Positions 1 to 64,000 of a stretch of 64,000 bases of DNA are shown one piece after another. Under the pieces are notes generated by a model. It had not been told where the DNA came from. It worked only from the letters and a program-made list of their open reading frames with translations, and did no database searches. The position numbers and the translations under genes are program-made. The stretch is from a virus, in IMG/VR virus record IMGVR_UViG_3300026484_000002, positions 27,282 to 91,281 of that record; one strand, 5' to 3'. How positions within the stretch are numbered: position 1 is the stretch's first letter; each line of letters opens with the position of its first letter.

Positions 1-114
1 CTTGAAAATCAAAATCATTTTCCATATATAAGAAGACTTGAAGACAAAGTGAATTGGATTCATCTAGATGTAGCAAATACTGGCAAAAAAGAAATAGTAT
101 TATTTAATCCATAA
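1..114 (+). CDS. C-terminal end of a probable M15-type peptidase (endolysin), partial
   Basis: The frame is open from base 1 to a TAA at 112-114 and gives 37 residues ending a gene that begins outside the window. The stretch VNWIHLDVAN resembles the W-(I/V)-H-x-D strand near the C terminus of peptidase M15 / VanY-like D,D-carboxypeptidases, where the His is a zinc ligand. Such peptidases are common phage endolysins. Only the last part is visible, so the family call rests on one motif. Confidence 0.5.
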   Translation, partial: LENQNHFPYIRRLEDKVNWIHLDVANTGKKEIVLFNP

Positions 115-117
115 TTT

Positions 118-164
118 TATAACATAAATATGCTCAATACAATAAAGTTTATTTATGTTATAAT
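118..164 (+). promoter_or_regulatory. Promoter with overlapping perfect inverted repeat upstream of the portal gene
   Basis: TATAACATAAAT at 118-129 is repeated inverted as ATTTATGTTATA at 151-162, a 12-bp perfect match. The right arm overlaps a TATAAT box at 159-164. The layout suggests a promoter whose -10 lies in an operator or hairpin; it would start the portal-to-capsid operon 30 bp downstream. No convincing -35 is seen. Confidence 0.5.
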
Positions 165-193
165 ACAAACAATAAAGAGTAAGGACCAGCTAT

Positions 194-2206
194 ATGAACA
201 AACCAAAAATAAATAAAGCAGAGCTTCTGGCTAATTTAAAAGCTGATATGGCTGCTGCCGATACTTCTCGCAAACAAATAGATTCAGAAATTAAACAAAG
301 AAGAAGTGTTTATAATGGCGAGCCTTACGGAAATGAAGAAAAAGGTAAAAGCAGGATTGTTCCAAAAGTAGCTAAGAGGCAACAAGCTTGGGCTCATCCT
401 TCTCTCAAAGAACCATTTGTAAGTACACCTAATTTAGTTAGATTTTCTCCTATCACATATGAAGATGTTCCTGCTGCAAGACAAAATGAAATACTACTAA
501 ATAGCCAATTCTGTAGACAATTTGATAGATATAATTTTATGACTAAAGTACTTAAAGTATTAGAAGTTGATGCTACGGTATTTGTTCAAACTGGATGGGA
601 ATATGAAGAAGAAAAAGTAGTTCAAGAAGTTGATGTTATAGAAATAGATGAAACTACTGGTGAAAGATATATTGCTAAAGTTGAAGAAGAAGTATTGGTT
701 CCAACTGTAAATAAACCTACTGCAAGAGTTTGTAGAAGTGAAGATATATATGTGGATCCAACTTGTGAAGATAATTTAGACAAAGCTCAATTTCTTATAT
801 ATAGATATGAAACTGATTTAAGTACATTGCGAAAAGATCCAAGATATAAAAACCTTGATAAAGTTGCAAAAGCTGGAACTAGAGAAGATCTAGATTATGA
901 AGATCCAGATCCTACTAACTTTGAATTTAAAGATGCACCTAGAAAGAAATTGTTGGTTCATGAATATTGGGGAAATTATGATATTAACGGAGATGGAATA
1001 GCAGAACCAATAGTTTGTGTTTGGGTAGATGATATAATTATTAGATTGCAAGACAACCCATATCCAGATAAAAAGATTCCATTCCTAAGCTGTGCTGCAG
1101 ATAGTGTTCCATTTCAATTGCATGGTGAAAATGATATAGATAATATTGAAGATCAGCAACAAGTAATTACAGCTGTGACTAGAGGTATTATAAATAATAT
1201 GGCTTCTAGCAACAATGGACAAACAGGTATTCGTAAAGGTGCATTAGATCCAGTTCAAAAGAAACGAATGTTAGATGGTAAGAATTTTGAATTCAATGGA
1301 TCTCCTGGAGATATCTGGCAGGGTAGCTACAATGCTATACCAAACAGTGCATTTCAAATGTTACAGATGATGAATGGTGAAGTAGATAGTCTAACAGGTA
1401 CTAAAAGTTTTAGTGGTGGTATTAATGGCGGGAGTCTTGGATCTAGTGCTACAGCAGCAAGAGGTGTGCTTGATAGTACAGCAATCAGAAGACTAGACAA
1501 AGTAAGGAACATTGCAGAGAATTTAATTAAACCATTAATTAGAAAATGGATGTCATATAATAGTGAATTCTTAAGTGACGAAGAAGTAGTTAGAGCTACT
1601 AATGATGAACATGTTGCAATAAGAAAAAGTGAGCTACAAGGCAGATTTGATTTAGATATAGAAATTAGTACACCTGAAGATGATACAGCTAAAAGAAATG
1701 AACTAGGGTTCCTTCTTCAAACGATGGGACCAAACCTACCATTTGAAATGACACAATTAATTTTAGGTGAAATAGCTAGATTAAACAGAATGCCTAAATT
1801 AGAAAAAGATATTAAAGATTATAAACCTCAGCAAGATCCAATTAAAGAGCAACTAAAACAAATAGAACTAGAAAAAGCAAAAGCTGATATTGCAAAAGTT
1901 AAAGCAGATATTCAAAAAATATATACTGAAAGTATTGAAAACAAAGATGGAGATTTGGCTAAAAAATCAGCTCAAGCAGAAGTACTTAGGGCACAAGCAA
2001 AACTTCTTGAAAGTAAAGCAGACATGGAAGATCTTAAATTTGTTAAAATGGACAATCAGACAGATGAACAATTTCAGCTTGAGAAGATTCAAATGGAGAA
2101 TGAGCTTAAAGCTAAAATAGCTGCACTTAAAGAAGAATATAAAATAAAACAAATGAATATCCAAGTTGATAATGGAGATTCCAACATTGGTATACCAAGA
2201 GCATAG
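194..2206 (+). CDS. Portal protein
   Basis: 670 aa. Portal proteins form the dodecameric DNA-entry channel at one capsid vertex. The length, the position directly upstream of scaffold and capsid genes, and the middle region (about residues 300-430, with ENDIDNIEDQQQVITAVTRG and a Gly/Ser-rich TKSFSGGINGGSLGSSATAA segment) fit podovirus-type portals of phages with an N4-gp56 capsid. The C-terminal part, about residues 545-660, is a highly charged Lys/Glu-rich coiled coil. The start ATG follows AAGGA. It is the first complete gene of the virion operon. No signal of truncation. Confidence 0.8.
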   Translation: MNKPKINKAELLANLKADMAAADTSRKQIDSEIKQRRSVYNGEPYGNEEKGKSRIVPKVAKRQQAWAHPSLKEPFVSTPNLVRFSPITYEDVPAARQNEILLNSQFCRQFDRYNFMTKVLKVLEVDATVFVQTGWEYEEEKVVQEVDVIEIDETTGERYIAKVEEEVLVPTVNKPTARVCRSEDIYVDPTCEDNLDKAQFLIYRYETDLSTLRKDPRYKNLDKVAKAGTREDLDYEDPDPTNFEFKDAPRKKLLVHEYWGNYDINGDGIAEPIVCVWVDDIIIRLQDNPYPDKKIPFLSCAADSVPFQLHGENDIDNIEDQQQVITAVTRGIINNMASSNNGQTGIRKGALDPVQKKRMLDGKNFEFNGSPGDIWQGSYNAIPNSAFQMLQMMNGEVDSLTGTKSFSGGINGGSLGSSATAARGVLDSTAIRRLDKVRNIAENLIKPLIRKWMSYNSEFLSDEEVVRATNDEHVAIRKSELQGRFDLDIEISTPEDDTAKRNELGFLLQTMGPNLPFEMTQLILGEIARLNRMPKLEKDIKDYKPQQDPIKEQLKQIELEKAKADIAKVKADIQKIYTESIENKDGDLAKKSAQAEVLRAQAKLLESKADMEDLKFVKMDNQTDEQFQLEKIQMENELKAKIAALKEEYKIKQMNIQVDNGDSNIGIPRA

Positions 2207-2217
2207 GAGATAATAAA

Positions 2218-2478
2218 ATGGGAATATTAGATAATGCAAGATATGCAGAAATAGGTAAAAAGTCTGAAGCTAAAAAGCTAGTTGATACTGCAATTAACGC
2301 AGCTGCTCCTAAAATAGCAGAAGCAACACTTAGAGAACACGGTCCAATTATTGAACGAATAGCACTCAATAAATATGGACCAGTAATTCATAAGCGTGCA
2401 GTAGGAGAAACTTTAGCTAATCTTGGTATAGGTATTTCCAATAGTGGAAATGGCTTATCAAGTTTGGGCTTTAGTTAA
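2218..2478 (+). CDS. Small virion-operon protein of unknown function
   Basis: 86 aa, 11 bp after the portal gene, ATG preceded by a GGAGATAAT-type ribosome site. Ala-rich helical N-terminal half; the last residues are SGNGLSSLGFS. The same GLSxxG-type pattern occurs in the next gene. Probably a minor head protein by position; no family recognised. Confidence 0.7.
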   Translation: MGILDNARYAEIGKKSEAKKLVDTAINAAAPKIAEATLREHGPIIERIALNKYGPVIHKRAVGETLANLGIGISNSGNGLSSLGFS

Positions 2479-2507
2479 AATTTAAACAAATAAAAAAGGA
2501 TAATAAA

Positions 2508-2786
2508 ATGAATGAAGAACAAGGCTTAAGTACAATGGGTGTAGAACCACAAGGAGTTACTGTTGAAAATCCTATTCAAGAAGGACAAGTAGCTGGAGGT
2601 ATAACTGTAGAAGAAGTAATTCAATTACTTATGTCAGGAAAGAATCCTCAGGAATTAGCTGAAGTTGGAGTTCCAGTTGAAATTATAAAACAAGCTATTC
2701 AGATCATTCAACAGCAGGTTCAGGAACAACAAGCACAAGATCAGATGCCACAACAAGGTGGTTTGAGTCAAATTGGCATACAATAA
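2508..2786 (+). CDS. Small Gln-rich virion-operon protein
   Basis: 92 aa. It starts with MNEEQGLSTMGVEP and ends with GGLSQIGIQ, so a GLSxxG motif sits at both ends. The middle contains a predicted helix (VEEVIQLLMSGKNPQELAEVGV) followed by a Gln-rich stretch. Upstream AAAAGGATAATAAA is a good ribosome site. Position between portal and scaffold suggests a head-assembly or cargo role; function unknown. Confidence 0.7.
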   Translation: MNEEQGLSTMGVEPQGVTVENPIQEGQVAGGITVEEVIQLLMSGKNPQELAEVGVPVEIIKQAIQIIQQQVQEQQAQDQMPQQGGLSQIGIQ

Positions 2787-2814
2787 CTTAAAGCACTCTT
2801 AAGTTTAAAGTTTG

Positions 2815-2841
2815 TATAATGCCCATAACGGATAATATCCG
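2815..2841 (+). promoter_or_regulatory. TATAAT promoter box followed by a perfect small palindrome
   Basis: TATAAT at 2815-2820 is preceded by a T/A-rich AAGTTTAAAGTTTG tract, the style of epsilonproteobacterial sigma70 promoters. CGGATAATATCCG at 2829-2841 is a 6-bp inverted repeat around one base, where the transcript would begin. Likely an internal promoter, possibly regulated, for the scaffold and capsid genes. Confidence 0.45.
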
Positions 2842-2869
2842 AACATCAACCTAAAAAGGAATGTATTTA

Positions 2870-3193
2870 ATGGATACAATTAATCAACATCAAGCAGGTG
2901 AAAACCCTTTAGATTACTGGACTGACATGGCAATGTCATTGGATCGCTTAGAAGTAAATGATGACTTTAAGAAAGTTATTCTAGAAGGTTATTTTAAAGA
3001 CAAAGCAGTTAGTGGAGTAAGTATTTTAGCTAGTGATCAAGTGAAAGCTAGTGGAAGACGCACAGATGTAATGGAAGGGCTAATCGCTATAAGTTCACTA
3101 CAAGATCATTTTCAAACTATCAAAGCTATGCGTCAAGCAGCTGAAGATGAAGCTGAGTATGAAGATGAAGATGCTGAAACAGTAGAAGGATAA
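2870..3193 (+). CDS. Small acidic virion-operon protein
   Basis: 107 aa from the ATG at 2870 (MDTINQHQAGENPLDYW). An in-frame ATG at 2861 lies almost on top of the AAAAAGGA ribosome site, so the second start is preferred. Helical, with a strongly acidic C terminus (EDEAEYEDEDAETVEG). Just upstream of the scaffold gene. No family recognised. Confidence 0.65.
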   Translation: MDTINQHQAGENPLDYWTDMAMSLDRLEVNDDFKKVILEGYFKDKAVSGVSILASDQVKASGRRTDVMEGLIAISSLQDHFQTIKAMRQAAEDEAEYEDEDAETVEG

Positions 3194-3197
3194 TTAA

Positions 3198-4343
3198 ATG
3201 GCATATACTGAAGAAGAATTATTTGACATGTCAGATGAAGAATTATCCGCTGCTATGGCTGAAGAAAGAGCTGAACTTCAATCTCCAGAAACAGATTTGG
3301 ATCCAGAGGTAAAAACACAAACTGAACAAGATGGACCTGAAGATGAAGAGACTTTTGAAGAAGAAACGGAACAACCTGAAGAGGAATCCGCAGACCCTGA
3401 AGAAGGTCATGACAGTGAAACACCAGAAGACGAGGAAGTACCAGTAGAAACTGATAACACAGATGCTGATAATACTGAAACTGAAAATGATGAAGTAACA
3501 CAACCTAAAGCAGACGAAGAAAAAGCTGAAATTAAAAAGTATAAGTACAAAGCCAATGGTCAAGAATTTGAATTTACACAAGACGAAGTTGTGAATCAAT
3601 TCGGAAAAGTATTTGGTCAAGCTATGAACTATACTAAGAAGATGCAAGCTATTGCTCCATATCGTAAAATGATTAGTGCTTTAGAAGATGAGGGGATCTC
3701 AGAAGATGATATGAATCTAATGATTGATGCTCTTAAAGGGAATAAAGATGCAGTTACTAACTTAGTTAAACGAGCAAACGTAGATGTACTCGATTTAGAC
3801 TTGGATCAGGAAACTAATTATAAGCCCAATAGTTATGGACGTGATGAGAGTGAACTTAGACTAAAAGAAGTAATAGATGATATTTCTTCAGATAAAGAAT
3901 TTGTTATTACACAAAATGTTGTTTCAGAACAATGGGATGATGCAAGTAGAGATGTATTTGCAAAAGATCCAGAGTTAATTAAGGAACTTCATATTGATGT
4001 ACAAAATGGAACTTTTGATAAAGTTAGTCCACTTGCTATGAAAATGAAAGTAATTGATGGTGGGAAACATTCCGACCTTGAATACTATATTGAAGCAGGC
4101 AAGCAGTATCACACTCAATCACGTGCTGCGGAATTACAACAAATTGAGTTAGAGCGACAAAAAGAGCTAGAATCTGTTCAAGTAAAACAACAACAACGGA
4201 CAAAAGTAAAAGAAGAAGCTCCTAGACGAAAAGCAGCTACTATACCAACAAGAAGAACCAGCACAAATAAAGTGACTGACTACTTGGATGATTCAGATGA
4301 AGCATTTGATGAATGGTATAAGAAGTTGCAAGACAGCATGTAA
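3198..4343 (+). CDS. Scaffolding protein
   Basis: 381 aa, immediately before the capsid gene, the usual place for an internal scaffold. The first 115 residues are extremely acidic (Glu/Asp/Thr/Pro). A middle helical domain starts near KYKYKANGQEFEF. The C-terminal part is Lys/Arg-rich and ends with an Asp/Glu-Trp-Tyr-Lys segment (EAFDEWYKKLQDSM) typical of podovirus scaffolds that bind capsid protein. The assignment comes from composition, length and synteny. Confidence 0.7.
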   Translation: MAYTEEELFDMSDEELSAAMAEERAELQSPETDLDPEVKTQTEQDGPEDEETFEEETEQPEEESADPEEGHDSETPEDEEVPVETDNTDADNTETENDEVTQPKADEEKAEIKKYKYKANGQEFEFTQDEVVNQFGKVFGQAMNYTKKMQAIAPYRKMISALEDEGISEDDMNLMIDALKGNKDAVTNLVKRANVDVLDLDLDQETNYKPNSYGRDESELRLKEVIDDISSDKEFVITQNVVSEQWDDASRDVFAKDPELIKELHIDVQNGTFDKVSPLAMKMKVIDGGKHSDLEYYIEAGKQYHTQSRAAELQQIELERQKELESVQVKQQQRTKVKEEAPRRKAATIPTRRTSTNKVTDYLDDSDEAFDEWYKKLQDSM

Positions 4344-4374
4344 AAATGCTGTCTAACTAAACAAGGAAAATATA

Positions 4375-5556
4375 ATGGCAATTCAATCTTATAATAGTGG
4401 GACAGATTCGTCTCAAGGTCCAAATGCAACTTTAGCTTTTTATCAAAAAGCAGGTATTAAAGCTGCAAATAGAGTAAATGTATATGGTCAGTGGGCAAGT
4501 AAAAAATTCATGCCTAAAAAAATGGGTAAAACATTTAAAATTAGTAAATTCATGCATATGTATGATAGAGCTCTAAGTGATGGTGCTTTTGATTCTAAAG
4601 GATATTTATCTGGTAGAGATTTAACTGCTGTTCAAACATTACTTGCAGCTACTGATGGTACAGGTGTTTCTCTTACAGAAGGTGCTGGTGCAACCAACGA
4701 GCGTACACTTCAAAAAGTTACTGTTGAAGCGACATTTGCACGCTATGGTGAAATGATTTCTTATACTGATGAAGTAGAATTATTTTCTGAAGACGCAATG
4801 CAAGTACGTTACCGTGAAGAGCTTGGTGAATTAGCTAATAGTCGTTATGAAGATCTGATCCAATTAGATATGTTATCTACTCCTACAAGAGCTTATACTG
4901 GTACAGCTACTTCAGCGGCAACACTTGGTGATGGTGCAGCAGCAGATGGTTCTGACGATGCTCTTTGGAAAATTTCATATGATTCAGTTCGTAAAGCAGT
5001 GCGTAGACTTGTTCGTAACCGTGCTAAGAAAAATACACAAGTTGTAACTGGATCTACTAAAATTGATACTAAAACAATTGCTCCTGCATTTTATGGTATC
5101 ATTGATGCTGATACTAAATCAGATTTAGAAACATTAACTCGTGGTTCAGGTGCTGAAGCTGAGTTTGTTTATGTTCCTTTCCACAAATATGGTGATGCTG
5201 CAACTGCTGCTCAAGGTGAAGTTGGTGCAATGCATGAGGTTCGTTTTATTGAATCTGAAGGTGCTCTAGTTGATTATGGTAAAGGTGCTGCTCTTCCAGA
5301 TGATTATGCTGGTACACTTGCTAATGATGGTACAAAATTTGATGTTCACCACATCTTATTCCCTACGCAAGATTCTTTTGCAACAGTGGGTCTTAAAGGT
5401 ATGGGTCGTATTAAATTTCACGCTAAATCTCCAGAGAACGTAAGTGAAACTAATCCATTTGGAACAAAAGGGTTCTTCAGTTATAATTTCTTCTATGCAG
5501 GAATTATCTTACAACCTGAGAAACTTCTTAAACTTTCATTGTTAGTATCTAAATAG
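4375..5556 (+). CDS. Major capsid protein, N4-gp56 family
   Basis: 393 aa HK97-fold coat protein. The N-terminal part with a QKAGIKAANRVNVYGQWA-like segment, the central YGEMISYTDEVE strand and the C-terminal FSYNFFYAGIILQPEKLL ending are characteristic of the N4-gp56 capsid family. The codon choice differs from the neighbours, with more GGT/CGT and fewer AGA codons, as expected for a highly expressed gene. Preceded by AAGGAAAATATA and followed by a hairpin terminator, so it is the end of the first late transcription unit. Confidence 0.9.
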   Translation: MAIQSYNSGTDSSQGPNATLAFYQKAGIKAANRVNVYGQWASKKFMPKKMGKTFKISKFMHMYDRALSDGAFDSKGYLSGRDLTAVQTLLAATDGTGVSLTEGAGATNERTLQKVTVEATFARYGEMISYTDEVELFSEDAMQVRYREELGELANSRYEDLIQLDMLSTPTRAYTGTATSAATLGDGAAADGSDDALWKISYDSVRKAVRRLVRNRAKKNTQVVTGSTKIDTKTIAPAFYGIIDADTKSDLETLTRGSGAEAEFVYVPFHKYGDAATAAQGEVGAMHEVRFIESEGALVDYGKGAALPDDYAGTLANDGTKFDVHHILFPTQDSFATVGLKGMGRIKFHAKSPENVSETNPFGTKGFFSYNFFYAGIILQPEKLLKLSLLVSK

Positions 5557-5570
5557 ATATAGCAAATGCG

Positions 5571-5600
5571 CCTAGCTTCGGCTAGGTTAGCTACTTTTCC
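5571..5600 (+). terminator. Hairpin terminator after the capsid gene
   Basis: CCTAGC-TTCG-GCTAGG at 5571-5586 is a perfect 6-bp stem with a UUCG tetraloop, followed by a short CTTTTC tract. It lies 14 bp after the capsid stop codon. Confidence 0.6.
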
Positions 5601-5699
5601 CCTTCAAATTAATTAACCTATCCTTAAGAGTAACTTAGATAAAATATAGCAATTGAGACTGCTCAATAAACTAAACAACCAAAACAAAGGACTTAGCGA

Positions 5700-6203
5700 A
5701 TGGCAAAGTTAGACGAATTAAAGCAAGAAGCAAAAGAGCTTGGACTACAATTTAGTCCCAATATCGGAGAAAGCAAACTTGCTGATAAAATTGAAGAATA
5801 CTACAAAGCACAAGAAACAAGTGGTGTAGTTATCAAAGAAGAAGTCAATGAAGACGAATCAGAACCAGTAAAAAAGTCTGTTAATAGACTAGGTGAATTA
5901 GCTAGAAATGCAGAATTAGCTGCTAGAAAAACTAGTATAATTACTATTACTGACAACGATCAAAGAGAAAACAATCAAACAACTACAGTTTCTGTAACAT
6001 GTGGTAATGATCATTTTGATTTAGGTCTAAAACGTATTCCACTTAATATTCCAGTGGAAGTAGAACAAGGTTTTATCAATGTTCTTAAAGAGATCCAAAT
6101 CCCATTAGCAGTTAGAAATATTGATGGTTCCATTAATACTGTAATGAGAAACAGATATTCTATTAGTTATGAAAATGAATTAAAAGATTCAGATAAAGAA
6201 TAA
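5700..6203 (+). CDS. Virion-operon protein with N-terminal helix-extension-helix-like domain
   Basis: 167 aa. Residues 1-37 (KLDELKQEAKELGLQFSP...KLADKIEEYY) look like a HeH/SAP-type small helical domain often found in phage head-completion proteins. The remainder contains beta-rich TVSVTCGNDHFDLGLKRIP. Position after the capsid gene suggests head completion or decoration. The product is inferred, not recognised. Confidence 0.6.
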   Translation: MAKLDELKQEAKELGLQFSPNIGESKLADKIEEYYKAQETSGVVIKEEVNEDESEPVKKSVNRLGELARNAELAARKTSIITITDNDQRENNQTTTVSVTCGNDHFDLGLKRIPLNIPVEVEQGFINVLKEIQIPLAVRNIDGSINTVMRNRYSISYENELKDSDKE

Positions 6204-6261
6204 TAATTTAATACAGCCTATTTAGATAGGTTGTATTTAGATTATAATAAAGGTAAAGCAT

Positions 6262-6693
6262 ATGGCTATAGCAATGACAGATTTTACTAATGATGTATCA
6301 ATTGACAACAATTACAATGTTACTGGTAATGGAATTTTTGATGACATGATGGAAGCCATAAACAGTAATATTAAAGCTCAATACGATGCAGGAAGAATAA
6401 CAGGAGCCGATTATGCTTCTGTATATTTAGGGGCTATGCAAACAGCAATTAGTCAATCTGCACAAATTATGTTAAATAAAGCATTAGTTGATGCACAAGT
6501 TGCTAGTGAAGAAGCAAAAACTGCGTTAACTACAACACAAGACACTAATGCTCAAAAACAAATCACAATAGATCTACTTAAAATTCAAGCTGGATCTTGG
6601 ACTACAATCTACAACAGCGGCAAGGCAGATAATGTTCCTGATTTGTTAACAAATACAGAAATAAATAGCTTATTTAATAGTTTAAAGGATTAA
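6262..6693 (+). CDS. Helical virion protein, unknown
   Basis: 143 aa, Ala/Gln/Thr-rich and helical, with a coiled-coil-like segment around residues 70-110 (QSAQIMLNKALVDAQVASEE). Its composition resembles the protein at 10664-11572. Neighbours are head-tail and fibre genes. Function not recognised. Confidence 0.6.
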   Translation: MAIAMTDFTNDVSIDNNYNVTGNGIFDDMMEAINSNIKAQYDAGRITGADYASVYLGAMQTAISQSAQIMLNKALVDAQVASEEAKTALTTTQDTNAQKQITIDLLKIQAGSWTTIYNSGKADNVPDLLTNTEINSLFNSLKD

Positions 6694-6694
6694 T

Positions 6695-7060
6695 ATGATA
6701 AGTATGATAATACCAAAAGGTCGTGATTATTCTTTTACTGTAAAAGTATTACAAAGAGATAGTTTTTTACCTCAAGATTTAACAAATATGAGTAATACTA
6801 GTTCTTTGCGTTTAATTGAGTCAGAGAGCGGAAGTACAATAATTACTGCAACTCCACAAATCTATGATGCTCATAATGGTATCTTAGAATGCACTCTTGT
6901 AGATAGTGACACAAATTCTTTAAAAACAGAACGAGGAGACAAGGTCGATGGGTATTATTCTAAACCATTATATAAAGCTTTATTAGAAGTAAAATTTACA
7001 GATGATACTGCACCAGTCACAACTGTAATAGACAATATAGCTACGATAGCAGTAGGATAA
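6695..7060 (+). CDS. Beta-rich baseplate/fibre-associated protein
   Basis: 121 aa, one base after the previous stop, with AAAGGATTAAT before the ATG. The alternating hydrophobic pattern and the opening IPKGRDYSFTVKVLQRDS... resemble N-terminal domains of BppU-like baseplate proteins. It is directly upstream of the long fibre gene and may anchor it. Tentative. Confidence 0.55.
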   Translation: MISMIIPKGRDYSFTVKVLQRDSFLPQDLTNMSNTSSLRLIESESGSTIITATPQIYDAHNGILECTLVDSDTNSLKTERGDKVDGYYSKPLYKALLEVKFTDDTAPVTTVIDNIATIAVG

Positions 7061-7064
7061 AAAT

Positions 7065-10000
7065 ATGAGTAAAGATATAAATGTATTGACAGGCAGTGAC
7101 ACCGCAGTTAATAATAGTGTAACATCTGGATCCACTACTCAAACAAATGTATTAATATCTTCACCAATAGAAGTATTAAATACAGATTATGTAATTGGAA
7201 CTAGAGGTTTGTATAATGGTTCTTTGCTTGGTGGTGTGCCTAGCTGGGTAGATGAAGCTGTTGCTTATAATGTAACTCAAAAATTAGTAGATATTCAAAA
7301 TCAATTCTCTACATTAGATTTATCATTTCATAATGAAGTTGATAGAATAGATGATGAAATAGTTAATGTAGAGAATAGCGTTTTATTGAATTTAAGATCA
7401 GAAATAAATACTACAAAAACAGATATACTGGCAGAGCTACATCAAGATTATATTAAAACTGCAAATACAAATGAAGCTATTGCAGAGTTAAATACAAACC
7501 TAACTAGTAGTTTTCAATCATACACAGATACATCAATATCTAACTTAGAACAAGTATATAAAACAATAGCAAGTGCAGATAAAGCTATTGTTACTGCAAA
7601 AACAGAACTCACTTCAACATTTAATAGTAACATTGCAAATGCCTTAGTTGAATATCAAACCAAAGCTACAGCAGGTAGTGTTGAATCTAGAATTAGAACA
7701 GATTTGTCTACTCAAATTGATAATAACATTTCCTCATTATCAGAAGTTTATTTATCTAAGGTTGATGCTACCGATGCAGAAGCCTCACTTACTAGTACTT
7801 TAACTGCCACATTTAATACTGGACTAGATGAACTATCAGCATCTATCCAAACTACAGATGAAGTTGTTGCTGGATATTTTTCAGAATATACAGATGAGTC
7901 AGTGGATCCAAAACTTGGTCAATTTAAATTAATAGATGGAGTTCAGTATCAATATCTTGGTGGATACCTAGGCATAAACAGTGATGGTTGGGTAAGAACA
8001 GATCAGAGTACATATGATTACACAGTTGGACAAACAAATTATCTAACTAATTTAGTCAATGCTCAGGCTTCTGCTTTACAAGGGCAAATAGATGGATCCA
8101 TCACAACATGGTTTGATACTGGATCTCCTGAATTTAGTGAGTTATTTGCAACATACCAAAGCGACACGAACAACACAGATGACAACAGCCAGGATTTAAC
8201 GGCAGGTAATTTTGTATGGAATGTAGCTGATAATCAAATGTTTAAATATACTGGATCAGACGCAAATATAGATTTGAATTCAGTAGACTATGTTGGAAGT
8301 TCTGATTGGTTAGCTATCTATAGAATAAATCCAAAAGAAGAAACATGGTATGATACTGATGGTATTGATACTAGCAATAATTATTATTGGTATGAAGATG
8401 GAAAAATACGTCCACTAAAAGATGCTGATACTCCTGCTACAATAGAAGAGAGAGGTAAACATATTGGAGATCTTTACTATGATAGAGATACCGGATATGG
8501 ATATCGATTTGCATATGAAGATATTGTAGATATTCCAGATGAAGGAGTAATATTTAGCTGGATTAGAATCACAGATGTAGACATAACGAAAGCATTAGGT
8601 GATGCTGCAAACGCTCAAGCTTCAGCAGATGGAAAAGTAACTATGTTTAGCGAACCGACATTGAATGATGCAACAAATATGTCAAACAGCTGGACTTCAG
8701 ATGAAAAAATTGAACATATAGGAGATTTAAATGTATATCAAGATAAATCTCTGGTAGTATGGGATGGTGAAAATTGGGTTGATACTACAAATTCTACAGC
8801 AAATGAAGCTCATGGATGGGCAGGTTCTGCGAGTAAGCTTATTGGACCTGTAGATAAAAATGGAAAACTAATTGGTCCTATAACTGGTTGGGCGTTCGCT
8901 GCTGCTGGAGATAGTCCTGATGCTAATCAAATATCAGAATTTGCTATACATGCTAATCATTTTTATATACAAAACTCTGATAGTGATTTTACTGATGACA
9001 AGTATAGACCATTTGAAATAAATGGTTCAGATATATATTTTAATGGTAAGGTTACATTCGCCAATACAACAGGAGTTCCTGCATTTGGAAGCAATAACTT
9101 GTTGACTAATTCCGAACCTGCTCTTGGTAATGAAACTGATGGTTGGATTATTGGTGGGTATACTACTGACATTGTCCCTGATAGCATTAGAGATGGTTGG
9201 GATGTATGGAGACCAACTGGCAGTGGAAGTGTAGCAGTTCACATTTCTGGTGAACCTACATCAGGAGGTACATTTGACGTTACACAAACTAAAAAAATAC
9301 CTGTTAAGGCAGGCAAGAGATATGAAGCTACATCACTTATATCAAGCCATAGATGTAATAGTAAGGTTGTACTTTCATTCTACAATTCGGATGGTGAGTA
9401 CATGAGCAAACATGAAATAGGCACAGTAAATACTAGTGTATCACATTCAGGATTATTGAGTGCCTGGACTAGGTATGGTGGATTTATTACTATACCCACA
9501 GATGTGGCAACAGTATCTTTCTGTGTGAGATCAGTAGTAACTGGTAAATCTCCTTACTGCTTCGTAGCACAAGCCTACTTGGGAGAGGCTACAGAGTTAC
9601 AGACTGAATTTAGCCCATGGAGTGAAGGTATTTTAGCTACATATAACTTAGCAAATAAAGATATGAGTAATGTTACTACTATAGATGGTGGTAAAATTAC
9701 TACTGGATATATAAATGCAAATAGAATAAAAGCAGACAGTATAACAGCTGATAAGATAAAAGCAAATGCTATAACAGCTGATAAAATAAAAGCAGACAGT
9801 ATAACAGCTGATAAGATAAAAGCAAATGCTATAACAGCTGATGACATTACTACTGGTACTTTAACGGCAGATGTTATCAAAAGTAAGAGTATCACTTATT
9901 CTGAGGTAAAGAAAGGTACAATTAATGTAGCAGGAGATCAAACAACTTTTGCTACACATACTTATGATAATAGCGGAGGATCTTCTACTCTTATAGTAGT

Positions 10001-10214
10001 AAATACTTTAATTCCTGGAGATGCTTTAAAGACTATTCGCCTATACAAAGATGGGGAACAAATTTACCAATCCGCTAATAATTTAGATTGGAGTTATACG
10101 TTAAGTATAGTAGATGACCCTGGGGACAGTACATATGTTGTTAAAATGGACGGTTACGACACTGGTGATGCTGATGTTACTTATTATATTTCTTTTATAT
10201 ACTTTAAAAAATAA
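7065..10214 (+). CDS. Long tail fibre / host-range protein
   Basis: 1049 aa. Residues about 60-290 are a long heptad-like coiled coil. The middle contains Trp/Tyr-rich modules (WYDTDGIDTSNNYYWYEDG, WAFAAAGDSPDAN). Residues about 690-860 form a jelly-roll-like carbohydrate-binding-type region. Residues about 885-950 are tandem (I/A)TADKIKA repeats, a trimeric beta-helix signature of tail fibres. The C terminus is beta-rich. Receptor binding is inferred from this architecture. Confidence 0.75.
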   Translation: MSKDINVLTGSDTAVNNSVTSGSTTQTNVLISSPIEVLNTDYVIGTRGLYNGSLLGGVPSWVDEAVAYNVTQKLVDIQNQFSTLDLSFHNEVDRIDDEIVNVENSVLLNLRSEINTTKTDILAELHQDYIKTANTNEAIAELNTNLTSSFQSYTDTSISNLEQVYKTIASADKAIVTAKTELTSTFNSNIANALVEYQTKATAGSVESRIRTDLSTQIDNNISSLSEVYLSKVDATDAEASLTSTLTATFNTGLDELSASIQTTDEVVAGYFSEYTDESVDPKLGQFKLIDGVQYQYLGGYLGINSDGWVRTDQSTYDYTVGQTNYLTNLVNAQASALQGQIDGSITTWFDTGSPEFSELFATYQSDTNNTDDNSQDLTAGNFVWNVADNQMFKYTGSDANIDLNSVDYVGSSDWLAIYRINPKEETWYDTDGIDTSNNYYWYEDGKIRPLKDADTPATIEERGKHIGDLYYDRDTGYGYRFAYEDIVDIPDEGVIFSWIRITDVDITKALGDAANAQASADGKVTMFSEPTLNDATNMSNSWTSDEKIEHIGDLNVYQDKSLVVWDGENWVDTTNSTANEAHGWAGSASKLIGPVDKNGKLIGPITGWAFAAAGDSPDANQISEFAIHANHFYIQNSDSDFTDDKYRPFEINGSDIYFNGKVTFANTTGVPAFGSNNLLTNSEPALGNETDGWIIGGYTTDIVPDSIRDGWDVWRPTGSGSVAVHISGEPTSGGTFDVTQTKKIPVKAGKRYEATSLISSHRCNSKVVLSFYNSDGEYMSKHEIGTVNTSVSHSGLLSAWTRYGGFITIPTDVATVSFCVRSVVTGKSPYCFVAQAYLGEATELQTEFSPWSEGILATYNLANKDMSNVTTIDGGKITTGYINANRIKADSITADKIKANAITADKIKADSITADKIKANAITADDITTGTLTADVIKSKSITYSEVKKGTINVAGDQTTFATHTYDNSGGSSTLIVVNTLIPGDALKTIRLYKDGEQIYQSANNLDWSYTLSIVDDPGDSTYVVKMDGYDTGDADVTYYISFIYFKK
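9721..9840 (+). repeat. 60-bp tandem repeat within the fibre gene
   Basis: Bases 9721-9780 and 9781-9840 are identical except near the start (ATAG versus ATAA). Each 60-bp unit contains two diverged 30-bp units encoding ITADKIKADS / ITADKIKANA. The near-perfect identity implies recent duplication or conversion, so copy number may vary. Confidence 0.9.
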
Positions 10215-10222
10215 GGAAAACA

Positions 10223-10660
10223 ATGATATACTTTAAAATACAAGACACTTTAGTCATAAAGGCAACCTTGGCTGAAATAGAAGGATTTACTCCAATAGAC
10301 ACAGATAAACCTTATGACTACTTTTGTGACCATCTATATGACATATATTATAAGGATGGAGAGTTCATTAAAATTCCTAATGAACATTTTTATATCGAGC
10401 AGAAGTTAAATCTAGAAGCAAATAAAGAAAGTAGACTAAATAGCATTAAGGTAACTACTAAGGCTGGGAATGTTTTTGATGGTGACGAGAAATCACAAGA
10501 CAGGATGTCTAAAATTTTATTAAGAAGTACTCTGATTGATGATACAAAAACTGATTGGAAATTAGCTGATAATAGCATAGTGACAATCAGTTTTGATGAA
10601 CTAAAAGAAGCTTTATCTTTAGCAATAAAAGAAATGAGTAACATAATTTTAAAAGGATAA
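10223..10660 (+). CDS. DUF4376-like protein, fibre-associated
   Basis: 145 aa. The C-terminal half (TTKAGNVFDGDEKSQDRM ... WKLADNSIVTISFDELKEAL) fits the DUF4376 domain found next to tail-fibre genes and common in Campylobacterota phages and prophages. The N-terminal half is probably a short fibre-binding or chaperone segment. It follows the fibre gene by 8 bp. Confidence 0.65.
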   Translation: MIYFKIQDTLVIKATLAEIEGFTPIDTDKPYDYFCDHLYDIYYKDGEFIKIPNEHFYIEQKLNLEANKESRLNSIKVTTKAGNVFDGDEKSQDRMSKILLRSTLIDDTKTDWKLADNSIVTISFDELKEALSLAIKEMSNIILKG

Positions 10661-10663
10661 TAA

Positions 10664-11572
10664 ATGGCAAGCACAGAACAATTTATGAAAGAAGCAGTAG
10701 GGAACTTAGATGTAGTAACTCCATATAGACAACTAGTAGCAGAAACAACTGGTAGAGATAGCTTATATATAAAAGCAAAAGAGACTTTGCTTAGTTATTT
10801 TGAACAACCAGAAAATACATTATCAGTAAGAGAAAAAACTGAAATGTTATCTAAGCTAATAACTGATATTACAGTGCAAACTACTGATAGGCTAATGTCT
10901 ATTGCATTACAAGCAGCAGTTGAAAATAGAGATGCTGGATATAAACTTGCAAAGGAGCGTGAAGCAACATTATTAATCCAAGAACAAACAAACAAAGTAG
11001 CTGAAGATATTAGAGCACAAACATATCAAGTAGATGTAATTTTGCCTAAAGAAGCTTCAAAACTTGATGCAGAAATATTATATACTGGAACCAAAACAAC
11101 AGAACTTACCGCTGATGGATTAAAAGACAGAGCTGTCAAAGATAAGCAAATAGATAAGTTGGTTGAAGATATTGCATATACAAATGAACAAACATCTGTG
11201 TTGGTTGCGAATAGTGCAAAAGATCTACTTATTAAAGATGCACAAATTGGAAAAGCTAATAGCGATAAAGCATTAATTGATGCACAAGAAGCAGAAATAC
11301 ATTTAAATGCAGAATCAAATAGAGCTGTAAAATCTAAAGATTTGGAAGTTAAAGATGCACAAAAAGAATTGTATATCAGACAAAAACAATCATTAAATGA
11401 CAGTCTGCTTAAAGATCTATATAAAGAAGCTTCTGGTGGAACAGCAATGGTTTATAGTGAACTAGATGGTACAATATCTACTCCGAATTCATGGAACCAA
11501 GTGGATGAGATAGCAAACCAAATACTTACTTCTGCTGGATCTAATTATCAATTTACAGTTGCAAACAGTTAA
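10664..11572 (+). CDS. Helical virion protein, unknown
   Basis: 302 aa, almost entirely helical and rich in Ala, Lys, Glu and Gln, with several internal DAQ/KDAQ repeats (KDAQIGKANSDKALIDAQEA, KDAQKELYIRQ). Probably a structural or internal virion protein by position. No family recognised. Confidence 0.6.
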   Translation: MASTEQFMKEAVGNLDVVTPYRQLVAETTGRDSLYIKAKETLLSYFEQPENTLSVREKTEMLSKLITDITVQTTDRLMSIALQAAVENRDAGYKLAKEREATLLIQEQTNKVAEDIRAQTYQVDVILPKEASKLDAEILYTGTKTTELTADGLKDRAVKDKQIDKLVEDIAYTNEQTSVLVANSAKDLLIKDAQIGKANSDKALIDAQEAEIHLNAESNRAVKSKDLEVKDAQKELYIRQKQSLNDSLLKDLYKEASGGTAMVYSELDGTISTPNSWNQVDEIANQILTSAGSNYQFTVANS

Positions 11573-11582
11573 AGATTAATTT

Positions 11583-14500
11583 ATGGGAATCTTCAGTGGA
11601 AGCAAAACTGTAAACAGAGGGTATGATATTGTACCCTTGAAAGACAATGTAAAATTACAAGATGACTTATGGAAAAATAGTAAGCTAAGAATGAACAAAG
11701 CTTTTATGGATGGAGGAGTCAATGCATATAATAAACTATCTCATAATATGTATAAAAAGATACGTAAAAAATTCTCTACTTCCTATTTAAAAAAAGCAGG
11801 AGTAATAACGGACAATACTTTTAGTATGCTTGAATTTGATACTGAAAGACTTCAACAATATTTAATTATTGCATCCGGAGATCCAAGTATGACACTTAGC
11901 AACTATCAAGTAAATGAAGTTACGCCATCATATAGTAGTTTGCAAAATATCCTAGGTAGTCTTGTTAAAGTTGAATGTTCTCTTGTTGATGAAGACGATG
12001 TTTATTATAACTTTACAATTGTTGGAGGAGAAGTAGTAGAAGCTCCTGTTATGGGAACTTCTGTAAATAGAACAATGATTCTTATTGAATGTTTAAATGA
12101 TAGATCTTATTCTAGCAGAGAAGTTCCTTTGTCAATTCAATATGAAAAGTTAGAAACAGCAAATGTTACAGGCTTAATGTATCCAAAGGATATGTTTAAT
12201 TATATGAAAAAAAATCAATCAGAACTTTGGTATTGGCTATCAAATCCAAAAGATCTAGTTGGAACAATTAGTTACGATAGCTTACGAGTATCCTACCAAG
12301 TAAGTAGTGTGGATCTAATTGAAACAACTATAACAGATAATGCAACAAGCACCACAACAAACTTAGGTCTAGCAAACAATATTTCTAAAGCTTTTAATGT
12401 TTCAGTATTTTTAACAGGAAAAGCAAAAGCTATTGATGATGACATAACTGTAACAACTGAGGAAGTTGATTCAGATATTGTTCCTGATAATACGATTACA
12501 TCAAATACTGAAAGTAGCACTGAAGATGGATTTTATAATACATCAGATCCAATTACTGAAACAAATACTACTTCACTAGGTGATTTTAGTGCTTCTTATT
12601 CTATAATTGGAGACAGGATTACACATGTAACAACCAAGATTGAAGAAACATACTTGCCTGGATCTAGAACCAATAAAGAAGGCAATGTAATTAAAACATA
12701 TGTAAAAACTACTACTACAACTATAATTACAGAATGTGAGCCATCAAATTATTCCATTGAAGTGGAAGTTACACAGCCTATTGTTACATGCTATCCTAAA
12801 CTATCATATGTAATAAAACCTGTTATAACTACAGATGCCTATTCAAATTATGTGGCATTAAATACAAAAAAAATATCTATTAGAGAGTTCATAAATAATC
12901 ATACAATTCAAGTAGCAAGTATGGATTATAATATATTTTCCTATGATGATCCAGATTCCACTACAATAAGTCTTAAAAATACTCCAGAAGATATGAATAA
13001 AGTGGAACAAATACTTATACAAAAAGGTGCAATTGTTCATGAAGATGGATGGGGATATACAAGTGTTGTTGGTCCACTAGTTTCTTATCATGAAGCAAAT
13101 CATTTTAAATTTAATGTAGGGCTATTCTTTAATAAGTCTTCTCAAGAAGCTTTAAATCTAGATATTATAACTCTTTGTGGACATAATGAAAATAATGATT
13201 ATATTAAAGTATCAATTGAAGTCAAGGATGATATGTATTCAACATCAGAAAATCATTTGCTAACTCCAGTAATACCATTAAGATATGCAGACAGTGTTTT
13301 ATACTCTAGAAGTAAAGATGGCAAGGCAATTAAATATACTATAGATAATTTGAAAAATATAATAACTTCAATTAATCAGTATAGAAACTATCTCGATCCA
13401 TATGAAATGAAATGGATTAATGATTACCCTAGAGACAATAAAGAAAATGATATAAAAACTATACAAGATATAGTAGAAACTATAACTGGTTCTGTTAGTG
13501 AAGTTCACAGCATTGTAGAAGACAATGAAGCAACATTAAAAGAAATAACTGAAGCCATTGTTGATAAGAATCCCCCAAATATTGATGATATACTTACTCA
13601 ATTGAGCAGTTCTGACAATTTTGAAAAAGCAGATAATAAAACTAAAAAACTACAACACATATTGGATCCAATGGGAATCCCAGTAGAAGGATTTGATGAT
13701 TTAATTGATACAGTAAGTACAAATAATGATATATACACTGCTGCTATAATTAGTGGATTAAGACTGTTCAATGAAGACAATACTTTAATAACTGATTCTA
13801 CTAATGCAAGAGCTAAGGTTCTACACTTATTTGCTGATTCAATGACAACAAAAAGTATAATTTTAGATACTCCACAAACATTTTCAATTAGTAATTATAT
13901 TATTAATGCTACATATACATATACAGTTGAAAAATCTATAATAACAGATTTTAAAACTACAAATGAATATACATTAGCGACTGAAGGAAGTAAATTAAAT
14001 AACAAATATTTTATGCGTACATCATATGAAGTTGTAAAAACAATAGATGATGGATATAACATATGGAATATAAAGAACCAAATTATATATACATATAAAA
14101 TAAACAGAGATGGATCTGCAACTAGATTTAAATTTATAAGTATAGATATGAATTTAACAAGTTATGATGGAAAATATAAAATAAGTACTTGCGATAGCTA
14201 TGAATTAGATCCATGGTATGATACTATTGAAGTTACTTCTCGAACAAACTTGCATAAATTAATTATTGTCTATCCTGAAAGTATAAATAAGAAATTATCA
14301 TTTCATGAGTATTCTAATTTATATAATGATAATCTATTTTTATTTGTATATAGCAGAAAAGTAACTCATACCAAATGGTATCAATCTAGCTTTTTTGGAT
14401 TTGTTCTGATGGTAGCAGTCATTACTGTTATGGCTTTAACTGCACAACCAGAATTTGCAAGTACTGCTCTTGGTTCATTGATTTCATCTTCTCCAAATAT

Positions 14501-15080
14501 AGCAACTGCTATAGAAGTAGGAGTGTTTGGCTATGGAATGGGAATCACTTTTACAAATATGCCAATAGCAATGAGAATTGCTGTTACAATAGCAATGACC
14601 TATGCTACTAGAGGGATAAACTCTGGATCTATAACTTCAGCTTCAACCTCAGAAGCAGCTACAACAATTACTATGGAAAGTGTAATTGAAAGTATAGAAA
14701 ATTATTTTACAAATATGTCTACAATGGACATGGTTACTTTTACTACTGATAAATTGAAAACTGCATATTCTATATATATAAAAGAAAAATTAGAAAGTGA
14801 AGCTGATAATGCAAGGAAATTTATAGCAGCAGCAACTGAAGCTACTGAAAAACTAGATGACAAATTAAAAGAATTTGATATTCAAAAAGAAAGAGTTTCA
14901 ATTTTTGCTAGCTTTATGCTTGATTTTATAGAAGCAGAAACATACAATCAGCTAGCAGTATCTGAAATGTATATGTCAAATGAATTTAATGCTAGTTTGT
15001 TAGATTATATATCTAGCACTGAATACCAATCAGATATTGCAAAAATACCAAATCTTCCAACTACAGATGTTATGGTATAA
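11583..15080 (+). CDS. Large virion protein with hydrophobic helices
   Basis: 1165 aa. The first about 900 residues are Thr/Ser/Asn-rich and mixed beta/alpha. Around residues 935-1020 there is a strongly hydrophobic region (FFGFVLMVAVITVMALTA and later helices) that could cross or insert into a membrane, followed by a charged helical C terminus. This fits a DNA-ejection or tail-channel protein of a podovirus, but the sequence is not recognised. Confidence 0.6.
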   Translation: MGIFSGSKTVNRGYDIVPLKDNVKLQDDLWKNSKLRMNKAFMDGGVNAYNKLSHNMYKKIRKKFSTSYLKKAGVITDNTFSMLEFDTERLQQYLIIASGDPSMTLSNYQVNEVTPSYSSLQNILGSLVKVECSLVDEDDVYYNFTIVGGEVVEAPVMGTSVNRTMILIECLNDRSYSSREVPLSIQYEKLETANVTGLMYPKDMFNYMKKNQSELWYWLSNPKDLVGTISYDSLRVSYQVSSVDLIETTITDNATSTTTNLGLANNISKAFNVSVFLTGKAKAIDDDITVTTEEVDSDIVPDNTITSNTESSTEDGFYNTSDPITETNTTSLGDFSASYSIIGDRITHVTTKIEETYLPGSRTNKEGNVIKTYVKTTTTTIITECEPSNYSIEVEVTQPIVTCYPKLSYVIKPVITTDAYSNYVALNTKKISIREFINNHTIQVASMDYNIFSYDDPDSTTISLKNTPEDMNKVEQILIQKGAIVHEDGWGYTSVVGPLVSYHEANHFKFNVGLFFNKSSQEALNLDIITLCGHNENNDYIKVSIEVKDDMYSTSENHLLTPVIPLRYADSVLYSRSKDGKAIKYTIDNLKNIITSINQYRNYLDPYEMKWINDYPRDNKENDIKTIQDIVETITGSVSEVHSIVEDNEATLKEITEAIVDKNPPNIDDILTQLSSSDNFEKADNKTKKLQHILDPMGIPVEGFDDLIDTVSTNNDIYTAAIISGLRLFNEDNTLITDSTNARAKVLHLFADSMTTKSIILDTPQTFSISNYIINATYTYTVEKSIITDFKTTNEYTLATEGSKLNNKYFMRTSYEVVKTIDDGYNIWNIKNQIIYTYKINRDGSATRFKFISIDMNLTSYDGKYKISTCDSYELDPWYDTIEVTSRTNLHKLIIVYPESINKKLSFHEYSNLYNDNLFLFVYSRKVTHTKWYQSSFFGFVLMVAVITVMALTAQPEFASTALGSLISSSPNIATAIEVGVFGYGMGITFTNMPIAMRIAVTIAMTYATRGINSGSITSASTSEAATTITMESVIESIENYFTNMSTMDMVTFTTDKLKTAYSIYIKEKLESEADNARKFIAAATEATEKLDDKLKEFDIQKERVSIFASFMLDFIEAETYNQLAVSEMYMSNEFNASLLDYISSTEYQSDIAKIPNLPTTDVMV

Positions 15081-15115
15081 TATGAATAATAAAAATACAA
15101 ACAGGAGAACAAAAT

Positions 15116-15667
15116 ATGGCACCTTTATATAATTCTACAGGTCAAGTTAACAACGGAATGGGTGGGTTTACAAATGTTATTCCACAGCCTAGAACCTATA
15201 GCGGTGTTGGACTTTCATCATTGGATCTGCCTGCTACAGGAAATATGCCTTGGGCAGGTTATAGTAATAATACTCCTGAACTTTCTTTTTTAGACAAAAC
15301 TGAAAATTATTTTAAAAATGATTTTCTAAAACCAACTACCGAAACTGTTCGTACAGTAAATCCTGATGGAACTATATCCATGAAAACTATAGATGGTGGA
15401 TTGTTAAGCTCTGATGCTGCTAAAATAGGTCAAGGACTATATGCTGTAGGTATGGATGGCTTTAATATATATAACACTAATAAAAATTACAAATTACAGA
15501 AAAATAGATTTAATTTAATGAAAAAAGAGGCTGCAGCTAATTATGGATTAAGTGCTAAGAAGTTTAATAATGCTATTGCTGATAAAAATGCTGCAAGAGA
15601 AGCAGCTAGAGCTTCAGGGTTCAGAGTTAGAGATGTGCATTATGACACTGCACCTGTAACACTTTAA
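15116..15667 (+). CDS. Internal core protein-like, small
   Basis: 183 aa. Gly/Pro/Asn-rich N terminus with SGVGLSSLDLPATG; the C-terminal half is an Ala/Lys/Asn helix (KLQKNRFNLMKKEAAANYG). Size and place directly before the larger core proteins recall T7 gp14-type ejection proteins. Positional inference only. Confidence 0.55.
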   Translation: MAPLYNSTGQVNNGMGGFTNVIPQPRTYSGVGLSSLDLPATGNMPWAGYSNNTPELSFLDKTENYFKNDFLKPTTETVRTVNPDGTISMKTIDGGLLSSDAAKIGQGLYAVGMDGFNIYNTNKNYKLQKNRFNLMKKEAAANYGLSAKKFNNAIADKNAAREAARASGFRVRDVHYDTAPVTL

Positions 15668-15676
15668 AGGTTAAAT

Positions 15677-17815
15677 ATGCAATCACAATTTTTAAAATAT
15701 ATGAATGATCTAAACAATCAAAATCAAAAAAGAATGGATAAAGAATACCAATATTCTCAAGATTTCTTTAAAAACAGCATGCTTCTAGATGCAAACAATA
15801 GAGCTAAATATGAAGCAGAAACAAAAGGTATGGGTCAAGCTGATAAGGTGAAGGAAGTTATGGATAGTATCACTTCTAGAACCAATAAACTTGACAATAC
15901 TAAAGCAATGGATGAAGTAAACAATATTTTTGGTCAAGCTACACAAGACAATACTCTTGATAATTATGTCAAACAAATTGATAATGACAAAAGATATAAT
16001 GATATGATGTCTGTTACAAAAGGATTGGATCCAACTAGTGAAGAAGCTGAGAAAAAACGTATTCTAGGCGATAAATATGATGATTATTTAGCTCGTACTA
16101 AAAAGATAGATTCTAACTTGGATCTATTAAATAGTAAGGCAGGCACTGGGTATGAAAATATTCTATATGGAGTTGATGCAGATACTGCAAAATCAACTGT
16201 TGCTAATGAATTGATGAATGGTGGAGTAAATCCTGTTTATGCAGAGAACCTTGCAGCATCATTATCCGTTCCTTATGTAAAAAAACCTAATGTATCTAAG
16301 CTTACTGATTTAGATAAAGCATTAATAGAACATGCAGATAAAGTAAAGAAAGACATATACAGTAATGCTAATACTTTTGAAAATGCATCATCTATCGCAA
16401 GCGGAAAAAGCACTAAAAGAGATCCAAAAGATAAAAATGGTTTTAAAAATTATTACTTAACAACTGCTCCAGTTAATGATTATAAAAACGATTATCCAGC
16501 ATTTCAAAATTATGTTATAGAAAAATTAGATGCAGAACCTTCTGTTGTTCTTGATAGATCTGTTAACGATATATATAAACAATTTAATGCTCCAGTAAAA
16601 CTAAAACTTGGAAAAGGAAAAACGAAATCTGTATACTTGCCAAAAGAAGCCCTTTATAAATATGTTACTGATAATTTAGAACCAAATATTGGTACATCTA
16701 ATGAAATTAAAAATATAGATCCAGATACATTTGAAAAATGGAGAGAACAAAAAGCAAAAGAAATGTTCAATCAAGGTTTGATTAACGATTCTTATTCTTT
16801 AAAATCTTTAAATCTTACTCCAAAAGATGAAGTTACTAAAAAAAGTAAAATATCAGGAAAAAGCTTAACCAAGGAACAAAAATCTACCATTAAAGCTTCT
16901 AATAATCTTATAGCGAATGTATTCAGCAAATATAAAGGAGTCACAGACAAACAAATAGTTGATGACTGGCTAGGAACAAATTATAGTACATTAAAAACAG
17001 AACCAATTAAAAAAGAAGAAAATAATAATAATAGTAGCATTATAAAAAAAGCTTTTGAAAAGAAAGTTTTTAAAGAACAAGGAATTGAAAAGAAAGTTAA
17101 TAACGAAAAAGTTAACAATGAAAAAGTTAATCCATTAATTCAAGAATTAAATAGCAAAAATGGAGCTGCAAAAGTATATGATATCTTTAAAGGTACAGAA
17201 CCAAAAACTCTATTATCCTTAGTAAATAATGTAAATAATAAAGATTCTAAAAAATTGTTAAGTGCAGTAAATAGTTTTAATGTGGATCATCCATTTAAAG
17301 ATTTAAATGAATTAAAAACAGAATTAAAAGAAAGAATACTGGTTAATAAATCTAATGAAGAAACTAAAAATTATTCTTCAGAACATCCTGTATATTTTAC
17401 AAAAAAAGACAAACCATATGATTTTGATTTGCTAATGAATCAAACATTACAAAATATAAAAAATGATAAATCTATATCAAAAATGAGAGAAGGTGCATTG
17501 ATTTCTGAATTAAATAAATATTTAAGACAAAAAGATATTGCTAAATCAAAAATAGATAATAAAATACTTGATACGCTGATTAACACTGGAGCTAGTAGTG
17601 GAAAGTTTATAGCAAACACCATAAACCAACTTAAACCAAAAAATGATCAAATAGATTTATCTATTTTTGAAAAAAAAGCTATTAGGGCTAAAGAAAAAAG
17701 AAAAAGTGATGCCAAAAAAAGACATAAACAAGTAACTTCTCATAATCGTGTTGAAAAAGATTTTGAATCACTTCCATATAAAGATTTACATAAATATTTA
17801 TACAATAATAAATAG
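15677..17815 (+). CDS. Internal core protein-like, large
   Basis: 712 aa, hydrophilic, very rich in Lys, Asn and Asp, mostly helical. It starts 9 bp after the previous stop. A short internal duplication (KKVNNEKVNNEKVNP) is visible near residue 475. Placed like the gp15-type ejection proteins of podoviruses. No catalytic motif seen. Confidence 0.55.
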   Translation: MQSQFLKYMNDLNNQNQKRMDKEYQYSQDFFKNSMLLDANNRAKYEAETKGMGQADKVKEVMDSITSRTNKLDNTKAMDEVNNIFGQATQDNTLDNYVKQIDNDKRYNDMMSVTKGLDPTSEEAEKKRILGDKYDDYLARTKKIDSNLDLLNSKAGTGYENILYGVDADTAKSTVANELMNGGVNPVYAENLAASLSVPYVKKPNVSKLTDLDKALIEHADKVKKDIYSNANTFENASSIASGKSTKRDPKDKNGFKNYYLTTAPVNDYKNDYPAFQNYVIEKLDAEPSVVLDRSVNDIYKQFNAPVKLKLGKGKTKSVYLPKEALYKYVTDNLEPNIGTSNEIKNIDPDTFEKWREQKAKEMFNQGLINDSYSLKSLNLTPKDEVTKKSKISGKSLTKEQKSTIKASNNLIANVFSKYKGVTDKQIVDDWLGTNYSTLKTEPIKKEENNNNSSIIKKAFEKKVFKEQGIEKKVNNEKVNNEKVNPLIQELNSKNGAAKVYDIFKGTEPKTLLSLVNNVNNKDSKKLLSAVNSFNVDHPFKDLNELKTELKERILVNKSNEETKNYSSEHPVYFTKKDKPYDFDLLMNQTLQNIKNDKSISKMREGALISELNKYLRQKDIAKSKIDNKILDTLINTGASSGKFIANTINQLKPKNDQIDLSIFEKKAIRAKEKRKSDAKKRHKQVTSHNRVEKDFESLPYKDLHKYLYNNK

Positions 17816-17830
17816 ATATTCCAAGTGAAA

Positions 17831-17874
17831 GCGTACCTATGCTATAATGTCATAATATAATACTAAAGGTACGC
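17831..17874 (+). promoter_or_regulatory. Promoter inside an inverted repeat that covers the start region
   Basis: GCGTACCT at 17831-17838 and AGGTACGC at 17867-17874 are perfect inverted arms. Between them is TATAAT at 17843-17848. The right arm contains the AAAGGT ribosome site and ends one base before the ATG at 17876. As DNA it could be an operator; a longer transcript would fold and hide the ribosome site. Confidence 0.5.
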
Positions 17875-17875
17875 A

Positions 17876-20800
17876 ATGGCTAACTATCCTGATGACTTCA
17901 CTAAAAATACCAATAATGTACTGGATCAATTTTCCCAATTAACAGACACCTACAATACTGCTGTTGACGTTATTGGTTCTGTGCCTACTTCTACAAATAA
18001 AATCAATCATCTCCAACAAAAGAAACAACAAAAAATAGATAGACTTAATCCAGATGCTACATTGGATCTATATAATAATATGGATATATATACAAATGAA
18101 TATGGAATAACTAAAGATTCATTAAATAGCTATACTCCAGAACAGTTACAAGAAATGCTTGGTTCTAGTGTAAATGATAAAGTATATTATGACGATAAAG
18201 AAATAGGTCCATATCAAATGAAACAAGATGCTGAAGGAGAATGGAATAAAACCCCTTTTAGTGGCACTACTCAACATGTGTATGTTGCTCCTAGCAAAGA
18301 TGGTAATATGAAGTTAGGTTTAGCAGGTGTAGGCTTTAGAGAAAGATATACACCTGGTCTTGCTGCAAAAGAAGGATTGACTACAAATAAAAACTATGGT
18401 TGGGCTCCAGGGGAAAAAGGAGTAGATCCAACAAAAGAACCTTATTTAGATATAGCTCTTCCATATGACGAAGCTTCAAGATTAGAATTCCTAACACACT
18501 CAAATAAAGGACAAATTGCAAATAGAGCAGGTGGTGCTAGTGTTGCTGACTATATAAAAAATGTGAAACCAAATGTTTATGGCAAAGGAGCGAGTGAATA
18601 TACAACACAAAATGCCCCTATGTGGAATATAAATTCCAGCAATACAGATTTACCAGAGCAAGTAGTTACTCCACATATTCCTAAGTTTTTAGGTGATACT
18701 AGTACGCCTAGATCAAAAGCAATAGGTGTAATCCATGATAATGCAGAATACGAAGGTGAGCCTCTGCTAGGACAATTTGCAGATGGAGTTGCTAGAAATG
18801 CTAGAGGATTTGCTGGTGGAGTAGCGAGAGTCATTGGTGATACTGCAAAACTAGCTAATGATTTAGAAACTAGAGCCATTTATGAATCAGCAAAAAGACT
18901 TTATGATTTCAATGAGAAAGATGCAAATGAATTAGCAGATAGATTTCAATTTTTAACAAAAGAAAAACTAGATACCATGGAAAATGCTATAGCTGGTGAA
19001 GATTTTGTTACTGCTACAGCTGATGATACTAAGAAAATGGAAGAGCATCAAAAGAAAGCTTTTAAGGATGTTACTTGGTCAGATCCAAGTTCATATGGTA
19101 AAGTCAATTTACCTGAAGCATACAATATGTTTAAGACAGGTTTATCTAGCCCAGAAATGACTTTTAAATCACTAGGCTATATGCTCGGAAACCTAATAGG
19201 TCTTCCTGAAAAAGCAGCAATCAAAATGGCAGGCAAAGGAACTTTAAAAGCACTTGAGTACAATGCAAAAAAAGATGTTGCAAAAGAGATGTTAAGCAAA
19301 GCTGCCAAGACTGATAAGCTAATTGCTGCTGGAAAAATAACAACTGAAGATGCTGTAAAAAAAGGCATGACTTTATTGGATCCAGCCAAGAAAGCCATGT
19401 ATGAAAAAACTATTCAACTTAGTGACAGAGCATTAAGTAAAATTCCAATTAAAAATAAATTCAATGCATTCGTTGCAAAAAATGCAAACATACTACATCT
19501 TGGAGCTGTAACTAATGAACAGGATATGGATGATTACTACGAAAAACACGGTGAAAGAGCATCTCTACAACATGCATTATTAGGTTTTGCTGCAAATGCT
19601 GTAGGAGCAAAAATAGACTTATGGGCTGATAAAACTGCATTAATGGGAACAAAAGAAGGCTTTTCTGCATTAATTAAAAAAGCAGGTAAAACAAGAGCAC
19701 AAAAGATGCTTACAGGAGTAATTTCTGGTGCAGCAAAAATGGCAGAAGGTGGTATTGCTGAGCTTCCTGCAGAATATATTCAGAGTGGGATCCAAGCTTT
19801 CAATAATACATATAAAGATGATAATGCAGCAGAAGCTTTAACCAAAGCATTTCATGATGCAACACAAGGTGCAGCTTTCGGAGCAGCAAGTGGTATTCAT
19901 ATGGCAGGTCCTAGTGCTGGATCTAACATTATTACAAATACATTTACTGAAACTGATAGTGATAAAAGCTATGAAAATAAAATTACATCTGACACAGAAC
20001 CAACAAATGCAACTTCTGATGAACAGGCACAAGATTTAGCACTTGATAAGCTCTATACACACTTGCATGAAAAAGGAGAACCATTATCTGAAGAAGATAA
20101 ACCTTTGGCTCATGCATCAGTTGAGCGTCATTTAAACAATACTTTACAAAGTCTTGCATTAGCTGAAGAAAATATAAATGCTGAAATTGCTAAAGAAAAT
20201 CCTGATACTGAATTTATAGGTTCTCTCGAAAAAGAAAAAGAAAACCTTGAAGATAAGATTTCTATTTTACTTGATATGCGTAATCATACTGCAGAAGATG
20301 GAGTTATTTATAATAATAGACCAATAAAAGAAATAGACAATGATTTGACACAAACAATAGAACAACTCAACAATGAGCCTAAAGATCCAAAACTGATTAA
20401 GAAAAAACGACAGTTATTGTTAGAAAAATATATAGCCAGTCATCCTTTAGCAAAAAAAGCCAATGAAAATGGTGAAGATACTGAAGATTCTGAAGCAACT
20501 TTCGATACAGTATTGTCACAAAAATTATATGGAGGAGTGACCAAGGATGGATATAGAACTGGTATTGTTAATATGGTCACTCCATTGTTTGATGACAGTA
20601 TAAGTGAACATGGAAAGCGAGCTGTTAAAAATAATATAGAAAGATTTCTTGAATCTCAATCAGCCAAAGAAAAGGCAATCGAAGCAGCTAAGACTAAATT
20701 TGAAGAACAAGGAAAAGATGCAGAAGAGAATCCAACACCTGTTATAGCTAGATATTTTACTCCTACAGGTACTGAAGCTACTTTTGAATATAGAGGTATT

Positions 20801-22501
20801 GCTTCAGAAAAAACATTAGAAAAAATAAAAAAAGAAAACGAGTTCTTGCATAGTATTCTTCATTATGCAACCAATCCTGTAGAATTGGAATCTATAGTAT
20901 CTGACATTGGTTCTAATCAATCTGATAAAAATGCTCCTGATGATTTTTTTGATGCTTCAAAAGGAGAACCTAGAAGCAACCATGCTTTAGAATCTGAAGA
21001 AGGAATAAATACTAATTTTGAAAATAAAAAAACACATATACTAAATAATACTGAAGATACTTCTGAAACACAAAACACTATAGAGAATAAAATCACAGAA
21101 CTAAATGACTTATTAGGCAATAAACAACACGAGAACTTCAGTAAACAGCTAGAAGAAACCATTGAATCAATTCCTTCTTTTTCAACTGATATACTAAACC
21201 AACTAAAAGATACAAGAGGACTTAAAAGTTATGTTACAAATGTAAAAAATGGTATAAACCTTATGCCAAAGCTTTTAACACGACTCACAAAAGAACCAAA
21301 TGAGCAAGGTACTCCTACTTGGAACGCCAGAGCTTATAGAGCAGTTACTGCATTAGAAAAGTATGCCAAGGCTGCTAATAAAATAATAGAAAGTGAAGCA
21401 TATCAAAAAATACAACAAAATGCTTTTCAGGAAAAGTTGCCCAATATAGAACAGACAGCATCTAATACTAACACTAGTATGAATGAAGTTTCTTTTGACG
21501 CAGATGAAGCTCCTTTTGATATTTCTAATATTGATATAAACACAGAACCAAAAGAAAACAATAATATTAGTACGCAAAACAACACAGTTGAGATTGGATC
21601 CAATGAAACAAAAAAAGAAATTGGATCAAACGAGACAACAGATAGTAAACTTAACGAAACAAGCAATAACAAAGATTCCAAAGAAGAAGTAGAAACAACT
21701 CCTAAAATGGATAGTACTGGATCCAATGACTATAAAATTCCAGATATGGAAACAAAACAATCAAGTGAGGCATCATTAAGTAATGAAGCACCATCAAATG
21801 TTGTCAGTAAAGTAAAAGAACAACAGCAACCCAATAAACAAACCAAACAAGCTGAGCAGCCAAGTAAAGAAAAGGTTGAATCAAATAACAAATCTAATAA
21901 AGAAGCAAATAATAAAGAAGTAAAAGAAGTAAATGATAAAGAAGAATCAAAGAACGTCAAAACAGTAGATAACCATGGTCCGATTGAAAGAAAAAACAAA
22001 TCTGATACTTTTTACAAAAATGATACAACATATAAAGATCCTATAAAACAGAAGGAAAAACAATTAGTAAATAGTGTTGTCGGTAAATTGCAGACAATAT
22101 TGAATAACTACGAAAAGAAATACAAAGAAGTAGAAACTACTTTAGGCACCGACATTAAAACAATAAAAGCAGAAAGAGCTAAGCGTACTAAATCACTAAA
22201 AGAATTTACTGGAATTAAAGATATTGCATCTAGAGGAAAAGTTAAAAAGAAATATTTTTACGAAGACTTAAGTATAACTATTGAAGACTTATTAGAAGAT
22301 ATAGATGAGAATAGTTATCTTGGAAAAAATATAATAGAAGAAGTAAATAAAATTCGACCTAATAGTAAAATAGGTATTGAAATACTTGAAAATAATAGTA
22401 TCTCTAAAACAATAGAAGAATCACTAACTAATATGCTTGATAAAGAGATCATAAGTGAAGATGTGATAAACTCTCTAGAAGAAATAACAGGATGTAACTA
22501 A
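17876..22501 (+). CDS. Giant virion protein, upstream partner of the virion RNA polymerase
   Basis: 1541 aa. Residues about 285-680 include several Ala/Gly-rich hydrophobic helices (NARGFAGGVARVIGDTAKLA; PAEYIQSGIQAF ... ATQGAAFGAASG) like those in large phage internal proteins. The second half is Glu/Lys/Asn-rich, disordered and coiled-coil-like. Its stop overlaps the next ATG (TAATG). In N4 the polymerase is a single 3500-aa virion protein with large N- and C-terminal domains; this ORF may be the separated N-terminal domain. That is an inference from order and summed length. Confidence 0.6.
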   Translation: MANYPDDFTKNTNNVLDQFSQLTDTYNTAVDVIGSVPTSTNKINHLQQKKQQKIDRLNPDATLDLYNNMDIYTNEYGITKDSLNSYTPEQLQEMLGSSVNDKVYYDDKEIGPYQMKQDAEGEWNKTPFSGTTQHVYVAPSKDGNMKLGLAGVGFRERYTPGLAAKEGLTTNKNYGWAPGEKGVDPTKEPYLDIALPYDEASRLEFLTHSNKGQIANRAGGASVADYIKNVKPNVYGKGASEYTTQNAPMWNINSSNTDLPEQVVTPHIPKFLGDTSTPRSKAIGVIHDNAEYEGEPLLGQFADGVARNARGFAGGVARVIGDTAKLANDLETRAIYESAKRLYDFNEKDANELADRFQFLTKEKLDTMENAIAGEDFVTATADDTKKMEEHQKKAFKDVTWSDPSSYGKVNLPEAYNMFKTGLSSPEMTFKSLGYMLGNLIGLPEKAAIKMAGKGTLKALEYNAKKDVAKEMLSKAAKTDKLIAAGKITTEDAVKKGMTLLDPAKKAMYEKTIQLSDRALSKIPIKNKFNAFVAKNANILHLGAVTNEQDMDDYYEKHGERASLQHALLGFAANAVGAKIDLWADKTALMGTKEGFSALIKKAGKTRAQKMLTGVISGAAKMAEGGIAELPAEYIQSGIQAFNNTYKDDNAAEALTKAFHDATQGAAFGAASGIHMAGPSAGSNIITNTFTETDSDKSYENKITSDTEPTNATSDEQAQDLALDKLYTHLHEKGEPLSEEDKPLAHASVERHLNNTLQSLALAEENINAEIAKENPDTEFIGSLEKEKENLEDKISILLDMRNHTAEDGVIYNNRPIKEIDNDLTQTIEQLNNEPKDPKLIKKKRQLLLEKYIASHPLAKKANENGEDTEDSEATFDTVLSQKLYGGVTKDGYRTGIVNMVTPLFDDSISEHGKRAVKNNIERFLESQSAKEKAIEAAKTKFEEQGKDAEENPTPVIARYFTPTGTEATFEYRGIASEKTLEKIKKENEFLHSILHYATNPVELESIVSDIGSNQSDKNAPDDFFDASKGEPRSNHALESEEGINTNFENKKTHILNNTEDTSETQNTIENKITELNDLLGNKQHENFSKQLEETIESIPSFSTDILNQLKDTRGLKSYVTNVKNGINLMPKLLTRLTKEPNEQGTPTWNARAYRAVTALEKYAKAANKIIESEAYQKIQQNAFQEKLPNIEQTASNTNTSMNEVSFDADEAPFDISNIDINTEPKENNNISTQNNTVEIGSNETKKEIGSNETTDSKLNETSNNKDSKEEVETTPKMDSTGSNDYKIPDMETKQSSEASLSNEAPSNVVSKVKEQQQPNKQTKQAEQPSKEKVESNNKSNKEANNKEVKEVNDKEESKNVKTVDNHGPIERKNKSDTFYKNDTTYKDPIKQKEKQLVNSVVGKLQTILNNYEKKYKEVETTLGTDIKTIKAERAKRTKSLKEFTGIKDIASRGKVKKKYFYEDLSITIEDLLEDIDENSYLGKNIIEEVNKIRPNSKIGIEILENNSISKTIEESLTNMLDKEIISEDVINSLEEITGCN

Positions 22502-25500
22502 TGAGTTGTAATATAAAAGCAGGACATATAATAGAAGGTATAGGAAAATATTTAAAAGATGGTGATAATGCTACAGCAAATAAGTTGCAAAATGCATTAA
22601 GAGATACTACAAATTTATCTACTCACTTTACTATCGACTTTAAAAGTAAAAGTAAGTTAGATGATTATTCTAAAGAATATGACAGTAATAGCAACAACCT
22701 TACTACTACAGAACTTCACATAAACAATTCAATAAGTAATTTCATTGAAAAAGCTGTGGATCTAATTCCTAGTGTGGATAAAACGCTTCCATCTATTGAA
22801 GGTGAAATTTCACAAGGATGGCAAAGTGTTATCTCTTATTTTATTCGACCTGAAACAATAAAATCAACAGATAAATATGGAACTACAAAAGAAAAAATTA
22901 TTACTAGACTTGATCCTGATGTTCAAAGAGCAGTATCTTTAGTTACTTCTGAATGGTTAAACAATGATGCATTAACAGGCATTTCTGAACTAAGAGGTGA
23001 TGATGGAGTTAGAGCTCTGCTTGGTATGGGGACAAAAGATATCGTTACTAAAACTGAAAGAGATGCTGTAAGAGATATTGACGGTTATGTTGGTGAAGCT
23101 GCTAGGCAAATGGGTAATAAAATCTACAGCATGTTAGGCATAAGAGCAAAAGCAAATTCTCCACAAATAAATAATAAACTGATTGAAAATACATTAAAAG
23201 TAGAATTAGGTTTGTTGGCTCTAAAAACATTGGAATACAATGGAGATATATCATTGAGCAAAAAAGACATTATACTGAACGAAGAAGTTATTAGATCCCA
23301 AGTGTCAGTATATCAATTCAACAATAAACATAATAACAACATTAATCTAAATACTCCTAATGGGGTTCTTCCTTTGTCAATAAATGACAAATATAATGAT
23401 ATCAAATTTAGTAAAATATTTACTGATAAGGTAAATGAAGTAATCAACAATAAAAGAATTGCAGGGATTTATACTGATCCAAAAGAAGCAATACCATCTT
23501 ATGATGAAATAAAAAATAATGGTGTAACTGGAATACTAGGTAATATAGTCAGTGAGGCACATAAGAATGCTGTACAAAATTCTAGTAGTACCGCCTATGA
23601 ATTTAAACATGGGTTTATTAAAGGTGTAGAGTATGTAGAAAAAGCCCTTAAAAAAGCTATGGGGTATAAAGATGAAGCTAAAACTACCAAAGGACTAAGA
23701 GAAGCCACTAGAGGTAAAAATTTAGCCATAGATATGCAGTATGATAATTTAATGAATGCATATAATACTGTAGGTTTGAGCAAAAAAATGTATGCTAAAT
23801 GGGAAGTTATTACTAATAATAGATTTATGATTGATAGCAACCAACTTAATTGGCAAGATAAAAAAATGCATAGACAAAGTGTATTTTTTGAACCTGTTGT
23901 GGTTACTGAAGAAAATAAAAATGATTTCTATATGATGTTAGGTCAATCTTTTGATTTAGATATAGATAAACATTCTCCTGATGTGGTCAATAAAGCTGTT
24001 GAAGATTTGTTTAAGGATATTGAAAAAAATACAAAATTATCAGTTACTAAAAGAACTAAAAAAAGTTTAGACTCTTATTATAATAGTAAAGATTACAAAA
24101 AAGATATTGAAACATTATTTAAATACATAGTTGATAATTACAACAGTAGTGAGCCTGAACATGCATTAAGTGGTGCAGTTGAGCTTCTGGGTTGGATGCA
24201 CGAAACTAAAGCAAGTAGACCATATACTACTCAATCTATGATAGAGACTGATGCTATTACTTCTGGATATGCAATCAAAGGCTTGATGTTTCCATTTCAT
24301 GATAATAAAGAAGAAATTAACTGGAGTGAATTTGAACGCACAGGAATATTTACTGCTGATGCAGAAATTACTGATTATGGAGAATGGAAAGATAATGAAG
24401 ACAATAAAGATTCTTATGAAGTTCCAGCAGAAATGCTTACTGAAAAATTACAAGCATTATACACAGAAGATAATACAAAAGAAATTTCAGACATTATAAA
24501 ATTAATTGACAAGAAAGCTAAATTTGATAAAGATGGAGAACTAGTCTCTATATCTCGTAACTTTATGAAGAATCCTTTTATGGTTCTAAACTATGGTAGT
24601 GCTATTAAATCTATCATTAGAGCTGTTAGTAAACATGCTGAAGATGAGTTCTATCAAACTTTAGATGCACTTTTCAACAGTAAAGAAAATAGCAATAGAA
24701 AAGAACTACAAACTAGTGTTTTAAATGCAATAGCAACTATAGCTAAAAGAATGAATCCTATCTTTGATGTAGATGGTGAAATTATAGGATTTGATAGAAC
24801 CAAAGCTAATTCTACATATAAATCTATTATCAATAGATTTAAACACGAAGGCTTAGAATTTGAACTTACTTCACAAGAAGCTACAGCTCTAAGAGAAAGC
24901 ATATCAGATTTTATAGGAGAACCACTAACAAAAACATTTAAAGAAAAATATGGTAGATTTATAGAATTAACTACAACAATTAATGAATCTATGGTTGCTC
25001 AATTTAGAATAGCAAATGAAGTAATTGAAAAAGAAATAGAAAAACTTCACCAAGAAAAATTAAAAGATGCTAGTGGTAATGAAAAACTTGTAACTCCTAT
25101 GACTGATAAAGAGTATCAAGAAATAGTACAAAGTGTAGCCAATATTCTGCCTGTTGTAAATACAGCATTGGATCTGGTTGAAGGTGGTAAAGCTCCATTA
25201 TTGATAGCAGAATTAAAAGCTATAGATAATAGAGAAGTATGGGGAAATACTAGTACTAGTGGTTATGTCCGCAGCAAGTTCACTAAAAACACAAAAGAGT
25301 CAGATGTTTATATTAATAGTGCTCCTGCACAAGTTAAGAGATTATTAGAAGCATATTCTTCTGGTTCTGTAATACCTATTCATTTCTTTGATGGTAGTAT
25401 TCAAGCCAAATTATTAGCTAAGCTAAAAGCTCTTGGAGTACATGATGCCAACTTCTCTCCTATAAATATGACTATAGAAGTAACTAAAGCGTATAATGAA

Positions 25501-25998
25501 ATATTTTGGGAATTAGCTAGAGAATATAGTTTAGCAAAAGAAATTAGAGAAAGTTATTTAAATAGCTTAACCGCATTAGATGATGATATTGTTACAGCAT
25601 TAAACAGTAAATACTCAGAAACATTGAAGGATAGTTCTAAGATCCCATATACAAAGACTTTAAGTAAATTAAACAAGCAATTAGAAAATGTACATATAGA
25701 AGCTGAAAATAAAAGAGAGAAGATATTTACTACTCCTGTAGTAGTTAATCAAGCTTATTATAACAATGGCACTGAAAGTGCAGCATATATACCTAATAAA
25801 AATGAATACACTAAACAAACTATAGATGAAGATCTTGTAAACAATGCTGCTGACAAATTAAAACGATATAATAATATATCACTTGAAAATAATGCTGATA
25901 TACCAACTGATATGACGCAAACGCAAGCTTTGATTAGTGATAAAGATGCTAAAATAGCTATAAATAATGTTATAGAAAATAATAATAAGGAATGTTAA
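22501..25998 (+). CDS. N4-like virion RNA polymerase catalytic subunit
   Basis: 1165 aa. Single-subunit T7-family RNA polymerase motifs are visible: motif A ETDAITSGY with Asp584; motif B RNFMKNPFMVLNYG with Arg686, Lys690, Tyr698 and Gly699 (R-x3-K-x7-YG); motif C VHDANF with His981-Asp982. Spacings A-B of 106 and B-C of 292 are close to those I recall for the N4 virion polymerase (about 111 and 281). This enzyme would be packaged and injected to transcribe early genes from hairpin promoters. Unlike N4 it is a separate 1165-aa reading frame. Start overlaps the previous stop; ends one base before the next ATG. Confidence 0.82.
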   Translation: MSCNIKAGHIIEGIGKYLKDGDNATANKLQNALRDTTNLSTHFTIDFKSKSKLDDYSKEYDSNSNNLTTTELHINNSISNFIEKAVDLIPSVDKTLPSIEGEISQGWQSVISYFIRPETIKSTDKYGTTKEKIITRLDPDVQRAVSLVTSEWLNNDALTGISELRGDDGVRALLGMGTKDIVTKTERDAVRDIDGYVGEAARQMGNKIYSMLGIRAKANSPQINNKLIENTLKVELGLLALKTLEYNGDISLSKKDIILNEEVIRSQVSVYQFNNKHNNNINLNTPNGVLPLSINDKYNDIKFSKIFTDKVNEVINNKRIAGIYTDPKEAIPSYDEIKNNGVTGILGNIVSEAHKNAVQNSSSTAYEFKHGFIKGVEYVEKALKKAMGYKDEAKTTKGLREATRGKNLAIDMQYDNLMNAYNTVGLSKKMYAKWEVITNNRFMIDSNQLNWQDKKMHRQSVFFEPVVVTEENKNDFYMMLGQSFDLDIDKHSPDVVNKAVEDLFKDIEKNTKLSVTKRTKKSLDSYYNSKDYKKDIETLFKYIVDNYNSSEPEHALSGAVELLGWMHETKASRPYTTQSMIETDAITSGYAIKGLMFPFHDNKEEINWSEFERTGIFTADAEITDYGEWKDNEDNKDSYEVPAEMLTEKLQALYTEDNTKEISDIIKLIDKKAKFDKDGELVSISRNFMKNPFMVLNYGSAIKSIIRAVSKHAEDEFYQTLDALFNSKENSNRKELQTSVLNAIATIAKRMNPIFDVDGEIIGFDRTKANSTYKSIINRFKHEGLEFELTSQEATALRESISDFIGEPLTKTFKEKYGRFIELTTTINESMVAQFRIANEVIEKEIEKLHQEKLKDASGNEKLVTPMTDKEYQEIVQSVANILPVVNTALDLVEGGKAPLLIAELKAIDNREVWGNTSTSGYVRSKFTKNTKESDVYINSAPAQVKRLLEAYSSGSVIPIHFFDGSIQAKLLAKLKALGVHDANFSPINMTIEVTKAYNEIFWELAREYSLAKEIRESYLNSLTALDDDIVTALNSKYSETLKDSSKIPYTKTLSKLNKQLENVHIEAENKREKIFTTPVVVNQAYYNNGTESAAYIPNKNEYTKQTIDEDLVNNAADKLKRYNNISLENNADIPTDMTQTQALISDKDAKIAINNVIENNNKEC

Positions 25999-28900
25999 AT
26001 GAAATGTACTATATACGCTTTAGGTGAATACCTTGATGAGAAAGAAGATCTGCCAAAAGTCATAAAAGAATTAAGAAAATTAGATAAGTCAGATAAGTAT
26101 TTTCCTGACAGTGAATACAAAAATTTAGCAAAACAAGCAATATTGGATCACAACCAAGCTTATCAGCTTATGGAAGATCTTGATGGTAGATTTAGATATG
26201 AATACGAGAACCAATACCATGTTGTAGATATTAAAAATATAGATATAAATAACAATAAAAATGAATTAAATATAGTTCTAGCAGATAATACTACTATCAA
26301 ATATAAGATAGATAATAAAAACCTAAAAGCTATTAATCATCCTTTTTATTCAAGAGATCTTGAGTTGCAATGGAATGATGTTGTTAGCTCACCTATTGAG
26401 CTTTTATTTAATGGGGTTGATGCAAAAAGTAAAAATCTAGATAATATTATAGAAGGAAAAGAACTCCTTGATGGTAATATTGAGGCAATTCAAACAGAGT
26501 TAAGTAAGTTAGATAGAATAGCTCCTAACAGTTCATGGGATCAAGCTCATAGCAATCATTTAAAAGAAGTAATAAGTCGCATAAGTAGATCTGCTGACGA
26601 ATTAAAAACAGTACAGATAAAAGTAACTAAAAATTTAGTTGAAAATCTAAAAGAACCATTGGGTAGCTATAATACAAAAAGTAGAACTATCCAAGTTGCT
26701 ACAGCAGAAGCAATGACTAAATTTGGAATGAGCAATGAAGAAACATTGGCTCATGAATATCTTCATGCAGTATTAGATATTTTATTCAATAAGCAATTAG
26801 GTGTTATGGGTGAAGATATAAAAAATGATTTACGAAAATTATATGTACAAGCTAAAAAGAATATAACCTGGAAAGATTTAATGCCTGCTAATGAACTACA
26901 CAGTAAAGCAGCAGAAAATAAAGCTAAAGAAATATACGATTATATTTTTATTGGTAAAATTGGAGATAATAGTGTTGAAGATGCAGAAGTAAGATTAATG
27001 GAATTTCTAGTTTATGGTATGACCAATAAAGAGTTAAAATCAGCCATAGATAAAATATCATTAAAAGTCAAACCTGTGAAAGCTAAGTCTTCTGGTTTAT
27101 CTGGCATCTTTGAATATTTAATGGAAAAATTACAAGATTTAGTTTTTAAAATTAAAACCAAAACAAATAGAAGTGATAATGTAGGGTCAGAACTTACAAG
27201 ATTGGTTTATAAGCTTGGAACAATAAATAAAATGTATGCTAAAACTATTGAGAACAATAAAAACTTACCATTAGATGAAAAAATATTCTCATCTGTAGAT
27301 AAGGTTTTTAGTAAAATGGATAAAGAATTAGGCAAAAAAGTTGAGTCTATAACTAATGATTTTCTAAATGAAAAAGATGGTGATAAAATCTACACCAACG
27401 ATTTAATAACTCAAGTTAAAATGCTCAGTAAAGAACTCACAGAAGCTTATAACAAAGGCAAAATTATAAAAACTGCATGGTTATCCATTAAAGGTATATT
27501 TGTCATTATGAAAGCTTATAGATTATCTAAACAAAGTAAAAATGAAAATATTCAACGATTGTATAAAGAGTTGGATCGTTTACTTCGTAGGATGGATGAA
27601 TTTGCTGGTAAGTTTATATCTGATCTTCTCAGGGATTTCAAAGAGGGAAGAAAGACATTGGTTCAATTAGGTGACATAACTATGCAATTTAAAACCCAAT
27701 TAGATCGTGTTAAAGACATGTATTATAAAGGAACACTTAATGATATTTTTTCTGGTTTTACTAAAGTGGATCTCACTCACGAAAGACATAAAAAACTTAA
27801 CCAATCTTTAACAAATGTTATATTACGTACAGATGTACAAAGTTTCACTACCGATGTTAATGAACTTAAAAAATACATAACAGATGATAAAAAATTATCT
27901 AACACTATAAAAGAATTAGAAGATGAATTAAGTCAAGCTATGTTTAATAGCAAAACATCTACATTAAATGTAGGTCCATGGGTTGTTAATGAATGTAAAG
28001 AATTAGCTTCTTATATGATATCTAGAAAAGGAAAAAGAAATAATGCAACTAATATATCACATTTATTTGGAACCACAGAAAGTGTACCTTTAGATGAAAG
28101 CTTAAATGGACTATGGAATATTCAAAATATAGAAGAAAAAATAGATAAACTTACTAGCCTTTATGCTCTAAAAAACACAAGTATAGAAAGTAAAAAAGCA
28201 TTAATTGAATTAATTGATTTAGATAAAAATGGAGTTCAGAATTATTTAGAAATAACTAGAGGAATGGTTGCTTCAACAAAAGAAGATTGGTTCGTAACTG
28301 GATCTTTATCTGAAATGGTAAAAGGACAAATACATGAAACTCACAATAAAGATAAAGAATTAGTTTTCGCTCCTTTAAATGAAACAAATGCAATGTTAGA
28401 AGCTGGTTATTCTTTGGTTAGGAAATTAGACAAAGATGCTGGAGATATTGATATTAAAAATTATGGTTTATTTGTAACTAACACAAAAGGAGTTACAAAA
28501 AGAGTTGATGGAGCACTGGGTCTTCAAAGAATAAAAATTCCAGGACTATTGCTAAGTCAAAAAATTATGATGTCAAATAAACATTTAACTGGAAAATCTT
28601 TAGGAAGAAAAATTAGAAATGCTATAAACAATGCTAGAGTAAATGGAACAGATGGAAAAATGTATCCAGTTTATAATGATTTAGGAAATATAATTGATTA
28701 CAGATATGAATTTACATTAGATGAGGCAGAGCAATATATGGATTTGGAAACTAGAGGTTCTGAAAATTTAGCTAGAAGTTTTGGTCAAAAAAGTTCACAA
28801 ATTATTACTGATGAACACAATAAAGAATTAATAGATTTAATTATGGAAGATTCTAAAAAAATAACTAATGAAAACAAAGATCAATTCTTGCGTGTTCATG

Positions 28901-30090
28901 CAGTTGAAAATACTGATGTAAACAGTGGATCCAAGATTGATACTTTAAATGCTATGACTGAAGGTGAAGAACTATGGGGATTGCTACCAGCAGATGCTAG
29001 AAAATATATTATTGAAAAAAATATTGAAAATCTTAATGATCCAGATAACATTCCTAAAAAAGAAATTTATATCAGTAAAGATTTATTAAAACAGTTGTTT
29101 GGTTATGATGAATTAAGTATTGCAGATAGTAAATTGTTTAAAAAAATGGATGTTAAAAATAAAAATAGAATTAGAATGATAGAAGCTTGGTGGATGGATT
29201 TAATGCAAATTGCAAAAAGTATGGTAGTTGTTAAAATGCCTAGTACTATTATAGGAAATATTTTAAGTAATGCTAAATTCTTTATGTTCTCAGGAGTATC
29301 TCCTAGAAAGGCTATACAATACTTATTGTTAAGTAAAAAAAGTTTGGATAAATGGAAAAAGAATGAAAAAGCTAGACGTGATTTAGAAAGAAAAATTGAT
29401 ATAGCTACCGGATCTAAAAAAGAACAATTATTGAAACAATTAGCAGATTTAGCTTTAGAATTAAAAGATAATCCTATTATGCCATTAATTGAAGCTGGGT
29501 TATATCAAACTATTGCAGAAGATATTGACACAGAAGATTCAACTAATAGAGTTGTTCAATTATTAGATAAAACATTAGATCCAATTTATAGTAGCAATAA
29601 AACTATTGAAGATATTATTAATACAGTATTTCTTACTAAGAAAAGTACATTAGGTCAAGGATTATTACATATAATGCAAGAAAGTGACTTTCATTTTAGA
29701 TCAGCTATATATTGGGATGGTATTGAAAAAGGAATAAGTAAAGATAAGATGTTGAGAGATGTTACAGATAAATTTATTAACTATAGTCGTGTAACTAATA
29801 GTCGTTTAATTCATTGGTTGGATAGAATGGGACCAGAAGCTTTTTGGAAATATTTTGCAAATATACAAAGAGTAAATTGGAGTTTAATGAAGAAAAATAG
29901 TACTAAAGTAATTTTAGATACTACAATAAAAGAAACTGGAGTTCCTTTGTGGTCAAATGATGTATTAGATAGTTCTATTATTTATCAATTTGGTAGAAGA
30001 TTTAACCCATTAAATTGGATCAATAATACAGAAGGATTGTTAAATGCAACAGTTGATGTGCCTATTACACATTTGATTGATGGATATTAA
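25999..30090 (+). CDS. Giant virion protein with zinc-metallopeptidase motif
   Basis: 1363 aa. Residues 249-258 read TLAHEYLHAV, a gluzincin-type HExxH motif (His252, Glu253, His256); a possible third ligand lies in AEVRLMEFLVYGM downstream. The rest is helical and Lys-rich, with no other recognised domain. ATG directly follows the polymerase stop, with AAGGAATGTTAA as ribosome site. By size and order it may correspond to the C-terminal domain of an N4-type polymerase; the protease could process virion proteins or cell-wall/host targets. The role is inferred. Confidence 0.6.
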   Translation: MKCTIYALGEYLDEKEDLPKVIKELRKLDKSDKYFPDSEYKNLAKQAILDHNQAYQLMEDLDGRFRYEYENQYHVVDIKNIDINNNKNELNIVLADNTTIKYKIDNKNLKAINHPFYSRDLELQWNDVVSSPIELLFNGVDAKSKNLDNIIEGKELLDGNIEAIQTELSKLDRIAPNSSWDQAHSNHLKEVISRISRSADELKTVQIKVTKNLVENLKEPLGSYNTKSRTIQVATAEAMTKFGMSNEETLAHEYLHAVLDILFNKQLGVMGEDIKNDLRKLYVQAKKNITWKDLMPANELHSKAAENKAKEIYDYIFIGKIGDNSVEDAEVRLMEFLVYGMTNKELKSAIDKISLKVKPVKAKSSGLSGIFEYLMEKLQDLVFKIKTKTNRSDNVGSELTRLVYKLGTINKMYAKTIENNKNLPLDEKIFSSVDKVFSKMDKELGKKVESITNDFLNEKDGDKIYTNDLITQVKMLSKELTEAYNKGKIIKTAWLSIKGIFVIMKAYRLSKQSKNENIQRLYKELDRLLRRMDEFAGKFISDLLRDFKEGRKTLVQLGDITMQFKTQLDRVKDMYYKGTLNDIFSGFTKVDLTHERHKKLNQSLTNVILRTDVQSFTTDVNELKKYITDDKKLSNTIKELEDELSQAMFNSKTSTLNVGPWVVNECKELASYMISRKGKRNNATNISHLFGTTESVPLDESLNGLWNIQNIEEKIDKLTSLYALKNTSIESKKALIELIDLDKNGVQNYLEITRGMVASTKEDWFVTGSLSEMVKGQIHETHNKDKELVFAPLNETNAMLEAGYSLVRKLDKDAGDIDIKNYGLFVTNTKGVTKRVDGALGLQRIKIPGLLLSQKIMMSNKHLTGKSLGRKIRNAINNARVNGTDGKMYPVYNDLGNIIDYRYEFTLDEAEQYMDLETRGSENLARSFGQKSSQIITDEHNKELIDLIMEDSKKITNENKDQFLRVHAVENTDVNSGSKIDTLNAMTEGEELWGLLPADARKYIIEKNIENLNDPDNIPKKEIYISKDLLKQLFGYDELSIADSKLFKKMDVKNKNRIRMIEAWWMDLMQIAKSMVVVKMPSTIIGNILSNAKFFMFSGVSPRKAIQYLLLSKKSLDKWKKNEKARRDLERKIDIATGSKKEQLLKQLADLALELKDNPIMPLIEAGLYQTIAEDIDTEDSTNRVVQLLDKTLDPIYSSNKTIEDIINTVFLTKKSTLGQGLLHIMQESDFHFRSAIYWDGIEKGISKDKMLRDVTDKFINYSRVTNSRLIHWLDRMGPEAFWKYFANIQRVNWSLMKKNSTKVILDTTIKETGVPLWSNDVLDSSIIYQFGRRFNPLNWINNTEGLLNATVDVPITHLIDGY

Positions 30091-30101
30091 TTTTTTTTTT
30101 A

Positions 30102-30176
30102 TGGTTGGCAGACAGAGAATCGAACTCTGATTAAGTCGTTATGAGCGACTGGCTCTAACCATTGAGCTACCTGTCA
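30102..30176 (-). tRNA. tRNA with anticodon CAT (Met or lysidine-type Ile)
   Basis: Read on the minus strand it folds as a cloverleaf: acceptor TGACAGG/TCTGCCA (one A-C mismatch), D stem GCTC/GAGC, anticodon stem AGTCG/CGACT with loop CTCATAA, variable TAAT, T stem CAGAG/CTCTG with loop TTCGATT. The 3' CCA is encoded. U1-A72 argues against an initiator. Placed at the convergent end of both transcription blocks. Confidence 0.9.
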
Positions 30177-30227
30177 GAGTACTATAGCTAAACATATAAA
30201 CAGAGGTTTAGCTATAAAATTATTAAA

Positions 30228-30617
30228 TTATTTTCTTATTTTGCAAGTACTAAAATCTGCTTTATATAATGTAGCTGGATCTTGTGTTTTATCTTTTTCC
30301 CATTTTTCTACATCTTGTAGTTTTGGATCTTTTTTCCATCTATCATACTGTTCTTTAGATTGATTTCGTGATTTAATCTCTTTTACAACTTGTTTAAGAG
30401 TTAATTCTGGATTATACCCATGTTGTGTAATAAATCCTCCCAGAACTACAATAGTATCATTGGCTCCATCTATAGCTTCATTTATATCATTATTCTTGAT
30501 ACCTTCAAACATTTCATCTACTTCTTCATAAAATGTTTTTTTAAATTTTTCTAAATCAAAATTTTTGCCATATCTGGTAAGATTTAAATTCATTATATCT
30601 ACTAACGGTTTACTCAT
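30228..30617 (-). CDS. MazG-like nucleotide pyrophosphohydrolase
   Basis: 129 aa. FYEEVDEMFEGIKNNDINEAIDGANDTIVVLGGF matches the all-alpha NTP pyrophosphatase pattern (E-x2-E ... E-x2-D metal-binding Glu/Asp residues, split here as EEVDEM and EAIDGAND). Such phage enzymes hydrolyse (d)NTPs or alarmones. It is the last gene of the minus-strand block that also holds ribonucleotide reductase, so a dNTP-pool role is likely. ATG preceded by AAAGGTAAAAT. Confidence 0.7.
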   Translation of the reverse strand: MSKPLVDIMNLNLTRYGKNFDLEKFKKTFYEEVDEMFEGIKNNDINEAIDGANDTIVVLGGFITQHGYNPELTLKQVVKEIKSRNQSKEQYDRWKKDPKLQDVEKWEKDKTQDPATLYKADFSTCKIRK

Positions 30618-30630
30618 ATTTTACCTTTAT

Positions 30631-30840
30631 TTATTTATTTTGTGTTAATTTTGATTCTATCATAAACATTAACGTCATCATATCAAAAGAATCATAAGAA
30701 TTATTTTTAGATGTAGGTTTTATTTTCATAGCTGCTACTTTATTTGAATAAACTTTAATATTACCTTTTTTTGTAATTTTTAAATAAAATTGATCATCAA
30801 TTTTTTCATTTATATATTTAACTATTTTTTTTAATTTCAT
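30631..30840 (-). CDS. Small basic protein, unknown
   Basis: 69 aa, Lys-rich with beta-like FYLKITKKGNIKVYSNKVAAMKI. Good AGGATAAATAAA ribosome site before the ATG. In the small-gene cluster between the MazG-like and reductase genes. No family recognised. Confidence 0.6.
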   Translation of the reverse strand: MKLKKIVKYINEKIDDQFYLKITKKGNIKVYSNKVAAMKIKPTSKNNSYDSFDMMTLMFMIESKLTQNK

Positions 30841-30841
30841 T

Positions 30842-30982
30842 TTATTTATCCTCGTATTTAAACTGTAACATACTTAAATATGCAATAATTCCAAGAATAG
30901 CATAATCTGTATGATGCGTCACTGCCATTCCTGCTGCTGTAGCCAATACTGTTATTAACAATGTATTTAATATTTTATTCAT
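30842..30982 (-). CDS. Small membrane protein
   Basis: 46 aa (MNKILNTLLITVLATAAGMA ... ILGIIAYLSML), two hydrophobic stretches separated by a HHTD turn. Start overlaps the stop of the next upstream gene (TAATG). Could be a holin-like or superinfection-related membrane peptide; not recognised. Confidence 0.55.
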   Translation of the reverse strand: MNKILNTLLITVLATAAGMAVTHHTDYAILGIIAYLSMLQFKYEDK

Positions 30983-31188
30983 TAATTTCCTTTAAAAATA
31001 TAATAGTCTATTCTATAGAATATAATGGATCCAATTATTTGTACTAATAATAAATGTATATACTCTGAATACTTAGATCCAATACAACATTTATATTTAA
31101 CTAATAAATACAATGGAGCCATCATTACGAAAGATGATAAAATCCATCTTCCTAAATATATCATAAAATGAATAGATAAATAATCCAT
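30982..31188 (-). CDS. Small membrane protein with two or three hydrophobic segments
   Basis: 68 aa. Hydrophobic runs at about residues 8-30 (FMIYLGRWILSSFVMMAPLY) and 45-60 (IHLLLVQIIGSIIFY). Translationally coupled to the 46-aa membrane peptide downstream; the pair is a candidate holin/antiholin set, although no lysin is adjacent. Confidence 0.55.
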   Translation of the reverse strand: MDYLSIHFMIYLGRWILSSFVMMAPLYLLVKYKCCIGSKYSEYIHLLLVQIIGSIIFYRIDYYIFKGN

Positions 31189-31244
31189 TATATTTCTTCT
31201 TCTAAAATTTTCATTTTTTATTTCTTTTTATTTAATAAAAATAA

Positions 31245-31526
31245 CTATTTTTTAATAGTCATTTTTTTACATTCTAGGCATACTTCTATGCTTAAGCTTA
31301 AAAATTCATCTTGCAATTCATCGTCAATATCAATATTGTCTTCATTTTCTTCATTTCTATATATAAATTTTATTAAATTAACTATATCAAAAACTGCTTT
31401 AATAAAAATATTTCTATGTTCTTTTGGAACTTCTCTTAAAACTTCTTTTGGTACTTTATCTTTTATATCATCTGGTAATTGTGTTTCTAATTTTCTAATT
31501 ATTTTTTTGAATTTTTTGAATTTCAT
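31245..31526 (-). CDS. Small charged protein, unknown
   Basis: 93 aa, basic N terminus (MKFKKFKKIIRKLETQ), acidic middle (NEENEDNIDIDDELQ), and a CLECKK pair of cysteines near the C terminus. AAGGAGAACAT lies before the ATG. No family recognised. Confidence 0.6.
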   Translation of the reverse strand: MKFKKFKKIIRKLETQLPDDIKDKVPKEVLREVPKEHRNIFIKAVFDIVNLIKFIYRNEENEDNIDIDDELQDEFLSLSIEVCLECKKMTIKK

Positions 31527-31535
31527 ATGTTCTCC

Positions 31536-31715
31536 TTAATCTTGTTGTATGTCTGACAAGTCAGGAGCAGCATCAGCATACTGCTGACGAGCTACTTCAT
31601 CACTTGTATGTAGTTTGGCTTCTAATTCTTTTATAGCAGCATCCTTAATGTGTATAGGTGCATCTGATACACGATATCGTTCTATTTTTTTTCTTATTTC
31701 AAATTCAATCATCAT
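31536..31715 (-). CDS. Small helical protein, unknown
   Basis: 59 aa from the ATG at 31715 (MMIEFEIRKKIERYRVSD). A longer reading starting inside nrdB is less likely because this ATG falls 16 bp after the nrdB stop. Gln/Asp/Ala-rich C terminus. No family recognised. Confidence 0.5.
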   Translation of the reverse strand: MMIEFEIRKKIERYRVSDAPIHIKDAAIKELEAKLHTSDEVARQQYADAAPDLSDIQQD

Positions 31716-31731
31716 ATACTTTTTTATTAAA

Positions 31732-32835
31732 TTATAAAAGAAAAGATTTGTAATCAGCACTAGTTATTTCAGTATCAAGTTTACCTAATAAATAATTTGC
31801 ACTATCTGTTTCTTTCATTGCTACTTGTACATTTGATAAATTTGAATATTTATCTACCCATATACAAGGATTTTTTACACGTTTAACAATATTTGGTAAT
31901 TTAACATTTGTCATTACATTATACATATTGTATTGTACATATTGTTTTAGAATTGAATTGCTTACTCCAAGAAGCTGAATATGCTTATCTTTAGGATAAC
32001 AATAATCAATCCATTCTAAATCAGTTTCATATGCTTGTTGATACATAACTATTGCTTCATTTTCAATTTCTGCAAATGCTGCTATCCATTCTTGTTGCTC
32101 TTTAAGACGTTTAATTATATACACTGTCATTTGATAATGCATAATTTCATCCATAGATATTTTTGTTATTGCTTTTGCTGAGCTTTCCATTATATGATTT
32201 TCTGCAAAGGCAAATGTAGTTACAAATGATGATTTAAAAAATACTGCTTCTAAAATATTTAATGCATATAATGATAATGCTATTGATTTCATATGTTCAT
32301 ATTCATCATAATTTGGATCTTGAAGAACCATTCTACTATTCCACTCAATTGTTTTATCAAACACTTCTGCAATAGCAAGTCCACGTTTAATTATATGTTC
32401 ATTAATAATAATATCATCAAACACTTCTTTTGCATCCACAGGAAGAGCTTTCAATATTTCTGCATATGTAGGTGAATGGATAACTCCTTCATAAAAAGCA
32501 TGTTGAAACCACCATTCTTCAAGTTGAGGATTTGTAGTAATTGGACCAAAAACTTCACTTACAGATCTAGCTGCAATGCTATCTCCTACAGTTTGAAATT
32601 TAAGATTTTTATCAAATAATTCTCTGAGTTGTTCATTCATTATAGAATAATCTTCTCCATCTTTTTTATATGAAAAATCAGTTTTAAACCACATCATACC
32701 TAAAGCTTTATCTGTTCGTTTTTGGATCTCTTGTTCTATAGGAAGATCCAATCTAGCCACATTTCTACCTTTTCCTAAAAATAATGGTTCATTTGTGAAT
32801 TCTATATTATTAGTTGAAAATGTATTATATTTCAC
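31732..32835 (-). CDS. nrdB: Ribonucleotide reductase class I, small (beta) subunit
   Basis: 367 aa. The beta subunit carries the di-iron/radical cofactor that starts reduction of ribonucleotides in the alpha subunit. GDSIAARS, FYEGVIHSPTY (Glu and His ligands as in EE-x2-H motifs) and the later ENHIMESSAKAITKISMDEIMHYQ helix fit the ferritin-like core. The start overlaps the end of nrdA by 11 bp, so the two are translationally coupled. Length is normal for phage NrdB. Confidence 0.9.
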   Translation of the reverse strand: MKYNTFSTNNIEFTNEPLFLGKGRNVARLDLPIEQEIQKRTDKALGMMWFKTDFSYKKDGEDYSIMNEQLRELFDKNLKFQTVGDSIAARSVSEVFGPITTNPQLEEWWFQHAFYEGVIHSPTYAEILKALPVDAKEVFDDIIINEHIIKRGLAIAEVFDKTIEWNSRMVLQDPNYDEYEHMKSIALSLYALNILEAVFFKSSFVTTFAFAENHIMESSAKAITKISMDEIMHYQMTVYIIKRLKEQQEWIAAFAEIENEAIVMYQQAYETDLEWIDYCYPKDKHIQLLGVSNSILKQYVQYNMYNVMTNVKLPNIVKRVKNPCIWVDKYSNLSNVQVAMKETDSANYLLGKLDTEITSADYKSFLL

Positions 32836-35065
32836 ATCCGCCTCCTGTACATTGTAGTTTTGGTTCTTCTACTCCAGGAACTCTAGTATTTGTATAATAT
32901 AATGATTTTACTCCATAATATTTTGCAAAATACATATCTTCAATTAATAATTTAAGAGGCACTTTTGAATCTTTAAACAGTTCAGGATTATAAAATCTAT
33001 TTACACTGATTGATTTATCTATCCATTTTTGAGTTACTGCTACATGTGTTAAATATCTTTTAGTCATATCTTTTGTTTCATATGCTAATTCATATTGATG
33101 GGCAAGTTTATGTACTTCTGGAGCAAATTGTTTCATTACAGATGTTTTATTTTCTTTAAATGTAATAAAATCTTTAATTGGTTCTAACCCGTTTGTTTGA
33201 TTTGATGGACCAGCTGAAGATTCTGCTGGAGGAACCATAGATAATGCTACATTCGCCATTCCAATTTTCATTACTCGTTTTCTTAATTTATCCCAATTCA
33301 ATCTAGTTTTAAATGGTATTAATTTATCTACATTTTTATTGTAACGATCTATTGGCATTGTACCGTTTGCATAAGTTGAATACATAAAAAATCTAGGAGC
33401 TGGTGAAGTTTCCTCTGCAATATCTGTAGATGACTTTATTAAATAATATTGAAAATGTTCCATCCATTCATCATGTAATTCAAGAGCTTCTTTGGATCCA
33501 TATTTCAATCCTTGCTTTGCTAACCAATATGCATGATTAGAAAATCCAAGACCAACGCTTCGATATTCTTCAACATAAGCTTGTGCTTGTGGAGTTGGAT
33601 GTTTTTGACGTATCATAATATGTGTTTGTGCACGTAATAATACATCAATTGTTTCTTGTAGTTCATTAATAGATACTTTACCTTGATTTACGTTACCAAG
33701 TACACAGATTGCAATATCTGGTTCATGTAGTCTATCAGCTGATAAATCTTTTGTTGGAGATACTTCTTCCATACATATATTAGATTGGTATATTGTTTCT
33801 GTATATGGTGAATTAGAATTTACTTCATCTATATTTAAAATGTAGTATGCACTATTTTCAAATGTTTCTACATTTAATAGTTCAATAAGTTTTTTTGCAG
33901 AAATACGTTCATTATTTGGAAATTTATTTTCACATTCTTGATACAATTTACTAAATTCTTCTTTTGTTCCAGAATGAAATACTTCATATAATTCTGCTGA
34001 ATCTCTTGTAGAGAATAATGTTATAACATCATCAGCTACTGCTCGTTCATATACTAATTCACGTAATTTAATTCCATAAGATAAATCATTAATTCTTTTT
34101 TCAATTGATGTTCTTGGTGACTTTAATGCCATTATAGTTATTATTTCTGGATCAAAAAAATTAATAAAAGGAGTTGCAGAACCCCTTCTCCCATTTTGAA
34201 CTGCTTTTTGAATATCTGCATCAATAGATTTTAATATAGGAACTTTTCCACCATGAGTTATAGATCCATTTTTTACTGAATCTCCAATAGAGGCAATTGC
34301 CGATACATCTATACCAATACCAGCTGAAGCTGCTGTGTGAAGTACTAATGCTTTTGATGATTCTACCCAAGAATCAAGTGAATCTCCAGTCTTCATTAAC
34401 ACACATGAAGCATAATCATTGGATTTTGTACGTAATGCATCCATTTCTGGAGAAGGTAATGTAATTTGGAATGTAGATAATTTATTATACATTAATTTAA
34501 TATAATGCATACGATTTTTGTGATAATCACGAAAAATATCCATTGCAATTAACATAAACATATGTTGTGGCAATTCAATTAATTTTGTATTAAAATGTTT
34601 CATATATCTTAATTGTAAAAATTCAATACCTGCTGAGGTAAAATTAAAATCACGTTCATATTTTATTTCATTATTTAATTCATAAATTTCATTATCATCA
34701 AAAGCTTCATATAATTCTTCTGAATATATTTTTGCATTTTTTCCACGAATTAATATTTCCAATAAATGTTTTGGTTCTTTTGATTTTCCAACTTGTTTGT
34801 AGATTCTATGTATCATTAAATTCTTAGCAATTATATCATATCCGATATCTTTTATTGTTGCCATATCTTTTGCAGTTTTAATAATTACATCATCGATATA
34901 TGATGTTTTTATTTTGTCATAAAAATGCAATTTTGCTGTTAATTCGATTGAACTAATTAAATGATTATATTTTCCTTCGGATGCTGATTCTAAATGTGAA
35001 TGAATCTTTGATATGTTCAACGGTTCAAGAGAGCCATCAGCTTTTGTAACCATTATATTGTTCAC
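32825..35065 (-). CDS. nrdA: Ribonucleotide reductase class I, large (alpha) subunit
   Basis: 746 aa. Order: ATP-cone-like N terminus (about 1-90), catalytic barrel with DYASCVLMKTGDS (redox Cys), SNICMEEVSPT (Asn/Cys/Glu active site), AICVLGNVNQG (partner Cys), PPAESSAGPSNQTNGLEP (phosphate loop) and a C-terminal CTGGGC cysteine pair that shuttles electrons from thioredoxin or glutaredoxin. All catalytic residues appear present. The start is GTG overlapping the previous TAG (TAGTG) behind AAGGC; an internal ATG four codons on is the alternative. Confidence 0.93.
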   Translation of the reverse strand: MNNIMVTKADGSLEPLNISKIHSHLESASEGKYNHLISSIELTAKLHFYDKIKTSYIDDVIIKTAKDMATIKDIGYDIIAKNLMIHRIYKQVGKSKEPKHLLEILIRGKNAKIYSEELYEAFDDNEIYELNNEIKYERDFNFTSAGIEFLQLRYMKHFNTKLIELPQHMFMLIAMDIFRDYHKNRMHYIKLMYNKLSTFQITLPSPEMDALRTKSNDYASCVLMKTGDSLDSWVESSKALVLHTAASAGIGIDVSAIASIGDSVKNGSITHGGKVPILKSIDADIQKAVQNGRRGSATPFINFFDPEIITIMALKSPRTSIEKRINDLSYGIKLRELVYERAVADDVITLFSTRDSAELYEVFHSGTKEEFSKLYQECENKFPNNERISAKKLIELLNVETFENSAYYILNIDEVNSNSPYTETIYQSNICMEEVSPTKDLSADRLHEPDIAICVLGNVNQGKVSINELQETIDVLLRAQTHIMIRQKHPTPQAQAYVEEYRSVGLGFSNHAYWLAKQGLKYGSKEALELHDEWMEHFQYYLIKSSTDIAEETSPAPRFFMYSTYANGTMPIDRYNKNVDKLIPFKTRLNWDKLRKRVMKIGMANVALSMVPPAESSAGPSNQTNGLEPIKDFITFKENKTSVMKQFAPEVHKLAHQYELAYETKDMTKRYLTHVAVTQKWIDKSISVNRFYNPELFKDSKVPLKLLIEDMYFAKYYGVKSLYYTNTRVPGVEEPKLQCTGGGCEI

Positions 35066-35241
35066 TAATTAGCCTTATCTGCAGCTACTAATGCAGCTCT
35101 TAGTTGCACTCCATCTTTACCAATTTGGTTACTTAATTTACGAATACGCAAACTACATGCTTTTGTAGGTTTATTTTCATATGCTTCAATTTCTTTAATT
35201 AAATTATCAACTAATTCTTTATAATCTCTTAATTCATTCAT
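35065..35241 (-). CDS. Histone H1-like small protein
   Basis: 58 aa from the ATG at 35241, which has AAAGGAAAATAAA before it; a longer in-frame reading to 35325 lacks this. The sequence YKELVDNLIKEIEAYENK..KACSLRIRKLSNQIGKDG has the single helix and basic spacing of Hc1/H1-like bacterial and phage proteins. DNA-binding is inferred. First gene of the nrdA-nrdB unit. Confidence 0.55.
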   Translation of the reverse strand: MNELRDYKELVDNLIKEIEAYENKPTKACSLRIRKLSNQIGKDGVQLRAALVAADKAN

Positions 35242-35453
35242 TTTATTTTCCTTTGATTTATTTAAAATTAGAGCGTATCTAAGAATTGCTATAACTCTTA
35301 GTAGAGGCTTATTGTTTAACAACATCTAAGGCTATTAACCATACTGAATGTTGAGCTTTAGGCTGCAGCCTTATATATATTTCGAGGGTTAAAAGTATAA
35401 CTACAAAGTACTTAAAATACTCTTTTTTGTATTTTTAGCAATTATGAAACTTT
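35242..35453. other. Non-coding leader between the helicase and the nrd unit
   Basis: No convincing gene. It contains the 12-base palindrome AGGCTGCAGCCT near 35370 and an A/T-rich stretch. With the adjoining structured element it forms a leader of almost 400 bp before the histone-like/nrd genes. A promoter is expected here, but I see no clear one. Confidence 0.4.
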
Positions 35454-35603
35454 CATAAGGCATAGGTCGCTGCACCAGAAAAGGATATAAACGATATGAA
35501 AAAAAAATGTTTATTTGTTATCTTGTGAATAAATAGTTTTAAATATTAATAGGAGGTTAATATGTATGGATAAGTATTCTGATGCAGCTAAATATGCCTT
35601 ATG
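35454..35603. other. Structured intergenic element closed by an 11-bp inverted repeat
   Basis: CATAAGGCATA (35454-35464) pairs perfectly with TATGCCTTATG (35593-35603). Just inside, GCTGCA near 35470 faces TGCAGC near 35584, extending the closing helix. The 100-nt interior holds a plus-strand AGGAGG box followed by a 12-codon mini-ORF. No known riboswitch or RNA family is recognised. Confidence 0.5.
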
Positions 35604-35619
35604 AGAACCAACATCTAAA

Positions 35620-35648
35620 ATTAAGACATTAGTAATTAAGACATTAGT
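35620..35648. repeat. 14-bp direct repeat at the helicase stop codon
   Basis: ATTAAGACATTAGT occurs at 35620-35633 and again at 35635-35648, one base apart. The stop codon of the helicase lies in the second copy. It looks like a recent small tandem duplication. Confidence 0.8.
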
Positions 35649-37030
35649 TCAGTTTCTTGTAGTGTTTGTAGAAATTTATTTTCAATATATGTAGCATTAA
35701 TTACATTGTGCCTTGCACGAGTAACTGCAACATAATATAAGTATAATTCAGCCATTTCTTCTTCATCTGGCTCATAATTCTTGAATTTTTGTAATTTAAA
35801 AATTGTATCTTCTATAGCTTCATTCATTGAGTCTGATAGCTCAACTTCATCTACTGTTGTACCTTTGCTTGTGTGAGCAGTATAGAGTGTATAACTAGCG
35901 TTATTGTGACGCTCATGAGTTATTTCATTATACACAGAAAGTATTGTTTCTGGTCCATAATTCATTATGAGTCGTATTGCAGATATAATTTCAATATCAT
36001 CATCAATTTCATTTAATAAATATTTTAACCTAGATCCACCAAACTCATTTTGTAAATCTTTAGAATTATAAAATACATCTACTTTTTCTTGTAAATCTTT
36101 AAATCTATTTGATGTTTCTTTATTAAATCTTTTACATCTTAATACTGCTAATGGAACTTCAAACATTTGTTTTACTTTTTGTTTTGTTGCTAATTTAAAA
36201 GGAACTTTTTGTTTTTTTAATTGAATTATTTTATCAATTAAATCTGCATTGGTTCTAGATAAAAAAGCTCTAGTTTTAATTTCTGATTTTTCATATTCAA
36301 ATCCTTCAAATACAAAATTGTCATCAAGTGTAAATCTTCCAAATTGTTGAACTCTTTTTGCAATATTTATATTACATCTAAAAGATTGAGATAATGTTAA
36401 TTGTTTAGCTTTTGGATAATAATCAAATGCATTTACACATCCCATAAAACTCATAATTCTTTGTTTTGGATCACCAATCAATATCTTTAATTTTGCTGGA
36501 TAATGTTTGAATAGATCCAACATTATTTTATTTAAATCATTTGCTTCATCAATTACTAATACATCTACTGGATCCAATTTAATCAATCCATTAACTATTT
36601 TTGAATGAAATAATTTTAGATAAGCATCATGAGTACAACCCATAGATCCATCAAACATAGCTGCTATAATTTTCTTTGCTAGTGCAATAATACTTTCTTT
36701 TGAATTGTAATGAAGTTCTTTTAGGAATTCACTAAATTTTAATGATTCAGATTTGTAAAAATCTCCTGCTAACATAATTGCATCAAATGCATCTGATTGT
36801 TTAAATTTTATACTTTTAGGTATGTCTGCTTTTGTTGCAAAAGGTTTTGATAATAACCACATATTTGAATTTTTAAGTGTATGATTATATGCTAATTGAT
36901 GTATATTTGATACTATAGCATTAGTTCCAAAATTAGCTCTAGCTTCTTCCATTGCTAATCTTCCATATACTAAATATCTAAAAGTTCCATTTGGATTTTG
37001 ATTCTTAAAAGCTTCAGCAGCCTTTATCAT
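35636..37030 (-). CDS. SF1 (UvrD/Pif1-type) DNA helicase, main part; 5' end in another frame
   Basis: 464 aa. Helicase motifs in order: Walker B VLVIDEAND, motif III GDPKQRIMSF, motif IV SQSFRCN, motif V YTAHTSKGTTVDEVEL, motif VI LYYVAVTRAR. The Walker A motif is upstream of the first ATG: GAAKSYT is encoded in this frame just before 37030, but the preceding residues are in the frame of the 37051-37182 piece. The protein is thus split by a one-base shift inside Walker A. Possible causes: mutation, assembly error or recoding. Sits downstream of the RusA-like and SSB-like genes, as expected for a recombination/replication helicase. Confidence 0.8.
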   Translation of the reverse strand: MIKAAEAFKNQNPNGTFRYLVYGRLAMEEARANFGTNAIVSNIHQLAYNHTLKNSNMWLLSKPFATKADIPKSIKFKQSDAFDAIMLAGDFYKSESLKFSEFLKELHYNSKESIIALAKKIIAAMFDGSMGCTHDAYLKLFHSKIVNGLIKLDPVDVLVIDEANDLNKIMLDLFKHYPAKLKILIGDPKQRIMSFMGCVNAFDYYPKAKQLTLSQSFRCNINIAKRVQQFGRFTLDDNFVFEGFEYEKSEIKTRAFLSRTNADLIDKIIQLKKQKVPFKLATKQKVKQMFEVPLAVLRCKRFNKETSNRFKDLQEKVDVFYNSKDLQNEFGGSRLKYLLNEIDDDIEIISAIRLIMNYGPETILSVYNEITHERHNNASYTLYTAHTSKGTTVDEVELSDSMNEAIEDTIFKLQKFKNYEPDEEEMAELYLYYVAVTRARHNVINATYIENKFLQTLQETELMS

Positions 37031-37050
37031 TGTATACGATTTGGCTGCAC

Positions 37051-37182
37051 CTATCCTGCTACTGCTTGAATAGATAAAACATTATCCTTCAAGCAAGTAG
37101 CAGTTTCTCCTTTGTCCAGATATTCTTTGCTACATATCATATCTATTATTTTTTTTTGTTCTTCACTTAGAACAACATTCAT
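37051..37182 (-). CDS. N-terminal piece of the SF1 helicase, ending in a frameshift
   Basis: 43 codons from the ATG at 37182 (AAGGAATAGT ribosome site), reading MNVVLSEEQKKIIDMI ... LSIQAVAG then TAG. LSxEQKxII is the Q-motif-like start of UvrD helicases and AVAG is the first half of Walker A. One extra base (GGA TNA GGT) or a -1 shift at the stop would continue into GAAKSYT of the downstream frame. Confidence 0.75.
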   Translation of the reverse strand: MNVVLSEEQKKIIDMICSKEYLDKGETATCLKDNVLSIQAVAG

Positions 37183-37183
37183 A

Positions 37184-37588
37184 CTATTCCTTATATTCTT
37201 TTATTGTTATTTCTATTCTTGGATTTTCTTTATCTTGAGATCCAACTATAGCAGTTTCTTTTTTACAAAATTTTACATTGTCATTTTCTATAATATTTAA
37301 TTCTTGCAATGTATCATTTAAAAATTTTGATTGCATTGATACAACATTCATTAAGTCAGATACTGCTGATTTATAATAGTAAGTATATTCAACTTCATAT
37401 TTTTTAAATTTAATTGTATTATTTTTTAATTGTTCTCTTACTAAGTCACTAAAATATATTTTCATATTGTTTTGAGTGTAAAAGTACGCATTGCGAAAAA
37501 AATTTACACTTGCTAATACTGTTTTATTTTTTTTTGTTTTAAATTCCTGCGTATAATAAACAGGAAGAGAGAGTTTAATCTCTTCCAC
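37184..37588 (-). CDS. Putative RusA-like Holliday-junction resolvase
   Basis: 134 aa. The C-terminal half has the RusA-like arrangement of a beta strand (YEVEYTYYYK) then SDLMNVVSMQSKFLNDTLQELNIIENDNVKF, comparable to the D-x2-N ... D-x-L ... I-x-D-D-x-V pattern. RusA enzymes cut four-way junctions and are often found with Sak4-type recombinases and SSB. The acidic residues are not all canonical, so the call is moderate. Confidence 0.5.
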   Translation of the reverse strand: MEEIKLSLPVYYTQEFKTKKNKTVLASVNFFRNAYFYTQNNMKIYFSDLVREQLKNNTIKFKKYEVEYTYYYKSAVSDLMNVVSMQSKFLNDTLQELNIIENDNVKFCKKETAIVGSQDKENPRIEITIKEYKE

Positions 37589-37592
37589 AACA

Positions 37593-38141
37593 TTAGTCTA
37601 GTAGACTAATTGCTGCTTTTGTATCTTCAGCTTTTGGTGTTGTTGTTTTGTTTCCACCTTTTGACTTCTTTGTGAGTACAGGTGCTTTTTCTATCTTAGC
37701 TAACCATTTCTCTACTGGTTCCGTAGATCCACCAATTTGTTTTTCTACATCAGCAAACCCTTCTACTTGGTTACTTGATGGATATTTTTCATTGTTTGGA
37801 TCTTCTACTTCACGAACTAATGCATAACATGTACGCCCTTCAGCATTTTTAATTACTTGACCATTTACTTTTTTACCATAAGCATCAATTTCTTTTTCTT
37901 CAATTTGTGCTTGTGCAGGTTCTAATGCAATTGCAGATAACAATGCCTTAAAGATAGATGCTCCACCTTTATTTTCTGTAACTTCTTTAGATTCTTTATT
38001 AATATAAGAAGTATTAATATATTCAGTAAGTGTTTTTTCTGTTTCTGGATCAAACATTTCAATTTTTACCATTCTAGCTTTTCTTTCTGTTTCAAATACT
38101 GCTAGTTCTTTAATTTCAACTTTATACGCCTTGATATTCAA
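37593..38141 (-). CDS. SSB-like protein, 3' exon of an intron-split gene
   Basis: 183 codons from the exon border at 38141 to the stop (LNIKAYKVEIKELAVFETER...), with no ATG of its own near the front. Joined to the exon at 39104-39196 it gives a 213-aa protein. The join (…WESG/LNIKAYKV) restores the start of an OB-like strand pattern, and the C-terminal part ends in a low-complexity linker and acidic tip (EDTKAAISLLD). The Sak4-like ATPase gene lies just upstream, and Sak4 genes usually neighbour SSB genes. Function is inferred from this context. Confidence 0.6.
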   Translation of the reverse strand: MNIKAYKVEIKELAVFETERKARMVKIEMFDPETEKTLTEYINTSYINKESKEVTENKGGASIFKALLSAIALEPAQAQIEEKEIDAYGKKVNGQVIKNAEGRTCYALVREVEDPNNEKYPSSNQVEGFADVEKQIGGSTEPVEKWLAKIEKAPVLTKKSKGGNKTTTPKAEDTKAAISLLD

Positions 38142-39103
38142 CAGAGTTCGTTACTTCTCTGTTCGTTCTCTTATGAACTGCTTATCTTCTCAGATAAGAA
38201 TAGACTATATCTTCATCTTTTTTTTATAATTTAATAATGATTGTGTTCTTTTAGAAGAACATTTTCTACACATTTTGTGATTTCCTGCTATTATTGAGCT
38301 TAACTCTCTGGTATATATATTATTGCACTTTAAACACAAAACATCTCCATAAATATATTTATTATCTTTTCTTCTCCAATTTAATATTTTAAAACTATTA
38401 AATATTTGATTAATATAATTATTATATTTTTTTCGTGTTTGTATTCTTTTTATAAAAGCTATTTTTTGTCCTGCTTTTGATTGTGTCTTATATAATCGTC
38501 CTTGCTTTTGAGCATGAATCATATTTTCAGAATGAGTAACCCATTCAAGATTATTCACATTATTGTTTTCACCATTATTATCTATATGATTAATACAACA
38601 TTTATTTTCAGGATTAGGTATAAAAGCTTTTCCGACTAATCTGTGTATTAGTAAAATTTTTCCATTTATATTTACTGTTAAATATGTTGTGTGTTTTCTT
38701 TTACATTTTATTCCAATTAATTCTTTAGCTTTAATTGGGGTTCTTTTTTCAGATTGTCTTCCATGTCTTCTTAATGAAAAAACTTTTCCATTTTCAAATA
38801 CTACATAGTTTCTTTTATTTCCTATTCTTTTCCATTTCATGTTATATAATCCTATTATAAAAAATTAAGATGTCTCCCATTTCCATTCACTTGAATGTAC
38901 GTGCCTTTGCACTAGTCGTTGAACTTTGCTCTTATGTTTCCACTTAGAGCCTTAGCTGCTGATTGTCTCTATCTTTAATTTTTCCAACATTCATATCGTG
39001 ATTTCTCCGATATTGTAGTATTAAAGCTTAGCGAGATGTTCCAGCAATTAGAGAGATTATAGTATACCATATTTCTATGGTAAACGGCAATCTTTTAAAG
39101 TTT
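38142..39103 (-). mobile_element. Group I intron with internal HNH endonuclease gene
   Basis: Conserved group I core elements occur in the right order on the minus strand: P-like AATTGCTGG (39041-39049), Q-like near 38951-38965, R GTTCAACGACTAG (within 38909-38924), S AAGATATAGTC (38203-38213). P1 can form between exon TGGT/AA and TTGCCG with a U-G pair at the 5' splice site, and the intron would end in G at 38142. Removing 962 nt fuses two open exons in frame. The endonuclease stop codon lies inside the S element. Confidence 0.88.
38205..38840 (-). CDS. HNH homing endonuclease within the group I intron
   Basis: 211 aa. An N-terminal NUMOD4-like segment (KRIGNKRNYVVFENGKVFSL) is followed by the HNH core LLIHRLVGKAFIPNPENKCCINHIDNNGENNNVNNLEWVTHSEN, split here as IHRLVGKAF, INHIDNNGENNNVNNLEW. 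The C terminus has a CLKCNNIYT...CRKCSSKR four-cysteine zinc-binding region. Such enzymes cut intronless alleles so that the intron spreads. Ribosome site AGGATTATATAAC. Confidence 0.88.
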   Translation of the reverse strand: MKWKRIGNKRNYVVFENGKVFSLRRHGRQSEKRTPIKAKELIGIKCKRKHTTYLTVNINGKILLIHRLVGKAFIPNPENKCCINHIDNNGENNNVNNLEWVTHSENMIHAQKQGRLYKTQSKAGQKIAFIKRIQTRKKYNNYINQIFNSFKILNWRRKDNKYIYGDVLCLKCNNIYTRELSSIIAGNHKMCRKCSSKRTQSLLNYKKKMKI

Positions 39104-39196
39104 ACCAGATTCCCAAAGAAATCCTCCTGTGCTTGGCTCGACTCTTACTTCTTTAAATGTTTCTTCTGTTATTCCTGTTATGTTTAATAAATCCAT
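39104..39196 (-). CDS. SSB-like protein, 5' exon of an intron-split gene
   Basis: 31 codons from the ATG at 39196 (AAGGATAAATAAAC before it): MDLLNITGITEETFKEVRV ... GGFLWESG. Without splicing it would stop three codons later. Splicing to 38141 continues the frame. The short exon is typical for introns inserted early in a conserved N terminus. Confidence 0.7.
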
Positions 39197-39264
39197 GTTT
39201 ATTTATCCTTTTTGTTTTATTTTAATTTTAGTTTATACACTTTTTCGGTGATATTGTTGAGGTC

Positions 39265-39987
39265 TTATAGACCCAATTCTTTTGCTAGTTTTTTATCTTT
39301 TTCAAATAGAACTTTTTCATTATCCCAATCAATTTTTTCTCCATCTAATCTTCTGAGAACTAAATCCAAGTCATTGTTCATAATCTTCTCAGGAAATAAT
39401 CCAAGTGGAGATTTTGCTGATGATTTTCTATTTTCAAGTGTTTTTCTTGTTTGTAAACCATATCCAATAACTGATCCAAACATATTTGGTTTTGCTAAAT
39501 CATATGTATATAATTCGAGAACTGTTGCAAAATAAGATTCAATAGATAGGTTTTTCATAGAACCTTTAACCATTGCTTGTAAATTGCCACTATCTCCTTT
39601 TTGAGTATGCGATAAGAATATCCATGTCTTCTTGCTTTTTCTATGTGAGAAATCAAGTAATTCTTTTATTCTATCTCCATAATTTCTCCATCCATCATAA
39701 CCTTCATCTTTTCCTGCAAGTTCAAGTTCTAATGCAGATACATAAAATGACATTGTATCAATTACTATTGTTTCTGCTTCGCTATCTTCAAATGCTTGTA
39801 ATGAGGCATTTACTTGTAGTGCTGATTCAGGTGTTATGAATTTAAAAAATTTGTCTTCTTTACCAAATGGAGTTTCAGTTTTACCATCCATATTAAGTAA
39901 AATAGTTTTTGATAAATCAATATTTCTAATACTCATAGTTTTTCCGGATCCACTTTCTCCATTAACCAATATAACTCTTTTATTCAT
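39265..39987 (-). CDS. RecA-like ATPase, Sak4-type recombinase
   Basis: 240 aa. Walker A GESGSGKT (residues 10-17), Walker B AETIVIDTMSF, and a later WIFLSHTQKGDSG segment fit the short RecA/RAD51-core ATPases (AAA_24/Sak4) that promote single-strand annealing in phages. Genes for SSB, RusA-like nuclease and a helicase are directly downstream, forming a recombination module. Overlaps nothing; stop 68 bp before the split SSB-like gene start. Confidence 0.75.
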   Translation of the reverse strand: MNKRVILVNGESGSGKTMSIRNIDLSKTILLNMDGKTETPFGKEDKFFKFITPESALQVNASLQAFEDSEAETIVIDTMSFYVSALELELAGKDEGYDGWRNYGDRIKELLDFSHRKSKKTWIFLSHTQKGDSGNLQAMVKGSMKNLSIESYFATVLELYTYDLAKPNMFGSVIGYGLQTRKTLENRKSSAKSPLGLFPEKIMNNDLDLVLRRLDGEKIDWDNEKVLFEKDKKLAKELGL

Positions 39988-40155
39988 TCATTTTCCTTTT
40001 TGTTTTTTTTTAGCTTTATCTATAGCATTATATGCATCTGTTGCTGTTTTGAATATCTCTCCATGGTCTTTTATAATAAAGCCACTTATAACTCCATTTT
40101 TTAGTACATAATAAACATCAAAACCATTATGCATTCTATAAAACTTTTCTTCCAT
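39988..40155 (-). CDS. Small protein, unknown
   Basis: 55 aa (MEEKFYRMHNGFDVYYVLKNG ... KKKQKGK). Its TGA is directly followed by the ATG of the Sak4-like gene and GGAGGATAA precedes its own ATG, so it is coupled to both neighbours. Beta-rich with a basic tail. Confidence 0.6.
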   Translation of the reverse strand: MEEKFYRMHNGFDVYYVLKNGVISGFIIKDHGEIFKTATDAYNAIDKAKKKQKGK

Positions 40156-40166
40156 TTATCCTCCTT

Positions 40167-42788
40167 TTATTTTTGATTGGTTCTAGTTATTTGAGCTATT
40201 TCATTCTCACTAACTGGATCCAGTAACATTGTATTTAGATTTCTAGTTTCTTCAACAGCATCAGCTCCTAAATCACTAAAAAATAAAAATGCTTTATGTA
40301 GCATTATATTTCTATTTCCTGTTCCTGCTTGAGTAAGAAAATGTTTTATAAATCCATTTCTTCTTTTTTGATATTCATCGTTATCTTCTAAATAACTATT
40401 TTCAATACTATTAAGTAGTGGTAATACAAGTTCTGCTTTTTCAGTTTCAGGAATTAATGCTGATACATCAAATAATTCTGCTTCATTTTTATATACTTCT
40501 GCTTCTGGATTAGTGAACCACATTCTTGATACATTTGTTGTAGCTTTATCATATATTTTTAATCCTAATACATCTGCTACGTTATCATGTAGTTTTTTAT
40601 ATTTAACTGGATCCACATAATATTTATTCTTTGTAGGAATTAATATTCTAAATCTATCACCTTGGATTTCTCCATGTTTTTCTTTTCTATGTGATTTAGT
40701 TGTATAGATTAGATATGTATATTCCTTTAGCATATCAAATGCTTCTTTAAGAGTGGTTCCATCATCCACATCAAAAGCAATCATATTATTACCCATAATA
40801 TAATATTCTTTTCCTCTATGCCCAGCTCCATTAACTGTTACACATTTCATTGTTGCTTTTGATTCTTCAAACCAAGAACAAGTAAATGATTTAATACTAT
40901 TTGATGTTATTAAAGCTTCTGCTGATTTTGATTCTCCAAAGAATGGTATTTCCAAAGGAGCATATGCAATACTTTCCATAGCTTCTTTTTTTCTACATTC
41001 ATAATCATGTACATCAATTGAGCAGATGATCTTATCTAAAGTATTCTTTTCTGGTTCTTTAATTTCCAAATAAATTGCATTTCCTTCAATTATTTTTGGT
41101 AAAAAACCTTTATGATATGTATATTCTCTAAATAAATCAACAATTTCCATTCGTTTTGTTTTTGCATCTGGAATTTCTATATAATTACCAATTTCCATTA
41201 ATGACATTTTTTTGTTTGATAACTTTAATAAATTATAAATAGATATATCTGTTCTTAATGGAGATAATGTTTCTTTAATAGTCTCTCTTGTCTTCGTGAA
41301 GAGCTTAAAAGCTTCAATTAGATGATTACCATTAACTTCATTTGATAAGTCCATAAAGGCTATTAAATGAGCTACGTTTTCAATCAAATCAACAGATCCA
41401 ACATCAACCATTTTATGTTGATTTTCAAGATTATTATTTGCATCTTCAATAATTGTATCTTTTATCTCTTCTAGAGTTTCTAAATAATTATCTGATATTT
41501 CCATGTTGTAATCTTCATATCCTTCTTGTTTAACAAGATATGTTTGTTTTATTTCATTTCCATATTCTATTGCCTCCTCTAATGCTTTTGTTTTTTCTTC
41601 ATAACTTCTCATGTTTCGTTCAATTTTTGCAATTGGAACTTCTACAACAATTGAACGCCTTAACATTCCTGAAGATAATAATCTAATTAATTTCTTTTTA
41701 GAATCTAAATCAAAACCAACATTGGATCCAAATAACAATACATTAGTAGATACACTTTCTACATTAAACATACTTTCTGATTTAATGATTTTAGAATTGA
41801 CTTTTCCATCATATAGCTGTTTTAACATATTTAATAAACTAGTTGATTGAGCTACCTCATCTCCTATTTCATTTGATATTAAATTAACTGAACCAAATTG
41901 AGCTAAAGATATAGCATTAGCTAATGAATATAGCCCTTCTTTTGTTCCAGAGGCATCTACTATTACATTTTGTGGAACATAGCGTAGAAGTACTTCTTTT
42001 AACTCATCAGATATAGATTCATCATTTACAAGATTATTTCTAAGATTTGTTTTGATTGTTTCTACATAACCTTTTTTAAATCCAGGAGTATCAGTACCAA
42101 ATACTTTTGCTGCTAAATCATAAGAGAAATCTTTTCCACAATTTCCAGTAATAAATACAAAATTGTCATGTCTTGCTAACCAGAACCCAGTCTTGGTCGT
42201 AAAACAATATTTTGTATTATTAGGTAATTGTTCATAAACAATTTGATCTTTTGAAGCTATGGTACTATTTGAAGAACCATCTTCTTTTAATGATGGAATA
42301 TAAATATTATTAAATTTTGAAACTTCTTTTGCTGTTTTTGCTTTTGAAGATTTTATATCATTTTTATTTTCTAAATATAAAACTGTGTGATCTTCTGTTA
42401 TATGCATTGAAACATTACTATTTGTGTTTGGTACATATTTTATAGCTGGTTTATCATCAAATTCTTTGATATATCTTATTGGTTCTCTGAATGTTGCTGT
42501 ATGGGTATCTTTTTCTATTTCTAATACTTTATCTCCATATTTAAAATCAGATATTTTTTTCCATCCATTTTCTGTCATAAATTCAGTATCACCAGATACA
42601 CAAGCACTTCCCGCTAATGTTAATCCATAAAATGTAATATTTTTTCCATTATATTTTTTTGCTTTTCCATTGATAGCATTAATTAATACAGCAGCGTGAA
42701 ATAAGATAGCATTTGAATATATCAATCTATCTGTTTTTCTATCACCTTGCTTTTCTAATCTATCAAGGATGTATTTATATCCTCCCAT
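40167..42788 (-). CDS. Primase-helicase-like protein with an inserted mini-intein
   Basis: 873 aa as encoded, about 719 aa after intein removal. The N-terminal ATPase part has Walker A LAGSA/CGKDFSYD, interrupted by the intein between Ala62 and Cys217, and a DUF3987-like helicase region with NLISNEIGDE and TNVLLFGSNVG. The C-terminal 250 residues look like an archaeo-eukaryotic (PrimPol-type) primase: MIAFDVDDG (metal-binding Asp), TTKSHR, and DRFRILIPTKN. Such fusions prime and unwind phage DNA. The start has AAAGGATAAATAA upstream. Confidence 0.72.
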   Translation of the reverse strand: MGGYKYILDRLEKQGDRKTDRLIYSNAILFHAAVLINAINGKAKKYNGKNITFYGLTLAGSACVSGDTEFMTENGWKKISDFKYGDKVLEIEKDTHTATFREPIRYIKEFDDKPAIKYVPNTNSNVSMHITEDHTVLYLENKNDIKSSKAKTAKEVSKFNNIYIPSLKEDGSSNSTIASKDQIVYEQLPNNTKYCFTTKTGFWLARHDNFVFITGNCGKDFSYDLAAKVFGTDTPGFKKGYVETIKTNLRNNLVNDESISDELKEVLLRYVPQNVIVDASGTKEGLYSLANAISLAQFGSVNLISNEIGDEVAQSTSLLNMLKQLYDGKVNSKIIKSESMFNVESVSTNVLLFGSNVGFDLDSKKKLIRLLSSGMLRRSIVVEVPIAKIERNMRSYEEKTKALEEAIEYGNEIKQTYLVKQEGYEDYNMEISDNYLETLEEIKDTIIEDANNNLENQHKMVDVGSVDLIENVAHLIAFMDLSNEVNGNHLIEAFKLFTKTRETIKETLSPLRTDISIYNLLKLSNKKMSLMEIGNYIEIPDAKTKRMEIVDLFREYTYHKGFLPKIIEGNAIYLEIKEPEKNTLDKIICSIDVHDYECRKKEAMESIAYAPLEIPFFGESKSAEALITSNSIKSFTCSWFEESKATMKCVTVNGAGHRGKEYYIMGNNMIAFDVDDGTTLKEAFDMLKEYTYLIYTTKSHRKEKHGEIQGDRFRILIPTKNKYYVDPVKYKKLHDNVADVLGLKIYDKATTNVSRMWFTNPEAEVYKNEAELFDVSALIPETEKAELVLPLLNSIENSYLEDNDEYQKRRNGFIKHFLTQAGTGNRNIMLHKAFLFFSDLGADAVEETRNLNTMLLDPVSENEIAQITRTNQK
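42141..42602 (-). mobile_element. Mini-intein in the Walker A motif of the primase-helicase
   Basis: Residues 63-216 (154 aa) of the host protein. Block A CVSGDTEF begins with catalytic Cys63; block B HITEDHTVLY has the T-x2-H; block F/G ends YCFTTKTGFWLARHDN..FITGN with terminal Asn216, followed by extein Cys217. The penultimate residue is Gly instead of the usual His. No homing-endonuclease domain. Removal restores GSACGKD. Confidence 0.9.
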
Positions 42789-42821
42789 TTATTTATCCTT
42801 TATGTTTTATATGTGTAACTA

Positions 42822-42944
42822 CTAATCATCTACACATATAATTGTGATTGTTGGTTCTCCGTCAATTGGAAAAGTAGTTACAGTTCTACAATCTGCCATT
42901 GCTAGTCCAGTTAGAACCAATAATCCTATTAATATCTTTTTCAT
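42822..42944 (-). CDS. Small secreted peptide
   Basis: 40 aa. A clear signal peptide, MKKILIGLLVLTGLAMA, is followed by a 23-residue mature part with two cysteines (DCRTV ... IICVDD). AAAAAGGATAAAGA precedes the ATG. Likely periplasmic; role unknown. Confidence 0.6.
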   Translation of the reverse strand: MKKILIGLLVLTGLAMADCRTVTTFPIDGEPTITIICVDD

Positions 42945-42992
42945 TCTTTATCCTTTTTATTTATATGTTTACATATTTTTTTTGTTTCTGCG

Positions 42993-43080
42993 TGTTTCCA
43001 TGGAAACAAAAATACTATTTTAAAATTAAATTAAATTTCATTATTCGATCGAATATTCAATCGAATAAAGTCGAATAATG
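42993..43080. promoter_or_regulatory. Cluster of palindromes and TCGAAT repeats (operator or origin candidate)
   Basis: TGTTTCCATGGAAACA (42993-43008) is a perfect 16-base palindrome. CATTATTCGA (43039-43048) and TCGAATAATG (43071-43080) are perfect inverted arms. Between them TCGAAT recurs at 43049, 43061 and 43071, spaced 12 and 10 bp, and ATTCGATCGAAT (43043-43054) is another palindrome. It lies after the RepL-like gene. Helically phased repeats suggest a protein-binding array. Confidence 0.6.
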
Positions 43081-43092
43081 AATTATTTTTAT

Positions 43093-43545
43093 TTATTTTT
43101 TTGGTTTTTTAATTATTTTTTCACTATTTTTAGATCCGACTTTCATATAATCTGTATGACTAAAATCATAATTAAATATATGTTCAGCAAATTTAATTAT
43201 TTCATCATTGTATTTTTCATTTTCAAACATATATCTCCATGTTTGTTGAACCAAATATTGATTATTTTTAATTAAACTATCATTTCTTGGCATGAATATA
43301 TATGGATTTAACATTATTTTTTTATTGAATTCTCCAATAACATCACTATCTAATAATTTCTTTTTGAAATTACTTCGTGATACTTTATTCATGTCACTTG
43401 TTAATACTCTAAAAGGTTTAGTTAATATATTGGCTGTATTAACTGTTTCTGAATCATACATATCTATTATTCTTGTTATTTCACTTTTACTTAATGATTC
43501 TAATAATCCTAATACTCCTTTGTTATACATACCCATGTTTTCCAT
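43093..43545 (-). CDS. RepL-like / winged-helix protein
   Basis: 150 aa. The segment KKIMLNPYIFMPRNDSLIKN resembles the conserved wing region of RepL-type plasmid replication proteins and related winged-helix proteins. The earlier part (SKSEITRIIDMYDSETVNTA ... LTSDMNKVSRSNFKKKL) could be a helix-turn-helix. Its neighbour is the ParB-like gene and a phased repeat cluster follows it. The family call is weak; DNA binding is likely. Confidence 0.45.
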   Translation of the reverse strand: MENMGMYNKGVLGLLESLSKSEITRIIDMYDSETVNTANILTKPFRVLTSDMNKVSRSNFKKKLLDSDVIGEFNKKIMLNPYIFMPRNDSLIKNNQYLVQQTWRYMFENEKYNDEIIKFAEHIFNYDFSHTDYMKVGSKNSEKIIKKPKK

Positions 43546-43556
43546 CCTTTTTATGT

Positions 43557-44318
43557 TTATATATCTCTATTTACATCATCTATAAATTTAGTCAATTGCT
43601 CTTTTAAAATAGACAACCCTTCTAAATCTTTATTATTCTTTAATGCTTTTAACATGCTTACATGCTCTTTTAAATCTGATCTTATTACTGCTCTTGGTTC
43701 AGGACTGTCTTCTAGTGATTTTATGTATTTTAGAATATGACTTATATTGTCCACATATCTTCCGTTAGGTAATTTGCAAACTCCATTTGTTGATAATTCA
43801 TCTAAAATATCAGAGCCAAGTTTTTTTACTATTTTAACAACTCCTGATATATTACCTGTTGATACTCCAAACTTTGTTGCTGCTTCTTTTTGAGTTTTAT
43901 TGTTTTTTATCATATATTCATATGCATCTATTGCTAATTGTGATTTAGTTCTATTTTTTCTATTTTCTGTACTTCTCACTATATCCTCCACATCTGATTT
44001 TGTTAAATTATTTCTTAATTCTAAAAATTTTATCTGGCTTATGCCAATTTGTTTTAATGCTTTTAAACGATGTCTTCCATCTACTAATTTTCCTCTCCAA
44101 AATAAAGCTGGTATAGTTTGTCCTATCTCTGCTATATTATTAACTAACTTTTCATATTCTGCATCTGTCATTTTATGGTTTATTGAAGCTAAGTCGTGTA
44201 TAATTACATTGTTAACATCTTTTAACTTTACATTTGTATCTTTAAGATTCAAATTTCCTACAAATCCTTGAGCTTGCATCTCTTGGATTGTTTCAAAATT
44301 TTCTTGTGTAATTTCCAT
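43557..44318 (-). CDS. ParB-like DNA-binding protein
   Basis: 253 aa from the ATG at 44318 (AAAAAAGGTG ribosome site); a longer in-frame start is inside the promoter. Residues 65-95 IGQTIPALFWRGKLVDGRHRLKAL match the ParB/Spo0J N-terminal box (G-x-H-R-x-x-A), and NKTQKEAATKFGVSTGNISG is a helix-turn-helix. Phage ParB-like proteins act as regulators, partition proteins or nucleases. First gene of the 44.3-to-30 kb minus-strand block. Confidence 0.8.
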   Translation of the reverse strand: MEITQENFETIQEMQAQGFVGNLNLKDTNVKLKDVNNVIIHDLASINHKMTDAEYEKLVNNIAEIGQTIPALFWRGKLVDGRHRLKALKQIGISQIKFLELRNNLTKSDVEDIVRSTENRKNRTKSQLAIDAYEYMIKNNKTQKEAATKFGVSTGNISGVVKIVKKLGSDILDELSTNGVCKLPNGRYVDNISHILKYIKSLEDSPEPRAVIRSDLKEHVSMLKALKNNKDLEGLSILKEQLTKFIDDVNRDI

Positions 44319-44375
44319 TACGAACACCTTTTTTATTAAATTTATTATAAAGCTATAAAACTTCATAACTGCGAT

Positions 44376-44404
44376 ATTATAACATTTCATTGAAGCAAAG
44401 TCAA
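44376..44404 (-). promoter_or_regulatory. Near-consensus sigma70 promoter of the ParB-led operon
   Basis: On the minus strand TTGACT (44399-44404) and TATAAT (44376-44381) are separated by exactly 17 bp, about 58 bp upstream of the ParB start. It is the best sigma70 promoter in the window and fits early transcription by host polymerase. Confidence 0.8.
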
Positions 44405-44415
44405 GAGTAAAAGAT

Positions 44416-44437
44416 TAAAAAGAGCTTTTTCCCTCTT
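44416..44437 (-). terminator. Candidate minus-strand terminator
   Basis: Minus strand AAGAG-loop-CTCTT followed by TTTTT, directly upstream of the ParB promoter. The stem is only 5 bp, so termination is probably partial. Confidence 0.45.
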
Positions 44438-44459
44438 AAACTCCTTATTTTAGGGCTTT

Positions 44460-44968
44460 ATAATGGGTGAAGAGCACATTTTGGCTTCACCAGTGAAACT
44501 CAAAAGCTCTTCAAAAATATATCTAAAATTTCACTTATTATATAGATGAAATTCCTAGTGAAACTACATAAGAGCAAAATCCCAATCAGAACTAACTTTA
44601 TATCAATAAATACATATAGATCCACCCTCAACAATCATCCATCCCCATTGTTTTGACGACAGCGTAGCTGGAGTCAAAATACAAAAGTTATCTTCAAACA
44701 ATCAACCAAGATAGAGGCAGTTGCTAAACTAAATGTTTTGTGAGCTTGCTCACGGAACATTTACTCTATCGATCCAATCTATATGCACAATTTAATAGAT
44801 CCAATCAATATAAATCATTTGTTCTTTGGATCTTTTTTTTATTCTTTGCAGATAGCTTTAGTAGAGACTACTGTCTATCAGTCGAGATACTTTGCCAAAA
44901 ATCCTTCGGATGTTTTGTCTGTGTATCTCTCCTTCTGACAACGTCTCTATGAGGATGAGTGTTTGGAT
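44460..44968. other. Non-coding hairpin-rich hub
   Basis: About 500 bp without a credible gene. Stems: 44649-44681 (TTTTGAC-GA-CAGC-GTA-GCTG-GA-GTCAAAA), 44731-44762 (AAATGTT-TT-GTGAGC-TT-GCTCAC-GG-AACATTT), 44860-44872 (AGTAG-AGA-CTACT), 44884-44929 (GAGATAC..GTATCTC enclosing ATCC-TTC-GGAT), nested in TAGAGAC/GTCTCTA (44862-44868 with 44943-44949). AGTGAAACT occurs twice. Candidate origin or site of N4-type hairpin promoters. Confidence 0.55.
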
Positions 44969-45187
44969 CTACTTTTCAATAGTAATCTTTTCAGCTCTAA
45001 ATAGTTGAGTAGCTTTTCTAACAAAATTTAAGTCTTTAGAATTTGGATGTAATGTCTTCATTATATGGCTGAGCTTGTTCTTATCTATATATTTACTCTT
45101 GTTATTTCCGTTTGAGCTCTCAGTGGCTTTATATAGCTTCTCATTATCTATATCTGTTGGTTCTAGGTCTATTTCTAATTGATACAT
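44969..45187 (-). CDS. Small charged protein, unknown
   Basis: 72 aa, hydrophilic and Lys/Asn/Glu-rich, with AGGAAAGATTAGA before the ATG. Last gene of the RNA-ligase group, running into the hairpin hub. No family recognised. Confidence 0.55.
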   Translation of the reverse strand: MYQLEIDLEPTDIDNEKLYKATESSNGNNKSKYIDKNKLSHIMKTLHPNSKDLNFVRKATQLFRAEKITIEK

Positions 45188-45202
45188 TCTAATCTTTCCT
45201 GG

Positions 45203-45895
45203 TTATGTGAAATCTTTTACTTTTATTTTTGTAATTATTCTATTATCTTGTCTATCTTTTAAATCAAATAATGGTTTTCCAATAAAACCTTCAATTATAA
45301 AATTTCCAAATGTTGATTTTGGTTTTGTTTTTACTAAAGCTATTGCTTCTTCCATAGAGCCGACAAAAAATAATTCTGGATATTCAAGATTTAAATTTTG
45401 TGCTATTTTTTGTACATCTTCTAATTTTAAAAATAAATTATCAATTTTTATATCAAATAATTTAAAATGTTGTTTTCCAAATAAATTACCATTTTTTTGT
45501 ATTTTTTCTCCAACACCTTCTCCATAAAGAATAACATTTTTATTAAAAGTTTCTTTAATTAAATTATAATTTGTTTCAAACCAATTTTCTATCCACATTA
45601 TTAAATCTTTTGGTATGTCTGATCTGTTGGTTCTTCCTTTTATAGTCATTTCAATATTATCATCTTTTATATTTAAGTATATTCTAATATTTGTTCCATC
45701 AAGTTTTTCTACCCAATACCAATCATTTTTAAATAAATATTCAAATTCTTTTTTACTAAATTCATCTTCTTTAAATGAATTCCATTTTTTATTTTTTGGT
45801 TTCATTTCTTCAGTATGTAAATCTTCTCTCCATCTTTTATATGGTGCATTTATTTTATGGTATTCTGTTTGTTTATAATATTCTTCTATATTCAT
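45203..45895 (-). CDS. RNA ligase, T4 Rnl2-like
   Basis: 230 aa nucleotidyltransferase. Motif I KLDGTN with Lys64 as the adenylated residue; motif Ia/III region with KGRTNR and VILYGEGVG; motif IV IIEGFIGKP; motif V ITKIKVKDF. These ligases seal nicked RNA, often repairing tRNAs cut by host defence nucleases. No polynucleotide kinase partner is visible here. Complete and of normal length for the catalytic domain alone. Confidence 0.85.
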   Translation of the reverse strand: MNIEEYYKQTEYHKINAPYKRWREDLHTEEMKPKNKKWNSFKEDEFSKKEFEYLFKNDWYWVEKLDGTNIRIYLNIKDDNIEMTIKGRTNRSDIPKDLIMWIENWFETNYNLIKETFNKNVILYGEGVGEKIQKNGNLFGKQHFKLFDIKIDNLFLKLEDVQKIAQNLNLEYPELFFVGSMEEAIALVKTKPKSTFGNFIIEGFIGKPLFDLKDRQDNRIITKIKVKDFT

Positions 45896-45898
45896 TAT

Positions 45899-46105
45899 TT
45901 ATCCTTTTTTTTCTGATAGTTTCTTCATATTTTCAACAATATCTTCTATATCTTTTTTTATTTTTTCATATATTGTTGTTGTTGGTTCATTTATGAGTGC
46001 TAATATTTGTTCTCTAGCCATCATTCTTGTTTTAATGTCAAGTGATTCATTGTTTGACATTTCATTTAATTGTACTATGGTTTTCATTTTTGTTTCTAAA
46101 TCCAT
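45899..46105 (-). CDS. Small helical protein, unknown
   Basis: 68 aa, charged helices (MDLETKMKTIVQLNEMSNN ... KKDIEDIVENMKKLSEKKG). Its ATG follows the previous gene's TAA directly, with AAGGATATATAA as ribosome site. Possible small regulator or structural helper. Confidence 0.55.
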   Translation of the reverse strand: MDLETKMKTIVQLNEMSNNESLDIKTRMMAREQILALINEPTTTIYEKIKKDIEDIVENMKKLSEKKG

Positions 46106-46264
46106 TTATATATCCTTTGGTTTATAAATGTCTAATTTTCCTGAATCAATTAACTTTTGAAACTTTTTTCTTGATTTACTTCCAATATCCCTAACACCTG
46201 TATGCCATTCTCCAAAATAATGAAGTCTGTATAATGTTCTTTTTTTAAAACTATGTCTTCTCAT
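46106..46264 (-). CDS. Small basic protein, unknown
   Basis: 52 aa (MRRHSFKKRTLYRLHYFGEW ... KLDIYKPKDI), rich in Arg/Lys/His. AAAAAGGATTAATAG precedes the ATG and its stop abuts the next start. Nucleic-acid binding is plausible from charge only. Confidence 0.55.
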   Translation of the reverse strand: MRRHSFKKRTLYRLHYFGEWHTGVRDIGSKSRKKFQKLIDSGKLDIYKPKDI

Positions 46265-46280
46265 CTATTAATCCTTTTTT

Positions 46281-46478
46281 TTATTTTTCAATAGCGTCAT
46301 CTACCCCACTATTCTCAGAAACAATATCTCCTTGAATAGAAGAGTCGTCAAGAAGAATATTTTTATCGCGTTTGAACATTTTCTCGGCTTTTTCCATCGC
46401 TTCTTGCTCACTAAAAGACACAACTTCGTATCGAACACTTGTCAACATCGTGGCAAACACTTCAAATTTTTTATTCAT
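46281..46478 (-). CDS. Small acidic protein, unknown
   Basis: 65 aa. A beta-strand/helix pattern (FEVFATMLTSVRYEVVSFSEQEAMEKAEKMF) is common in small phage proteins. Base composition is clearly richer in G+C than the genes before it; this is the downstream edge of the GC-richer island. Confidence 0.55.
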   Translation of the reverse strand: MNKKFEVFATMLTSVRYEVVSFSEQEAMEKAEKMFKRDKNILLDDSSIQGDIVSENSGVDDAIEK

Positions 46479-46486
46479 AACTTTCC

Positions 46487-46873
46487 TTATCTTATTACTT
46501 TTTTTAAAACACCGATAGCTACAGCGCTCAGGGTCATTGCTACCTTTCTGACTTGATTACTTTTGTGCTTCCCAGTACATACCCATTGCACAAAATGCTC
46601 ACAGTTATTTGTTACCACATTATACTTATCCTCCCCAAGTCTTAAAGTTGCCCTTCTTACAGTTTCATTTTTTGAAAATCTTGAAGCAACTTTTATTTTT
46701 TCAGCAACTCGCCCGTCTTTAAAATCCACTAGAGAGATTCTTTCTATTTTTCCGTTTCCTACTAACCCAGAATAATGAATCACACTATTATTACCAGTGT
46801 AGATCCCATAATGTGTAAATAAGGCATACTTTACTCTTAAAATATCGCCTTTTTTAAAACTATCTGTTTTCAT
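46487..46873 (-). CDS. LRAT / NlpC-P60-like (permuted papain fold) protein
   Basis: 128 aa. GDILRVKYALFTHYGIYTG carries the active-site His of LRAT/NC-domain proteins and NNCEHFVQWVCTG carries the catalytic Cys motif (N-C-E-H-F). Family members are acyltransferases or peptidases acting on lipids or peptides. The C terminus has a short hydrophobic stretch (VAMTLSAVAIGVL). AAAGGAGAATAGCAA precedes the ATG. Unusual in a phage; host-interaction role likely but unproven. Confidence 0.75.
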   Translation of the reverse strand: MKTDSFKKGDILRVKYALFTHYGIYTGNNSVIHYSGLVGNGKIERISLVDFKDGRVAEKIKVASRFSKNETVRRATLRLGEDKYNVVTNNCEHFVQWVCTGKHKSNQVRKVAMTLSAVAIGVLKKVIR

Positions 46874-46899
46874 TTGCTATTCTCCTTTCTAATTTGATT

Positions 46900-47091
46900 T
46901 TACACAACTTCTATTATTTCTAAAAAACCAAAGCGGGATTCTATGTCGTGCCAATGTTGTTCTCTCAATAATTCAATTCCGACTTCAGTAAATCTTGTTG
47001 CAAGGTTTACTGATCTACATGTTTCTAATTTCATTTTTTGTAGATTTATGAAATCTCCGTCAAATGTTCTCACTATGTAAAACCTATCCAT
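46900..47091 (-). CDS. Small protein, unknown
   Basis: 63 aa, overlapping the end of thyX by 8 bp. Sequence FYIVRTFDGDFINLQKMKLE..SRFGFLEIIEVV shows no recognised domain. GC content as in the rest of the island. Confidence 0.5.
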   Translation of the reverse strand: MDRFYIVRTFDGDFINLQKMKLETCRSVNLATRFTEVGIELLREQHWHDIESRFGFLEIIEVV

Positions 47092-47968
47092 TACTTTCCC
47101 CTTTTATTATAAGTTCAAGATACTTTTTAGGTGTTGCTTTTTTTATAGCAATTGCAACTTCTCTCATTAAAAAATATGCAGCTCCAGAATCTCTCAATTC
47201 TAAAAAGTTTTTTAGTGATCTGAGATTTATTGTCCACACTACATCAACTGCCCAATTATCCGTTACAATCCATTTTAAATTATCTCCAGCATTCCTTTTT
47301 GCCTTTGACATTAATAGTCCATCGTATATCAATTCTGGCGTCTTTCTCTCAAGAACGCCATTTGTGAAAGCATCCTTAGATATAACCATTTTTACAAACG
47401 TTGTTGTTTCAAGATGAACTCTTTGCCAATCAAGCTTCTCAAACAGATTGCGAATCTCTATATCTTCAGCATACCCTTTAACAACAAATACATTTAGCTC
47501 TTTTATTTTTTCTGTGAACCATATCAACGAATCTTGCTTCTGAGTATTGTTAGAAAATGATGCTATGTATGCGTAGATAACCAAGTTCATTGTGTATCTA
47601 GTTGATTGCACAGTTGGTGAAGCTATCCTATGCCGTGAAAATTCCTGTAGACATCCTCGACTCATTCCTTTTATTGTATATTGTAAAATACAGTGCTCCA
47701 GCACAGAATGATGAAAATATGTCCACGCTAAATTATCAAGCAGACTCGAGTGCTCAATATCTTTTAGTTTATCTATCGATGTCCTTACATATTCTGAGTT
47801 AAACATTTCACTATTAAGTGCAAGGTTTAAATTTTGCACGGCATCATTTTCACTTTTATCAAAACTACTGTATGCCGTTCTTGCTCCAAATTCCGCAACA
47901 CCCAACCCCGTGTCATTCAAAAGATACGCTTTTGGCTTCGCGTATTTCACGCCTCCTTTAATCAACAT
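47084..47968 (-). CDS. thyX: Flavin-dependent thymidylate synthase
   Basis: 294 aa. Contains the complete ThyX signature RHRIASPTVQSTRY (R-H-R-x2-S-x4-S-x-R) after the conserved HHSVLEHCILQYTIKGMSRGC stretch. ThyX converts dUMP to dTMP using FAD and methylene-tetrahydrofolate. It is longer than typical and lies in the GC-richer island, so it may have been acquired with the neighbouring genes. A second homologue is at 63275-63865. A GTG just after AAAGGAGG is an alternative start. Confidence 0.9.
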   Translation of the reverse strand: MLIKGGVKYAKPKAYLLNDTGLGVAEFGARTAYSSFDKSENDAVQNLNLALNSEMFNSEYVRTSIDKLKDIEHSSLLDNLAWTYFHHSVLEHCILQYTIKGMSRGCLQEFSRHRIASPTVQSTRYTMNLVIYAYIASFSNNTQKQDSLIWFTEKIKELNVFVVKGYAEDIEIRNLFEKLDWQRVHLETTTFVKMVISKDAFTNGVLERKTPELIYDGLLMSKAKRNAGDNLKWIVTDNWAVDVVWTINLRSLKNFLELRDSGAAYFLMREVAIAIKKATPKKYLELIIKGESNG

Positions 47969-48275
47969 TTGAAGTCTCCATTACATCATATGCGCTTTCA
48001 ACATTAAACATTAGTTCTAGCATGACTTTGTCTTTTTCAACAGGAATTTTAACTACGGTAAAGCCACCTGTTGACAGTATCATACTCTCGCTTTCTAAAA
48101 TCTCAAACATTAATATTTTCGCTTGTTTGCGCAGCTCTTCTACAGTAGGAACATAGCCACTTTTCCATTTCCAATCTAAAAACACCATCGTCTTATGAAC
48201 CTTTTCAAAGTTAAACATATCTAGCACTTCAGATACTACTCTTTCTTTATTTTTTTCAACTGTTTCTTTTAACAT
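47958..48275 (-). CDS. Hypothetical protein
   Basis: 105 aa, alpha/beta (ERVVSEVLDMFNFEKVHKTM ... VKIPVEKDKVMLELMFNVE). Overlaps the thyX start by 11 bp, so the two are co-translated. Common style of phage accessory protein; no function recognised. Confidence 0.6.
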   Translation of the reverse strand: MLKETVEKNKERVVSEVLDMFNFEKVHKTMVFLDWKWKSGYVPTVEELRKQAKILMFEILESESMILSTGGFTVVKIPVEKDKVMLELMFNVESAYDVMETSNVD

Positions 48276-48289
48276 CTGTTTTCCTTTTT

Positions 48290-48961
48290 TTATTTATCTT
48301 TTGGCCAAAAATCAAATGAGTCACTCAATAACCAATCTTTTATATGTTCACCTGCATCAAACTCATCTTCTTCAGCAATAATATCTAACATAACAGCATT
48401 TTGCCCTTCTATATAACGAGTTATTACTGCATCCCTACCTCTCCATTTTACTCTTAATCCAACTATTTCTTTCTCGTAGTCTATTTCAAAGTATGTCCAT
48501 GGATATCTCGGATCGTTAAGCTTATGAATTATAGCCTGAGCTTCTATCAGAGAATATGCCATGTCTCTCCCACCTACGGTGTCAAACAATACTCCATTTC
48601 TATAAATTTGAGTAGTTGCTGATGTTTGAAAACCATGCTTATCTCGATAAACAACATTGAAGCATTTAACTCCCCATACAGACCAGTTACTTTTATCGAA
48701 CTCTTTAAGATTATCTATAGTAGGTTTTTCATCTCTTGGGCATATATACACTTTAGGCTTATCTTCTGTGTGTAACATATATGCTTGGTATTTTATATAA
48801 TAATCTTGAAAAATTAATTCAGATTCATTTTGCTCATATGGCATCTCTTTTGCACCAACATTTGTGATGTCGACTTCTATATAACTATTGCTCTGAAGTT
48901 GCACATCCCAGTTTAATTTTGACATTTTCGGAATGTCTGTTTCTTTTAATTTGTAATACAC
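48290..48961 (-). CDS. Hypothetical protein
   Basis: About 223 aa from the GTG at 48961, which follows TAAGGAGAGAATC; this start fits better than an in-frame ATG further upstream inside the previous gene. Trp/Tyr-rich alpha/beta protein (YPWTYFEIDYEKEIVGLRVKW). No family recognised. Confidence 0.6.
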   Translation of the reverse strand: MYYKLKETDIPKMSKLNWDVQLQSNSYIEVDITNVGAKEMPYEQNESELIFQDYYIKYQAYMLHTEDKPKVYICPRDEKPTIDNLKEFDKSNWSVWGVKCFNVVYRDKHGFQTSATTQIYRNGVLFDTVGGRDMAYSLIEAQAIIHKLNDPRYPWTYFEIDYEKEIVGLRVKWRGRDAVITRYIEGQNAVMLDIIAEEDEFDAGEHIKDWLLSDSFDFWPKDK

Positions 48962-48971
48962 GATTCTCTCC

Positions 48972-49388
48972 TTAATCTTCAATTGAGTCAAACACATAAA
49001 CTTCATTCCATTTATGACCACAGCTGTTACAAGTTTTTAACTGCCACGCTTCTTCTTTTGAGCTTTCAAAGCAGTTTCCTTTTATGTTATAGCTAGCACA
49101 GTTGGAACATTTATCTCTAGGCGAGTCTAAACCATAGCTACACATCTCCAACTTATGTTCTGGATGAAAATCCTCCATTACAAGCCTCGCAGACCAATAA
49201 AAAGCTTGCAGCTCAATAGATGGCTTCTCTTTTTCCAAAAGATATTTTATGAATTTTTTAGCATTATCTACTGTTTCTATATAAAATTCATCATCTTTTT
49301 TTCTAAAAGTATTCTCATCTTGACAGAATAATATCCACTCTTTTAAAATATCCTGTTTAGCTCTCTCCGTTAAAAACATTGGCTTCAT
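48972..49388 (-). CDS. Hypothetical protein with C-terminal zinc ribbon
   Basis: 138 aa. CSNCASYNIKGNCF ... CNSCGHKW provides two Cys pairs typical of a zinc ribbon; the N-terminal two thirds are helical. GAAGGAGTAAGA precedes the ATG. Possible nucleic-acid or protein-binding adaptor. Confidence 0.6.
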   Translation of the reverse strand: MKPMFLTERAKQDILKEWILFCQDENTFRKKDDEFYIETVDNAKKFIKYLLEKEKPSIELQAFYWSARLVMEDFHPEHKLEMCSYGLDSPRDKCSNCASYNIKGNCFESSKEEAWQLKTCNSCGHKWNEVYVFDSIED

Positions 49389-49410
49389 TCTTACTCCTTC
49401 TTTTTTGCGT

Positions 49411-49560
49411 TTATCGCCCTAAATATTTTCTACTGTCTATCAGATTTTCTATCGGTGACATTCTCATAAGAGTATCTGCTTTTGCAAACAAAGATTCTGA
49501 TGGTCCTTTTTCTCTAAACTCTTTTTCTATTTTTGCCAATCCATATAGATAATTTGACAA
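49411..49560 (-). CDS. Possible small protein with TTG start
   Basis: 49 codons open from a TTG at 49560 to TAA at 49411 (LSNYLYGLAKIEKEFREKGP ... DSRKYLGR). It fills the gap between two genes and has protein-like composition, but no ATG and only a weak ribosome site. Confidence 0.4.
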   Translation of the reverse strand: MSNYLYGLAKIEKEFREKGPSESLFAKADTLMRMSPIENLIDSRKYLGR

Positions 49561-49571
49561 TTTTACTTTAA

Positions 49572-49865
49572 CTACTTTCCCCGCTGTTTGCTAACGACGA
49601 TCGTGCACTTCGCCTTACTTTTGAGGTGTTTTTGCACCCACTGCGTAATTGATTGGTTAATCAGATCTTCCTCAGGAACACTTAGCTTCATAATCTCTCC
49701 GTCACGATAGGTTGCTTTTTTGCCATCAAATGACACTATGTCCTCTGGAGAAAGTTCTTTTTTTGCCTTTTCAGATACTAAACTCAATAGTGTCTCCCCA
49801 ACTAATCTAGTAGGATCAATTGTTACTGTTTTTTCTTTACCTTTAGTTACTAATACTTCTATCAT
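49572..49865 (-). CDS. Hypothetical protein
   Basis: 97 aa, beta-rich with DIVSFDGKKATYRDGEIMKL and a basic C terminus. Start overlaps the end of the transglycosylase gene (ATGA). No family recognised. Confidence 0.55.
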   Translation of the reverse strand: MIEVLVTKGKEKTVTIDPTRLVGETLLSLVSEKAKKELSPEDIVSFDGKKATYRDGEIMKLSVPEEDLINQSITQWVQKHLKSKAKCTIVVSKQRGK

Positions 49866-50380
49866 TTTTTTTCCTTTTTATTTGTTTTTATAGCCAATAC
49901 TTCTTTATTGCCTCGTAGCCTTTTTATGTATTTTTTTATGCTTTTAACATACGCACTGTTTATATCGCAAGCGAATCCTTGATTATAACTTGCAACCATG
50001 TGACTCCACACTTTGCTTACCTTCCTAGATTTCCAATAATTTTGCCAATACTTTAATTCAAGAATTGCTGCAGCTATTGAAAAATCTTTATCTAAAATAA
50101 GTCTTTCACATAACCTACTTCTATTCCATAAGGTATCTTTCATCTTCGTCCTTTTTATTAGGAATCTTGGCATCACATGCATTATTCCACAAGAAGGATC
50201 ACTTAGGTTTATTGGGTATTTTCCAAGTTTAGACTCTTGCCAAGCAATCGCAACCAACGTATAGCCCAAATCAAAAGGCTTCCCTTTTTCGTACACAAAT
50301 CTTGCTATATCTTTTTGCTCTTCAGATAAAGCGTACATGTTGACAACTACAAGTAGCAACCCTAACAATATATTTTTCAT
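49862..50380 (-). CDS. Secreted lytic transglycosylase-like protein
   Basis: 172 aa from the ATG at 50380 behind GGAGAATAT. Signal peptide MKNILLGLLLVVVNMYALS, then an SLT/goose-lysozyme core: IAWQESKLG (Glu49 catalytic), SCGIMHVMP (the G-x-M-Q-x2-P-like motif) and VASYNQG. It cleaves peptidoglycan glycan strands in the periplasm. Possible roles are lysis, or DNA entry aid; its place among accessory genes, not near a holin, leaves this open. Confidence 0.78.
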   Translation of the reverse strand: MKNILLGLLLVVVNMYALSEEQKDIARFVYEKGKPFDLGYTLVAIAWQESKLGKYPINLSDPSCGIMHVMPRFLIKRTKMKDTLWNRSRLCERLILDKDFSIAAAILELKYWQNYWKSRKVSKVWSHMVASYNQGFACDINSAYVKSIKKYIKRLRGNKEVLAIKTNKKEKK

Positions 50381-50426
50381 ATATTCTCCATTTTTGTTTC
50401 CTTTTTCTAGCAACTATGCTTTTTCT

Positions 50427-50867
50427 TTACAGCTCATCCCATTCTGGTTTTTTGCTTACAAACCCTTCTACTTCACTCATATTGTCAAATGTTAACCCAA
50501 TAGGCTCATAATCGCCCGTTCCGTCTCTATTGAATAAATACGCTTCGAATCCAGACTCAATACTATCCTTAAGGAATAGATGTTTATCTATGCTCACTAT
50601 GTCAACAGACTTTCCATTTGAATAGTCTATTGTTGCAACAATATCTTCATTTGGAGTTAAAGGTTCAATTGCTATAATCTCTACTTCGCTGTTTTTGAAA
50701 GCGTCTAGCGCTTCTTCTTTCTGAAGATTATATAACTCTTTAAAGTCTTTTTTAAAAAGTTCTGTGGCTTCTTCTTTTGAATAATAAAGATATTCTTTTT
50801 GACAAAATTTGCCAAAAATTATATCCGTAATTATAAAATTGTCTGTGTGCTTTTGTGTAATTGTCAT
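50427..50867 (-). CDS. Hypothetical protein
   Basis: 146 aa, acidic, alpha/beta. Contains YYSKEEATELFKKDFKELYN and a repeated SKKPEWDEL ending. Start overlaps the previous stop (ATGA). No function recognised. Confidence 0.55.
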   Translation of the reverse strand: MTITQKHTDNFIITDIIFGKFCQKEYLYYSKEEATELFKKDFKELYNLQKEEALDAFKNSEVEIIAIEPLTPNEDIVATIDYSNGKSVDIVSIDKHLFLKDSIESGFEAYLFNRDGTGDYEPIGLTFDNMSEVEGFVSKKPEWDEL

Positions 50868-51031
50868 CCATGTTCCTTTCTTTTAAAGTCTTTAACATAA
50901 TCAGAAACACTGAGTCTTATCCCTTGATCACACGGTCTATCTACAAATTGGTGTTTAATACAATCACCTGTTTCTAATATGACAACATCCTCTCTGGTAT
51001 CTTTCAATTTCACTTTATCTCCAACTTTCAT
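50864..51031 (-). CDS. Small protein, unknown
   Basis: 55 aa (MKVGDKVKLKDTREDVVILE ... KDFKRKEHG). The first 20 residues resemble a small SH3-like beta barrel (KVGDKVKL). AAGGAAAGAC precedes the ATG; the end overlaps the next start by ATGA. Confidence 0.55.
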   Translation of the reverse strand: MKVGDKVKLKDTREDVVILETGDCIKHQFVDRPCDQGIRLSVSDYVKDFKRKEHG

Positions 51032-51070
51032 GTCTTTCCTTCATTTTAAAACTCTTTTTTGTTTTTACAT

Positions 51071-51307
51071 CTACACCTCTATAAATATATTATCCACCTC
51101 GATTTCTGAAAAGCCCTCTTCTCTATAGAACCTATACTCTTCTTCAATTGCACATACAATAATGTCTTCATCTTCTAAAAATACTTCGGAACGACAATCT
51201 TGACTTATGCATGTTTTATTTTCATACCAATTCAACCTATTGCACTTTTTGCAAACTTTCAAATCACTCGGTTTTTGTATACAGCCCTGTAAATCCATCT
51301 CTTTCAT
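51071..51307 (-). CDS. Small protein with zinc-ribbon cysteines
   Basis: 78 aa from the ATG at 51307, which overlaps the previous stop (ATGA) and has AAGGAAACGGC before it. VCKKCNRLNWYENKTCISQDC gives four Cys in zinc-ribbon spacing; acidic C terminus. No partner known. Confidence 0.6.
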   Translation of the reverse strand: MKEMDLQGCIQKPSDLKVCKKCNRLNWYENKTCISQDCRSEVFLEDEDIIVCAIEEEYRFYREEGFSEIEVDNIFIEV

Positions 51308-51936
51308 GCCGTTTCCTTGTCTTCGCATTTTTCATATATAATTTCACCATTACTGAACCGTGCAGAAACTCTGTATGCATCTGTGAACATTCCAAAAACA
51401 TTCTCCACAGTTGTTCTTAATTCTTCTTCTTTTTCTCTAAATTTTGTCTCTGCTTCTTCGATAATATTTACAATATCCTCTTTTGATTTTCCTTCAGGTA
51501 TCTCAATATCTCCGTACTTTACACAATCAATCAATTCTTGGATAGCGTTTTCCATATCATCTGAATATTGTCCAAACTCATCTCTAAACTTCACAACATA
51601 GTCAAGATTAGCTCCTTCATAATAACCACTGATGCAAAGCACTTCAATTATAACTTCCACCTCAATATCTATTTCTTCAATGTGCATACTTGTGGATATT
51701 TCGCCCAAACTATGTCCTGGATAGCTACGCAAAAAATCATAGCCATTATATACAGAATCTGAAATGTCCATTGTGTTTGTTTTGCTAACAATATCTTTGA
51801 GTTCATACCATACATTATCACACATGTCTTCTACAATAAACTCATCGTTTACAGGCTCTCCATTCTCATCTTCGTAAGATGTGTCTATTGCGTACACACA
51901 TCTTGCATCTTCTGTACAAAAATTACTTGTTCCCAC
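51304..51936 (-). CDS. Hypothetical acidic protein
   Basis: 210 aa, very acidic, with beta-like EEIDIEVEVIIEVLCISGYYEG and a coiled coil near residues 150-180 (EEAETKFREKEEELRTTVE). Coupled to both neighbours. No family recognised. Confidence 0.6.
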   Translation of the reverse strand: MGTSNFCTEDARCVYAIDTSYEDENGEPVNDEFIVEDMCDNVWYELKDIVSKTNTMDISDSVYNGYDFLRSYPGHSLGEISTSMHIEEIDIEVEVIIEVLCISGYYEGANLDYVVKFRDEFGQYSDDMENAIQELIDCVKYGDIEIPEGKSKEDIVNIIEEAETKFREKEEELRTTVENVFGMFTDAYRVSARFSNGEIIYEKCEDKETA

Positions 51937-51939
51937 CTT

Positions 51940-52515
51940 TTATCCTTTTTTTTCAGAGCAAGTCAACAGTTTCTCTTCTGCTTCTTTAACAAAACCATTC
52001 AGCTCATATTGATAAACCCTCTTTTTCTCTTCTCTACATCTTTTCAACACATTTTCTCCAATTTTACCTATAGTATAAAAACCACTTGCTTCTATAGGGC
52101 TTGAGCCTTGGAGTATATAATAAGCTAACTCTATTGTGTCGTTCATATCCATTCCACCACCTGTCAAAGCTATGAAGTGGCTATCTAATGGTTCCACATA
52201 CATAACAGAACAATTTGGAGCAAGCTTGTATGCAAGCTCTATTCTGTCTTCACTTGGCTCAAAGGATAAAAGATCCCAATAATATAGAGGGCTTTCCAGT
52301 CCTCTAACTAGCTCGTCACAAGCACTACTTTCTTTGAACATCTCTATTGTTTCATCTTCGTCCATCTCTAACGTGCTCATATCTTCAACCCAATATAAAA
52401 ACTGTTCACTTTTTTTAAGAAGCTCATTGTTGTTTAAGAGCATTTGCTCTGTCAAATTTTCTATATCCTCATATGGGGTAAATCTTTCTTGGTTAATTCT
52501 AACTGAATAACTCAT
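51940..52515 (-). CDS. Hypothetical protein
   Basis: 191 aa, acidic. Contains PLDSHFIALTGGGMDMNDTIELAYYIL, a pattern seen in unannotated plasmid/phage proteins. First gene of the GC-richer island, with a candidate promoter just upstream. No function recognised. Confidence 0.6.
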   Translation of the reverse strand: MSYSVRINQERFTPYEDIENLTEQMLLNNNELLKKSEQFLYWVEDMSTLEMDEDETIEMFKESSACDELVRGLESPLYYWDLLSFEPSEDRIELAYKLAPNCSVMYVEPLDSHFIALTGGGMDMNDTIELAYYILQGSSPIEASGFYTIGKIGENVLKRCREEKKRVYQYELNGFVKEAEEKLLTCSEKKG

Positions 52516-52573
52516 TTATTTTTTCCTTGTGTAAATTCCTAAGTAATTTGAGGTCTATGTTTCGTTCACATAC

Positions 52574-52579
52574 AGTATA
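52574..52579 (-). promoter_or_regulatory. Candidate -10 box for the island operon
   Basis: TATACT on the minus strand, about 60 bp upstream of the ATG at 52515, in a 160-bp gap without genes; T-rich TTTTCTCTT precedes it. No -35 is evident. Confidence 0.35.
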
Positions 52580-52675
52580 AAGAGAAAACTTTTGATTAGC
52601 ATTTGTACAGGTAATTATCTATTTCTGTATTTTTCTTCTAATCTTACAATAACAATATCAATAAATATTTTTTAT

Positions 52676-53020
52676 TTATAAAATTTTATTTTTTTTAAAT
52701 TTAGATACAAGTTTATTGTTCCCTAAATATGTAATTGTTTCTTCTATAGTTGGTTCCCAAGTAACACATAAACTATAATTTGGTACACTTAAGCTATCAT
52801 GCCAAGAATTAGCACTCTTACAAATACCATAAATAATACATTGATTATCACATAACCATCCAGCAATCAATGAATTTTTATATTCTTTAAAATCTTTTTT
52901 ATAAAGTCTTTTTGCTTTTTCTGGAATCATTGATTCAGCTAATAATTTTTTTTCTTCTCGAACTGTTTCCCAATCTTGAAGTCTTTTTGCTTTTTCTATT
53001 TTATCTTTAATTGAATTCAA
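52676..53020 (-). CDS. Hypothetical protein
   Basis: 114 aa, basic; helical N terminus (IKDKIEKAKRLQDWETVREEKK), then CDNQCIIYGIC and a Trp-containing C-terminal half. AT-rich again, so it lies outside the island. No family recognised. Confidence 0.55.
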   Translation of the reverse strand: MNSIKDKIEKAKRLQDWETVREEKKLLAESMIPEKAKRLYKKDFKEYKNSLIAGWLCDNQCIIYGICKSANSWHDSLSVPNYSLCVTWEPTIEETITYLGNNKLVSKFKKNKIL

Positions 53021-53041
53021 TTATAAATCCTTGTTTTTATT

Positions 53042-54883
53042 CTAAAATGGACATTCTTCTTTTGAAATTTCATCCATTACATTGTTCTCTTCAGAACCAA
53101 ACTGCAATTGTTTATATTCATCTTGTTGTTGGATCTCGTTTTCATAATTTGTTAATAGAAAATTTGTAAAAAAAGATAAAGAATTGATATTCTTTCCTTC
53201 TTTGATTATGTTCTTAGCTCTTGTTTTCAAAGCTTTTATAAATCTGTTTCTTACTTCAGGATATTTGTTCATATCTGCTTCCCATTTATCTATGAACCAT
53301 TCGATTTTGGGAATATAAGGATGTCCTGCTTTAGATATAGGAGAACCATTTACATACATCCAAAACCAAATATAAGCCTTTGCTAAATGCTCTAAGTCAT
53401 CTGTTGTTCTTAGAACCATAGCCATGTTTTTAGCCATATCTTGTTCGTGCTTAATTCTTACTTCTTCTGGGTCTATATCCCTATTGCTAGATCCAGTTCT
53501 CTTTTGAGCCAATTCTTTTTCTTGGTCATCATTAAAAATGCTATTTTCAATAGCCCTAAGATTATCCAATTTACTGTCATACCATTCTCTTGATATTTCA
53601 GTGGTTAAATCGTCACTAAGGAATTCACTTAATAAAGGTAAACTCCATTTAGCATTTTCTCTAGCTAAGTTAGTTTTGTCCAATCTTTTATCTTCTGTTC
53701 TATTCACAGGAGTAAATGTATCATATCCAAAACCAAATCTTGATATATTGGATCCACAATCAATGATTACTTTTTCATCTATATCTTTGTTACTGCGAAA
53801 CAATCTTCCACATATCTGAGCTTCTTTACTCCTACTTCCTATTGATGTAGCAATTACTAATGCTTCTATATCATCATCACTAAAGCCAGTCGAAAGAATA
53901 TTCACATTAATCATACATTTAACAATAAATTCATCATTTTCAAATTCTGGTAATACAGCATCTCTGCAGAATGGATCTATGTATTTAGATTGATTTCTAA
54001 AACTTGATACAAGGGCTTCTGTATGTTTTTTCTTTTGTTTCGAGTGAATTACTGCTGAAAAAAAAGAATTGCTTTGTAGAGCTTTATTTAAACGCTCAGC
54101 CATATCTATTGATGAAGTGAATACTAAAGTTTTTTTATTTTGTAGATTTCTATCAATCATTACTTGAACTACATTATTTATATATACATCTGTTTCAATA
54201 ATCTCATTTAGTTGATTTTGGTCAAAGTCTCCAGAAGATGTTATTTTAATCTTATCAAAATCAATCTTTTCAGAAAAATTAGCTACTCTATATTTTACAT
54301 TATGATGCCAAGCTCCATTAGCAATTAAATCTTTTGGTTCCACTGTTTTGATTAATTTATATACATTTTCTAAAGCATATCCAAAAGCATTATATGGAGT
54401 TCCACTCATTCCAATTCTGCCTACATATCCCAATTTATCTTTGATTGATACAATTGTCCCTGTTTTAGCAAATTTATGTAACTCATCTTGCAGGATCCAA
54501 CATCCTTTAAATTCATCATGAGCCCCTTTTTCTACTCTATTTTTAAGCGTTTGAAGCATACATACTTTTATATTTGCATTAGGATGTGAATCTTTTATTC
54601 CAGCAGCTATAATTCCTAATTCAATATTCATATCTTTTGCTGTATTAACAAATTGTTCAATTAATGGTTTAATAGGCATTACTATTAATACTTTTTCACC
54701 TTTATCAGCTAATCTTTTTGCTGCTTCAAGGAATACAATTGATTTTCCGAAACTAACAGGTGCATCAACAACTATAGTATCTGATTCAATTTCTCCAAAA
54801 GCCATGTCTGCTTCAAGTTCTTCTGCTGCATCAAATACTTGTTTTACTGTTTCCTCTTGATAATCTCTTAATATAATACTCAT
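53042..54883 (-). CDS. SF2 (DEAD/DEAH-type) helicase
   Basis: 613 aa. Q-like LRDYQEETV start, Walker A APVSFGKSIVF, LIVMPIKPL (motif Ia), QDELHKF (motif II, D-E-L-H), MSGTPYN (motif III), LVFTSSIDMAERL (IV), STGFSDDDIEALV (V) and QICGRLFRS (VI). The core is complete; the C-terminal 170 residues are family-specific. Resembles phage UvsW/RadD-like remodelling helicases used in recombination or origin control. Confidence 0.85.
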   Translation of the reverse strand: MSIILRDYQEETVKQVFDAAEELEADMAFGEIESDTIVVDAPVSFGKSIVFLEAAKRLADKGEKVLIVMPIKPLIEQFVNTAKDMNIELGIIAAGIKDSHPNANIKVCMLQTLKNRVEKGAHDEFKGCWILQDELHKFAKTGTIVSIKDKLGYVGRIGMSGTPYNAFGYALENVYKLIKTVEPKDLIANGAWHHNVKYRVANFSEKIDFDKIKITSSGDFDQNQLNEIIETDVYINNVVQVMIDRNLQNKKTLVFTSSIDMAERLNKALQSNSFFSAVIHSKQKKKHTEALVSSFRNQSKYIDPFCRDAVLPEFENDEFIVKCMINVNILSTGFSDDDIEALVIATSIGSRSKEAQICGRLFRSNKDIDEKVIIDCGSNISRFGFGYDTFTPVNRTEDKRLDKTNLARENAKWSLPLLSEFLSDDLTTEISREWYDSKLDNLRAIENSIFNDDQEKELAQKRTGSSNRDIDPEEVRIKHEQDMAKNMAMVLRTTDDLEHLAKAYIWFWMYVNGSPISKAGHPYIPKIEWFIDKWEADMNKYPEVRNRFIKALKTRAKNIIKEGKNINSLSFFTNFLLTNYENEIQQQDEYKQLQFGSEENNVMDEISKEECPF

Positions 54884-54895
54884 TCTATTTTCCTT

Positions 54896-55198
54896 TTATT
54901 TTCTACTATATAGTTCTTCCATATATTCAAACAATCTATTGTCATCAAATGTTCTATTTATAGTATCTGATCCCCAACAACCTTCTACAGAATTATATCT
55001 TCCACAATAAACTCTTATATCTGGTCCACCAAATGAGCATAATATTTCAACTCCATTTAAATTATCTTCAGTATCAAAACATATTGATTCAATAGATAGT
55101 TGTTTATTTATCCATTTAAATATATCTGTTTGTTCATCTTCAAGTTCATTTACTATTGATAATACATTGTTTAATAGTGTCTTTCTTGTATCATTCAT
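54896..55198 (-). CDS. Hypothetical acidic protein
   Basis: 100 aa. IRVYCGRYNSVEGCWGSD and an acidic C terminus; start overlaps the HTH gene stop by one base. No family recognised. Confidence 0.55.
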   Translation of the reverse strand: MNDTRKTLLNNVLSIVNELEDEQTDIFKWINKQLSIESICFDTEDNLNGVEILCSFGGPDIRVYCGRYNSVEGCWGSDTINRTFDDNRLFEYMEELYSRK

Positions 55199-55518
55199 TA
55201 TTCTAGTTTTCCTCTTATATATAATTCTTGTTTATATCTTCTATGTTCACGTATCTGTAAAGTATGTTTTTCTTTATTATAATATTGTTTAGAACCACCA
55301 TTCTCTACTCTTCTTTGATAGTTTTTCTTTAATTTATTTGGATCCACTATAAATTGAATTAATCTTTTTGATACACCATACATCTTTGATAATTCTCCTT
55401 GAGAATAAGCATTGTATAAATTATAAATTAAATAAATCTCATCTTTTTGAGACTTAGTTAATTTAACTCTTCTATCTAATTCTTCAGGTATTTTCTTTTC
55501 TATATGCTTATATGGCAT
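55198..55518 (-). CDS. Helix-turn-helix regulator
   Basis: 106 aa. LTKSQKDEIYLIYNLYNAYSQGELSKMYGVSKRLIQFIVDP contains a clear helix-turn-helix (QGELSKMYGVSKRLIQFIV), followed by a basic tail with GSKQYYNKEKH. I recall similar small phage proteins without a proven role. A perfect palindrome sits just ahead of its ribosome site, suggesting autoregulation. Confidence 0.7.
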   Translation of the reverse strand: MPYKHIEKKIPEELDRRVKLTKSQKDEIYLIYNLYNAYSQGELSKMYGVSKRLIQFIVDPNKLKKNYQRRVENGGSKQYYNKEKHTLQIREHRRYKQELYIRGKLE

Positions 55519-55530
55519 TGGATCTCCTTT

Positions 55531-55554
55531 GTGGTATAAAGTGGTTTATACCAC
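55531..55554 (-). promoter_or_regulatory. Operator-like palindrome upstream of the HTH gene
   Basis: GTGGTATAAA-GTGG-TTTATACCAC is a perfect 10-bp inverted repeat with a 4-base centre, 13 bp before the ATG and adjoining AAAGGAG. The embedded GTGGTTTATACCAC is itself palindromic. It can act as a DNA operator or as an RNA hairpin. Confidence 0.65.
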
Positions 55555-55563
55555 CTTATATTT

Positions 55564-55905
55564 TTATCTTAATTGTAATATTGGAAAACTTCTAGAATTT
55601 ATATCACATATTGCCAACAAATCAATTTGACGATATGCTCCCCAATAAATTACAGTATTGTCTCCTTCAATTACCAACATTGCTTTTGAATTTTCTTTAT
55701 CATTTTCTATAAAATCAATTAGAGCATCCATATCTTTATCTTTATATTCTTCATGAAATTTTAACCAAATTCTATATGCATAATAATAATTTTTATCATT
55801 TGTAGTTTTAAAATAATCTGATAAATCATTTTCTTTTAAAATTTGATTTAATTTATCTTTATGTTTTAAATTTACTTTTATAAATATTTCACTTCCATAG
55901 CTCAT
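55564..55905 (-). CDS. Hypothetical protein
   Basis: 113 aa, alpha/beta, Asp/Lys/Tyr-rich (YYYAYRIWLKFHEEYKDKDM; AMLVIEGDNTVIYWGAYRQ). AAGGAAAAACAT before the ATG. No family recognised. Confidence 0.55.
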   Translation of the reverse strand: MSYGSEIFIKVNLKHKDKLNQILKENDLSDYFKTTNDKNYYYAYRIWLKFHEEYKDKDMDALIDFIENDKENSKAMLVIEGDNTVIYWGAYRQIDLLAICDINSRSFPILQLR

Positions 55906-55952
55906 GTTTTTCCTTTATATTTTATTCTTCATGTTCTTGTTTATGACATTCT

Positions 55953-56696
55953 TTAAATTAATGCCTTTAATGCATGATAATTATTCTTTTCCATTCTCTT
56001 TTTATAATCAGGGCATACATTTTTAAATGAACAATAATATTCACATTTATTTGGAACCCCTGTTTTGCTTTTACCATATTCAAATACATTACATTCAGGA
56101 ATATCTTCTGGATGATCTATCATATGTTGGATCTCGTTTGTTTTATCAATTAATATTTCTTCTACTTCATCATAATTCCAAATACAATCTGTATAATCAA
56201 TAAAAGCATATTGATTTCCTCTTACTGAAGAACCAGCTTTATTGATTGCAAATAAATATGAATTAGGATATTTATTATCAAATAACCAATTATAAATACT
56301 CATGTTTGATACATATGAATCTCTCGATAATACTTTCTTAAATCCTGCACCAGCTAACAATTTAAAATCAATAATTGCTTTATATTCTTCTGATATAAGG
56401 TCTGTTTCTCCTGATACAACAAATCCATTGGGTAAAACTTTTTCAACTCTTGTGGCTATCTTAAAATCATTCATAGAACCAAAGATTGAATCTACACCAA
56501 GTTGTAATAATGATCCAGCGGTAGAAGCTGTAAAGTCTTTATTATTATCCTGGTCTCCATATTTATATCTAAGATATAGTTGCATTGGTTCTGAATCAAA
56601 TGATGAAGCACTAATCTTTTTTGTTTCTTTTTCTGTGGATCCAGTATATTTAGTTGCATCTAGCATTGTTGTAATTAGTTTCTCTTTGAGATCCAT
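55953..56696 (-). CDS. Cas4/RecB-like PD-(D/E)XK nuclease
   Basis: 247 aa. GETDLISEEYKAIIDFKL gives Asp99 then Asp110-x-Lys112, the PD-(D/E)XK core; a preceding SGE is in the usual motif I place. The C terminus has CEYYCSFKNVC plus an upstream ECNV cysteine, resembling the Fe-S cluster of Cas4/AddB-type nucleases. Likely processes DNA ends in replication or recombination. Confidence 0.75.
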   Translation of the reverse strand: MDLKEKLITTMLDATKYTGSTEKETKKISASSFDSEPMQLYLRYKYGDQDNNKDFTASTAGSLLQLGVDSIFGSMNDFKIATRVEKVLPNGFVVSGETDLISEEYKAIIDFKLLAGAGFKKVLSRDSYVSNMSIYNWLFDNKYPNSYLFAINKAGSSVRGNQYAFIDYTDCIWNYDEVEEILIDKTNEIQHMIDHPEDIPECNVFEYGKSKTGVPNKCEYYCSFKNVCPDYKKRMEKNNYHALKALI

Positions 56697-56735
56697 ATAT
56701 CTATCCTTTTTTGTTTTTGTAATAAAGCAAAATAT

Positions 56736-56918
56736 TTACTTATTATTTTTAAGTTGTTGTTTGTTGATTTCATGTTGTATTTCTTTCATGCATAATTCAA
56801 TATTCTTTGTAGTAGCTTCTGTATGCAATAGTTTTTCTGCTTTAGTATAACTACTACCTCCTAAAGCTTTTAATGCTTGTAGTTTATCTACTAAATATTT
56901 AAGTTGATATATTCTCAT
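56736..56918 (-). CDS. Small helical protein, unknown
   Basis: 60 aa, Lys/Glu/Gln-rich helix (LVDKLQALKALGGSSYTKAE). Lies between the Cas4-like nuclease and the MBL-fold gene. AAAGGAAATTAG precedes the ATG. No family recognised. Confidence 0.55.
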   Translation of the reverse strand: MRIYQLKYLVDKLQALKALGGSSYTKAEKLLHTEATTKNIELCMKEIQHEINKQQLKNNK

Positions 56919-56936
56919 CTAATTTCCTTTTATTGT

Positions 56937-57713
56937 TTATGCGTTTTCTAAATACCATTTTTTTTCTTTTGAATTAAATTTATATATATTTCCTTCAATG
57001 TCGCAAGTTGAAAAATGGTATTTAATCATTTTGTTTCTAAACCATTCTGGATATTCAGATTCCATACAATTATCAGTTGCATGAACATTTCTAGATGGTG
57101 CATTCCATGGTGAATAATCATGAAATATTAAAGCATTTGCACCAAATGGTACTTTCATTATTTCAGAATTTTTTTTTATATTATTTGAAAAATTACATGT
57201 ACTTTTTGTATCTCCAGAAATTAATATTATTTTTTCACTATCTCTAATTAGAATTCCGCTTGTTTCTATATGATGAATACCTGAAATTGATTTAAAAGAT
57301 ATATTATCTAATTTATCTATATTGAAAAATGATTCATTATAAACAATATTTGTTTTGTAAATATTAGCTTCAACAAATCTGAATCCTTCCATTTTTTTAT
57401 TAATTCCATCAAGAAATTTTAATGTATTTTCTCGCCCAATTATAGTAGTTGTTAGTCCATAAGTGAAATATCTATAATATAGAAATGATTTTAAAGATCC
57501 TACATGGTCATCATCAAGATGTGAAATAATTACATAAGATATATCTTTTATAATATTTGGTCTATCTTTTTCTAATTCTTTTAATTTTGTAAATACATTA
57601 TATCCACAATCAAATAAAATTGATTCATTTAATGTATTAATTAAAAATGATGAATTTATCATTTCTGTATCAAATGCTCCTCCACATCCAATTACTTCTA
57701 TTGATTTAATCAT
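56937..57713 (-). CDS. Metallo-beta-lactamase-fold hydrolase
   Basis: 258 aa. ISHLDDDHVGSL (residues 63-74) is the metal site motif with Asp67 in place of the second His (H-x-D-x-D-H); other ligands are likely in ISGIHHIETSG, LISGDTKS and IFHDYSPWNAPSRNVHATDN. The N terminus has IEVIGCGGAFD as in MBL nucleases and phosphodiesterases. Its ATG follows the JAB gene stop directly (GGAGAGTAG), so it is the fourth member of the E1/E2/JAB cassette. Substrate unknown. Confidence 0.8.
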   Translation of the reverse strand: MIKSIEVIGCGGAFDTEMINSSFLINTLNESILFDCGYNVFTKLKELEKDRPNIIKDISYVIISHLDDDHVGSLKSFLYYRYFTYGLTTTIIGRENTLKFLDGINKKMEGFRFVEANIYKTNIVYNESFFNIDKLDNISFKSISGIHHIETSGILIRDSEKIILISGDTKSTCNFSNNIKKNSEIMKVPFGANALIFHDYSPWNAPSRNVHATDNCMESEYPEWFRNKMIKYHFSTCDIEGNIYKFNSKEKKWYLENA

Positions 57714-59027
57714 CTACTCTCCTTTAAGTTTGGTTCCTTGATAAGAAGCTTCCATTTCTTGTATAAAAGCTTCATCATCTAATTTATCATCATCATTGTA
57801 AAACTTCATTTCATCATAAATAAATTCAGCAAATTCATTTTGTAATTTCATAATATCAAGATTTTGTACATTTGTAGCTTTTACTTTTTCACTATTTAAT
57901 TCAAAATATAATTTTTCATAATATACATTTTTATTGTCTTGTGACATTTTGTTAATAATATTATAATCTAATAATTTAATTTCATAAATAGTTTCAGCAT
58001 AATCATATAATACTTTCCATTCTTTTGAATTCCTTGTTGGAAGAGCATTTTTTATTTTAGTTTTATTGATAGGAAATTCAAATAATCCGTTAATTTTAGA
58101 TTTAAAAACAGTAGATGCATATACTTTTTCTGAAACATTATCTTTTAAAATAAAATCAATATCTGCTTTAAATTTAGATTGCTTCATAAAATCATAAAGT
58201 ATATTTGAAATATTTAAAGTTTGTTCTTCGTCATCAGTAATTTCATCATCAAGTTTATATGCTTCTAAAGTTTCTTCATTTCCAAGCATTTTAGATAGCA
58301 TTGAAATTTCATGATTTTCTTTATATGCATATGTTAAACATTTTTGTTTTTCATAAACAATATTATTGTCTTTCATACTTACTGTTCTGTATTCTGAATG
58401 TGCAATATATGCTCCACTTCTTGAATTATGAATAATAGACGCAAAGCTTGGTTCTAATCTATTTTCTTTAATAGATCCAAAAGGGAATATAATTCCTGGA
58501 TTATCTGGATTTTTATCATAATCAGTTCCTGTAAAGGAATCGTATCTCCTTGACACTGAATCACATGGATGTTTATGTATTGATTGTAAATGATTTGATA
58601 AAAATTCATAATTTTTAAAATTATATTTATTTTTAATAATTTCAACCATATTTAAAAATGATTTACTTTCTAATAATTCATTTACTTTACTATTATGTAG
58701 TGGTTCTAATTGTTTACTTGTATCATCTGTATCATTTAAATTAAAATCAATACGACCTGATGATACTTCTTGTTTATAGTTATAAAATACTGTAGGAATT
58801 GATAAATCCATAAAAGAATTATCTGCATATTTAAATCTAATAATTAATGACCAGTAATGTACTTGATATTCGTTTTGTTTTGCTAATGAACCAGTATTTT
58901 TTCTAATATTATTAATATCTTCATCATTTACTAATAATATACCTAAATTGGATCCAACTGTTTTATCTGTAATTTTAATTTTTGATTTTGTTGGAATTGT
59001 CATTTTAATTGTTTGTTTTTTCTTCAT
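57714..59027 (-). CDS. JAB/JAMM-type metalloprotease (putative deconjugase)
   Basis: 437 aa. Residues 147-183 (LQSIHKHPC ... SFTGTDYDKNPDNPGIIFPFG) have the JAB arrangement His151-x-His153 ... Ser/Thr-x2-Asp169 and the N-P-x-x-P-G-I-I-F strand; the H-to-S spacing is longer than the classical seven residues. JAMM enzymes remove ubiquitin-like modifiers. The start overlaps the E2-like gene end by 23 bp, with AGGAAAAAC before the ATG. C-terminal 200 residues are helical and unknown. PRTRC protein A is the closest known concept. Confidence 0.65.
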   Translation of the reverse strand: MKKKQTIKMTIPTKSKIKITDKTVGSNLGILLVNDEDINNIRKNTGSLAKQNEYQVHYWSLIIRFKYADNSFMDLSIPTVFYNYKQEVSSGRIDFNLNDTDDTSKQLEPLHNSKVNELLESKSFLNMVEIIKNKYNFKNYEFLSNHLQSIHKHPCDSVSRRYDSFTGTDYDKNPDNPGIIFPFGSIKENRLEPSFASIIHNSRSGAYIAHSEYRTVSMKDNNIVYEKQKCLTYAYKENHEISMLSKMLGNEETLEAYKLDDEITDDEEQTLNISNILYDFMKQSKFKADIDFILKDNVSEKVYASTVFKSKINGLFEFPINKTKIKNALPTRNSKEWKVLYDYAETIYEIKLLDYNIINKMSQDNKNVYYEKLYFELNSEKVKATNVQNLDIMKLQNEFAEFIYDEMKFYNDDDKLDDEAFIQEMEASYQGTKLKGE

Positions 59028-60057
59028 TTTGTTTTTCCTCTAAGATTTCTGCTATTTTATAAATTTCTAATGATTTTTTAATACACATTTTTGCATATTC
59101 TAAAGCTCCTGAAGCAATAATTTTTTTATTATATGGAGACAATAAGTTAGCATGATTTAATGTTCTTAAACCTTTTAATGTTGAATTAGATAAGTTTCCT
59201 GTACATACACTATGCCAATCTTTATTATGTTTACTCCATGCTATATTACAAGAAATCATTGGTGTTATATGCTGTCCTAAAGCTTCTCCATTAAGTTTAA
59301 TAACTGATGTTCCATAATAAGGCATAACAATACCTTTTGTAAGTATTTGATGGGCTGATAGATATAATTCATAACTAGAATCTTCTGATTTATCTTTTTT
59401 TACTTTATATTCAATATTTGCTAAACCATTATTAAAGCTAGCATTGATAATTTTAATGTCTGAATGTATTTGACTTGATGATAATTTAATAATATTATTA
59501 ATATTATTTTCTATTAATTCTAAATCTGCTGTTTCTGATTGATATTCTTTTTTACATTTATCTAAACTTTCTTGTGTGCTATATATATAAATTACTATTT
59601 TATATTCTTGATTATGCCATTCTGGATATTTATCTTTATCTGATAAAAGCATTGCTGTTACTGGATGAATAGGATTAATGATATTCTTATCATTATCAAT
59701 TAATAATGCTCCATAAAATAATTCTTCTATTTCATCGATTATTTCATTAATTAAATTGATTGCTTTTTTATAACTTTTAATATTTGTAATTGTAATAATA
59801 TTATTAGTTACTTCATCAAACAATATATCTGATAAGTGCATTTCAGATGTATATTCTTTTGTAACTATTTGTTCTCTATTTTCAATTAAATTTTTTAAAG
59901 CTTCACTTTTTGCTCCAATTCTAATTAACGGAGATCCATCTTTTATAAATTCGTTTATATTATCAATTAAGTCTGTTGGATCCATAGTATTTTTAAATTC
60001 TTCTTGTGTATGTTCTAATGTATATTGAAACATTGTTTTATTATTTATGAAATACAT
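59005..60057 (-). CDS. Putative E2-like protein (PRTRC-B / prokaryotic E2 type)
   Basis: 350 aa. C-terminal region residues 246-315 (MPYYGTSVIKLNGEALGQHI ... WHSVCTGNLSNSTLKGL ... NHANLLSPYN) resembles the end of the PRTRC protein B / prokaryotic E2 family, where a V-C-x-G motif follows the 'N-x-x-x-G' strand; Cys285 is the candidate. The N-terminal 240 residues are not recognised. ATG directly follows the E1-like stop (GGAGAATAA). Context with E1 and JAB genes supports the call, but similarity is weak. Confidence 0.5.
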   Translation of the reverse strand: MYFINNKTMFQYTLEHTQEEFKNTMDPTDLIDNINEFIKDGSPLIRIGAKSEALKNLIENREQIVTKEYTSEMHLSDILFDEVTNNIITITNIKSYKKAINLINEIIDEIEELFYGALLIDNDKNIINPIHPVTAMLLSDKDKYPEWHNQEYKIVIYIYSTQESLDKCKKEYQSETADLELIENNINNIIKLSSSQIHSDIKIINASFNNGLANIEYKVKKDKSEDSSYELYLSAHQILTKGIVMPYYGTSVIKLNGEALGQHITPMISCNIAWSKHNKDWHSVCTGNLSNSTLKGLRTLNHANLLSPYNKKIIASGALEYAKMCIKKSLEIYKIAEILEEKQNEEKTNN

Positions 60058-61203
60058 TTATTCTCCTTGTTCTTGAATATTATTAACTTGATTTTCATCC
60101 ATCATTAATCCATTAAATTCCATTTGAAATGAATATTTTCTATCTGTAGGTAATTTACTTTCACCATTAAAACTTCCCTTAGCTACAATTCTATTTTTTT
60201 CATCTAAATCATTTTCTTCAGCTAAGAATTCTAAGAATTTAATTGCCATATGCAATTGATTCATAAAAAATTGACTTAATTGAATAATTCCATAAGATTC
60301 TACTTGAAGATCTGAATCTTGAGTTGGATTTAAAATTAAAGAAAAATCATTTCCTCCATGAGTTGCTGATAAAAATCTAAGATTATTATCAACTAGCATT
60401 TCTCTTGTTTCAATATTAGGAGCACCATAAAAAATATGTTTATTTTTTATATGTTCAACTTCAATTTTAGGTTGTGCATATTCATCTCTTATTGTATATC
60501 CATAATTATCATATTTTCTTTTTATATTTATTTGTTTGAAATATTCTTGATCCATATAAATATTAAATTTACTTAAATAAAAACTATTAATATTTATTTT
60601 ATTTCTTGATAGATATTTTAATTCATTTTTAATTCCATTAATTTTATATGCATGATTTCTTGATATAATTTTATTCATATCTTTTGGAATTCTTAATAAA
60701 TTTGAAATATCATATTGTTCTTTTTCAAATATATTGATATTTTTAAATAAATTAATAGTGTTTGTCATTTTTGCTATTTCTGATAACCAAATTACTGTAT
60801 TTGCTACAGAACCACCTGCACCTACAAATGTAATATCCCATTCTTTTCTTTTTACATTTGTCATTAATGCTTTTAGATCTTTTTTTGAATATCCTAATAT
60901 TCTACATAATTGTTCAATTTCCATTTGTTTAACACCAAACATATTTGCAAACATTGGGTGAATTGCTACTGATGTTTTTGGCAAATTAGCAATATCATTT
61001 ATATAAACATCGTTCATTTTTCCTGCAACTAATATTCTAGGTACGAATGAATCAATAACTACATTTGATTTACCATTTGATGGTCTATCAAACATTGCAT
61101 ATCTGGTTCTAATCTGATCCGCTAAATATTTATTTACAAAATTAACTTTTTTATTTCTAACATTTGACCAAATTACTTCTTTTTCTGTATTTTCTGTTTC
61201 CAT
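60058..61203 (-). CDS. E1-like ThiF-family adenylating enzyme
   Basis: 381 aa. Rossmann ATP site ITFVGAGGSVANTVIWL (Gly128-x-Gly130-Gly131), EKEQYDISNLLRIPKD (acidic residue, Asn168, Arg171 like the 'D-x-V-x-x-SNL-x-R' motif), HAYKINGIKNEL (Lys187), and GAPNIETREML (Asn263 ... Thr266-Arg267 matching 'D-N-x-x-T-R'). The N-terminal 120 residues are extra. The only Cys in the protein is Cys100, before the domain, so no catalytic thioester Cys is evident. Head of the four-gene cassette. Confidence 0.8.
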   Translation of the reverse strand: METENTEKEVIWSNVRNKKVNFVNKYLADQIRTRYAMFDRPSNGKSNVVIDSFVPRILVAGKMNDVYINDIANLPKTSVAIHPMFANMFGVKQMEIEQLCRILGYSKKDLKALMTNVKRKEWDITFVGAGGSVANTVIWLSEIAKMTNTINLFKNINIFEKEQYDISNLLRIPKDMNKIISRNHAYKINGIKNELKYLSRNKININSFYLSKFNIYMDQEYFKQINIKRKYDNYGYTIRDEYAQPKIEVEHIKNKHIFYGAPNIETREMLVDNNLRFLSATHGGNDFSLILNPTQDSDLQVESYGIIQLSQFFMNQLHMAIKFLEFLAEENDLDEKNRIVAKGSFNGESKLPTDRKYSFQMEFNGLMMDENQVNNIQEQGE

Positions 61204-61229
61204 TATATTTTCCTATTTTATTAACTTAT

Positions 61230-61257
61230 TAGATCCAACCTTTTTAGATTGGATCTA
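61230..61257. repeat. 9-bp inverted repeat in the cassette leader
   Basis: TAGATCCAA and TTGGATCTA are perfect arms around a 10-base loop, between the 41-aa gene and the E1-like gene. Both arms contain the over-represented GATCCA/TGGATC word. No T run, so an RNA-stability or pausing hairpin or operator is more likely than a terminator. Confidence 0.6.
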
Positions 61258-61261
61258 TAAA

Positions 61262-61387
61262 CTAACTTCCTGATTGTGAAGTTGTTTTTAATGATGCACT
61301 ATCACTAATGCTAACTGAACTATTTGTAGTAGTATCTTTACCTGCAATTTTTGCTGCAATTTTTTGAGCTAATGTTTCTTCTGCCAT
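61262..61387 (-). CDS. Very small Ser/Thr-rich protein at the head of the E1 cassette
   Basis: 41 aa: MAEETLAQKIAAKIAGKD followed by a Ser/Thr-rich tail TTTNSSVSISDSASLK and ending SGS. It has one of the strongest ribosome sites in the window (AAGGAGTAAAAT). It could be the modified substrate or a modifier-like peptide, although it lacks a C-terminal Gly-Gly and is too short for a ubiquitin fold. Confidence 0.6.
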   Translation of the reverse strand: MAEETLAQKIAAKIAGKDTTTNSSVSISDSASLKTTSQSGS

Positions 61388-61390
61388 ATT

Positions 61391-61921
61391 TTACTCCTTA
61401 ACAATTGATGGTTTAACTAATAATGTTTTAATGATATCTGTATCAATACCTGTTAATTTTACAAGTTCCATCATAATTTTCTTATTAGATGCTAATGAAA
61501 TATAATCAATTGAAGGATGTTCAATTTTATATCCAAAGACTCCATTTCTAATTACTTGAGTTAATACATAAACCCCTACTGTAACAAGTTGTTCTTTTCG
61601 TTTATTGGACATAGTGAGTTTTTGCCACCAAGATAATCTTGATAAGATTACATTTTCTACTAATGTTTCAATATTTTGAAGCAGAATTTCTCCTGTTACA
61701 ATTTTTCCGTTAAGTTTTGTTTCTTCTGAAACTCTATCGATTGTTTTTTGCATTTCATTTTCCTTTGTGTTTTGTTTTGTATATCTTACATATTCATTAA
61801 TCGCTTCTTCTGCGACACTTGTTGCGTATGCTTCTGCATCTTCTTTAAATACTATTTGAACATCATCTTCAATTTCGTATTCATTTAAATCATCTACATA
61901 TAATGTATTTAAAATAGCCAT
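61391..61921 (-). CDS. Hypothetical protein, first gene of the E1 cassette
   Basis: 176 aa, acidic N terminus (LNTLYVDDLNEYEIEDDVQ), helical remainder (SWWQKLTMSNKRKEQLVTVGVYVLTQVIRN). AAAAAGGAGACATAT before the ATG. It stops only 3 bp before the 41-aa gene start. No family recognised; a ubiquitin-like fold is not apparent. Confidence 0.6.
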   Translation of the reverse strand: MAILNTLYVDDLNEYEIEDDVQIVFKEDAEAYATSVAEEAINEYVRYTKQNTKENEMQKTIDRVSEETKLNGKIVTGEILLQNIETLVENVILSRLSWWQKLTMSNKRKEQLVTVGVYVLTQVIRNGVFGYKIEHPSIDYISLASNKKIMMELVKLTGIDTDIIKTLLVKPSIVKE

Positions 61922-61942
61922 ATATGTCTCCTTTTTATTTGT

Positions 61943-62028
61943 TCTTGATCAAGAGCAATTAAATATTACGAAAAAAGATATATAAAATATATCTACTTTT
62001 TTAGCTGAAAAATCTAATTCGTAATATT
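61943..62028 (-). promoter_or_regulatory. Structured leader and terminator-like hairpin before the E1 cassette
   Basis: TCTTGATCAAGA (61943-61954) is a perfect palindrome. AATATTACGAA (61962-61972) pairs with TTCGTAATATT (62018-62028), 11 bp. Inside, on the minus strand, AGATATAT-TTT-ATATATCT is followed by TTTTTT, an AT-only terminator-like hairpin. A control region separating the cassette from the upstream genes is likely. Confidence 0.5.
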
Positions 62029-62066
62029 TTATTAAGTCTTTTAACGTGGATACTTAGCACGTAATT

Positions 62067-62351
62067 TTAATATCTTGCTTCTTTAATCAATTTTGCATAA
62101 TTTTCTAAATCAATTATGCTATCTTTATCTTCTGATGTTTCTTTTCTTAGTATTTTTAGAACCAAGAAGAAGTTATCAATATCTTCAATATCTAATTCAT
62201 CTTTTTTTTCATTTAGTTGAGTTCGCCTTCTTCTATTTCTTAACATATTCATTATATGAAGCATTTCTAATGTAAATATATTATAAGAACCATATTGATT
62301 GGATCTATCTTTTAATATTTCTTCTGCTTCACTTAATTGTTCTTCATTCAT
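62067..62351 (-). CDS. DUF6378-like protein (MazG-related)
   Basis: 94 aa. AEEILKDRSNQYGSYNIF ... DIEDIDNFFLVLKILRKETSEDKDSIIDLENYAKLI matches the phage 'R-x2-Q-Y-G ... K-I-x-R ... D-x-x-x-D-L-x-x-Y-A' pattern of DUF6378, a helical family related to nucleotide pyrophosphohydrolases. ATG overlaps the previous stop (ATGA). Confidence 0.65.
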   Translation of the reverse strand: MNEEQLSEAEEILKDRSNQYGSYNIFTLEMLHIMNMLRNRRRRTQLNEKKDELDIEDIDNFFLVLKILRKETSEDKDSIIDLENYAKLIKEARY

Positions 62352-62518
62352 TTTAAATATCCTTTACAATTTTGTTTTGGTGTTAAATTAGGTGTAAACA
62401 CTGTCATGGTGATAGGTTTATTTAATTTTTTATTTAGTAATAATTTAAAATTTCTTTTACAATCATTACATATATCTAATTGGTTCCGTTGCCCACAATA
62501 TGAAATATCTAAATTCAT
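62348..62518 (-). CDS. Small Cys-containing protein
   Basis: 56 aa from the ATG at 62518 (MNLDISYCGQRNQLDICNDCKRNF). C-x8-C-x2-C spacing with a later Cys could bind zinc. Starts one base after the previous stop. Function unknown. Confidence 0.55.
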   Translation of the reverse strand: MNLDISYCGQRNQLDICNDCKRNFKLLLNKKLNKPITMTVFTPNLTPKQNCKGYLK

Positions 62519-62519
62519 T

Positions 62520-62768
62520 TTATTCTTTTTCAAATTCATCAGCATAAAATCTGCTACAAACTCCACACTCTTCAGGATAATTTTCATTTGCTTTTGGCTC
62601 ATGGATACACCCATTGCAAATTTTTTCTTTTTCAAAATCATCATAAATCTTGTTTATTAAAAATTCTACTTCTGGAGTAGTTACAATGTTCTCTACTAAA
62701 CCATTCCTACTTGCATCTGTACTTGCAATTATTTTAGTTTTTACAGTTAATGCTTCTTTTCTAGTCAT
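62520..62768 (-). CDS. Small zinc-ribbon-like protein
   Basis: 82 aa. CNGCIHEPKANENYPEECGVCSRFY provides four Cys in two pairs; helical N terminus. AAGGAGCTGTTAG is a strong ribosome site. Typical of phage proteins that accompany nucleotide-metabolism genes; no defined role. Confidence 0.6.
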   Translation of the reverse strand: MTRKEALTVKTKIIASTDASRNGLVENIVTTPEVEFLINKIYDDFEKEKICNGCIHEPKANENYPEECGVCSRFYADEFEKE

Positions 62769-62841
62769 CTAACAGCTCCTTATTTTCGTAAAAATTTCCG
62801 ATTATTTTTATCTCAAATTTTAAATTTTATATCTTCCATTA

Positions 62842-63006
62842 TTACATTGTTTCTTTTTCAATTTTATATTTACTAAGTAAATTAAGTAATTCAGGTTTTA
62901 ATATTAATTCTTGGGGAGTATTTGTATTTGCTAATATTTGTAATCTATTTTTTATGTCTGTTTCAATTTCATTTAATATTGTTTCATATAGTTCTAAATT
63001 ATTCAT
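62842..63006 (-). CDS. Small helical protein, unknown
   Basis: 54 aa (MNNLELYETILNEIETDIKN ... KYKIEKETM). Its ATG overlaps the end of the previous gene. Leu/Glu-rich helices only. Confidence 0.5.
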   Translation of the reverse strand: MNNLELYETILNEIETDIKNRLQILANTNTPQELILKPELLNLLSKYKIEKETM

Positions 63007-63271
63007 GTGTAAGATCCTCTTTTAATTTAAATAAAATACTTAATGTATATTTTCTATTTTTTTTATATTTCATATTTTTTGGATCCAAAGGTTTCATAAA
63101 ATAAGTAATAGCATCATCTAGATTAAAATATCTTACTTGATGAAAAGAAGATCCATTTCTTTGTAGTTTGTAATTAATTGATTTTGCTAATCCATTACAA
63201 ATTGAATTTGCTTTTTTTTCATTTGTTATTTGTTGCAAGTCTGTTTTACAGAATTCTATTTTATTGTTCAT
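62999..63271 (-). CDS. Hypothetical basic protein
   Basis: 90 aa (NNKIEFCKTDLQQITNEKKANSIC ...), ends with a basic Lys-rich region and acidic tip. Starts 3 bp after the second thyX-like gene. No family recognised. Confidence 0.55.
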   Translation of the reverse strand: MNNKIEFCKTDLQQITNEKKANSICNGLAKSINYKLQRNGSSFHQVRYFNLDDAITYFMKPLDPKNMKYKKNRKYTLSILFKLKEDLTHE

Positions 63272-63274
63272 TAT

Positions 63275-63865
63275 TTATTCTTTAGTTAAATTATCATATA
63301 GTTTTTCTGTAAATACTTGTGGATATAGTTGAGCAAACTTACTATATAAATCTTTTGCTAATTCCCTAATTTCATATTGAGCATGAGATGTTAATCTTAG
63401 TTTAAAAAAATCCATCCATGCTTGTAAGTTACCTGAAACTCTCATATTAGTTGAAGTATTCATAGGGAGAACTGCTCTAGCATCTTCTTTTTTTACTTTA
63501 TTATTGATTAGTTCTTCATATGTTTTAATAGCTTGATCCCAAGATTCTTTCATTAACTCTTGTTGATTTGGATCCAATCCTTCAGGCATAATAAATTGCA
63601 TTTTATTTGCAGATACATATCTCATAGATTGAACTAAGAAATCTAAATGTTTGGATCTAACTACTTGATCTGAACATGCTCTTGATATGTTTTTAATATC
63701 TACTACTACAAATGCAAATCTAAGTACTGCAAGATGTCCATATCCATGAACCAATTGATTGGTAATATCTTTACCTCCATCTTCAATAAGTTTGCTTGCA
63801 TAACAAATTTTTGCACTTTCTCCAATTATATTTTCTGGTGTATAAGTAATAATTTTAGTTTTCAT
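63275..63865 (-). CDS. ThyX-like protein with altered signature
   Basis: 196 aa. The fold-level ThyX features are present: HGYGHLAVLRFAFVVVDIKNISRACSDQVV, then VRSKHLDFLVQSMRYV where ThyX normally has R-H-R-x2-S-x4-S-x-R, and ARAVLPMNTSTNMRVSGNLQAW...EIRELA. The RHR is RSK and the first Ser is Asp, while S-M-R-Y is kept. It may be a divergent thymidylate synthase or an enzyme with a changed pyrimidine substrate. Downstream end of a gene cut by the window edge overlaps it by 11 bp. Confidence 0.8.
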   Translation of the reverse strand: MKTKIITYTPENIIGESAKICYASKLIEDGGKDITNQLVHGYGHLAVLRFAFVVVDIKNISRACSDQVVRSKHLDFLVQSMRYVSANKMQFIMPEGLDPNQQELMKESWDQAIKTYEELINNKVKKEDARAVLPMNTSTNMRVSGNLQAWMDFFKLRLTSHAQYEIRELAKDLYSKFAQLYPQVFTEKLYDNLTKE

Positions 63866-64000
63866 TTTGTTTATCCTTTTTTAATAAGTTGTGAATAATA
63901 AATTCACCTGTATCTTTATTATATTCAGCACATTGTTCTTTAATAAGTAATGTATTCATATTCTTTTTATCATATGTCATTGCTATAACTGAATATACAC
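63855..64000 (-). CDS. C-terminal end of an unknown protein, partial
   Basis: 47 codons open to the window edge (VYSVIAMTYDKKNMNTLLIKE ... KKDKQNEN), stop inside the start region of the ThyX-like gene. Too little to identify. Confidence 0.5.
   Translation of the reverse strand, partial: VYSVIAMTYDKKNMNTLLIKEQCAEYNKDTGEFIIHNLLKKDKQNEN

Follow-up and report, generated by a model that had tools for sequence, protein, structure and literature searches.

In the E1/E2/JAB systems described so far the tag is a beta-grasp protein, except that in CBASS the immune enzyme itself takes part, with E2 and E1 fused in Cap2. Pup is handled by the glutamine-synthetase-like PafA and Dop instead of E1/E2/JAB, and its conjugation proceeds via a C-terminal Glu. 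The protein conjugated in CBASS is a nucleotidyltransferase and not a ubiquitin (PMC10097602, PMC10449767). Pup is a short disordered modifier with a Gly near its end, and its C-terminus is processed before conjugation from Pup-GGQ to Pup-GGE (PMC3769308). Among the operons described by Iyer et al. 2006 (PMC1779556), type 6a combines an E2-E1-JAB triple-module protein with a metallo-beta-lactamase, and in the E2-like proteins of row 6d, the type with which the plasmid-borne PRTRC system (proteins E, C, F, B, A and ThiF) may be compared, a conserved His follows the Cys.

The stretch analysed here (the window) comprises 64,000 nucleotides of viral DNA. Conservation across 13 cassettes, the E1 profile comparison and the JAB structure support a cassette carried by phages in which an E2-like candidate lies between E1 and JAB. 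The system is small, with four genes. The features are as follows.

56937..57713, minus strand: MBL-fold hydrolase, 258 aa, accessory (PF00753, HxDxDH motif)
57714..59027, minus strand: JAB/JAMM metalloprotease, 437 aa, core residues 18-300 (motifs, model, Foldseek)
59005..60057, minus strand: E2-like candidate, 350 aa (motifs, PRTRC-B comparison; UBC fold unmatched)
60058..61203, minus strand: E1/ThiF-like protein, 381 aa (motifs, PF00899 in one relative, hhalign)
61230..61257, minus strand: hairpin, 12-bp stem and 4-base loop, between the peptide and E1 genes (folding energy)
61262..61387, minus strand: candidate modifier peptide, 41 aa, MAEETLAQKIAAKIAGKDTTTNSSVSISDSASLKTTSQSGS (conserved ORF, leave-one-out HMM, Shine-Dalgarno sequence AAGGAG)
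61391..61921, minus strand: U, partner protein, 176 aa, family not recognised (ORF inside the interval of the sequence-only reading)

The four ORFs claimed by the sequence-only reading (60058-61203, 59005-60057, 57714-59027 and 56937-57713) are all present on the minus strand. Their junctions are as tight as it had stated (zero gap, a 23-base overlap and zero gap), and a Shine-Dalgarno-like AGGA or AAGGAG was found at every start. This gene set was nevertheless incomplete, the conserved 41-aa ORF at 61262-61387 and the hairpin between the peptide gene and E1 having been overlooked.

The E1, E2 and JAB genes are contiguous in 13 non-redundant cassettes, namely the window and 12 independent viral ones (L006, L007, L008, L009, L011, L012, L013, L014, L015, L019, L028 and L029). 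The cassette had been presented as a new setting in a single podovirus; it is indeed phage-borne, but it is not confined to one phage, and the proposed search of related phages for the same gene order recovered the E1-E2-JAB unit in independent viral contigs. The order differs in L029 (peptide-JAB-E1-E2). N4-like (Schitoviridae-type) membership was indicated by the portal (phrog_1216, E 7e-172) and the vRNAP (N4_RNAP_helical, E 4.8e-6); an N4-type portal was found in nine of the 15 records searched, and the carriers of the other cassettes are mostly N4-like phages. The family was first reached with JAB as the query and then enlarged by alignment queries. As single-sequence queries, the window E1 retrieved no relatives in viral contigs and the window E1, E2 and JAB none among annotated phages. 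Similarly, L028 E2 and L029 JAB found no relatives among annotated phages and L014 E1 none among plasmids. The sole relative in cellular genomes, L030, is a 7-kb contig of a Peptostreptococcaceae MAG which is 90% identical and is probably a phage contig; PF14460 was not found in 199 genomes of its phylum, a negative that carries no weight either way.

The E1-like protein has a ThiF-like nucleotide-binding core with a Rossmann-type GxGG loop (G128xGG131), an NxxR arginine finger (N168xxR171) and K187; H282 and E302-x-Y304 are further characteristic residues. G128, G130, G131, N168 and R171 are invariant and K187 nearly so in 14 sequences. Comparison with PRTRC-ThiF by hhalign gave a probability of 93.9 (E 1.5e-7), and PF00899 was matched in one family member (E 4.2e-5). 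Of the full ThiF adenylation motif set that had been claimed, GxGG, NxxR and the Lys are present, but the position of the catalytic Asp is occupied by Pro (P262, in YGAPxIxTR). Canonical E1/ThiF enzymes use that Asp for adenylation. PRTRC homologues have D131..R136 in the segment compared, whereas the phage proteins nearly always have Pro, in L012 Gly, and never Asp in the xDxxxxR segment, the register (D-x4-R / P-x4-R) being read by eye in a region that global hhalign did not resolve. No invariant Cys follows the adenylation domain in the E1 alignment, and ESYG or ETYG stands where PRTRC-ThiF has its SC motif. The protein is less canonical than first described, and since both the Asp and the SC Cys are absent, ATP-dependent activation is not assured.

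The JAB protein is an MPN-fold protein with a complete E...HxH...SxxD metal site. The claim had been based on His-x-His...Asp, to which E53 can now be added; E53 and H151-x-H153-P are invariant, and (S/T)xxD is present in unsplit members (D168 in the window). The core of the model mostly has a pLDDT of 80-97, lower at residues 155-190. Foldseek gave its best PDB match a probability of 0.99, and each match listed was either an MPN/JAB protein or a complex that contains one (NPL4, BRCC36, Prp8, Rpn8-Rpn11). Lack of a JAB core in 57714-59027 would have spoken against the original proposal, and the predicted structure matches MPN/JAB domains. Prok-JAB was matched weakly in three family members.

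The protein encoded by 59005-60057 is plausibly an E2, judging from its sequence motif (Prok-E2_D, PRTRC-B like), in which a Cys in the N-[IV]..[VI]C context is followed by a conserved His. The residues are N271-I, V284-C285-T-G287 and H302-x-N304. The E2-like proteins share the family pattern N-[IV]..VCxG..HxN, in which the Cys is invariant, and CxG..THxN also occurs in PRTRC-B. This part of the earlier E2 claim holds, but Foldseek against PDB gave no UBC/RWD fold match: the model (pLDDT 75) reached only E 0.32 with its best PDB match and was matched by one uncharacterised podovirus protein. Pfam gave no relevant match. Comparison with PRTRC-B gave a probability of 1-3, with P 0.015 for the C..H segment, and an assignment by the whole profile was not supported.

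The MBL-fold protein had been counted as part of one unit with E1, E2 and JAB. These three are conserved together, but the MBL gene adjoins only two of the 13 cassettes; it was rejected as a core component and is an accessory, occasional neighbour. The metal site claimed for it is present, with Lactamase_B PF00753 matched at E 4.8e-11 and HLDDDH as an HxDxDH variant of the HxHxDH-type motif. It matched the Apyc1 family at E 3.4e-8, below the family cut-off, and the 6A-MBL family model at E 0.018, far below the cut-off.

Besides the enzymes, the most constant component is a small peptide whose SG-x end is conserved. Its ORF lies upstream of the enzyme genes in all 13 cassettes, in both gene orders. 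When the profile of the other 12 was run against the 98-206 ORFs of each locus, the peptide ranked first in 13 of 13 loci, with E-values from 9e-17 to 0.7. The peptides have 38-52 aa and are Ser/Thr/Ala-rich; that of the window has a helix-like N-terminal segment (by eye), a Ser/Thr-rich middle and an SG-x end. SG stands near the C-terminus in all of them (KG in L012) and is followed by 1-8 variable residues (n=13). Of the ORFs of 30-60 aa, counted with these peptides among them, 0.9% have a KSG at most 8 residues from the end. A bare C-terminal Gly is found in none of the 13, and this, together with the ever-present JAMM protease, fits precursor processing. The peptides are too short for a ubiquitin-like (beta-grasp) modifier of 70-80 aa with C-terminal Gly and had no Pfam match. 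The peptide looks like the tag of the system, unlike known ubiquitin relatives. The SG terminal motif is short and in one locus replaced by KG, a point against reading it as a tag.

The hairpin at 61230-61257 (-15.8 kcal/mol, z -6.2) has counterparts 3' of the peptide gene in 10 other loci, i.e. in 11 of 13, and is identical in L030; the two loci without it have an inserted ORF at that place. It is possibly an attenuator or an RNA-stabilising or processing element. U lies immediately upstream of the peptide gene, has a homologue at the same position in L012 and is 100% identical at the amino acid level in L030. In seven other cassettes it is replaced by a protein of 81-103 aa, beta-beta-alpha-beta-beta-like by eye. 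This small protein was rejected as a common ubiquitin-like modifier because it has no PRTRC-C match and no conserved C-terminal Gly and because no counterpart was detected in the window, L012, L014 or L028. The variation of the protein upstream of the peptide between cassettes is a point against the tagging reading.

PRTRC, Bil and CBASS, which had been named for their E1+E2+JAB sets, proved to be among the closest systems, with differences. PRTRC likewise has E1/ThiF, an E2-like CxG..HxN protein and JAB together, the JAB with HxH..FSxTD, and a small neighbour gene, most fetched PRTRC-C proteins ending in Gly. However, PRTRC-C has 70 aa and is unmatched by the phage peptide, PRTRC-ThiF retains the catalytic Asp and the SC Cys which the phage E1 is without, and the order is B-A-ThiF in contrast to E1-E2-JAB. 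No PRTRC ParB, E or F genes were recognised beside the phage cassettes. A PRTRC member would carry PRTRC-C and PRTRC-B beside A and ThiF; the NCBIfam PRTRC models gave no match, neither the peptide nor the beta-beta-alpha-beta-beta-like upstream protein matched PRTRC-C, and E2 did not match PRTRC-B as a profile. Type II CBASS (Cap2/Cap3) and Bil (BilABCD) share the conjugation and deconjugation logic with E1, E2-like protein and JAB, but they are bacterial defence operons, whereas the carrier here is a phage, and they conjugate a nucleotidyltransferase and a ubiquitin-like protein, respectively, whereas the candidate tag here is a peptide of 40-50 aa. A CD-NTase or a BilA ubiquitin-like partner would mark membership, and among the neighbouring genes scanned PADLOC gave weak matches at most. 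The MBL partners that had been mentioned do exist in operon type 6a (PMC1779556), which resembles the window in E1, E2 and JAB with an MBL neighbour; in the phages, however, E1, E2 and JAB are separate proteins and the MBL is seldom adjacent. Pupylation (Pup, PafA, Dop) offers the likeness of a short modifier with a near-terminal Gly, and processing is proposed for the phage peptide too.

The reading we prefer, to which we give an even chance, is a reversible tagging system, mainly of N4-like phages, in which the tag would be a non-ubiquitin-fold peptide of 38-52 aa, trimmed by JAB and conjugated by E1 and E2. As we infer trimming, activation, transfer, target and purpose, the peptide would be made as a precursor ending in (K)SG and 1-8 residues, and JAB would remove this tail and expose a C-terminal Gly. 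The E1-like protein would bind ATP and activate the Gly via an altered chemistry, Cys285 of the E2-like protein would pass the peptide onto a target protein, and JAB would also undo the peptide-target bond. The hairpin may allow more peptide than enzyme to be made, and the protein encoded upstream of the peptide, U in the window and a different small protein in other cassettes, is a candidate for the target or an adaptor.

A short precursor beside a ThiF-like enzyme, with a hairpin after the precursor gene, is typical of RiPP clusters, and the ThiF-like enzymes MccB, PaaA and EnfB act on short peptides whose genes they adjoin (PMC12250964). The E1-like protein might accordingly activate the C-terminus of a precursor, which would become a small cyclised or nucleotide-linked inhibitor of the host or of a rival phage, with JAB maturing and the E2-like protein tailoring it. 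We regard this as unlikely: the ThiF-RiPP pathways in that review, where the term JAB does not occur, include neither a JAB partner nor an E2-like Cys protein, the active-site set of the phage E1 differs, no gene beside the cassette was recognised as coding for a transporter or for immunity, and conservation lies at the very C-terminal end and not in a core peptide. The non-canonical E1 active site, the JAB as the best-supported enzyme and the weak resemblance of the window's neighbouring MBL to Apyc1-type hydrolases would also suit counter-defence against Bil or type II CBASS, with JAB stripping host conjugates, the peptide as a decoy modifier C-terminus and the E1/E2 homologues as dead-end binders. 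This is distinctly unlikely, as the (near) invariance of G128, G130, G131, N168 and R171 in E1 and of C285 and H302 in E2 is unexpected for a mere decoy, and PADLOC, run on part of the neighbouring genes, gave weak matches for neighbours but none for E1 or E2.

On a further reading, JAB would process the peptide or a virion or regulatory protein, with the E1-like and E2-like proteins as its structural partners; the peptide would then be assembly-related and cleaved near its C-terminus. That JAB can serve assembly has a precedent in the phage tail JAB with the ubiquitin-like TAPI (PMC1779556). JAB alone could act on the SG-x tail, E1 is without the catalytic Asp and Cys, and the E2 fold matches nothing beyond the podovirus protein mentioned. 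We nevertheless find this quite improbable, since the nucleotide-site residues of E1 (K187 included) and Cys285 of E2 are conserved down to 21-24% identity and a constant E1+E2+JAB set is a known signature of conjugation operons. Small ORFs abound in phage genomes and each peptide is short, but an unrelated gene beside the cassette by chance is hardly credible given its presence at top rank in every cassette and either gene order; in L019 and L028 it stays next to E1-E2-JAB despite a separating inserted ORF.

Under the tagging reading, a phage conjugation system with a short non-ubiquitin peptide, JAB, a non-canonical E1 and a divergent E2 would be a third prokaryotic tagging architecture beside the ubiquitin-like and Pup systems, a proposal whose chances we put somewhat short of even. 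The peptide of 40-50 aa persists at the modifier's place through large sequence divergence and a change of gene order. If the proposal is true, the ubiquitin machinery would be separable from the ubiquitin fold, and bacterial viruses would run their own protein tagging while infecting.

The four open reading frames that the sequence-only reading had described are present in the window, and their close junctions (zero-gap, 23-base overlap, zero-gap) and Shine-Dalgarno-like ribosome sites were found as well. The cassette and its upstream neighbours are arranged as follows:

56937-57713, minus strand, MBL-fold hydrolase (MBL)
57714-59027, minus strand, JAB/JAMM metalloprotease (JAB)
59005-60057, minus strand, E2-like candidate (E2)
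60058-61203, minus strand, E1/ThiF-like protein (E1)
61262-61387, minus strand, 41-aa candidate modifier peptide
61391-61921, minus strand, 176-aa protein U

No Pfam, NCBIfam or PHROG family directly recognized the window E1, E2 or JAB, and the claim was therefore tested via relatives. The JAB protein as a query in viral contigs yielded loci L002-L005, and the E1 and JAB alignments yielded L006-L015, L019, L024 (a fragment only), L028 and L029. After duplicates (L002=L006; L003=L004=L010=L011; L005=L015) and re-fetched loci (L016-L018, L020-L023, L025-L027) were dropped, there were 13 non-redundant cassettes including that of the window; L030 is a near copy (90% identical). E1, E2 and JAB occur together in all 13, in this order in 12 and as JAB-E1-E2 in L029, with identities to the window proteins as low as 21% (E1), 23% (E2) and 22% (JAB).

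A short peptide ORF lies upstream of the enzymes in 13/13 cassettes (in L019 taken from the internal ATG at 2682). The window peptide is MAEETLAQKIAAKIAGKDTTTNSSVSISDSASLKTTSQSGS; those of L007, L009, L019 and L029 end in ...SSVQTTEASSLNTKSGSGAK, ...NVTTASGSTMKSKSGSGVAA, ...VEGGVSEAKSKSGVHPN and ...AQNVEVAGKSGM, respectively. When all 98-206 ORFs of a locus were ranked with a profile made without that locus, the peptide ORF came first in all 13 loci (E 9e-17 to 0.73; at the weak end, 0.18 and 0.73 draw their weight from rank and position only). SG is found within the final ten residues of 12 peptides and KG-Q in L012; none terminates in Gly. The loci contain 1042 ORFs of 30-60 aa, with the peptides counted in, and 9 of these carry 'KSG' at most 8 residues from the end. 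A stable hairpin of non-conserved sequence follows the peptide stop in 11 loci; the exceptions, L019 and L028, have an inserted ORF beyond that point. HNH/AP2-type homing endonuclease-like ORFs, recognized by eye, lie at L019 2879-3766 and L028 4181-4843, at an identical insertion point between peptide and E1. The upstream neighbour of the peptide varies among several partner proteins:

small protein of 81-103 aa, beta-beta-alpha-beta-beta by eye, in 7 cassettes
protein U, in the window and L012
DUF7566-type protein, in L028

The full ThiF adenylation motif set proposed for E1 was found in part. GxGG, NxxR and Lys are conserved, one family member matched ThiF (E 4.2e-5) and the E1 profile matched plasmid-encoded PRTRC-ThiF proteins (prob 93.9, E 1.5e-7). 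However, in a register aligned by eye, the Asp of PRTRC CVDxxxAR, which corresponds in pattern to the adenylation Asp of MoeB/ThiF, is Pro in the phage segment YGAPxIxTR, and the region of the PRTRC SC Cys reads ESYG/ETYG. H282, E302 and Y304 are additionally invariant and may replace the missing chemistry. E1 length ranges from 299 to 686 aa; L007, L009, L013 and L019 carry N-terminal extensions, very different in length and sequence and absent from the window E1, which are possible target-recognition modules.

The strong anchors of E2 are confined to N271-I, V284-C285-T-G287 and H302-x-N304, and PRTRC-B proteins carry N..CxG..THxN. In E2-like proteins of row 6d operons the usual His is absent and a conserved His follows the Cys instead (Iyer et al. 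2006, PMC1779556). The C-terminal part compared with PRTRC-B gave prob 3.0 and P 0.015 (controls P 0.22-0.64), and the model matched one uncharacterised podovirus protein in BFVD (E 1.5e-16). The proposed E2 likeness shows in the Cys/His anchors. Since the whole-profile comparison with PRTRC-B was not significant (prob 1.2), the model (pLDDT 75) matched nothing in the PDB and the anchors are few, E2 activity is put forward as a hypothesis.

The JAB assignment was confirmed by invariant E53 and H151-x-H153-P (13 sequences), by (S/T)xxD in every unsplit chain and by a confidently predicted core, for which the listed matches in the PDB are either MPN/JAB proteins or complexes that contain one (best E 4.5e-5, probability 0.99). 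The window MBL likewise proved genuine, with the fold of that family and an HxDxDH metal motif. Its membership in one unit did not hold up: it adjoins the cassette only in the window and L012, is broken in the L011 record and lies far from the cassette in that of L029. We treat it as an accessory, for which a counter-defence role (nuclease or cyclic-nucleotide hydrolase) is as likely as one in tagging.

The analysis establishes the genes and their conservation, the fold of JAB, the residues of the nucleotide site and the signature of the peptide; we infer conjugation, its targets and the purpose of the cassette. The peptide would be a tag whose tail JAB trims to ...SG; E1 would activate it, E2 would transfer it and JAB would remove it again, a scheme to which, taken whole, we give an even chance. 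In its working the phage cassette would then resemble PRTRC/6d and type II CBASS systems. Membership in PRTRC itself was considered; the PRTRC-C and PRTRC-B tests were negative and the E1 active site differs from that of PRTRC-ThiF, and the cassette is therefore not filed there. In the literature searched (titles, abstracts and passages, with most subscription papers and all preprints outside the search), neither such a phage cassette nor an E1/E2/JAB system with such a peptide is described.

The same SG-bearing peptide might instead undergo RiPP-like maturation, which we regard as unlikely, and a counter-defence decoy or deconjugase seems somewhat less likely still. Processing centred on JAB and proceeding without conjugation is improbable in view of the constant company of E1 and E2. 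That a peptide ORF ranked first in every locus is a chance neighbour of the cassette is very improbable. Tagging by the peptide is the reading we prefer.

The virus record is 91,281 bases long, and the window takes up its bases 27282-91281. Because the window encodes an N4 RNA polymerase helical domain and an N4-type portal (phrog_1216, E 7e-172) that shares 56% identity with the portal of Alteromonas phage AD45, the virus is an N4-like podovirus. The helical domain sits in a 1165-aa ORF (22501-25998), whose neighbours on either side encode 1541 and 1363 aa (17876-30090). The N4 virion RNA polymerase is a single chain of about 3500 aa, and in the window it may be divided among separate proteins. 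The window also has two genes for thymidylate synthases of the ThyX family (47084-47968, Thy1 E 1.9e-25; 63275-63865, Thy1 E 4.2e-46) and an 873-aa ORF (40167-42788) with a Hint (hedgehog/intein) match slightly under the curated cut-off (E 2.3e-6).

Fifteen records, that of the window among them, were searched for an N4 portal, and 9 have one. The 162-kb L029 record yielded no N4 portal and has a Terminase_6N match, so a transfer of the cassette between phage lineages is possible. The near copy (L030 5129-6953) lies in a Peptostreptococcaceae MAG; its U (100%) and peptide-E1 intergenic region are identical to those of the window while its E1 is only 90% identical, which suggests recombination inside the cassette.

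Directly 3' of HKHP, the JAB gene is split into two ORFs in L004/L011 and L005/L015, the second having its own ribosome site:

L011, 9068-9502 and 9858-10784, with a 109-aa ORF between the halves
L015, 9015-9413 and 9422-10216

The split position is exactly the same in these two divergent phages. A two-chain enzyme is plausible because the split point falls in a low-confidence loop of the model (residues 156-161). If JAB does function as two chains, it would be an unusual JAMM protease with a metal site shared across chains.
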